30,918 nt of DNA from Candidatus Cloacimonadota bacterium. Its GTDB lineage: Bacteria; Cloacimonadota; Cloacimonadia; Cloacimonadales; TCS61. Each line of letters starts with the position of its first letter. Position 1 is the first letter of the stretch. The stretch lies in assembly GCA_030445745.1 (NCBI GenBank), contig JASUTE010000022.1:1-30918 (forward strand), given 5' to 3'. Shown in pieces: positions 1 to 30,918 of the stretch. The notes under the pieces are model-generated. The model was not told the DNA's origin, ran no database searches, and saw only the letters and a list, made by a program, of their open reading frames with translations. Position numbers and translations under genes: made by a program.

Positions 1-1
1 G

Positions 2-553
2 AATTCTACGATCGATACTCTTTACACGAGCAATAAAAGAATGCCGGCTTGTCTGTATTCATTCGATAATCAAAGCATTTTCTTTTTTGAAGAATATGAA
101 GATAAAGCAATAGATTCAAAAAGTTATGAAAGAGATTATTATCGTACTTATCTAAAAAGAATTTCTATTAATTCTTTAGAAATTAATGAATTAGCTGATA
201 ATAGCTCTAATAACAAATCATACTGTGCCAAATCAAGCAGCAACTACATAGTTTACAAAATGTACCCTACAGGTTTTGTTAATGCTCTTGATCTCAATAG
301 TTTTATTTTAAAAGAAGTTAATGATGGACAAATATCGTACTTTGATTTAGCAGATAACAACTATATTTACTATTCAGATTGCCAAGCTGTCATTGATTGT
401 AGTTTTATTAAAAGAATAAGCTTAGATTCAGATTCCATTGATATTCTATGTAATAATGCTATTGCTCCATCGCTAAATGAATCTCAGACGAAAGTTTGTT
501 ATATTAGCCGTTATATTACCAATCCCAAATCAAAAAATTACTTAACAAATTAG
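2..553 (+). CDS. C-terminal part of a beta-propeller-like protein (5' end outside window)
   Basis: The reading frame is open from the left edge and ends at TAG 551-553, so the start lies upstream and the ATG at 41 is probably internal. About 183 residues are visible. Two stretches resemble successive propeller blades: KRISINSLEINELADN near the middle, and KRISLDSDSIDIL followed by APSLNESQTKVCYIS near the end. The second has the 'text as displayed, then list the value' style of TolB/WD40-like blades. There is no membrane segment, no sorting domain and no catalytic motif in the visible part. Coding is very AT-rich (about 20% GC in some 60-base lines), lower than most of the window. The stop overlaps the ribosome binding site AGGAGGA of the next gene, so the two are probably cotranscribed. 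Propeller assignment is by eye; function is unknown. Confidence 0.55.
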   Translation, partial: NSTIDTLYTSNKRMPACLYSFDNQSIFFFEEYEDKAIDSKSYERDYYRTYLKRISINSLEINELADNSSNNKSYCAKSSSNYIVYKMYPTGFVNALDLNSFILKEVNDGQISYFDLADNNYIYYSDCQAVIDCSFIKRISLDSDSIDILCNNAIAPSLNESQTKVCYISRYITNPKSKNYLTN

Positions 554-562
554 GAGGAAAGA

Positions 563-1360
563 ATGAGAAAGATAGTGTTTACCCTTATTGTAACAATGAT
601 GTTTGCCTTTACTTTTGCCCAAATAGGTACTCACATTCCAGAAAATAGATTACCCCAAACTGAGCCAGCCTGGTGGGACGCAAATGAATCAGTTTTACCT
701 TGGCAGAATGCTGGTTGTTTGGATTTAATAAGAGCAAATGGTGGTTTAATAATCGATAAGTTTATTGATGTGACACAGGATTTAGATAATGAAGAAATTG
801 AAGGGTATAGTTTTACAGATAAAATACAGAATCTTGTTAATAATGACCCTGATGACCCATATTCAAACCAATCGCTATTGCTCTACTTCCCCGAAGGCAC
901 ATACGAGTTTGATGAGACCATAACGGTAAATCGGGATAATGTGATATTCCGAGGAGCAGGAGCAGATAAAACGACTTTGCTTTTTACAAAAGAATGGGGA
1001 GAAGATTTAGATGAACAATTATTAAGGTATAATTTATTTGAAGTGGAAGGGAGTTCATACATTGGCTTCGAAAATATGAAACTAGAAACTGTTGATAGTA
1101 CAACAATAAATTCTAGCAATAATCTATCAGATTATGATGGAATGTATGTAAAATTTATAAATTCAAATTATTGTTGGGTTGCTGGAGTTGAGATGTTTAA
1201 AGCTCAAAGACATCATATTGTAATAAATAAGAGTTCCCATATTGAAATAAGAGGTTGTTATTTTAGTAAGGCGCACAGTTATGGTGGTGGTGGAAATGGA
1301 TATGGCGTACAATTACTCGATTCTTTAACAACCTATTGCTTAATTGAAGATAATATTTAG
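563..1360 (+). pseudogene. N-terminal fragment of a secreted right-handed beta-helix (pectate-lyase-like) protein
   Basis: This begins at an ATG with a strong AGGAGGA site 5 bases upstream. Residues 1-19 are a signal peptide (MRKIVFTLIVTMMFAFTFA) cleaved before QIGTH. Residues 95-135 (LLLYFPEGTYEF, then TITVNRDNVIFRGAGADKT) match the start of the pectate-lyase/glycosyl-hydrolase-28-like beta-helix fold, and later strands (HHIVINKSSHIEIRGCYFSKA) are further coils. The frame stops at TAG 1358-1360 in the middle of a coil. The sorting domain expected for such a protein is found immediately downstream in the +1 frame (1344-1817). The intact ancestor was therefore probably one secreted protein that lost an internal, out-of-frame segment. 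It could still be expressed as a truncated product without its sorting tail. The substrate cannot be told from the sequence. Confidence 0.6.
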
Positions 1361-1817
1361 TGCAAATAAGGATATTACAGCAAATGTCTTCCGTAATGAT
1401 GAAGAATATCATATATTTGGGATAAATGAGGGATTTTCTTTTTCATTTAGTAAACCAGATATAAAACAGTCTGAAATTGACTATATTTTTGTAGTTGACG
1501 GTAGATATGTTCACAATGAAGAAGCAGGTAATATATCTTCACTTAATACTTTAACCAACTACCCCAATCCCTTCAATCCAACCACAAACATCAGCTTTTC
1601 GCTTCCTGCAGAAGCGGAAATTAAGCTAAACATCTATAATATCAAAGGTCAAAAAGTAAAAACCTTAACTAATTCAGTCTATCCGCAGGGTAACCATAAT
1701 GTGGTATGGAACGGACGGGATGATAATGGCCAACCGGTTGGCTCGGGAGTATACTTCTACCGCCTGCAGGTAGATGGCAAAACCCAGGCTACTCGCAAAT
1801 GCTTATTACTTAAATAG
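1344..1817 (+). pseudogene. C-terminal fragment of the broken beta-helix protein, carrying a type IX secretion sorting domain
   Basis: This frame opens only at a TTG with no ribosome binding site, directly after an in-frame TAA at 1341, so it has no convincing start of its own. The first 65 residues ([18 protein letters not shown] and onward) look like the end of a beta-rich domain. From about 1542 to the stop is a FlgD-like C-terminal sorting domain: [17 protein letters not shown], then [14 protein letters not shown], then [14 protein letters not shown] and the basic end KCLLLK. Such domains direct proteins through the type IX secretion system. GC content jumps to about 50-57% here from much lower values just upstream. 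The fragment belongs with 563-1360 as one disrupted gene. Confidence 0.6.
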
Positions 1818-1835
1818 GAAGAATCTACAAGATAT

Positions 1836-1862
1836 AAAAGCCCCGGTTTTCGGGGCTTTTTT
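1836..1862 (+). terminator. Bidirectional rho-independent terminator
   Basis: A perfect 10-bp stem, AAAAGCCCCG (1836-1845) with CGGGGCTTTT (1851-1860), has a 5-base loop and ends in a T run. It sits 19 bases after the stop of the broken secreted-protein gene. Read on the minus strand it also ends in T residues, so it can terminate the tRNA-Arg transcript coming from the other side. Confidence 0.85.
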
Positions 1863-1913
1863 ATTGTTACGTTATTAATAGCCGAAGGTGTATTATTTAT
1901 CTATAACAAATTT

Positions 1914-1990
<77 letters not shown>

Positions 1991-2131
1991 TTAAACTTCT
2001 TTTCCTAAAAAAAAACGCTTCTTTAATTCGTCAACTAAAACAACAACTTCAACTGAATAGTTACTATTTTTACTTGCAAACATTTGGAATATTTGTTTAT
2101 TGGAATGTGCGATTAAAATTTTAGGAGCATT

Positions 2132-3232
2132 ATGTTAAATTTAAAAAAAATAAGACGCGATTTGCATCAGATACCAGAACTAGCTTTTAAAGAGCATAAA
2201 ACACGGAGTTATATTTTATCTATTCTAAAAAACTATCCTCAGCTGCAGCTGCATACCTTCGACTTTACCGGGATTGTGGCTGAATATACTGTTGATGATA
2301 AAGCTTACACACTTTATCGCGCCGATATGGATGCTTTGCCTATATGCGAACAAACAGGTTGCGAATTCACCTCGCAACATCCTGGCTTTATGCATGCCTG
2401 CGGCCATGATATGCACATGGCTATTTTATTGGGATTAATAGATAAGGTGATAACAGAAAATGTGCAACAAAATTTGTTATTTGTATTCCAACCTGCCGAA
2501 GAAGGCTTTGGCGGTGCTAAAAAAATGCTGCAAACGGGTTTCTTTCAGAAATTTAATATCGAACGAGCATTTGCTTTGCATGTTAGCGGCAAACTTCCGG
2601 TAGGTAAGGTTAGCAGCAAAAATGGTTATTTCTTCGCCAATTCCGAAGAAATTGAAGTCCATTTTTATGCTCAGGGCGGGCATGTAGCCTATCCGGGGCC
2701 AGGCAAAAATGCCTTGCAAGCCGGGGTGCAGTTTTATCAGCTATTTTTTGAACAACTGCATCTACGTTATGGAAGCAGCGATATAATTTGCGATTTTGGC
2801 AAAATGAAAGCTGGCACAGCTATGAATGCTATTCCCAGCAAATGTAGTTTGGAAGGTACCTTGCGCTCTTTTAATTTAGCTGCACACAGAGAAGTGAAAA
2901 ATTTACTTAAAGATACAGCTAAAAAGATAGCAACCAAATACAAAGTAGAATACCAGGTTAAATTTGGTATTTTTTATGCTGCAGTTCATAATTCCGATAA
3001 ACTATTCAACCATTTTAAGCAAGTTATAAAACAGACAGAATATGAATTTGAACTAGCAGAAAAAGTATACGCTGGTGAAGATTTTGGCTTTTTTGCCCAA
3101 AAATTTCCCGGACTGCTTTTTTGGCTGGGAACCAATGATTCTAAGCAGGAAAAAGACCTTCATGAAGCAGATTTCTTGCCATCTGAATCTGCCTTGGAAA
3201 TTGGTGTAGATATTTTTTATAAACTTCTATGA
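2132..3232 (+). CDS. M20D-family amidohydrolase/metallopeptidase
   Basis: A 366-residue cytoplasmic zinc-dependent amidohydrolase of the family that includes hippurate hydrolases, N-acetyldiaminopimelate deacetylases and IAA-amino-acid hydrolases. Motifs run in the expected order: RRDLHQIPELAF at residues 8-19, YRADMDALPI at 62-71, the metal-binding MHACGHDMHMA at 87-97 (Cys90 and His92 as ligands), QPAEEGFGGA near 125, and GEDFGFFAQKFPGLLFWLG near the C terminus. The usual final HxPxF metal site appears as HEADFLP. Its length is typical of the family. The start has AGGAG 5 bases upstream. The stop overlaps the next gene (an EamA transporter) by 4 bases, so the pair are translationally coupled, and the transporter may move the substrate or product. 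Substrate is unknown: a peptide or N-acyl amino acid is likely. Confidence 0.85.
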   Translation: MLNLKKIRRDLHQIPELAFKEHKTRSYILSILKNYPQLQLHTFDFTGIVAEYTVDDKAYTLYRADMDALPICEQTGCEFTSQHPGFMHACGHDMHMAILLGLIDKVITENVQQNLLFVFQPAEEGFGGAKKMLQTGFFQKFNIERAFALHVSGKLPVGKVSSKNGYFFANSEEIEVHFYAQGGHVAYPGPGKNALQAGVQFYQLFFEQLHLRYGSSDIICDFGKMKAGTAMNAIPSKCSLEGTLRSFNLAAHREVKNLLKDTAKKIATKYKVEYQVKFGIFYAAVHNSDKLFNHFKQVIKQTEYEFELAEKVYAGEDFGFFAQKFPGLLFWLGTNDSKQEKDLHEADFLPSESALEIGVDIFYKLL

Positions 3233-4125
3233 AAAAAGATCAAAAGAAAGCTTATCTGTACGGGCTTTTAGCTGTACTTATGTGGTCTACAGTAGCCACA
3301 GCTTTCAAAATTGCCCTGCGCTATGTTACTCCTTTAGAACTATTACTTTATGCCTCTTTGGTCTCTACAATTTTATTGTTTTTTATAATTTTGGTGCAAA
3401 AAAAGTTAGCAGTTTTGCGCACTTATTCAGTCAAACAGTGGGCAAGATCTCTGCTGTTGGGAGCGTTGAATCCCTTTTTCTACTACGTGGTGCTTTTTAA
3501 AGCTTACGACCTACTGCTAGCGCAGGAAGCTCAAACTTTGAACTATACCTGGGGCATCACCATCGCTATTCTTTCCATTCCATTTTTGAAGCAAAAGATG
3601 AAGCTGCGCTCGCTTCTGGCAATTTTCATCAGTTTTTTCGGGGTAATTATTATAAGCACACGTGGGCGGTTACAAACTTTGGAGTTTTCTAACCCCTATG
3701 GAGTTGCTTTGGCTGTAGGTTCATCTCTTATTTGGGCTTTTTTTTGGATCTTTAATCTGAAAGATGAACGAGATGAAGTGCTGAAGCTCTTTTTGAATTT
3801 TAGTTTTGGCTTTGTGTTTATTTTAATAACAAATTTACTGTTTGGAAAGCTGCAGCTTCCTAACTGGCGTGGAATTTTGGCAGCGAGTTATGTGGGAATT
3901 TTCGAGATGGGTATAACTTTTGTGGTCTGGTTAAAAGCTTTACAATTTTCCCAGACTACTTCCAAAGTTAGTAATCTTATTTTTCTTTCGCCCTTCCTGT
4001 CGCTGGTGTTCATCAATACAATTCTCGGCGAAAAGATCTATCTGTCTTCAGTGGTTGGATTATTCTTTATAATTTTAGGAATAATCTTGCAAAATTACAA
4101 AAAAAAGAAGCTCAAAAAAGTTTAA
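3229..4125 (+). CDS. EamA/DMT-superfamily transporter
   Basis: A 298-residue integral membrane protein with about ten hydrophobic segments in two EamA-type halves. The first starts at AYLYGLLAVLMWSTVATAFK, the usual opening of the family with the W-S/A motif; the second starts near residue 160 at PYGVALAVGSSLIWAFFWI. The C-terminal tail is lysine-rich (YKKKKLKKV), as expected for a cytoplasmic end. Members export metabolites such as amino acids. It overlaps the amidohydrolase stop in an ATGA arrangement, so it is probably the second gene of a two-gene operon. Its stop codon shares TTAA with the stop of the convergent gene on the other strand. Confidence 0.88.
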   Translation: MKKDQKKAYLYGLLAVLMWSTVATAFKIALRYVTPLELLLYASLVSTILLFFIILVQKKLAVLRTYSVKQWARSLLLGALNPFFYYVVLFKAYDLLLAQEAQTLNYTWGITIAILSIPFLKQKMKLRSLLAIFISFFGVIIISTRGRLQTLEFSNPYGVALAVGSSLIWAFFWIFNLKDERDEVLKLFLNFSFGFVFILITNLLFGKLQLPNWRGILAASYVGIFEMGITFVVWLKALQFSQTTSKVSNLIFLSPFLSLVFINTILGEKIYLSSVVGLFFIILGIILQNYKKKKLKKV

Positions 4126-4406
4126 AGCTCGTTGTCCTCCTCATCTAAGTCGGAAAGGTCGTTTTCATCGTCTATACCCTGCATCCAATCTGGGCAAAAC
4201 ACTATTTCTTCGGTTTTATCCCAGCCATCCACGTTTTCCAAACCAAAGCGGTTCAGCATCTCTTCTTCCCATAGGGAATAGCGCACTTTGTCGTCAAAAA
4301 TATCGTAAACTAATACTGGTTTATGATATTTACTAAGGTTGTAACCGCTATCGGTAAGCTCGAAAAATTCTCTGATCCGATCTTTGTCTCTCTCTGCTTT
4401 CATCAT
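4122..4406 (-). CDS. Small acidic protein of unknown function
   Basis: A 94-residue soluble protein starting at ATG 4404-4406 (a second ATG follows at once), with GGAGGA about 7 bases upstream, which supports translation. The N-terminal half is charged (ERDKDRIREFFEL), the middle has three aromatic patches (KPVLVYDIFDDKVRY, SLWEEEMLNRFG, CPDWMQG), and the tail is a very acidic run (DDENDLSDLDEEDNEL). There is no signal peptide, metal motif or recognised domain. It converges on the EamA transporter with a 4-base overlap of stop codons and is divergent from the gene at 4549. I do not recognise a family; the acidic tail would suit a protein-protein interaction role, but that is a guess. Confidence 0.6.
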   Translation of the reverse strand: MMKAERDKDRIREFFELTDSGYNLSKYHKPVLVYDIFDDKVRYSLWEEEMLNRFGLENVDGWDKTEEIVFCPDWMQGIDDENDLSDLDEEDNEL

Positions 4407-4548
4407 TTTAAGTCCTCCAAAATTTATAAAACTTACATTTTTTTATTTAAAAATCGCTCACATTCACCAAAATAAATTTATATCTGGCATAACGATTATT
4501 TTAAGATTGACCGATTAGCTTTTCTTAAATTCATAGTCGATAAAAAAA

Positions 4549-5937
4549 GTGGTGAAGGAAATGTCAAACAAATTTGCAAATAAGCTAAAAGTTAGTTTGG
4601 TGGCTTTGTTGGCGTTCAGCTTTGTGTGTTTAACAGCTTTTCAGCCTAGTCGCCAGAACTTTAGCAGTCGCTATGAATATGCTTTGTATAGATCTTGGCA
4701 GAGGAAAGCAGCCCATTTGGAAATGCTTTCGGCTCAAATAAAACCAGAGGTAGTAGTGCAAAAATTTCGTACTGCCGATTCCAAGCTGGTAGAAGTGCAG
4801 TATGATTGGGAAGAGCAGCGTATTTATGGACAAAAAGAGGTAATTAGTCTTCCCTTTCCGGCCAATATGCAGCAGCATAAAGTGATTTTGGAAAATTTTC
4901 TCTATCGTTTGAATTGTGCCCAAAAACTATTTTTGCAAAACATGCTGCAAAAAACTGAATTTAAGGTAAAATACAAGCAGGGCGGTTTGGATTCTTTGTG
5001 GTCAGATTTTGCCGAACCCCGGTTTGAGATCCAAACAATAAAATGGCAGCATAGCCAGGATTCCTTAAAATTCCAGCTGAATTCATTCTCGGGCCAGCAG
5101 CTTACTATCGAATTTCCTATTTCCTTCCAATTTTCAGTATATTTGGATGAATGGAAAGAACAAACTACGAAAGTTGTACCTGAAATTGAAACAGTTACTA
5201 CCACACCCCAAATTCCCACAACACAAGAAACTTCTCCTGCGAAACTTCCTTTGGTGGAATTTCTGTATAGCACTTACCAAAACCAGTTTCGGCGCGAACT
5301 GATGAACAATAAACTAACCGATATAGAGCATTTTCTGGTAACGGAGTTTCCTAAACATAGGTTAACTAGGCAAGAAAATAACTATTATTTGGAAAATGAC
5401 GCAGAATTTTTGGGGTTGGGCAATTTTGTGGCTGTTCAAGTAAAGCGAAATAATGACAGCTGGGATATTGAAGCCTCACCCTATTACAATCTAATTGGTG
5501 ATTATTTAAAACTAAGCAGTCATGATAGTTTGGAGATTGGTTTAGTGGATAAAGCAGCTTTAAAACAGGTAGCAGGATATTTTCCACAGCTTTTGTATAT
5601 GCATCGTAGTTTGGGAACTAAGTTGTTCAATTTTCTTCTGATACCAGATGAGGTTCCTACCACTTTATTGATTCATAATGGTAAACGTCAGCGACTGGAT
5701 TTTGCCAGTTATGATGATCTTTTATTGCGCTTGCATAGTTATTGGAAAAAGCGTGAGATATTTTTTTCTTTGCAGGATATTCGCCAGATGAATGGGTTTA
5801 TTGAATTCAAAGGCATGTTGGCAGCTGTTGGCAAAGATAAATACGATTGGGCTGAAATTAGATTTCATTTGAATAAGGAATACAAGATCGATTTGGTGAT
5901 GATGAGTTTACACGTCGATAAAAAGATAGAAAGGTGA
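4549..5937 (+). CDS. Signal-anchored or exported protein of unknown function
   Basis: About 460 residues. A hydrophobic stretch near the N terminus (VSLVALLAFSFVCLTAF) is a signal peptide or anchor. It is followed by a glutamine- and aromatic-rich globular region to about residue 215, a Thr/Pro linker (TVTTTPQIPTTQETSPA, about 220-237), and a second domain of about 220 residues ending DLVMMSLHVDKKIER. The two-domain layout with a flexible linker suits an envelope protein. The start is uncertain: GTG 4549 and GTG 4552 lack a ribosome binding site, while ATG 4561 has GAAGGA almost touching it. TatD begins 4 bases after the stop, so the two are likely cotranscribed. I do not recognise the family. 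Confidence 0.7.
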   Translation: MVKEMSNKFANKLKVSLVALLAFSFVCLTAFQPSRQNFSSRYEYALYRSWQRKAAHLEMLSAQIKPEVVVQKFRTADSKLVEVQYDWEEQRIYGQKEVISLPFPANMQQHKVILENFLYRLNCAQKLFLQNMLQKTEFKVKYKQGGLDSLWSDFAEPRFEIQTIKWQHSQDSLKFQLNSFSGQQLTIEFPISFQFSVYLDEWKEQTTKVVPEIETVTTTPQIPTTQETSPAKLPLVEFLYSTYQNQFRRELMNNKLTDIEHFLVTEFPKHRLTRQENNYYLENDAEFLGLGNFVAVQVKRNNDSWDIEASPYYNLIGDYLKLSSHDSLEIGLVDKAALKQVAGYFPQLLYMHRSLGTKLFNFLLIPDEVPTTLLIHNGKRQRLDFASYDDLLLRLHSYWKKREIFFSLQDIRQMNGFIEFKGMLAAVGKDKYDWAEIRFHLNKEYKIDLVMMSLHVDKKIER

Positions 5938-5941
5938 GAAA

Positions 5942-6703
5942 ATGAGGATTTTTGAAACACATGCCCACTTAGATTTTCCCGATTTCGATAAAGACCGTGA
6001 GCAAATTATTACAGCTTCCCAAAAAGAAGGTGTGGAATATATCGTGAATATTGGTGTGGGAAAAGAGAGCTGCGAAAAAAGTGTATTATTAGCTAACAAA
6101 CACGAGCAAATTTATGCTGCAGTGGGGTTTCATCCACACAATGCAGCCGAATATAATGAAAAATTAATTCGTAAATTGGCTAGGAATGAGAAAGTAGTGG
6201 CGATTGGTGAGATAGGGTTGGACTATTACCGTATGCGTAATACCAAGAAAACACAGTTGGAAACTTTTGAAAAACAGATAGCTTTGGCGCAAGAACTGAA
6301 ATTGCCGATTGTTATTCACGACAGAGATGCCCACCAGGATTGCCTGAAAATTTTGGATAAATACAATCCTACCAAGCTGGTATTTCACTGCTATACCGGC
6401 GATGTGCTGTTTGCACAAGAGGTGCTGGCACGAGGCTGGAATATCTCTTTCACGGGGATAATAACCTTTAAAAATTCTCACTTACCAGATATAGTGCGGA
6501 TGGTTCCTGCAGATAGATATTTTGTGGAAACAGATTCGCCCTATCTTTCGCCTGTTCCTAAGCGCGGACGTCGCAATTCACCGCTGCACCTTAGATACAC
6601 CATAGAAAAACTGGCGGAAATAAGGGGTATAACTCCTAAGATGGTAGCTGCACAAACTTTCAAAAATGCAGCAGATTTTTTCTTGGAAAAACAGAATAGC
6701 TAA
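5942..6703 (+). CDS. tatD: TatD-family metal-dependent hydrolase (deoxyribonuclease)
   Basis: A 253-residue TIM-barrel amidohydrolase with the full TatD motif set: THAHLDF at residues 6-12 (HxH metal ligands), AIGEIGLDYYR (catalytic Glu), LPIVIHDRDA (His), VFHCYTGD (His) and FVETDSPYLSP (Asp), then the family signature KRGRRNSPLHL. TatD enzymes are cytoplasmic 3'-5' exonucleases or DNases implicated in DNA repair and turnover. The length is normal for the family. The start follows AAAGGTGA 4-5 bases downstream of the previous stop, so it is probably in an operon with the unknown exported protein. Confidence 0.93.
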   Translation: MRIFETHAHLDFPDFDKDREQIITASQKEGVEYIVNIGVGKESCEKSVLLANKHEQIYAAVGFHPHNAAEYNEKLIRKLARNEKVVAIGEIGLDYYRMRNTKKTQLETFEKQIALAQELKLPIVIHDRDAHQDCLKILDKYNPTKLVFHCYTGDVLFAQEVLARGWNISFTGIITFKNSHLPDIVRMVPADRYFVETDSPYLSPVPKRGRRNSPLHLRYTIEKLAEIRGITPKMVAAQTFKNAADFFLEKQNS

Positions 6704-6736
6704 AATTATCTTGCCAAATTAGGAAATGATAATTTT
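6702..6736. repeat. AT-rich inverted repeat between tatD and the ferredoxin gene
   Basis: AAAATTATC (6702-6710) is repeated in inverse as GATAATTTT (6728-6736), a perfect 9-bp stem with a 17-base loop. The loop contains TTGCCA (6711-6716), a possible -35/-33 element for the ferredoxin gene at 6776. It could be a weak terminator for tatD or an operator overlapping a promoter. The stem has a single G-C pair, so structure alone is not persuasive. Confidence 0.35.
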
Positions 6737-6775
6737 TTGGGAAATAATGTAATAGAAACTGATTAGGAGGAAACT

Positions 6776-6946
6776 ATGGCTGTAAAAATTAACAAAGAAA
6801 CCTGTATTGGTTGCGCTGCTTGTGTAGAAACCTGCCCTGTAGAAGCACTTTCTATGCAAAATGATAAAGCAGTGGTGAACGAAGAAGAATGCATCGATTG
6901 TGGAGCTTGTGTAGACGCATGTTCCGTTGGTGCTATCACTCAGTAA
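6776..6946 (+). CDS. 2[4Fe-4S] bacterial-type ferredoxin
   Basis: A 56-residue protein starting at an ATG preceded by TAGGAGGAAA at ideal distance. It carries two cysteine clusters: C10-x2-C13-x2-C16-x3-C20-P and C39-x2-C42-x2-C45-x3-C49. Cross-ligation (C10, C13, C16 with C49; C39, C42, C45 with C20) would bind two [4Fe-4S] clusters. The second cluster ends in Cys-Ser instead of the common Cys-Pro. It is a low-potential cytoplasmic electron carrier of the kind used by pyruvate:ferredoxin oxidoreductase and hydrogenases in anaerobes, which fits a fermentative lifestyle. It is monocistronic: a terminator follows 20 bases after the stop. Confidence 0.95.
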   Translation: MAVKINKETCIGCAACVETCPVEALSMQNDKAVVNEEECIDCGACVDACSVGAITQ

Positions 6947-6965
6947 TTTTTTGAAATTAAAACTG

Positions 6966-7000
6966 GCCGATTCGGGTAAACCGGATCGGCTATGTTTTTA
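6966..7000 (+). terminator. Rho-independent terminator after the ferredoxin gene
   Basis: GCCGATTCGG (6966-6975) pairs with CCGGATCGGC (6981-6990), a 10-bp stem with one T-G wobble and loop GTAAA. It is followed by TATGTTTTTA. The ATG inside this tail (6992) is in frame with coaX but belongs to the terminator, not to the gene start. Confidence 0.8.
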
Positions 7001-7051
7001 TATAGATTTCTTTACTTGACTATTTTTAGCCACCTTAAGAAGTGTGGAGCT

Positions 7052-7828
7052 ATGAAAAGAAATAACTTTGTTTTAGATATAGGCAATAGCCATATTGTAG
7101 CGGCTGTTTTCCAGAATAGCAAAATGCTGCGTTCTTGGCGTTTTGCAACCGATAAAACTAAAACTAAAGATGAGTACGGCGTTATAATAAACTCTTTTTT
7201 TTCCAATTTAAATTTAGAAATACAGCAGATAGATAGAGCAGCTATCTCTTCTGTGGTGCCAGTTCTAACCGGTGTTTTCGAGAAAATGTTTACCGAAGCT
7301 GGCATAGAGAAAATTACTTTAGTTTCAGCCTATACTCCTTTAGGACTGCGCTTTCCTATGTCCGATCCTGGCTTTGTAGGAGCCGATTTGGTAGTAAATG
7401 CCTTTGCTGCCAAAGAAAAATATCAACAGAATTGCATAGTTTGCGATTTTGGTACAGCAACTACTATGCAGTTGGTTGGCAAGGATGGTTTTTTTTATGG
7501 AACTGTAATTATGCCTGGTGTTATGATATCTGCTACACGACTTTTCGATAAAGCTGCTTTGCTCACCAATATCGATTTGGAAGCTCCAACTACACTTTTG
7601 GGAACTAATACACAAGATTCTTTGTTGAGCGGTATAATTCGAGGAAATGCTTTTATGATAGATGGTTTTATTAGAAAAATTAAAGAAGAGCACTCAAACC
7701 TGAAACCAATTAAAGTGATAGCTACCGGAGGAATTTCCCAACTTATTTGCCAGCAATCGGAAGAGATAGATGAAATTGATGAGAATTTGACCCTGACAGG
7801 ATTAAATCGCATTTGCGAAAGGGAATAA
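7052..7828 (+). CDS. coaX: Type III pantothenate kinase
   Basis: This catalyses the first step of coenzyme A synthesis, pantothenate to 4'-phosphopantothenate, in the cytoplasm. I place the start at ATG 7052, with GGAG 3-6 bases upstream, giving 258 residues, the normal CoaX length. The upstream ATG at 6992 lies in a terminator and would add 20 unrelated residues. ASKHA-fold motifs are present: LDIGNSHIVAAVF at residues 8-20 (phosphate 1), PGFVGADLVVNA (the GxDR-like substrate region, here GADL), VCDFGTATTMQLV (phosphate 2) and GTVIMPGVMIS (pantothenate/adenosine region). A typical GADR motif reads GADL here, a small deviation. TTGACT at 7015-7020 might be a promoter element. sprA starts 10 bases after the stop. 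Confidence 0.92.
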   Translation: MKRNNFVLDIGNSHIVAAVFQNSKMLRSWRFATDKTKTKDEYGVIINSFFSNLNLEIQQIDRAAISSVVPVLTGVFEKMFTEAGIEKITLVSAYTPLGLRFPMSDPGFVGADLVVNAFAAKEKYQQNCIVCDFGTATTMQLVGKDGFFYGTVIMPGVMISATRLFDKAALLTNIDLEAPTTLLGTNTQDSLLSGIIRGNAFMIDGFIRKIKEEHSNLKPIKVIATGGISQLICQQSEEIDEIDENLTLTGLNRICERE

Positions 7829-7838
7829 TCCTTTTTTG

Positions 7839-10800
7839 ATGAAAAAATATATCTTGTTAATAACAACGGTAATATTGACCCTGAATTTAGCTGCAAAGGT
7901 CTTTTTACCTGACTATTCATTGTCTGGTTATGTGCCAGTGAAACAGAATCAATTGGATGTTTACAAAACAAGCAATAAATATAAGTTATATCAAGATAAA
8001 ACCAATTTTTTGCCAGGTTTTGAAGTTTATACCTTGCGCGAGATTGATTACGATAAGGGTGTGGTGAAATTAACAGCCAAATATGGTAATAAATACCAGC
8101 TGTATCCCGAGGTATATATTGATTTGGATGACTATTTGGAAATGGATTTTAAGACTACCTACCACGATCTACTTTACAACAAAAGTTTGGAACTTTTAGA
8201 AGAAGAAGATCGCACTTCTGGAGAGGGGATTATTAAGGATATCGTAATAAAAATGCCAAAAATAGCCAAGCAATCGCGCACTGTTCGCAGGATTTTTGGT
8301 GGTGATAAAGCCGGTAGCCTTAGTTTGGATGGTAATCAAAAAATAACCTTTGCCGGTAGTAGCACTACGCGTGAGAATGCTGAACAAACTGAAGATAACC
8401 AGCGCAGTGATTTTAATTTAGAGATGCGCCAGGAGATGAACTTACGCCTGCGCGGTACCATTGGGGAAAAAATTCATGTGGATGTAAACCATTCTTCTGG
8501 TGGTGAAGATGATTTTTTTTCCGAACCCAGCGAAATAAAAATTCGTTATGAAGGTTTCGAAGATGAAGTGGTTAAATCGGTAGAATTGGGAAATATTTCC
8601 TTAGCTCTGCAGGGTTCCAATTTTATCAGTTATTCTATTTCTTCCGAAGGCCTTTTTGGGGTAAAATCGGATATGGAATTTGGCGATTTGAAATTAACTT
8701 CGATTATTGGTAAAGATGAGGCCCAAAAAAGTACGCAGAAATACACAGGCACTTCTCAAGCAGATTCTACAGTAATAGAGAGCAGGAATTTTGTTAATTA
8801 TTCCCACTATTTTATTGCCGATCCCTATAACTTGTTTGCTTTTTACAATAGCGAAGATCCTAATGCTGATCAATACCCTGATGGCTGGATAGACAATGCT
8901 ATTAAGGTAGATGAACAGGGTGCTTGGCTGGTGCCTGCCGGTGTGCCGGGAATGGGACAAAATCTGCTTCCTAAAGATGGTACGGACGTAAATGTTTATT
9001 TGGATAATGATAACGCAAACGATAATATCACTGCTATAGAAGGTACTGCTGTAAACGAAGACGGAACTTTTTATTTTGATCAGTTAATTGAGGGACGCGA
9101 CTACACTGTTAATTACGATACGGGGCTTATTACTTTTAGCGTTACTATAAATCAGCGTTATAGCATAGGGATAACCTATACTCGTAACGATGGTACAATG
9201 GTTCCGACCCCTAGTGGCGATGGATTGAAAGTAAAATTGATAAAAGAGAAAAACCAGGATGTAAATAGCCCCTATTGGAATCAACAGGTGCGTAATATTT
9301 ATGATTTGGGTATGCAGAATATTAAAAACGAAGGTTTCGACCTGAATGTTTTCAATTACAATGAAAATGACAATACTAGGAATTATGATGTGCCATCTGA
9401 TGTGCCTTTAAATGATGCAGAAATAGTAACTTACAACGATTATTTGCGACTTGACAGCAACGGCGATGGTGTGGTTAATGGTGATGATGCCACAGTTAAT
9501 TTGCAATCCGGTTATATTATTTTCCCATTTCTAAAACCGTTTGCGCCTTTGGGCGATGCAATAATCTACGAAGAAGAAGTGGTAAACTACGATGAATTCA
9601 AGATGAATATTGCTGTAAAAGGGCAGGTGGGAAGGGACCAAATATCTCTGGGACAGATGAATATCTTGCCAGGCAGTGTAGTAGTAAAATTAACAGAACC
9701 TGTTAATAAAACCTTGAAAGAAAACGTTGATTACATAGTCGATTATGACTTCGGTACGGTTACCCTGCTGTCTCCAGAAGCAAAAGATCCCAATGCTAAA
9801 ATCGAGATTGACTATCAATTTAAACCGCTTTTTGCTGTGGAAAGCAAGACTATTATGGGGGTACGAGCAGATTGGGAATTTAATCCCAACCTTAAATTAG
9901 GTGGTACTTTTATTTATCACTCGGAAAAGGTTTCAGATGACCGTCCCAAAATTGGTAATGAAAACTTTAGTATTATCTTAGCAGATCTGGATGGGAGAGC
10001 TGAATACGAAACTCCCTTCTTAACAAAATTAATTGATTGGTTCCCACTTATTAAAACTGATGCAGAATCGAAGGTAACTTTAAATGGCGAAGTTGCCATG
10101 AGTATTCCCAATATTTATGGGAATCCTGACCAAGACAACATCAATGAGGCTTATATAGATGATATGGAATCGATTTTGGACAATTATCCGCTAGGTATCA
10201 CTAGAAGAGCATGGGTGCGAGGAAGTAAACCATTCAACTACAACCTGCCGCGCGCAGACATAAATTGGTATAATCCTACCAATATTTATGCTCGCGATGT
10301 GTATGATCCCAATTCCCTTTCGGAAGATGAGGAAGATGAAAAAATCTCGGTTCTTACCTGTAAATTAGATCCACCAGATGTGGGTAACCCGGGTTTGGAT
10401 AATAAATATTGGGGTGGTTTGATGAAATATTTGGGTAATCAGTTGGATTTTTCCGATAAAAAATATATCGAAGTGCTGGTAAAAGTTGATAGTATTGCTG
10501 GTTCCCAGCCACCTGTTACCATGCATGTGGATTTGGGAGATATAAACGAGGATTTTTATACAGAATTTGGCGGCGAAGGGAAGCTAAACACCGAAGATGG
10601 GGTAACAGGCCGACCCAAAGATGGTATTTTAGATTACGATGAAGATGTGGGGTTAGACGGAATACCAAATGGCGAAGCTGGTGATGACCCCAATGACAAT
10701 TTTGATAATAATAAAGATGGGAACGGCGATTATCCACATATTAATGGTTCAGAAAATAACAGCTTATTAGATACCGAGGATTTGGATGGAAATGGTTCTT

Positions 10801-13800
10801 TGAACATGGCAGATATCTATTTTGAATATAGCTTAAGTTTGAAAGATTCACTCTATTTGCAAAGTGAATATAAAGGTTGGCGCTTATACCGAATTCCATT
10901 GCAAGATGAAGACAACTATTCCATTGTGAGCAATGACGTAGGAATAGAGCCAAATTATAAAAAGATTAGCTATGCTCGAATTTGGTTTGAGGTAGAGGAA
11001 CTTTCCCGAGTACGTATTGTAAATTTAGATTTAGTTGGGAATAAATGGGAAGAAGGTTTCATTAAAGATGAAGATGATAATATCATTAGCGTAGAGGAGT
11101 TACAGAACAACAGTGAAAAAATGTTGGTTGGAATAGTGGACAACCAAAGAAGTCCGCATTACCAGCCAGCTCCAGGTAGTGTGATAAAAAAGAATGGTGA
11201 AAAAACACTGGAACAATCTCTTTATATCGATTATGAAAATTTACAACCTGGGCATCATGGATTGGCTCATCAAAAATTTCGAGAATCTACTAATCTACTA
11301 AGTTATAATAAAATAAAATTCTGGATATATCCAGAAGCAGCCCAGAACCAGATCATAGAAGATGATTCTTTAACCCACGATCTAATTATTCGTATCGGTG
11401 CTGATTCTTTAAACTATTACGAGGTGAGAAAATCATTCACAGCGCGTGAGTATTTAGCAGAAATGAATAAATCAGGTTGGATGAACCTGGAGATAGATTT
11501 TTCTGACCTTACCAAGATTAAATCCCCATCCCAACAAGATTCTTTAATAACAGAAAACAATTTTGTATATTACTACAAAGATGGAATTCGTTATGGAATG
11601 AAACGGGAACCTACCCTTTCGGTTATCAAAGAGCTTGCTGTAGGAATTCAACAGAATACAGAAGCAACTGAGAGTTTCAGTGGGCGTATCTATTTTGATG
11701 ATATTCGGGTGGCAGATCCCTATGAGGAGATCGGTTTTGCTAGCCAAGCTTCCTTACATACCACACTGGCAGATTTTTCTACATTGGATGTAGATTTGAA
11801 TTGGAAAACCCAAAACTTTCAGAACAATGCTAGCAGAAGACGTAATGTTTCCAATTCTAGCGAAACTATAAGTTTAAATATCACTAATAAATATTTCTTA
11901 GATAAATTTTTTCCAGCAGATTGGGGGCTTAGCATGCCGCTTACACTTAGTCGCAATCAATCTTTGGGTACTCCACGTTTTAAGGCAAATTCAGATATCT
12001 TACGCGAAGATTTGAATAAAAAGGAAAAGGAGCAGGAGAAAGACAAATCACTTATCTACAATGCTAATGTAACTTTTCGGCAAAATAAAACCCCGCGCAG
12101 TAAGATTTTAGCATATACTTTAAAAAATACTTCTGTTAGCGGGAATGTCCAAAAAAAACAGATTACCAGTCCTACTACGGCCGATACCACCACCACTTAT
12201 CGTCTTAGCCACAATTACGATCTTTCACTTCCTAAAGATGCACTAGATCTTAAATTGTGGGGTGATTATAAATTCTACTTCGCTCCTAATAAACTAGAAA
12301 ATTCATTAACTTACAACAACACTATTCCCAAGCGCTGGATGTGGGATACAACTTCCGATACTTTAAGCTATTGGAAACCCAGACCACAAACAGTAGAAAC
12401 CAAAACTTTAGAAACAGAAACATTTATTAAATATGATATTTTTTCGGATATAGCAGCTTCTTACGAGCTTAATACAACTCGAGATTTGATGCGTGAGAAT
12501 ACAAAAATTTCCTACATTGGCCAAGAGAAGGAAAGAACTCAAGTGATCGGATTGGACTACAATCCAGGATATTTCGACAAAATATTTACCTTAAGTTCTA
12601 CAGCTGATGTTACCTATCGAGAACAGCACAAAAAGATTTCACAGTCCAGTGAAGAAGAGGAAGAACAATACATTTATGAAGGTAGTGTCAATCGTTCTCT
12701 GGGTGGTAGCTTTACCTTGAAGAATAAACAAATTTTCAGCAGCTGGGCTTCCAAACTGGCTAAAACGGAAAACAAGCAAAATACAATTCCCCCCGAAGAT
12801 CGTTCCGCTACTTCCCAGCAAACCCAACCCGATACTTCTGGCTTACCAAGCCAAGAAAGAGGTCAGACAGCGCAACAGCAACAGGAGAATTATTTACCAA
12901 CAACAACCGGAACAGGTGCAGAAAATACAGATGAGCAAACACCAGCTGAGCAAACTGAATCTGGTAAAACTTCTCAAACACCAGCTGATACAACCAAGGC
13001 ACAACCACCTGAAACTGAAGAAAAAACAGGCAATCGAATATTTTACCATGTCATTTCCTACTTAGCACGCATAGATAATTTTAGATTTAATTATGATAAT
13101 AATTACAAAACAGATTACGAAAATAGAGAAGAGCGCCCTGACTTTGTTTACCAATTAGGTTTGCCGCATATTCTGCCAGATGAAGAAATAAAAGTAAAAA
13201 CCAATAACGACCGTTTTAATGTTTCGACTGGTTTGCTGGTATTGAATAATTTATCTACTACTTGGAATTTTTCCCATGAAATAAACAGAACTTTTGGTAA
13301 TACAGATAAAAAAACTATTAAAACTATTTTCCCCGATGTGAGTGTTACTCTTTCCGAATTTGAAAAGATAATCAAGGCGGAAAAGATTCTAACCAGCTCT
13401 CGCCTTACCAGCAGTTACACTGTTTCCAAAACTCAATCAGGAGATTTCAATTGGGAACAGCCACAAACAGAACAAACACAGCTGAATATGCGACCCCTGA
13501 TTTCCTGGAATGGAAACTGGGCAAACAATATAACCAGTAACCTGGCGTTAAATTATTCCGAAACGGAAAATCTTACTCATTACGAGACATATAATATCGT
13601 GCAAAATGAAACCAGGCAATCGCTTTCCAGTAATTTGGAATATACATTTTCTGCAGAAAGTGGGATAAAATTACCGTTGTTAGGGAAATTACGCTTTAAA
13701 AATGAATTTACAGCAGATCTCGATTTTAGTTTGGAAAAAACTTACAAAACCACCAAGGGTAATAACAAGACTAACATCGATACTGATAAGATCTCTTATT

Positions 13801-13943
13801 CGCTTACTCCAGGCGGTACTTATCGTTTCAGTAAGAATATCCACGGTGGTTTAGATATTCGCTACGATTGGAGTCATGACCAGAAAAAAGACCTGCTAAT
13901 TAAGACCTTTGAATTGAGTTTGTGGGTTGAAATATTATTCTAA
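7839..13943 (+). CDS. sprA: SprA/Sov-like giant outer-membrane protein, type IX secretion translocon
   Basis: About 2034 residues. The start is ATG 7839 (a TTG precedes it in frame); residues 1-20 (MKKYILLITTVILTLNLAAK) form a signal peptide. SprA hallmarks are present: LRGTIGEKIHVDVNHSS and repeated beta-barrel segments in the first 300 residues, the central ILADLDGRAEYETPFLT followed by NEAYIDDMES near residue 770, acidic Asp/Asn-rich loops (DSNGDGVVNGDD, DTEDLDGNGSLNMADIYFEY) and GRIYFDDIRVADP near 1285. In Bacteroidota, SprA is the 36-strand outer-membrane channel through which T9SS cargo leaves. It is somewhat shorter than the roughly 2400 residues usual there. Residues about 1645-1730 are a Gln/Pro/Thr-rich low-complexity insert. 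It fits with the two sorting-domain proteins in the window. It follows coaX by 10 bases. Confidence 0.88.
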   Translation: MKKYILLITTVILTLNLAAKVFLPDYSLSGYVPVKQNQLDVYKTSNKYKLYQDKTNFLPGFEVYTLREIDYDKGVVKLTAKYGNKYQLYPEVYIDLDDYLEMDFKTTYHDLLYNKSLELLEEEDRTSGEGIIKDIVIKMPKIAKQSRTVRRIFGGDKAGSLSLDGNQKITFAGSSTTRENAEQTEDNQRSDFNLEMRQEMNLRLRGTIGEKIHVDVNHSSGGEDDFFSEPSEIKIRYEGFEDEVVKSVELGNISLALQGSNFISYSISSEGLFGVKSDMEFGDLKLTSIIGKDEAQKSTQKYTGTSQADSTVIESRNFVNYSHYFIADPYNLFAFYNSEDPNADQYPDGWIDNAIKVDEQGAWLVPAGVPGMGQNLLPKDGTDVNVYLDNDNANDNITAIEGTAVNEDGTFYFDQLIEGRDYTVNYDTGLITFSVTINQRYSIGITYTRNDGTMVPTPSGDGLKVKLIKEKNQDVNSPYWNQQVRNIYDLGMQNIKNEGFDLNVFNYNENDNTRNYDVPSDVPLNDAEIVTYNDYLRLDSNGDGVVNGDDATVNLQSGYIIFPFLKPFAPLGDAIIYEEEVVNYDEFKMNIAVKGQVGRDQISLGQMNILPGSVVVKLTEPVNKTLKENVDYIVDYDFGTVTLLSPEAKDPNAKIEIDYQFKPLFAVESKTIMGVRADWEFNPNLKLGGTFIYHSEKVSDDRPKIGNENFSIILADLDGRAEYETPFLTKLIDWFPLIKTDAESKVTLNGEVAMSIPNIYGNPDQDNINEAYIDDMESILDNYPLGITRRAWVRGSKPFNYNLPRADINWYNPTNIYARDVYDPNSLSEDEEDEKISVLTCKLDPPDVGNPGLDNKYWGGLMKYLGNQLDFSDKKYIEVLVKVDSIAGSQPPVTMHVDLGDINEDFYTEFGGEGKLNTEDGVTGRPKDGILDYDEDVGLDGIPNGEAGDDPNDNFDNNKDGNGDYPHINGSENNSLLDTEDLDGNGSLNMADIYFEYSLSLKDSLYLQSEYKGWRLYRIPLQDEDNYSIVSNDVGIEPNYKKISYARIWFEVEELSRVRIVNLDLVGNKWEEGFIKDEDDNIISVEELQNNSEKMLVGIVDNQRSPHYQPAPGSVIKKNGEKTLEQSLYIDYENLQPGHHGLAHQKFRESTNLLSYNKIKFWIYPEAAQNQIIEDDSLTHDLIIRIGADSLNYYEVRKSFTAREYLAEMNKSGWMNLEIDFSDLTKIKSPSQQDSLITENNFVYYYKDGIRYGMKREPTLSVIKELAVGIQQNTEATESFSGRIYFDDIRVADPYEEIGFASQASLHTTLADFSTLDVDLNWKTQNFQNNASRRRNVSNSSETISLNITNKYFLDKFFPADWGLSMPLTLSRNQSLGTPRFKANSDILREDLNKKEKEQEKDKSLIYNANVTFRQNKTPRSKILAYTLKNTSVSGNVQKKQITSPTTADTTTTYRLSHNYDLSLPKDALDLKLWGDYKFYFAPNKLENSLTYNNTIPKRWMWDTTSDTLSYWKPRPQTVETKTLETETFIKYDIFSDIAASYELNTTRDLMRENTKISYIGQEKERTQVIGLDYNPGYFDKIFTLSSTADVTYREQHKKISQSSEEEEEQYIYEGSVNRSLGGSFTLKNKQIFSSWASKLAKTENKQNTIPPEDRSATSQQTQPDTSGLPSQERGQTAQQQQENYLPTTTGTGAENTDEQTPAEQTESGKTSQTPADTTKAQPPETEEKTGNRIFYHVISYLARIDNFRFNYDNNYKTDYENREERPDFVYQLGLPHILPDEEIKVKTNNDRFNVSTGLLVLNNLSTTWNFSHEINRTFGNTDKKTIKTIFPDVSVTLSEFEKIIKAEKILTSSRLTSSYTVSKTQSGDFNWEQPQTEQTQLNMRPLISWNGNWANNITSNLALNYSETENLTHYETYNIVQNETRQSLSSNLEYTFSAESGIKLPLLGKLRFKNEFTADLDFSLEKTYKTTKGNNKTNIDTDKISYSLTPGGTYRFSKNIHGGLDIRYDWSHDQKKDLLIKTFELSLWVEILF

Positions 13944-13954
13944 ACTGGTTTTTC

Positions 13955-13983
13955 TTGACATTATCTTCATCTGACAGAGTTTC
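13955..13983 (+). promoter_or_regulatory. Candidate promoter of the MCE operon
   Basis: TTGACA (13955-13960) is followed, 19 bases after its TTG, by GAGTTTC (13977-13983), resembling the TTG / TAnnTTTG arrangement of the Bacteroidota group. A transcript starting near 13990 would leave room for the AAGGAG site (13996-14001) of the MCE gene. No good sigma-70 -10 is present. Confidence 0.4.
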
Positions 13984-14006
13984 TTAAACTAATCTAAGGA
14001 GAAAAA

Positions 14007-14936
14007 ATGGTAACAAAGGCGCAGAAATTTAGGTTGGGTATTTTCATTTTTTTCGCTTCCATTTTATTAATAATTTTTTTGGTAATGGTGGCTGGAAATC
14101 AATTTATGCAGCAAAAAGATATTTATTACGTAAATTACCAAGATACTTCTGTGAATGGGTTGCAAATTGGCGGTGCTGTGAAGTATTATGGTCTTGATAT
14201 TGGCCGGGTGGAAGATATCAAGATTTCCAAGGAAGATATCAATAATGTAATTGTGAAAATAAGTATTAAAGAAGGAACTCCCATAAAATCTGATATGAAA
14301 GCTCAATTAATCGCAGTGGGCATAACCGGGCTGAAACAAATTGAATTAATAGGTGGTACCAACCAAGCCGAGACCTTAGAACCGGGTGATTTCATAAAAC
14401 CAGGTAAATCTACCTTAGATAATATTACTGGGAAAGCAGAAATAGTAGCTGCGAAATTGGAATTAGTTTTAACAAATTTGGCTAAAATGACTAATGAGGA
14501 GAACCGCATTAAACTTTCGCGAATACTTACCAATACAGATAGCCTTATTCATCAAAATAGACAATCTTTTACAAACATGATGACCAATTTAGATTCTACT
14601 AGTTTATATCTAGCTAAATTCATGAAAAATTCCAATCTAGCGATGGATAAATTCAATACTCTATTGCGTTCACCTGAGTTACAGAATATTCTTGATAATA
14701 TCAGCAAGACCTCCAGCGATATTGCTCAGGCTGATTTAAAGAAAATTATGAACGATCTAAATGAGGCAATTTACAATGCCAATGAGGCTTTTTTGCATAT
14801 CGACCTAACTGTATTGAAAGGGAGAGACGATCTGTTAAATAGCTTAAATATACTAAAAGAAACTATAGATAATCTTAATGATTTTTCCAGACAGATAAGT
14901 GAAGATCCAACTTTGCTAATTAGGCCAAAAAAATAG
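14007..14936 (+). CDS. mlaD: MCE-domain periplasmic lipid-binding protein (MlaD-like)
   Basis: A 309-residue protein anchored by one N-terminal membrane helix (LGIFIFFASILLIIFLVMVAG, residues 10-30), with an MCE domain at about 38-120: YYVNYQDTSVNGLQIGGAVKY, then GLDIGRVEDIKIS, then the characteristic IAVGITGLKQIELIGG. The C-terminal 180 residues are helical and coiled-coil-like, as in MlaD homologues where helices line a central lipid channel. MCE proteins form hexamers that pass phospholipids between the inner and outer membranes. It is the first gene of a four-gene unit with the auxiliary lipoprotein (9-base gap), permease and ATPase. The ribosome binding site is AAGGAG. Confidence 0.93.
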   Translation: MVTKAQKFRLGIFIFFASILLIIFLVMVAGNQFMQQKDIYYVNYQDTSVNGLQIGGAVKYYGLDIGRVEDIKISKEDINNVIVKISIKEGTPIKSDMKAQLIAVGITGLKQIELIGGTNQAETLEPGDFIKPGKSTLDNITGKAEIVAAKLELVLTNLAKMTNEENRIKLSRILTNTDSLIHQNRQSFTNMMTNLDSTSLYLAKFMKNSNLAMDKFNTLLRSPELQNILDNISKTSSDIAQADLKKIMNDLNEAIYNANEAFLHIDLTVLKGRDDLLNSLNILKETIDNLNDFSRQISEDPTLLIRPKK

Positions 14937-14945
14937 GGGAATCTA

Positions 14946-17063
14946 ATGAAAAAAATGTTAATATTACTTATGCTAACTTTAGTCTTGCTAACTGGGTGTT
15001 TTTCTAGTCCTATTATAAACAATAATTACTATATTTTGGAATATTATCAACATTCCGAAAAACCAGAACTAAAACAAGATAAACCTATTAAAGCTACGGT
15101 GATGGTACCAAATGCCAATATTTCACAAACATATAATCGTAAAAAAATTGTGCTGCGCCATTTTGGTCCTAAAATCACCTATTCCCAAAATGATTTCTGG
15201 GGCGTGGAATTGGATGAAATAGTACCTTCATTAACAATTCAACGTTTAAAAAACTATAGAATATTTTCACGGATAGACAGAGAATTTCTCAATGAGCGAC
15301 CTCAATACAGTATTCGTATCACCATTAATAATGTAGAATTATATGAATCAGAGTATTTCCAACAAGCACATCTGAATATAGAACTTCAAATAATCGAAAA
15401 TGCAACTGGTGAAATATTAGTACAGCATAGTTCCAATAGAGAAGAGGTAATGTTAGAAAATGATATTGCCACCTTTGTACAGATGATAAACGAGATGATA
15501 CTAGCCGAAATTGATAAGTTTTCTGCCAAAATATTAGATTATTTTAAAGGCGTCCAAGTTCCTATTGAAGGCTTGGTAGAAGAAGCACAAAAAGATTCTT
15601 TACTTTTAGAAGAGGAAATTGCTAAAAGTGGAGGTACTGGACTACTGTTGCTGCCAGCTATTTCTCAAAGTGAAAATGAACCTCAGTTTATTGTAAGGGA
15701 CAAGTATGGATATGAGCAGATTGGAGATATGGGAGTGCCTTTACCATTGCCAGCTGGAGAATATACCATTCTTTATGGTTCGGGTAACCAAAATCAGCTG
15801 ATGGAAAAGAAGAATGTAGAGATAATTCCGCATTACAAAACAATTGTGGAGCCAGAATGGGGATGCTTGGTTGTGGATATTGTGGATGAAAGGCGTAACT
15901 TTGCCAGAGTTCGTTATGAGATATTTGAATTGGAAAGCGGAGAAAGCTATGGCTCCGATTTTCCCGTAGAAGAGGAATTGGGAGAACAGCAAAAATATTG
16001 GATATTGAAACCAGGATGGTACAAAATTACTATAAATAATGAACCCTTTAATACTTATCGTAATTTTGCCACTGTTTATGTGGAAAAGGGACAATTCCAA
16101 AAATTTACCATAGTTGTAGAAAGGGATGACGAGGAGAACCCCACCAATATGATAGGAGCTGGAGTTCTGGAAGAAGATATTTTAGAAACTTCACAACAAG
16201 CCTTAAGCTTTTCGAGTGCGATTCATGGTAACTTCAATATGAATAGCAATAATAGAAATGAAAAAGATGAAATAGAAACCACTATCACCTTCAATACACA
16301 ATTAGATAATCACCTTATTTATGATCAATATCCAATGCACTATAATATGCGTAATATAATAGAAACAGGTATTACTCATAGCAAGGATAATACCTTTAGA
16401 ATTTCTGCTGATGATTTTGATATTAAGAATACATTCGTTTATTATATGGTAAAGAATATTGGTTTTTACGGGCGTGCTGATGCCAATACTCATTTTTTTG
16501 AGGAAAAATACTATGCTTCCGATATTTTTAACTACAAAAAGATAGATGAAAATGGACAACTAGTGGAAATGGGGCAAAATGTTGAGGAAGTAGTGATTAA
16601 AGATAGGTTTTATCCTATAACCTTGAAAGAGGGACTTGGTTTAAACTGGCGATTATTAAATCAACCAAAAGCTCAGATTAATTTAAGAACCGGTTTTGGG
16701 ATGCGACAGGAATTTAACAAAGAAGTATATAGTTTAACGGGCACAGAAGTTGAAAATAATGTTGAATACAAGATTTTTTCCAGAGTAGAAGATGTATATA
16801 AAAATGGAACAGAGATTTCTTTAGTAGCTAATTTTAAATTGCCCTATGATATAACTTACAATACCAATTTCGATTATCTATTGCCGTTCGATAAACATAA
16901 AGATTATTCCATGGAATGGGAAAATCTGTTTAACTTAAAGTTGCTAAAATATGTTTCAATAGATTATCGGCTGAAATTAGAAAACCGTAAACAAGAAAAT
17001 AGCGATACCTATATCTCTACCGATCACAGCCTATTTTTACGTTTGACTTATTTCCTGCGATAA
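14946..17063 (+). CDS. Lipoprotein: PqiC-like ABC-transport auxiliary domain fused to an outer-membrane beta-barrel-like domain
   Basis: 705 residues. The lipobox LLTGC gives lipidated Cys18. Residues about 20-200 resemble the ABC-transport auxiliary lipoprotein family (PF03886, PqiC/YmbA type): NYYILEYY, YRIFSRIDREFL, YSIRITINNVELYE, then strand-helix to EMILAEIDKFSAKILDYF. Residues about 205-415 are beta-rich, PEGA-like modules (LPLPAGEYTILYG; WILKPGWYKITIN). Residues about 430-705 alternate polar and hydrophobic positions with many aromatics, like DUF3078/DUF481 outer-membrane barrels (KNIGFYGRADANTHFFE, GLGLNWRLLNQ, LLKYVSIDYRLKLENR, HSLFLRLTYFLR). PqiC-type lipoproteins are usually only about 190 residues. 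Its place between the MCE gene and the permease points to lipid traffic at the outer membrane. The C-terminal residue is Arg, not the usual Phe/Trp of barrels. Domain names for the middle and end are by eye. Confidence 0.8.
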   Translation: MKKMLILLMLTLVLLTGCFSSPIINNNYYILEYYQHSEKPELKQDKPIKATVMVPNANISQTYNRKKIVLRHFGPKITYSQNDFWGVELDEIVPSLTIQRLKNYRIFSRIDREFLNERPQYSIRITINNVELYESEYFQQAHLNIELQIIENATGEILVQHSSNREEVMLENDIATFVQMINEMILAEIDKFSAKILDYFKGVQVPIEGLVEEAQKDSLLLEEEIAKSGGTGLLLLPAISQSENEPQFIVRDKYGYEQIGDMGVPLPLPAGEYTILYGSGNQNQLMEKKNVEIIPHYKTIVEPEWGCLVVDIVDERRNFARVRYEIFELESGESYGSDFPVEEELGEQQKYWILKPGWYKITINNEPFNTYRNFATVYVEKGQFQKFTIVVERDDEENPTNMIGAGVLEEDILETSQQALSFSSAIHGNFNMNSNNRNEKDEIETTITFNTQLDNHLIYDQYPMHYNMRNIIETGITHSKDNTFRISADDFDIKNTFVYYMVKNIGFYGRADANTHFFEEKYYASDIFNYKKIDENGQLVEMGQNVEEVVIKDRFYPITLKEGLGLNWRLLNQPKAQINLRTGFGMRQEFNKEVYSLTGTEVENNVEYKIFSRVEDVYKNGTEISLVANFKLPYDITYNTNFDYLLPFDKHKDYSMEWENLFNLKLLKYVSIDYRLKLENRKQENSDTYISTDHSLFLRLTYFLR

Positions 17064-17065
17064 AT

Positions 17066-18112
17066 ATGAAAACTAAATATATTCTACCAGAAAGTTTAGA
17101 TAAAAATAGTGTACCTCAGGTATATGAGCAGTGTAGTAAAAACGAAGATCTTCTGTACCTGGATTTTTCTCGGGTAGTTTCTATCGATAGTGCTGGCGTT
17201 GCTTTGGTAGATTATCTTAAAAACAAAATACCTCAGCTACAATTGCTAAATATCTCGGATTCAATAACTGAAACTATGCAGACATTTAAGACCGAGTTAG
17301 TTCCCGAAACTGATTCTCGAAAAGAAAACTATTTTGAGAGAATAGGTGAAAAAACAGTAGAATTTGCAAAATCCTTCAAAGAAGCACTTTTTCTTACTGC
17401 CGATATAAGTTTCTGGTCTTTTATCAGTATTTTTAATAGGAAGGGACATCGCAAAGGTGCCGTTGTACAGCAGAGTTTACTTATTGGAGTAGATACTTTG
17501 GGAATTATAAGCTTATTATCGATTATCTTAGGACTAATAATTGCCTTGCAATCTGCTGCCCAGCTTAGACAGTTTGGAGCTAATATTTTCATAGCTGATC
17601 TTATAGCAATTGCTATGGTGCGCGAGGTAGGACCAATGATGACAGCAATAATTCTGGCCGGACGTAGTGGTTCTGCTATAGCTTCCGAAATTGCTACTAT
17701 GAAGGTGACCGAAGAATTAGACGCCTTAAGGATGATGGCGATAAATCCGGTTCGCTATGTTATGGTTCCCAAATTTAGTGCTATAACTATTTGTATGCCC
17801 TTTTTGGTTATTTGGTCTACAGCAATTGGAATTTTGGGTGGACTGGTGATAGCTGTTTTCTATTTAGATCTCAGTGTAACAGCGTATATGACAGAGATTT
17901 TTGAAGTGCTTACTCTGAAAGATATTCTGGTAGGGTTGAGCAAAAGTATTATATTTGCCTGGGTAATAGTGATTATTGGTAGTTATTTTGGTTTGAATGT
18001 AGAAGGTGGTGCCGAAGGAGTAGGCAAAGTTACTACAAAATCGGTTGTCGTTTCTATCTTTATGGTCATTTTTTTTGATGTTATATTTAGTCTGTTGTAT
18101 TTGGGGGGCTAG
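17066..18112 (+). CDS. mlaE: MlaE-type ABC permease with N-terminal STAS domain
   Basis: 348 residues. Residues 1-85 are a STAS domain (LLYLDFSRVVSIDSAGVALVDYL gives the LDF...IDSAG signature around residues 32-44; printed in pieces elsewhere as D41-S42-A43-G44). Residues about 100-348 are the MlaE permease: five to six membrane segments, with IAIAMVREVGPMMTAIILAG and GRSGSAIASEIATMKVTEE, the best conserved parts of the family. In E. coli the STAS protein MlaB is a separate subunit that stabilises the ATPase; here it is joined to the permease. S42 is at the STAS phosphoserine-like position. The gene starts 2 bases after the lipoprotein stop and its own stop overlaps the ATPase start by one base. 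Confidence 0.93.
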   Translation: MKTKYILPESLDKNSVPQVYEQCSKNEDLLYLDFSRVVSIDSAGVALVDYLKNKIPQLQLLNISDSITETMQTFKTELVPETDSRKENYFERIGEKTVEFAKSFKEALFLTADISFWSFISIFNRKGHRKGAVVQQSLLIGVDTLGIISLLSIILGLIIALQSAAQLRQFGANIFIADLIAIAMVREVGPMMTAIILAGRSGSAIASEIATMKVTEELDALRMMAINPVRYVMVPKFSAITICMPFLVIWSTAIGILGGLVIAVFYLDLSVTAYMTEIFEVLTLKDILVGLSKSIIFAWVIVIIGSYFGLNVEGGAEGVGKVTTKSVVVSIFMVIFFDVIFSLLYLGG

Positions 18113-18849
18113 TGGAACCGATAATCAAAGTTTCTAACTTAACAGCTAAATTTGATAGTACAACTATTTTAAGTAATATCAATATCGAAATATTTCCTAA
18201 ACAAATAACAGTGATACTGGGTAAAAGCGGCTGTGGAAAAACTACCTTATTAAAAAATATCTTAAAACTATACACACCCAGTGCAGGTACAGTAGAAATG
18301 TTTGGTCAAGATATTACCAAAATGGATGAAGAGAGCCTTGAGACAATTTTGCAGAAAATTGGAATGCTTTTTCAGAATGGAGCACTATTGAATTCACTGG
18401 ATATTTACAACAATATCAGAATTCCTTTGGAACAGCATACCAACCTTCCCGATGAGGTGATAGATAGAATGATAAGTGCAAAATTGAAATTGGTAGGATT
18501 AGAAAATGCTGAAAAAATGCTGCCTTCGGAACTCTCGGGAGGTATGAAGAAGCGAGCTGCCCTGGCTAGAGCGATGATCTTAGATCCTAATATTTTGTTT
18601 TGTGATGAACCCTCTGCTGGGCTGGATCCGGTTACCAGTGCAAATTTGGATAAACTGCTGCTGAAACTAAAAAAGCAGCTTAATATGACCCTGGTGATAG
18701 TAACTCACGAATTAGCCAGTATCCATCGCATAGCTGACCACATCATCTTTTTAGAAAATGGCAAGGTTGGATTTTCGGGTAAATTGGCAGCTGTTATGCA
18801 ATCTAATAATTCTGATATTAAAAACTTTTTTGCATCTGGTAAATTCTAA
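18112..18849 (+). CDS. mlaF: MlaF-type ABC transporter ATPase
   Basis: A 245-residue cytoplasmic ATPase that powers the MCE lipid transporter. It starts at GTG 18112, sharing one base with the TAG stop of the permease; a G-rich stretch just upstream can serve as ribosome binding site. All ABC motifs are in place: Walker A GKSGCGKT at residues 37-44, Q-loop Gln88, signature LSGGM at 141-145, Walker B ILFCDE at 161-166, D-loop SAGLDP, and H-loop His199 (VTHE). The length fits the family, without the long C-terminal tail seen in some MlaF proteins. It ends the four-gene operon; the next gene is 34 bases away and could still be cotranscribed. Confidence 0.94.
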   Translation: MEPIIKVSNLTAKFDSTTILSNINIEIFPKQITVILGKSGCGKTTLLKNILKLYTPSAGTVEMFGQDITKMDEESLETILQKIGMLFQNGALLNSLDIYNNIRIPLEQHTNLPDEVIDRMISAKLKLVGLENAEKMLPSELSGGMKKRAALARAMILDPNILFCDEPSAGLDPVTSANLDKLLLKLKKQLNMTLVIVTHELASIHRIADHIIFLENGKVGFSGKLAAVMQSNNSDIKNFFASGKF

Positions 18850-18883
18850 TTAATTTTTTAGCAAAAAACGGAGGAACAAATAG

Positions 18884-19570
18884 ATGTTTTGGTTTGGAGA
18901 TTATACAATTATTTTACTTCTACCAGTGTTGGCTTTAGCTTTTTATGCTCAATACCTGGTGAAAAGTAATTACAATAAATTTAAGAATTATAATAATGGT
19001 AGCGGTTTAAGTGGAGCAGAAATCGCACGTTTGATTTTACAAAAAAATGGTTTACACCACATAGCAGTAAAACCAGTGGAGGGTACACTCAGTGACCATT
19101 ATGATCCGCGCAGTAAGGTAGTACATCTTTCTGAGGATATCTACTATGGACACTCAGTTTCAGCTGCCAGCATTGCTGCTCACGAAGTAGGACACGCTTT
19201 ACAACACGCTTCCAAATACGTACCTCTAAGTTTACGCTCAGGAATCTTTCCTGTAGCCAATTTTGGTTCGAAGGCTGCCTTACCGCTTTTTTTAGCTGGC
19301 TTCATATTCCAAACTGGATTTTTAATGGATTTAGGAATTTGGCTTTTTTTCGGGGCACTATTGTTTCATCTGGTTACACTGCCAGTAGAACTTAATGCTT
19401 CCCGCCGTGCTATAAAGCAGCTGCGAAATGGACAATTAGTAGAATCGGGAACTGAGTTGGTCGGTAGCAAAAAAGTTTTGCGGGCAGCTGCACTCACCTA
19501 TGTAGCTTCCACTCTGATGGCTCTGGTTCAATTTTTGCGTTTAATAATTCTACGTGGAGCACGGGAGTGA
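18884..19570 (+). CDS. Membrane zinc metallopeptidase (YugP/PF04298 family)
   Basis: A 228-residue membrane protein with an N-terminal helix (residues 8-24), the zinc site HEVGH at 100-104 preceded by SIAAH, and further membrane segments at about 125-165 and 205-225. The order helix, GLSGAEIARLIL, DHYDPRSKVVHLSE, HEVGH matches the neutral zinc metallopeptidase family represented by Bacillus YugP, whose substrate is not known. The stretch LPVELNASRRA with its Glu probably supplies the third ligand. The ribosome binding site is CGGAGGA. Its stop overlaps the next start in a GTGA arrangement, so the two are coupled. Its position after the MCE operon hints at an envelope job but does not prove it. 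Confidence 0.88.
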   Translation: MFWFGDYTIILLLPVLALAFYAQYLVKSNYNKFKNYNNGSGLSGAEIARLILQKNGLHHIAVKPVEGTLSDHYDPRSKVVHLSEDIYYGHSVSAASIAAHEVGHALQHASKYVPLSLRSGIFPVANFGSKAALPLFLAGFIFQTGFLMDLGIWLFFGALLFHLVTLPVELNASRRAIKQLRNGQLVESGTELVGSKKVLRAAALTYVASTLMALVQFLRLIILRGARE

Positions 19571-20037
19571 GCAGCAAACCCAAATTTTTGCTATCAGATA
19601 ACCTGAATAAATTAGCAAAATGGCTGCGAGCACTGGGCTATGATAGTTTGGTTGGTCAGAGTATCAGCTTACATAACTTGCGTAGAATAGGTTATCGTGA
19701 TAGACGAATCATCCTGACCCGATCACGGAAAGTGGCCAGATCTCCTCATCATTTTCCACGCCGACTAATAAGGTCAGAAGATTCTTGGCAGCAGCTACAG
19801 GAAATAAAAGATCTTCTGGAATATGACGAAAAATCTATATTTAGCAGATGCTTAGAGTGTAACCGGGTGTTAGTTCCAATTGAAAAAGAGCAGATAAAAA
19901 ATTTGGTGCCTAGCTTTGTATTCCAAACTCAAAATAGCTTTTCCTACTGCAAAAAATGCGGTAAAATTTTTTGGAAAGGTTCGCACTACAAAGATATGAA
20001 AAAGAAACTGGATAAAATTTTCGGAAATAGGGGGTAA
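19567..20037 (+). CDS. Mut7-C RNase-domain protein with zinc ribbon
   Basis: 156 residues starting at GTG 19567 inside the stop of the metallopeptidase gene. The N-terminal PIN-like half shows the family opening FLLSDNLNKLAKWLRALGYD (residues 5-24) with the first acidic residue at Asp10. The usual LLTRDRxL strand reads ILTRSRKVAR, so the second acidic residue is replaced by Ser. The C-terminal half is a zinc ribbon with CLEC and YCKKC knuckles followed by KIFWKGSHY, the typical end of PF01927 proteins. These proteins are thought to be RNases of the Mut7-C/PIN-like group. The Ser substitution makes catalysis here uncertain. It is probably cotranscribed with its neighbours. Confidence 0.85.
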   Translation: MSSKPKFLLSDNLNKLAKWLRALGYDSLVGQSISLHNLRRIGYRDRRIILTRSRKVARSPHHFPRRLIRSEDSWQQLQEIKDLLEYDEKSIFSRCLECNRVLVPIEKEQIKNLVPSFVFQTQNSFSYCKKCGKIFWKGSHYKDMKKKLDKIFGNRG

Positions 20038-20040
20038 TAA

Positions 20041-20508
20041 ATGAAAAAATTCTTCTCAATTATTGTAATTCTGGTTGCTGCTGGATTAACTTTTGCAGAA
20101 ACAGTTCAACTGAATAACTTTAACCAAATTATGCAAGCTTTAGAAAATGGTGAACAAGTTAGAGTGGTAGCACATTACGGTAAATGCCAGTTAATAAGTG
20201 ATAACGAGATTAAAGAAAGAAGTCCCAATGCTATTGGTGGTATGCCAGTGGAAGCTTTTGAATATTTTGCACCAATGGCGGTTGGTAATCCCAAAGCTTT
20301 TGTGTCTTTTTCCCATTCTGCGCTTATAAATTATGGTGGATTTATTTACAACTATGTAAAGTTCAAAATTACTGAAGATAACAAGGTAAAAATTACAGCC
20401 CAGTATGTAGATCCCCAAAATTACCAGCTAAAGATGGATGAAGCTTTTCATAGTATTATAAACAATGGTGAAAATAAGGGTGCCGTTTATTTTTATAAAA
20501 ATATGTAG
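20041..20508 (+). CDS. VirK-family exported protein
   Basis: A 155-residue protein with a signal peptide (MKKFFSIIVILVAAGLTFA, residues 1-19). The mature part opens with NFNQIMQALENGEQVRVVAHYGKC, matching the opening of VirK-family proteins (a helix, then GxxVRVVxxYxKC). GGMPVEAFEYFAP and FVSFSHSALI continue the family pattern, with beta strands to the end. VirK proteins are periplasmic and of unclear biochemical function; the name comes from a plasmid virulence locus and does not imply virulence here. The start is 3 bases after the previous stop, with GGGGGT as a weak ribosome binding site, so it closes the operon that begins with the MCE genes or the metallopeptidase. Confidence 0.75.
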   Translation: MKKFFSIIVILVAAGLTFAETVQLNNFNQIMQALENGEQVRVVAHYGKCQLISDNEIKERSPNAIGGMPVEAFEYFAPMAVGNPKAFVSFSHSALINYGGFIYNYVKFKITEDNKVKITAQYVDPQNYQLKMDEAFHSIINNGENKGAVYFYKNM

Positions 20509-20547
20509 AGAATTTAAAAGGTAGAGTCAGTTCTTTCTAACGTTGTA

Positions 20548-21729
20548 TTATCTCCAAGAAATATTTTTCCCCTTTTGTATAATTTTTCCCAATTTTTGTT
20601 TCCAAGTGCCTCTTGGTTTCAATTTTGCATTGGTAAGCATTTTTAGTATTGCTTTCATCTCTATGTTCTTATCCACGATATTCTTGATCTCTTCAATTTT
20701 GTATCTATCTTTCGAGCGTGTTTTAATCGAGATAGAAGAGAGCTGTGAGATTATAGAATAAGTATCACCTTTTTTCCAAAGAATATTTATATTCTCGTGT
20801 CTAAGTGAATCCATGGCGTATTTGGAAGGAGGAGAATCGCCCGAAAGTAGGATAGCGAAGATACGATTCTTGTCTTTTAGGTTTTTATTCAAAGTGGGAA
20901 TAGCCATTAGCAGATCGAGACGGGTAGTGGGAAACACACCCAGCAGCATCCCTTTCTGTTCGTTTACATATTCGAGAAATTCCTGTAATGGATATGCACC
21001 CACGAAAATTTTCTCGGTTACCAAATCTCGTTCATCTGTTTCGTTCCAAATTTCTGGATTCATCTCGTCGATTATTTGTCCTAAAGTAGGATTGCTAAGA
21101 ATCGGAGAATAGGGCACCATGCCCAAGAGCCGCATCTTATTATGCTGACAGTAACGTTTTATATTCTTTTTTACCTTATCTAGTTTATTTACTAAAACTT
21201 TATTTATGATTACACCGATAACCTGGCAGCCCTTGCTTTCAAAAAATTCCCTGTTCAACTCTAAGCTATCGATAGCGCTTCCTATCCCGCCTTTTGCTAC
21301 CAAAATAACTTTGGCTTCCAAAAGTTTAGCTACATCCGCATTGCTTTGGTTTATCACCGAACCAACTCCAGCATGTCCGGTTCCTTCTATAATTACATAG
21401 TCTTTATCTTGTGAAACATGTTCGTAGGCCGTTAAAATAGAACTGCTAAGGTCTGGCTTAACCGGTTTGGCTAAAAATTCTTCCGTAAATCCCTTTTTTA
21501 TAATAATAGGATTCATGTCTGTAGGTGCTTCAGCAAAATTGAAAGCTTCTTTCATAAGAATTACATCTTCCTCTACTTGACCCCAACTGGACTGTAGCCA
21601 GCGTTGACCTACTGGTTTCATAAATCCTACTTTAGCACCAGTAGATATAAGATGGTTGATGAGAGCAAAGGAAATAGTACTTTTCCCAACATTTCTTCCC
21701 GTTGCAGCAATATATAAATTTTTTGCCAT
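20548..21729 (-). CDS. BioD-like P-loop ATPase with DRTGG domain (COG0857-like)
   Basis: I place the start at ATG 21727-21729, with GGAGA about 6 bases upstream, giving 393 residues; an in-frame ATG 26 codons earlier lacks a ribosome binding site. Residues 1-220 are a dethiobiotin-synthetase-like P-loop domain: ATGRNVGKST at 9-18, MKPVGQRW, VIIEGTGHAGVGSV and RLLGMVPYSPILSNPTL. Residues about 235-350 match the DRTGG domain found between BioD-like and phosphotransacetylase domains (KGMLLGVFPTTRLDLLM; KKGDTYSIISQLSSI; DRYKIEEIKNIVDK). No phosphotransacetylase domain follows, so this is the stand-alone regulator-like form. It may sense a nucleotide or carboxylate and modulate acetate metabolism, but that is inferred from domain company. 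It is divergent from the gene at 21940 and converges on the VirK-like gene. Confidence 0.85.
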   Translation of the reverse strand: MAKNLYIAATGRNVGKSTISFALINHLISTGAKVGFMKPVGQRWLQSSWGQVEEDVILMKEAFNFAEAPTDMNPIIIKKGFTEEFLAKPVKPDLSSSILTAYEHVSQDKDYVIIEGTGHAGVGSVINQSNADVAKLLEAKVILVAKGGIGSAIDSLELNREFFESKGCQVIGVIINKVLVNKLDKVKKNIKRYCQHNKMRLLGMVPYSPILSNPTLGQIIDEMNPEIWNETDERDLVTEKIFVGAYPLQEFLEYVNEQKGMLLGVFPTTRLDLLMAIPTLNKNLKDKNRIFAILLSGDSPPSKYAMDSLRHENINILWKKGDTYSIISQLSSISIKTRSKDRYKIEEIKNIVDKNIEMKAILKMLTNAKLKPRGTWKQKLGKIIQKGKNISWR

Positions 21730-21801
21730 ATTTTTTCTCCTGGGCTCAATACAAATTATATCAATAACTATAGCAAGTAAAATCTTAATGTTGTTTTTAG
21801 T

Positions 21802-21815
21802 CCACAATTTTGTGG
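21802..21815. promoter_or_regulatory. Dyad in the divergent region, possible activator or operator site
   Basis: CCACAA-TT-TTGTGG is a perfect 6+6 dyad with a 2-base centre. It lies about 107 bases upstream of the start predicted from the sigma-54-like promoter at 21889-21905, a usual distance for enhancer-binding activators. It is also about 80 bases upstream of the divergent BioD-like gene. Role is inferred from position. Confidence 0.4.
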
Positions 21816-21888
21816 TAAATCGTAGAATTTAAGTATAATTTTCAAAATAAGAGAAGAGTAAAAGTGCAAGGTAGAGCCTTTTTATGTT

Positions 21889-21905
21889 TTGGCACACAAA
21901 TTGCA
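21889..21905 (+). promoter_or_regulatory. Sigma-54-type promoter
   Basis: TTGGCAC-ACAAA-TTGCA has the -24 GG (21891-21892) and -12 GC (21903-21904) dinucleotides exactly 10 bases apart, and matches the consensus TGGCAC-N5-TTGC. Transcription would start near 21916, leaving a 24-base leader with AGGAGG (21931-21936) ahead of ATG 21940. Confidence 0.7.
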
Positions 21906-21939
21906 TATTATTTAATTGTTATTTTCAAGGAGGAGGTCT

Positions 21940-22317
21940 ATGATATATCTTGTTTTAATTATTTTAGCTTTTACAATTTTGAATATTCTTATTTTTCTTA
22001 GGAAAAAAGAACAGAGTGAACAGCCACAAACTATCGAGGTGCAATCTTACTTTTCTGACATTGCCCCTTTATTAGATATTTACGAGATTCAAGCTTTAGC
22101 CGCAGAAAATGAGACCTGCTTGTGTTTTTGGGCCAAAGATAAGCGTAATGGGAAGCAGATGAAACTCTGTATTCTTAAAAAAATCTATCAAAAAGATCAT
22201 GCGGTAGTCAACGAGTTTTTCGATGAAGCTTATGAAAAAGAGTTACAAAATAATATTGCACATTATCAAATAGGCCGGAAAGAAAATATTCCCTATTATG
22301 CCTGGGAAGTGGGGTAA
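21940..22317 (+). CDS. Membrane-anchored protein resembling an isolated Ser/Thr-kinase N-lobe
   Basis: 125 residues from ATG 21940, with AGGAGG 4 bases upstream; an earlier in-frame start at 21916 lies at the predicted transcription start. Residues 2-20 are a membrane helix followed by RKK (cytoplasmic side). Residues 60-125 follow the N-lobe of bacterial Ser/Thr kinases by eye: AKDKRNGKQMKLCILKK at 65-81 aligns with the AxDxxxxxxVALKxLK strand, FFDEA at 93-97 with the RFxREA helix, NNIAHYQIG at 104-112 with HPNIVxxxxxG, and PYYAWEVG at 118-125 with the hinge. The catalytic Lys position is Cys77 and the protein ends at the hinge, so it has no C-lobe and no visible remnant after the stop. It cannot be an ordinary kinase. 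It could be a binding module or a decay product; the strong promoter and ribosome binding site favour a working gene. Confidence 0.7.
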   Translation: MIYLVLIILAFTILNILIFLRKKEQSEQPQTIEVQSYFSDIAPLLDIYEIQALAAENETCLCFWAKDKRNGKQMKLCILKKIYQKDHAVVNEFFDEAYEKELQNNIAHYQIGRKENIPYYAWEVG

Positions 22318-22396
22318 GGAAAATCCAAAAGATCAAAGATTCCTGTAAGTAAAAATCCTCCTAGCGGACAGCTTATTTGTTGCCCGGTTTTTTTGT

Positions 22397-22423
22397 AAAA
22401 AAGCCCCGCTTTAGCAGCGGGGC
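22397..22423 (-). terminator. Rho-independent terminator of the tldD-tldE operon
   Basis: GCCCCGCT (22403-22410) pairs with AGCGGGGC (22416-22423) around loop TTAGC. On the minus strand it is followed by a T6 run (22397-22402), ending the transcript 10 bases after the TldE stop codon. Confidence 0.85.
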
Positions 22424-22433
22424 GAATAATTAT

Positions 22434-23714
22434 CTAGAAAGTTGTTACATCAACAAAGTTGAAATCATCAATAAGAACAGTAGGTATTTGGGCCATATAC
22501 TCTATCTGCTGAGCTGGGCCTAAGGCCAAAATTCGTTTAGTTGCATCGTGCAGAATTTCATTCCAACGGAAGTTGGTAACAGCTTTTTTAACTTTTCCAT
22601 CTTCAAAATACAGTACACCATCGCGAGTTAAACCAGTCCACTCACCTGCCTTCATATCTACCGGACGAATATACCACAAACTGTTCAAAATAATTCCTCG
22701 ACCAACTTTTTGCATCATCTCTTCCTCACTGGTATTACCACCATCGATAACAACATTGTAAATTGAAGCTGGCTCGATATTTTTTTGTTTGGCATAATAA
22801 CGATCTGCTTGCATATTTTTTATTACACCTTTTTCAATCCAATCGATATGTTTAGTAGGAAGGCCATATTGATCGAAACGGGGAGTATGAAGAGCGGGAT
22901 TATCGATAACCGAGCGCAGACTGAATTTTTCGCCAAAGAATTTTTTGCCGATTTTATCTGTATAGGGATTCATGCCTTCATCTGCTTCTCGGCGCTGATA
23001 AGTCCAAATGAGATAAAAGATCCATTTTAAAAATGCTTGTGGCCGCATAATGACTGGCATTTTTTCATATTTTATCTGCTTTGGTTCTTGTAAAGAGTCG
23101 AATTGCTGATTAAGTTGCTGTAAATTTTCTTCCATGGAGAATTGAGCAAAATCTTTGCAAGAACGTTCTACTTTAGTCTCTCTACCGCCCTTTTTCATGG
23201 TCATCGAATGGGAAAAGCTACCTAATTCATCATAACCATTAAAACCATTTTTTGTTTCCATGTAATACTGATTAATCTGTTTGTGGGAAAGTCCAGAAAT
23301 TTTGGCAGATTTCTTTTCCGCATTTTTTACGCATTTTTCTATGCCATCTACCATCTTTTCCACAGTAAGATTCCGGGTAGCAGTAGCGGGTGGAGTTAGT
23401 TTGGGTAATTTGTGTTCTGGTTCGGAAGGCATAAATTCGGGATCTGGTTTATTTAGTTTTGCCATCTCTTCAGCGGTTTTTATCAACCTTTCCAAGCTTG
23501 CTTCGTCGTTTTGGTTAACTAAGGCAGTACCGGTTTTATTATCGAAAGCTACTTCCAGATTTATCTGCAGGTTTTTACCATCGATGTGCTGAGTTATACC
23601 ATTTTGAGCAAACCGAGAGTAAAGATCGTGATTATGGAAGATGCGCAGGGTAAAATCATCTGCACTACAATTTTGGCGAACAAAATCAGCTATTTTTTTC
23701 ATTTTATCTTTCAT
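22434..23714 (-). CDS. pmbA: TldE/PmbA-family protease subunit
   Basis: A 426-residue cytoplasmic protein of the TldD/PmbA family, the partner without the zinc motif. It has the family's N-terminal domain (SADDFTLRIFHNHDLYSRFAQNGITQ) and the C-terminal conserved block with VVIDGGNTSEEEMMQKVGRGI, LNSLWYIRPVDMKAGEWTGL and RDGVLYFEDGKV. No HExxxH is present. With TldD it forms a heterodimeric protease that in E. coli degrades unfolded peptides and matures microcin B17. It starts at ATG 23714 overlapping the TldD stop by 4 bases, with AGGAGG inside the end of tldD, so subunit levels are coupled. Confidence 0.9.
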   Translation of the reverse strand: MKDKMKKIADFVRQNCSADDFTLRIFHNHDLYSRFAQNGITQHIDGKNLQINLEVAFDNKTGTALVNQNDEASLERLIKTAEEMAKLNKPDPEFMPSEPEHKLPKLTPPATATRNLTVEKMVDGIEKCVKNAEKKSAKISGLSHKQINQYYMETKNGFNGYDELGSFSHSMTMKKGGRETKVERSCKDFAQFSMEENLQQLNQQFDSLQEPKQIKYEKMPVIMRPQAFLKWIFYLIWTYQRREADEGMNPYTDKIGKKFFGEKFSLRSVIDNPALHTPRFDQYGLPTKHIDWIEKGVIKNMQADRYYAKQKNIEPASIYNVVIDGGNTSEEEMMQKVGRGIILNSLWYIRPVDMKAGEWTGLTRDGVLYFEDGKVKKAVTNFRWNEILHDATKRILALGPAQQIEYMAQIPTVLIDDFNFVDVTTF

Positions 23715-25153
23715 TGTGAACCTCCTACCCGAATATTGCGGAATCTGGCTGTAGCACCTCCGTGGGTCATTCTGCCGCGCTGGCTTGGCTGGCCTTTACC
23801 ACAGTTTGTTACACCAAATGTTTGGAAGAAACGCTTGTCACAAATAGCATCTACACTATTCCAAAATTCGGGATTGTTAGATTTATACAGAACTTTTTTT
23901 AGGGGACGAATCTTTTTCCCGTTTTTTATTTCCCAAAACATATCTCCACCGAATTGGAAGTTTATCCGGTGTTGGTCGATAGAGAAACTACCACGGCCTT
24001 CAATATAAATACCATCTTTTGTATCAGCGATTAACTGCTGCGGGCTAAGCTCCTCTTTCCCTGGTTCCAAATACAAGTTAGGGATCCTATTTATCGGGAA
24101 ATCATAGTAATTGGTAGCTCGATTACAGCCACGGCTCATTTTCTGATCAATGAAGGGAGCGGTGGCGCGAGTAGTGCCATATTCGTTCAAAATGCCATCT
24201 TTCACGATATACCATTTTTGGTTGGGAACGCCATCATCATCATAACCAGCCGTTGCCAGGCCACGTTCCAATAGATTATCGGCCACAAAATTAACTATTT
24301 TGCTGCCATAGTGAAATTTTCCCAATTTTTCAGGTGTGGCAAAACTAATACCAGCATAATCTGCTTCCCAACCTAAAACTCTGTCCAATTCTGTTGGGTG
24401 ACCCACAGATTCATGCATAGTAAGCGCCATATGGAAAGGATCCAAGATAAGTGTACGACGTTTTTCCGGGCCTAAACTATCGGCTTTAACTTTCATAATA
24501 GCTTCTTCAGCAATCTTTTCGGCTTTTTCAATTAAATTCAGATTCTGAATATACTCCCAGCCAACTGCCTGACCGCCTGCACTGTAAGTTCTGGACTGAC
24601 TATCTTCCGCAGTAACTGCTGTGGCCATGAACATGGGTTCAATGTACACAGTTTCCAGATTTAAGCGAGTACCCAGGGTCGAACCAAAGAGTTTCTCATC
24701 TTTCCGGCTTTCCAATGTGAAAAGAGCCATCTTAATATCAGCATAGTTCAGCATGGTGCGATTAACTTCCATCATTAGCTCCACTTTTTGCGAAAGTGGT
24801 ACCTTAAAAGGATCGATACAATAAGGTGTTTTATAGGAATCGATGTAACTGCGCTCGGTGGCTAACTGTAAGCCTGAACCATGTTTAATTCGGGCAGATT
24901 GTTCTGCTATGGCGTAAGCCCGTTTTACAGTTTTAACTACAGCATCTTCACTAAAGATATTGCTATGAGCGAAGCCCCAGGCTCCTTTTTTGAAAATGCG
25001 GATACCATAACCGTGAAGTTGATTTAAAGAAGTGTCTTTTAGGCTCATATTGCGCAAATAAATATGTTCTGTTTGGCTTTTTTGAATGCGAATATCAGCG
25101 TAATCGGCACCTAAAGATTTGGCAGTATCCAGAGCTAATTCCAGATATTTCAT
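23711..25153 (-). CDS. tldD: TldD-family metalloprotease, catalytic subunit
   Basis: 480 residues, the usual TldD length. The zinc-binding motif HESVGH is at 247-252 in the context MALTMHESVGHPTELDRVLG. Other family signatures are GYGIRIFKKGAWGFAHSN near residue 48, FVADNLLERGLATAGYDDDG, and the C-terminal MTHGGATARFRNIRVGGS. It is the catalytic half of the TldD-TldE peptidase, in the cytoplasm. The ribosome binding site is TAAGGAGGT, near perfect. It is the first gene of the two-gene minus-strand operon; a candidate promoter lies at 25184-25212 and a terminator of the preceding gene at 25253-25282. Confidence 0.93.
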   Translation of the reverse strand: MKYLELALDTAKSLGADYADIRIQKSQTEHIYLRNMSLKDTSLNQLHGYGIRIFKKGAWGFAHSNIFSEDAVVKTVKRAYAIAEQSARIKHGSGLQLATERSYIDSYKTPYCIDPFKVPLSQKVELMMEVNRTMLNYADIKMALFTLESRKDEKLFGSTLGTRLNLETVYIEPMFMATAVTAEDSQSRTYSAGGQAVGWEYIQNLNLIEKAEKIAEEAIMKVKADSLGPEKRRTLILDPFHMALTMHESVGHPTELDRVLGWEADYAGISFATPEKLGKFHYGSKIVNFVADNLLERGLATAGYDDDGVPNQKWYIVKDGILNEYGTTRATAPFIDQKMSRGCNRATNYYDFPINRIPNLYLEPGKEELSPQQLIADTKDGIYIEGRGSFSIDQHRINFQFGGDMFWEIKNGKKIRPLKKVLYKSNNPEFWNSVDAICDKRFFQTFGVTNCGKGQPSQRGRMTHGGATARFRNIRVGGSQ

Positions 25154-25183
25154 GTTACCTCCTTAGGTATTTTTAATAGGTTG

Positions 25184-25212
25184 GAAACTAAAAAATCAGA
25201 CAGGTATGTCAA
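25184..25212 (-). promoter_or_regulatory. Candidate promoter of tldD-tldE
   Basis: On the minus strand TTGACA (25207-25212) is followed, 19 bases after its TTG, by TAGTTTC (25184-25190), close to the TAnnTTTG element of Bacteroidota-type promoters. Transcription would start near 25177, just ahead of the ribosome binding site at 25158-25167. There is no sigma-70 -10 at normal spacing. Confidence 0.45.
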
Positions 25213-25252
25213 GCGCAAGGTGTTACCAGATGTTATTAGTTGTAATTCCAAC

Positions 25253-25282
25253 AAAAAAGCACCTGCTGCAGCAGGTGCTTTT
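25253..25282 (-). terminator. Rho-independent terminator of the small membrane protein gene
   Basis: AAAAGCACCTGC (25255-25266) is a perfect inverted repeat of GCAGGTGCTTTT (25271-25282) around TGCA. On the minus strand the stem ends in TTTTTT, about 16 bases after the stop codon at 25298. It separates that gene from tldD. Confidence 0.85.
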
Positions 25283-25297
25283 AAGAACTTAACTTTT

Positions 25298-25636
25298 TTA
25301 CTCTACGGGAACTTCTTTTTTCTTGCCAAAGGGTTGGGCACGGAAAATAACAGCTGTAATAAGTTCAATTAGGAAACCAATAATCAATCCCACAATAAGT
25401 GCAAGTACCCCCTTTGCCATAACAACAGCCATTGGCAAGGTTACCACTACGCCCATGATGATGCCATGCAGCCACCAGGATATACGCAAAGCACTAATTC
25501 CTAATACAAAACCTAATAGGCCAGCTGTTAGGAAAATTTTCCAAAAGCCTAGGGCTGGTTTGAAAATTAAAGAAAATAGTAAACCTAAAATTAAACCAAC
25601 GATTGTAGCAATAATAACACGATTAGTTTTTAACAT
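25298..25636 (-). CDS. Small membrane protein of unknown function
   Basis: 112 residues with four probable membrane helices: VIIATIVGLILGLLFSLIF, IFLTAGLLGFVLGISAL, LHGIIMGVVVTLPMAVVM and LALIVGLIIGFLIELITAVI. The loops are short and the tail is basic then acidic (KKKEVPVE). Glycine-zipper-like GxxxG spacing occurs in helices 1 and 4, which suits tight helix packing or oligomers. The start codon ATG 25636 has GGAGGAGG upstream, and the gene has its own promoter candidate (25683-25712) and terminator, so it is a single-gene unit that is probably well expressed. I do not recognise the family. Confidence 0.8.
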   Translation of the reverse strand: MLKTNRVIIATIVGLILGLLFSLIFKPALGFWKIFLTAGLLGFVLGISALRISWWLHGIIMGVVVTLPMAVVMAKGVLALIVGLIIGFLIELITAVIFRAQPFGKKKEVPVE

Positions 25637-25682
25637 CTTTACCTCCTCCTTTGTTATGGAAATTTAATTATTTCCTAATGTA

Positions 25683-25712
25683 CAATATACTAATCTGATA
25701 GATATCTGGCAA
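25683..25712 (-). promoter_or_regulatory. Promoter of the small membrane protein gene
   Basis: On the minus strand TTGCCA (25707-25712), a 17-base spacer and TATATT (25684-25689) match sigma-70 at 5 of 6 positions each. The same bases also read TTG-N20-TATATTG, close to the Bacteroidota pattern. Transcription would start near 25677, giving a leader of about 40 bases. Confidence 0.6.
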
Positions 25713-25741
25713 ATATTTTTTTGTTTTTAACCAAAAAAAAT

Positions 25742-25778
25742 AAACTAGTTGTTAAAATATGCCTATTATTACTAGTTT
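25742..25778. repeat. 8-bp inverted repeat in the divergent region
   Basis: AAACTAGT (25742-25749) and ACTAGTTT (25771-25778) are perfect inverse copies 21 bases apart. They lie between the promoters of the small membrane protein (minus) and the endonuclease (plus). The A run before and T run after would suit a weak bidirectional hairpin; the spacing would also suit a two-site operator. Confidence 0.35.
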
Positions 25779-25818
25779 TTTACTCTCTATTTTCTTAAAT
25801 AAAATAGATAGATTTTTC

Positions 25819-25847
25819 TTGCCAAGTTTTATAATAAAGATAGGTTG
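25819..25847 (+). promoter_or_regulatory. Candidate promoter of the secreted endonuclease gene
   Basis: TTGCCA (25819-25824) is followed, 19 bases after its TTG, by TAGGTTG (25841-25847), like the TTG / TAnnTTTG pattern. A start near 25853 leaves just the ribosome binding site GAGGGAG (25862-25868) before the gene. A TATAAT at 25830-25835 has no partner -35 at usable spacing. Confidence 0.4.
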
Positions 25848-25874
25848 TCACAAAAGAGCGAGAGGGAGATGAGG

Positions 25875-26912
25875 ATGAGCAGGTATATTTTATTGATATT
25901 AGCGTTACTGTTGCTAGCTCAACTGGCAGCTCAAACAATTATAGGTGAAGGTTTGGTAGAGGAAGAGCTATTAAATTACGTAGTAGAAAACTATAAAACA
26001 AGCTCCACTTTGGGTTATACTAACTGCCGAGATGTCTTGTATTCCGAAATAGATTTGCAAGATGGAAATATTTTGGAGGGAATTTACTCTGGATATGCTA
26101 TTGAAATGGATTTGGAACAAGATCCCAGTAATTATGCATATCAAAATGACATAAACTGTGAACATAGTTGGCCGCAAAGTATGGGGGCCGGCAGTGAACC
26201 ACAGAAAAGTGATATGCATCATCTCTATCCTAGCCGGGCTCAAGTAAATTCATCACGGGGTAACTCTCCTTTCGCGGAAGTGGAAGATAGCCAAACTAAT
26301 AAGTGGTGGAAAAATGATTTCTATCTCATTGCCATTCCTCAGGAGGATATTGAGGACTATTCCGAGAGCGGTAATGACCAATTTGAACCACGCGAAATTG
26401 TAAAAGGAAATATTGCCCGTTCAATGTTTTATTTTTTTGCTATGTACCAGGATGCTGCTAACGAGAATTTTTGGCAGATACAAAAAGATGTTCTTTATGA
26501 TTGGCACTATGCCGATCCGGTAGATAGTAAAGAACAAGATCGTACTTGGGCAATTGCAGCATATCAGGATGATTGCCCTAATCCTTTTGTAGTAGATTCC
26601 ACTCTCGCTCGCCGGATCTGGTTTTATACTCCTACCAGTAACGATGAACAAGTTGTTACAGCACAACTATCTTTGCAGAATTATCCTAATCCTTTTAATC
26701 CACAGACTACCATTATTTTCAATATTCCCCAGCAACAAGAGGGAATTTTAAGCATCTATAATGTACGCGGACAGCAAATCTTAAGCAAGCAATTTTCAGC
26801 TGGTAAGCACCAATTTAGCTGGAATGGCCAGCAGTTAGCTTCGGGTGTGTATTTCTATAAGTTGGAAACATCTTCGGCTGTACTTTGCAAAAAGATGTTA
26901 CTATTGAAATAG
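25875..26912 (+). CDS. Secreted endonuclease I-family nuclease with type IX sorting domain
   Basis: About 345 residues from ATG 25875 (ATG 25869, two codons earlier, is equally possible). The signal peptide is MSRYILLILALLLLAQLAAQ. The catalytic part (about 25-255) belongs to the endonuclease I family (PF04231, beta-beta-alpha metal fold): NCEHSWPQSMG and SDMHHLYPSRAQVNSSRGN are the two active-site blocks, with WAIAAYQDD and VVDSTLARRIWF beyond. These enzymes cut DNA or RNA non-specifically, probably for nutrient gain outside the cell. The last 80 residues are a T9SS sorting domain: [41 protein letters not shown], and the end KKMLLLK. This matches the end of the broken gene at 1542-1817 and implies export through SprA. 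Confidence 0.9.
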   Translation: MSRYILLILALLLLAQLAAQTIIGEGLVEEELLNYVVENYKTSSTLGYTNCRDVLYSEIDLQDGNILEGIYSGYAIEMDLEQDPSNYAYQNDINCEHSWPQSMGAGSEPQKSDMHHLYPSRAQVNSSRGNSPFAEVEDSQTNKWWKNDFYLIAIPQEDIEDYSESGNDQFEPREIVKGNIARSMFYFFAMYQDAANENFWQIQKDVLYDWHYADPVDSKEQDRTWAIAAYQDDCPNPFVVDSTLARRIWFYTPTSNDEQVVTAQLSLQNYPNPFNPQTTIIFNIPQQQEGILSIYNVRGQQILSKQFSAGKHQFSWNGQQLASGVYFYKLETSSAVLCKKMLLLK

Positions 26913-26955
26913 TATCAATTATCCTATGGCTAATCGGACTAAGCTTTAAATAAGA

Positions 26956-29862
26956 TTATTCTTTTTCTAAAAGTAGTATAGGTCTGGTAACTCCGGCTCG
27001 AATTTGTGTGTGTCCATTCAAATACGCCCATTTTTCATCTTGCATCTGTAAAAATTCTTTGTATTTACTGTCCATTTGGAAGTTGCCAAAACCTTCTGTT
27101 ATGATCAGTGGGTAAGGTATTTTTTCATTACCAGTTAAAGCAACCCCTATCTCTTCTGCTAAGAATTTGGTAAGGTCTTTATTGTTGATAGAAGCTGCGA
27201 TAATACCTTTAACTTTTAGTTCTTCAGCTTTTTTTAGGAAGGCCAGATCGATTTGGTCTGGGTAAACAATAATATTTTCCCCGCTGCAGTTAGTTAATTC
27301 CGATTTTTCTTTTATAAAATGTAATTTCCCGCTGTTTTCTGAGCCAAAACCTATAATACCTTGAAGGCGGAAACCATCAAATTCCAAAGTAGCAGAATTA
27401 CCTTCTTCTACCTCTACTATCTTCCCATTCAGATGAGAGTGTTTTTCAAACGGATCTTTATCGTATTGGATGGTAACAGTACCATTTTTTTCGTCGATAT
27501 TGGTGACAGTGCCAGTGCTAGGTGCTTGAATGGAGAGGTTGAATTTATTTACTTTGGTATTGTCTTCGGTATTTGCAATAACATCGATGAGTCGGGAAGC
27601 CAAAATATCGCCAGCATAAACAAAATCTCCTTCTTTTATCTTCAGGTAGCGCTTAATTTTTTCCGGTTCGAGCTTCATCTTTTGGGCGACTTTCACTTTA
27701 ACCGGGTTAGTGGAATAATCCTGAATTTCGCGTAAAATAATGGTACCAGCATCATAATTGATTTTTTCCACTCGGCCACGTACTGGTGAATCGTAGATAT
27801 AATTTTGAATATTCATCTCTTCCAGCAGGTTTTTGCGCTTAATTTCCACAATGCGCTGGCCTATTTTTATCTCGTCACCTTCTTGTACTTTCAATGAGTT
27901 TTCAATATTTTCCCGCGAAATTTTCAGATGAGTCTTATCGAAAAGAGTTATGATATAAACTTTCGGTGGGTCGTATACATTTTTACCTATCACATCGCCT
28001 GGTTTTACTTTCTGACCTGGTTCTACCAATATTTCACCAGGATAGGGTAGAGAAATTTTTTTTCTCAACAATCCTTTTCCCACTTTTTTGCTGGGAATAA
28101 AATCGTTAAAACTTGATTCTAAATTTGTGATTTGAGATAAATCATATAGTTCAGGACTGAAAGTGTGTCGTTGGTCTGGTATACTCCCATCTATCAAAAT
28201 TGGAAGTTGGGTTTCAAATTCAAACTCATTTTTATCACCATCAAGTTTGAAATTATTGAAAAGCTCTATACGGATCTTACTTTTTTGGTTGATAGGGAAA
28301 TATTTGGAGTTTCCTACCTGGATTTTATGAGGTTCTGAATCATCAATCTGTAAAGAAAGCAATGTCTTATTGGGACGCCATTTTTTGCCAAATGGGCGGA
28401 TAATGATGCCGATTTTTTCGATACATTCATTTAGAAGTAGCTGGGTAGCTAATTCTTTGTCGGCATAGCTCAATATTCCCATATGTGGACTTAAAAAATT
28501 GCGATCTTTCCAAATATGGGTTATGCCTTCTGGTTTGAAGCCGGTATTCATTATTTCCAAAACCTGCTGATTGTTTTTTGCATGTGCCATTACTCCACCG
28601 CTGGCAAGAAGAATGTCGATATCTTCCATATGAAAATAGCGTTTTTCATTTTCCTTTTCAAAGTAAAAAGTCTCATTTATTTTTTCAGATAACATAGTTT
28701 GCTTTAAGCTATCCAAAAAGCCGATTTCTTCTGTATTGAAGTTCATTTGGAAATGTTGTTCTCGGCTGAGTTCAATTGCTATCTTGGCAATTGCATGTTC
28801 TATGGCCAGTTGGGCATTATCTTGTGGAACATAGGTGGGATACAGCATTTTGTTCGAAATATAGTTGCGAATATAGTTTTCATCCAGATCTGCTGGTAGT
28901 AGCTCTTGTAATTTGGAGAAGCCGGCATCTTTGGCTACATTGGAAATACTGTAACTCATACCGTAATTGGCGCTTACAGTACGGAAATATTCGCCTAAGA
29001 TATTGGAAAAAATATCGGTTGTAGCACCGCCAATATCAACTGCCAGCAAGTTTTTATCCAAGGTCTCACTTAACATTTTCAGTGATTCTATTACACCCAA
29101 AGGTGTGGGAATAATTGGCTGAGAGGTCTTTTGCTTAAGTAAAGAGTATCCCGGAGCTTGTTCCATTACATTTTCCATAAAAAGCTGATGAATTTTCTGC
29201 CGCGCTGGTTCCAGGTTTTCCTCTTGCATGGTGGGCCGGATGTTGGGAACGAATTCTAGCTGGAAATTATCTTTCAATACACCTTCTATAAAGGACCGGG
29301 CTTTAACATTTCCGGCAAAAACAAGCGGAATTTTGGTTTTCTCGCCAAATTTGGGGCTGGGCTTAGCCAGTTGCAAAATTTCGGCTAATCTTAGCAGCGA
29401 AGAAACATTTCCATCATCTATTCCACCAGCCATCAAAATGATATCCGGATGCAAAATATGCATTGTTTGCATTTGCTGCAAAGCTGTACGTTTATCATCT
29501 ATGGCAAAGGTATCTAAAATTACACCGCCAGCTCCAAAAGCAGTTCTTTTCCCACTGCTAGCAGAATCGAACAGGGTGAGGCCTATCACCAAAATCTGCA
29601 AACCTCCGCCAGCACTGCTAGTGGAATAATATTTTACCTCTTGCTTAAAATTACCATCTGCATCTAGCAATTTAGAGTTACTCTGTTTTTCTAATTCCTG
29701 TACAGTTTGTTTTATAGCAATATTTACATCTTCATCTGGTTTTTCTACAGTAGTGGGGTAATTGGCAATAGCTGCAATTTGATATTTTGAATCTATATGC
29801 TTTAATAAAATAGCTTTAGTAGTAGTACTACCGACATCTGTTATTATTATATCTGCTGGCAT
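26956..29862 (-). CDS. glmL: GlmL/MutL-family protein with long beta-rich C-terminal extension
   Basis: 968 residues. The N-terminal 470 are the GlmL/MutL ASKHA-type ATPase seen beside coenzyme-B12-dependent glutamate mutase and related aminomutases: DVGSTTTKAILLK at residues 9-21, YYSTSSAGGGLQ, ILMAGGIDDGN, VFAGNVKAR, and LAVDIGGATTDIFS (phosphate 2). GlmL is usually about 460 residues and is thought to reactivate or chaperone the mutase. Here another 500 residues follow: barrel-sandwich-like hairpins (ILVEPGQKVKPGDVIGKN near 605, DSPVRGRVEKIN near 690, IQAPSTGTVTNIDEKNGTV near 777), then an alpha/beta end domain (about 864-968) with VKGIIAASINNKDL. The ribosome binding site is GGAGG. A TTGACA at 29904-29909 on the minus strand is too close to be a normal -35. 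No mutase gene is in the window, so the partner is unknown. Confidence 0.85.
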   Translation of the reverse strand: MPADIIITDVGSTTTKAILLKHIDSKYQIAAIANYPTTVEKPDEDVNIAIKQTVQELEKQSNSKLLDADGNFKQEVKYYSTSSAGGGLQILVIGLTLFDSASSGKRTAFGAGGVILDTFAIDDKRTALQQMQTMHILHPDIILMAGGIDDGNVSSLLRLAEILQLAKPSPKFGEKTKIPLVFAGNVKARSFIEGVLKDNFQLEFVPNIRPTMQEENLEPARQKIHQLFMENVMEQAPGYSLLKQKTSQPIIPTPLGVIESLKMLSETLDKNLLAVDIGGATTDIFSNILGEYFRTVSANYGMSYSISNVAKDAGFSKLQELLPADLDENYIRNYISNKMLYPTYVPQDNAQLAIEHAIAKIAIELSREQHFQMNFNTEEIGFLDSLKQTMLSEKINETFYFEKENEKRYFHMEDIDILLASGGVMAHAKNNQQVLEIMNTGFKPEGITHIWKDRNFLSPHMGILSYADKELATQLLLNECIEKIGIIIRPFGKKWRPNKTLLSLQIDDSEPHKIQVGNSKYFPINQKSKIRIELFNNFKLDGDKNEFEFETQLPILIDGSIPDQRHTFSPELYDLSQITNLESSFNDFIPSKKVGKGLLRKKISLPYPGEILVEPGQKVKPGDVIGKNVYDPPKVYIITLFDKTHLKISRENIENSLKVQEGDEIKIGQRIVEIKRKNLLEEMNIQNYIYDSPVRGRVEKINYDAGTIILREIQDYSTNPVKVKVAQKMKLEPEKIKRYLKIKEGDFVYAGDILASRLIDVIANTEDNTKVNKFNLSIQAPSTGTVTNIDEKNGTVTIQYDKDPFEKHSHLNGKIVEVEEGNSATLEFDGFRLQGIIGFGSENSGKLHFIKEKSELTNCSGENIIVYPDQIDLAFLKKAEELKVKGIIAASINNKDLTKFLAEEIGVALTGNEKIPYPLIITEGFGNFQMDSKYKEFLQMQDEKWAYLNGHTQIRAGVTRPILLLEKE

Positions 29863-30284
29863 ACTTGCCTCCTTTTTTTAAATTAAGAATATAAGGATAC
29901 ATCTGTCAAGCCAAATTTGTTTCTATAATGCTCTGCAACAAGATAAGTGCAAGAATAAAATTATTTTAATCTATTGTCTAATGAAGATCTTCTATTTTTA
30001 TTATGAACACAGCTACCTAAAGCATTAGTCCATGCAGAGCTAGTTTCTACTAGAGGTTTCTGGTTAGAATCTACATTATTTTACTATTTCGAGTAATTTT
30101 TTGCTCAACTTCAGTGGTAATTGTCCTGTAATTTTATCATAATTTTCATGAATACGTTTTCTTTTAAAAAAAGTATAATTAGGCTGCATCACTACAAATC
30201 CTTTTCTTGTACAGGAATCTTTCTCAGATAAAATCAGTATTACTTCAAAAGCCACGTTTTTTTAGGAAAATTCCTCTATCGGAT
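29863..30284. other. Intergenic stretch without a convincing gene
   Basis: It is AT-rich and broken by stops in all frames apart from one 59-codon frame on the minus strand (30076-30255), described separately. CTCTGCA (about 29932) and TGCAGAG (about 30033) are inverse copies 100 bases apart, which is likely chance. Confidence 0.5.
30076..30255 (-). pseudogene. Short frame, possible gene remnant
   Basis: A 59-codon frame on the minus strand from GTG 30255 to TAA 30076, directly preceded by an in-frame TAA and without a ribosome binding site. The translation is lysine- and aromatic-rich (RKGFVVMQPNYTFFKRKRI, then PLKLSKKLLEIVK) and more protein-like than random frames in such AT-rich DNA. It may be the tail of a decayed gene or a small open frame by chance. 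No family is recognised. Confidence 0.25.
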
Positions 30285-30416
30285 TTGGGGAACCAAGCTG
30301 TTCGATAACCTATCGGGTTAGTGGGTGAATGGTAGAATATATTAAATATTAACCACCTGCTTTAGCGGGTGGCATAAGATGGAGAGGAAAAAAATAAAAA
30401 CCGTTTCAACGGTTTG
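30285..30416 (+). repeat. Hairpin repeat unit 1
   Basis: Three parts: a divergent lead-in (30285-30350), hairpin CCACCTGC-TTTA-GCGGGTGG (30353-30372), and hairpin AAACCGTTTCAACGGTTT (30398-30415). The lead-in resembles units 2 and 3 (TTTGGGG, ACCAAG, GTTC-ATAAC, CGGGT) but has drifted. It is the first of three related units. Confidence 0.8.
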
Positions 30417-30505
30417 GGAGGATTGTGGACGTCTGGTGCTATAGTGGTACCACCAGTTTCCCCAGTGAAATGTTAAGAAATTTCACGGGATAAAAAACTG
30501 GTGGT
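30417..30505 (+). repeat. Inter-unit module with a long hairpin
   Basis: 30425-30459 contains a GTGG..CG..GGTGCTAT..GT..CCACCA..TTT module that recurs at 30768-30803 after unit 3. From 30449 to 30505 a long imperfect hairpin forms: ACCACCAGTTT (30449-30459) with AAACTGGTGGT (30495-30505), and inside it CCC-AGTGAAAT with ATTTCAC-GGG. It interrupts the otherwise regular spacing between units 1 and 2. Confidence 0.75.
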
Positions 30506-30632
30506 TTGGGAAAACCAAGACGTTCTATAACTTACCGGGTCAGTTGGTGTCTGGTACAAGATATCATTAACCACCTGCTTGAGCGGGTGGGCTAAGCTGG
30601 AAAGGGAAAATATAAAACCGTTTCAATGGTTT
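30505..30632 (+). repeat. Hairpin repeat unit 2
   Basis: A lead-in with GACGTTCTATAACTTA and GTGTCTGGTACAAGATAT (30547-30564), then hairpin CCACCTGC-TTGA-GCGGGTGG (30571-30590), then AAACCGTTTCAATGGTTT (30615-30632), where a C-to-T change keeps pairing as a G-U wobble. ACCAAGAC and GTCTGGT in the lead-in can also pair, with one bulge. Confidence 0.85.
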
Positions 30633-30760
30633 GGGGGAATCAAGACGTTCTATAACTTAACTGGCTAGCGGGTGTCTGGTACAAGATATTATTAACCACC
30701 GGCTTGAGCCGGTGGTAATGAATGAAAAAGAAAAGTACAAAAAACCGTTTCAACGGTTTT
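30630..30760 (+). repeat. Hairpin repeat unit 3
   Basis: It follows unit 2 directly with a period of 125 bases, sharing GACGTTCTATAACTTA and GTGTCTGGTACAAGATAT (30672-30689). Its first hairpin is CCACCGGC-TTGA-GCCGGTGG (30696-30715): the T-G pair of units 1 and 2 is now G-C through changes on both arms. Its second hairpin is AAAACCGTTTCAACGGTTTT (30741-30760). Confidence 0.85.
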
Positions 30761-30767
30761 ATTTGCT

Positions 30768-30807
30768 GTGGTCGGTAGGTGCTATCGTATCGCCACCATT
30801 TTTTTGC
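30768..30807 (+). repeat. Second copy of the inter-unit module, ending in a T run
   Basis: GTGG..CG..GGTGCTAT..GT..CCACCA..TTT matches the module at 30425-30459. The GTGG and CCAC ends can pair, and a run of seven Ts follows at once, so it might stop a transcript running through the array. Confidence 0.55.
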
Positions 30808-30903
30808 CAGCATTTTTCAGCTTGACATAACCCAAACAAATTACTCTAAATGCCATAGGATCAAGAATGAAAGAAGCTGATAGGAGCACGAGAGGAGAGT
30901 TAT

Positions 30904-30918
30904 ATGCCTAAGTTTTCA
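30904..30918 (+). CDS. Start of a gene cut by the window edge
   Basis: ATG 30904 follows GAGGAGAG at good spacing, and the first five codons read MPKFS before the window ends. Five residues cannot identify a family. TTGACA at 30823-30828 may be part of its promoter. Lying just after an array of hairpin repeats, a REP-associated (RAYT, IS200-like) transposase is a reasonable suspicion, not a call. Confidence 0.5.

Follow-up and report, generated by a model that had tools for sequence, protein, structure and literature searches.

Gene content of the locus

The window, by which we mean the whole 30,918-nucleotide stretch of Candidatus Cloacimonadota DNA that was analysed, carries an MCE operon on the forward strand, in which genes for MlaD, a 705-residue fusion protein, MlaE and MlaF follow one another tightly. 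The MlaD-type MCE protein (309 aa, 14007-14936) has an N-terminal transmembrane segment and a single MCE domain at residues 41-117 (PF02470, E 4.9e-13); it also matches the TIGR00996 MCE family over residues 12-297 (E 1.4e-19) and the PqiB model over residues 35-305 (E 2.4e-5), both under the curated cut-offs, and its C-terminal region is expected to be long and helical. No barrel was found on this MlaD: after the MCE domain, only MCE-family and PqiB models match, and no barrel family does. The fusion is encoded by a real gene, an open reading frame with an ATG start at 14946-17063 on the forward strand. It is followed by the MlaE permease (17066-18112, PF02405, E 8e-75), whose N-terminal part is STAS-like, with a weak match (E 0.011), and by the MlaF ATPase (18112-18849, PF00005, E 1e-31). 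The fused gene therefore lies between the MCE gene and the permease, as was originally read from the sequence.

Several other genes of the window deserve mention. Immediately upstream of the MCE operon is SprA, the type 9 secretion translocon (2035 aa, 7836-13943), an order that is kept in many Cloacimonadota relatives, and downstream lies a small exported protein with a VirK match (20041-20508, PF06903, E 8e-9). At 25845-26912 an Endonuclease I domain is joined to a Por_Secre_tail sorting domain, making this protein a likely T9SS substrate. A pectate-lyase-like reading frame (563-1360) overlaps a reading frame in another frame (1344-1817) that ends in a T9SS-type sorting tail; the two are apparently a single gene split by a frameshift, either genuine or made in assembly. 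Finally, the second half of an extended, 968-residue MutL/GlmL-family protein (26956-29862, PF13941) contains barrel-sandwich segments of biotin-lipoyl-like type.

Domain architecture of the fused lipoprotein

The 705-residue protein begins with a lipoprotein signal peptide (14946-14999) bearing the lipobox LLTGC, whose lipidated Cys 18 is invariant in two alignments of homologues (21 and 36 sequences). An ABC_trans_aux, or PqiC-type, domain follows at residues 27-200 (15024-15545). The PF03886 profile matches residues 50-185 (E 4e-8, 33.4 bits against a cut-off of 26) and all 21 members of a set of divergent homologues (E <= 0.1), and a profile of the domain aligns with the E. coli PqiC sequence, NYYxL and NxLW motifs included (E 0.024). 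The predicted fold agrees: residues 24-204 superpose on 6osx with a VIA Z of 18.8 (rmsd 1.9, 153 aligned), the E. coli PqiC match reaches 17.9, and the PqiC structures 6osx, 8q2d and 8q2c and XCC0632 (2iqi) all fall within this range of Z. As is characteristic of PqiC-type proteins, the lipobox is present and an MlaD gene lies directly upstream. Asp55 and Trp47, the conserved PqiC pore residues, are not conserved in the fused protein, which counts against the model proposed below. The aux fold has also been described as LptE-like (PMC10897342). An arrangement in which this domain plugs the barrel in the manner of LptD/LptE was considered and rejected, as a domain of 175 residues would be too large for a 12-strand barrel.

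A linker at residues 201-230 (15546-15635) is predicted to be disordered (pLDDT <50 over residues 206-228) and leads to a middle region that is predicted to form two beta-sandwich-like modules. The first, at residues 231-314 (15636-15887), was delimited by predicted secondary structure and could be placed in no family, while the second, at residues 324-407 (15915-16166), is also strongly conserved (e.g. GESYG, W.LKPG.YK, and NNEPFNTY). The original description of these two modules as PEGA-like has no support in the sequence, as a PEGA match was found in none of the 21 family members at E <= 0.1.

The C-terminal region, residues 419-705 (16200-17060), is confidently predicted to be a transmembrane outer-membrane beta-barrel. 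Folded alone with AlphaFold2, the last 292 residues gave a mean pLDDT of 88.7 and a pTM of 0.78. The full chain, run on a 36-sequence alignment, gave a mean pLDDT of 81 and a pTM of 0.43, values that support the single domains and not their mutual arrangement. All 50 of the VIA matches listed for the barrel alone are outer-membrane barrel proteins; the best solved match is the 12-strand channel Tsx (Z 14.9, rmsd 3.7, 207 aligned), followed among the matches listed by NanC, KdgM, EstA, OmpG, and OMPLA. These alignments cover residues 2-290 of the separately folded domain and run onto closed outer-membrane barrels, from which we infer that the predicted barrel is closed, and also its number of membrane strands. 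The model contains 16 strands, of which about 12 are amphipathic; the remainder make two hairpins that are polar, as extracellular loops would be. Hydrophobic alternation, averaged over the family and compared with shuffled sequences, is strong in the barrel (z 6.5) and at background in the aux domain (-0.6) and middle region (0.1). The predicted lumen side is strongly polar and charged, with inner faces rich in N, D, E, K, and R.

Profile evidence for the barrel is clearer at the level of the family than in the window protein. DUF3078 (PF11276) matches residues 446-519 of the window protein with 22.8 bits in hmmscan (E 1.3e-4), below the 25-bit cut-off, and with 27.7 bits, over that cut-off, at the same residues in a genome scan. 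DUF481 (PF04338), which we take to be an outer-membrane barrel family, gave no match to the window protein in the profile scan. Across the 21 divergent homologues, however, DUF3078 is matched in 19 (E <= 0.1, best 2.5e-9) and DUF481 in 18 (best 9e-12), such that the DUF3078/DUF481 character originally suggested for this region holds for the family, whereas the window protein itself shows only the borderline DUF3078 match. Searching the PDB by sequence with this protein alone returned nothing meaningful, our literature search found no function for DUF3078, and NCBIfam holds no name for the fused protein or for the separate barrel gene described below. The borderline score and the missing DUF481 match are what might be expected if the C-terminal region were a soluble, beta-rich domain outside the membrane. 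We consider this very improbable given two confident structure predictions, a list of structural matches comprising outer-membrane barrel proteins only, the family-level DUF481 and DUF3078 matches, and the strong amphipathic alternation. Thus, the central claim of the original prediction, that a PqiC-like lipoprotein and a C-terminal outer-membrane barrel are joined in one polypeptide, is supported by the PF03886 match, the PqiC fold, and the confident barrel prediction.

Distribution of fused and split forms

The closest named relatives of the fused protein (43-55% identity) come mostly from metagenome-assembled genomes of Candidatus Cloacimonadota, an uncultured phylum within the FCB group. 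Relatives were found with a 9-sequence alignment of closer homologues as the query against genome contigs; a single-sequence search of the same contigs gave no match. The family was matched in 111 of 124 Cloacimonadota genomes, which we count as 110 since one (G019) contains a barrel paralogue only. Beyond this phylum, sampling covered 199 Neomarinimicrobiota genomes, 16 of which have the family, as full-length fusions at 44-49% identity, with fragments in two. At nearly all loci uncut by contig ends the neighbours are MlaD, MlaE, and MlaF. One outgroup genome, G106, keeps the genes for MlaD, aux, and barrel together, but there the barrel gene is followed by unrelated genes and MlaE sits on a separate contig.

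Most families of the order encode the protein as a single chain. Several outgroup families (f6, f7, f12, and almost all members of f13) have its two halves as adjacent genes instead. The split order is MlaD, an aux lipoprotein of 200-217 aa, a 515-526 aa protein containing the two modules and the barrel, MlaE, and MlaF. The split barrel proteins start with their own hydrophobic signal peptide, as judged by eye, and one split barrel gene matches DUF481 above its cut-off (28.9 against 21.1). On the MlaE tree the fused and split states require three changes. One genome of f13 (G116) is fused, basal in that family, and unusually similar to the window protein (52%), possibly owing to transfer or a binning error. 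Separate halves thus do occur elsewhere, a finding that by the terms of the original prediction would tell against it only had the fusion been an isolated accident. The fusion is neither that nor a product of chance, because the family is conserved across the phylum. Frameshift, contamination, and accidental joining were likewise rejected, since the reading frame is intact and without internal stops in dozens of independent genomes. The one exception (L034 of G061, 5258-7495) carries a stop within its aux-coding part; this copy may be broken or misassembled.

Presence of the operon's own permease (called at E <= 1e-60) was compared with presence of the lipoprotein-barrel across the 124 genomes. 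Both are present in 106 and neither in 13, with the permease alone in one and the fusion alone in four; because the genomes are related, these counts are not independent. In the single permease-only genome (G089) the contig stops within the permease, and in the four fusion-only genomes the loci are at or near contig ends. Five genomes of one genus (G016, G019, G020, G025, and G027), 89-99% complete, are without both permease and fusion and keep a second, distant MlaE, which indicates that the operon was lost as a unit.

These patterns bear on whether the barrel belongs to MCE transport. It might instead share only transcript and chain with the PqiC-like half while its job lies elsewhere, as a porin or part of a surface structure. 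The genome does encode a 277-aa barrel-only relative (G000:C32, L106 5152-5985) with its own signal peptide and 26% identity to the C-terminal half, which has no Pfam match and lies away from MCE genes, elsewhere in the genome. Nevertheless, the halves stay adjacent even when split, the genes of the operon are lost together, and the fusion is repeated or retained over one phylum and part of a second, leaving an unrelated job for the barrel quite improbable.

Homologs of MlaA and MlaC were sought in the same 124 genomes and found in none, with E. coli and Caulobacter as positive controls. The genome contains a second MCE operon (G000:C6:21900-26540, L105 3901-8535), in which the gene for a 1002-residue protein comes after those for MlaF2 and MlaD2. 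The protein combines a peptidase-MA domain with a TolB-like propeller and, at its C-terminus, an Omp85 barrel whose profile match exceeds the cut-off (PF01103, E 5.5e-11). This protein is present in 119 of the 124 Cloacimonadota genomes and adjoins MlaD2 in 26 of 30 loci examined. Both MCE operons of the genome therefore have a barrel gene beside mlaD, an arrangement that is widespread in the phylum.

Comparison with known MCE systems

One of the two closest counterparts, together with Veillonella MlaD, is the Mla-Pqi chimeric system MpcEFDA of Brucella abortus, in which the PqiC-like MpcA co-purifies with MpcEFD (PMC12436622). Both systems have an MlaF ATPase, a STAS-like N-terminus on MlaE (weak here), a PqiC-like outer-membrane lipoprotein, and a long single-MCE MlaD (331 aa in Brucella), and both do without MlaA or MlaC homologs. 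They differ in gene order, as the lipoprotein gene lies between mlaD and mlaE here but comes last in Mpc, and in that MpcA is reported as a PqiC homolog without a barrel, whereas the present lipoprotein adds two beta modules and a barrel. E. coli PqiABC likewise pairs a PqiC-fold lipoprotein with an MCE needle; PqiC is an octamer about 100 Å wide with a 40 Å pore, and it tethers PqiAB to the membrane (PMC10897342). Unlike the present system, PqiABC has no ABC ATPase, PqiB has three MCE domains, and PqiC lacks extra domains.

Outer-membrane barrels on MCE systems have precedents of other kinds. Veillonella parvula also has MlaEFD without MlaA or MlaC and an outer-membrane barrel on an MCE system component (PMC10665443), but its barrel has 10 strands and sits on MlaD itself with no PqiC-like lipoprotein, whereas here the barrel is borne by the neighbouring lipoprotein. 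The MlaD barrel of Veillonella and other diderms was reported in 2023 to be completely absent from FCB and PVC MlaD (PMC10665443). In the chloroplast TGD1-TGD5 system, an MCE ABC transporter has an outer-envelope beta-barrel partner, TGD4 (PMC5948301); this is a separate, phosphatidic-acid-binding protein. Outside MCE transport, PelBC places a lipoprotein ring of related fold on an outer-membrane barrel (PMC12141448), and PelC matches the aux domain with a VIA Z of 10.7. PelB and PelC, however, are separate proteins, with 12 PelC per PelB barrel, and serve polysaccharide export.

Searches of open-access journal papers found no report of a PqiC-like-barrel fusion. The original prediction had described an outer-membrane solution without precedent in the E. 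coli systems. The arrangement does differ from E. coli Pqi, and a PqiC-like lipoprotein and barrel in one chain appears to be new, but barrel-bearing MCE systems as such were already known from Veillonella MlaD and from TGD4, the partner of TGD1-3.

A proposed barrel-anchored ring at the outer membrane

We hypothesize, with a probability of roughly 60%, that the products of the operon make up a trans-envelope lipid transporter of the Mpc/Pqi kind, in which a PqiC-like ring is anchored by the barrel and lipid does not pass through the barrel lumen. MlaE and MlaF would together act as the ABC transporter, with a hexamer of MlaD supplying the MCE ring and its needle. Under the outer membrane, on its inner face, copies of the 705-residue protein would assemble through their PqiC-like domains into a ring that takes the needle tip, and from this ring each chain would run via the flexible linker and the two beta-sandwich modules to the 12-stranded barrel, which would hold the ring to the outer membrane in addition to the lipid anchors. 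Such a system would work without MlaA and MlaC, with lipid probably entering or leaving where the ring meets the inner leaflet. We favour this path from needle through PqiC-type ring to barrel because its parts equal those of Brucella Mpc and because the E. coli PqiC octamer tethers PqiAB. Moreover, an even-stranded barrel would place both termini in the periplasm, matching the topology that the model requires. By our own estimate, eight barrels around a 100 Å ring would be geometrically possible. We know of no described precedent for eight barrels about one ring, which counts against the ring model. A hexameric ring of barrels was thought unlikely by the Veillonella authors (PMC10665443).

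The original prediction left the barrel's role as either a pore or an anchor. As a conduit, the barrel would let lipid, or some other hydrophobic substrate, travel from the ring to the outer leaflet or cell surface, either along its lumen or by way of a lateral gate. Tsx, NanC/KdgM, and FadL-type channels are indeed among the structural matches, as are PelC and PelB, and PelBC offers the example of a transporting barrel that bears a ring of lipoproteins of related fold (PMC12141448). Against this, about 12 predicted membrane strands around a polar, charged interior would make a bad path for phospholipid, and, Tsx apart, the channels match no better than OMPLA, which scores about the same. OMPLA is a 12-strand enzyme with no known transport lumen. 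The Veillonella authors likewise regarded their MlaD barrel as too narrow (PMC10665443). Since twelve strands around a polar interior would make a poor lipid channel, and in keeping with that similar view, we clearly favour anchoring or docking and regard the conduit as unlikely.

The substrate of a barrel-anchored transporter might also be something other than phospholipid, such as a different lipid of the envelope or a hydrophobic nutrient that the cell takes up, with the architecture unchanged. MCE systems elsewhere have been implicated in cholesterol and fatty acid import, the second MCE operon could cover housekeeping, and the present operon is wholly missing from some genomes. The absence of MlaA and MlaC, on the other hand, leaves a phospholipid-balance role to be filled, and we consider a different substrate improbable.

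Implications for MCE lipid bridges

With a barrel gene beside mlaD in both operons, we tentatively suggest that each MCE bridge in Cloacimonadota ends in a dedicated, mlaD-adjacent barrel, that the barrel reportedly missing from FCB MlaD has shifted to partner proteins, and that a barrel end is a general feature, a proposal that we hold as somewhat less probable than not. If true, a barrel end would be common to MCE bridges, and E. coli Pqi and Let would either lack it or meet the need otherwise.

For Pqi, Let, and the long-MlaD systems alike, it has yet to be explained how the MCE needle is joined to the outer membrane. The natural fusion described here provides genetic evidence that a PqiC-type domain acts jointly with an outer-membrane barrel, and it offers a single polypeptide on which this can be tested. 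The fused protein may also supply the barrel that FCB MlaD was reported to lack. More generally, the fusion suggests a possible means of fixing the lipid bridge at the outer membrane where the outer-membrane parts of the E. coli Mla system are missing.
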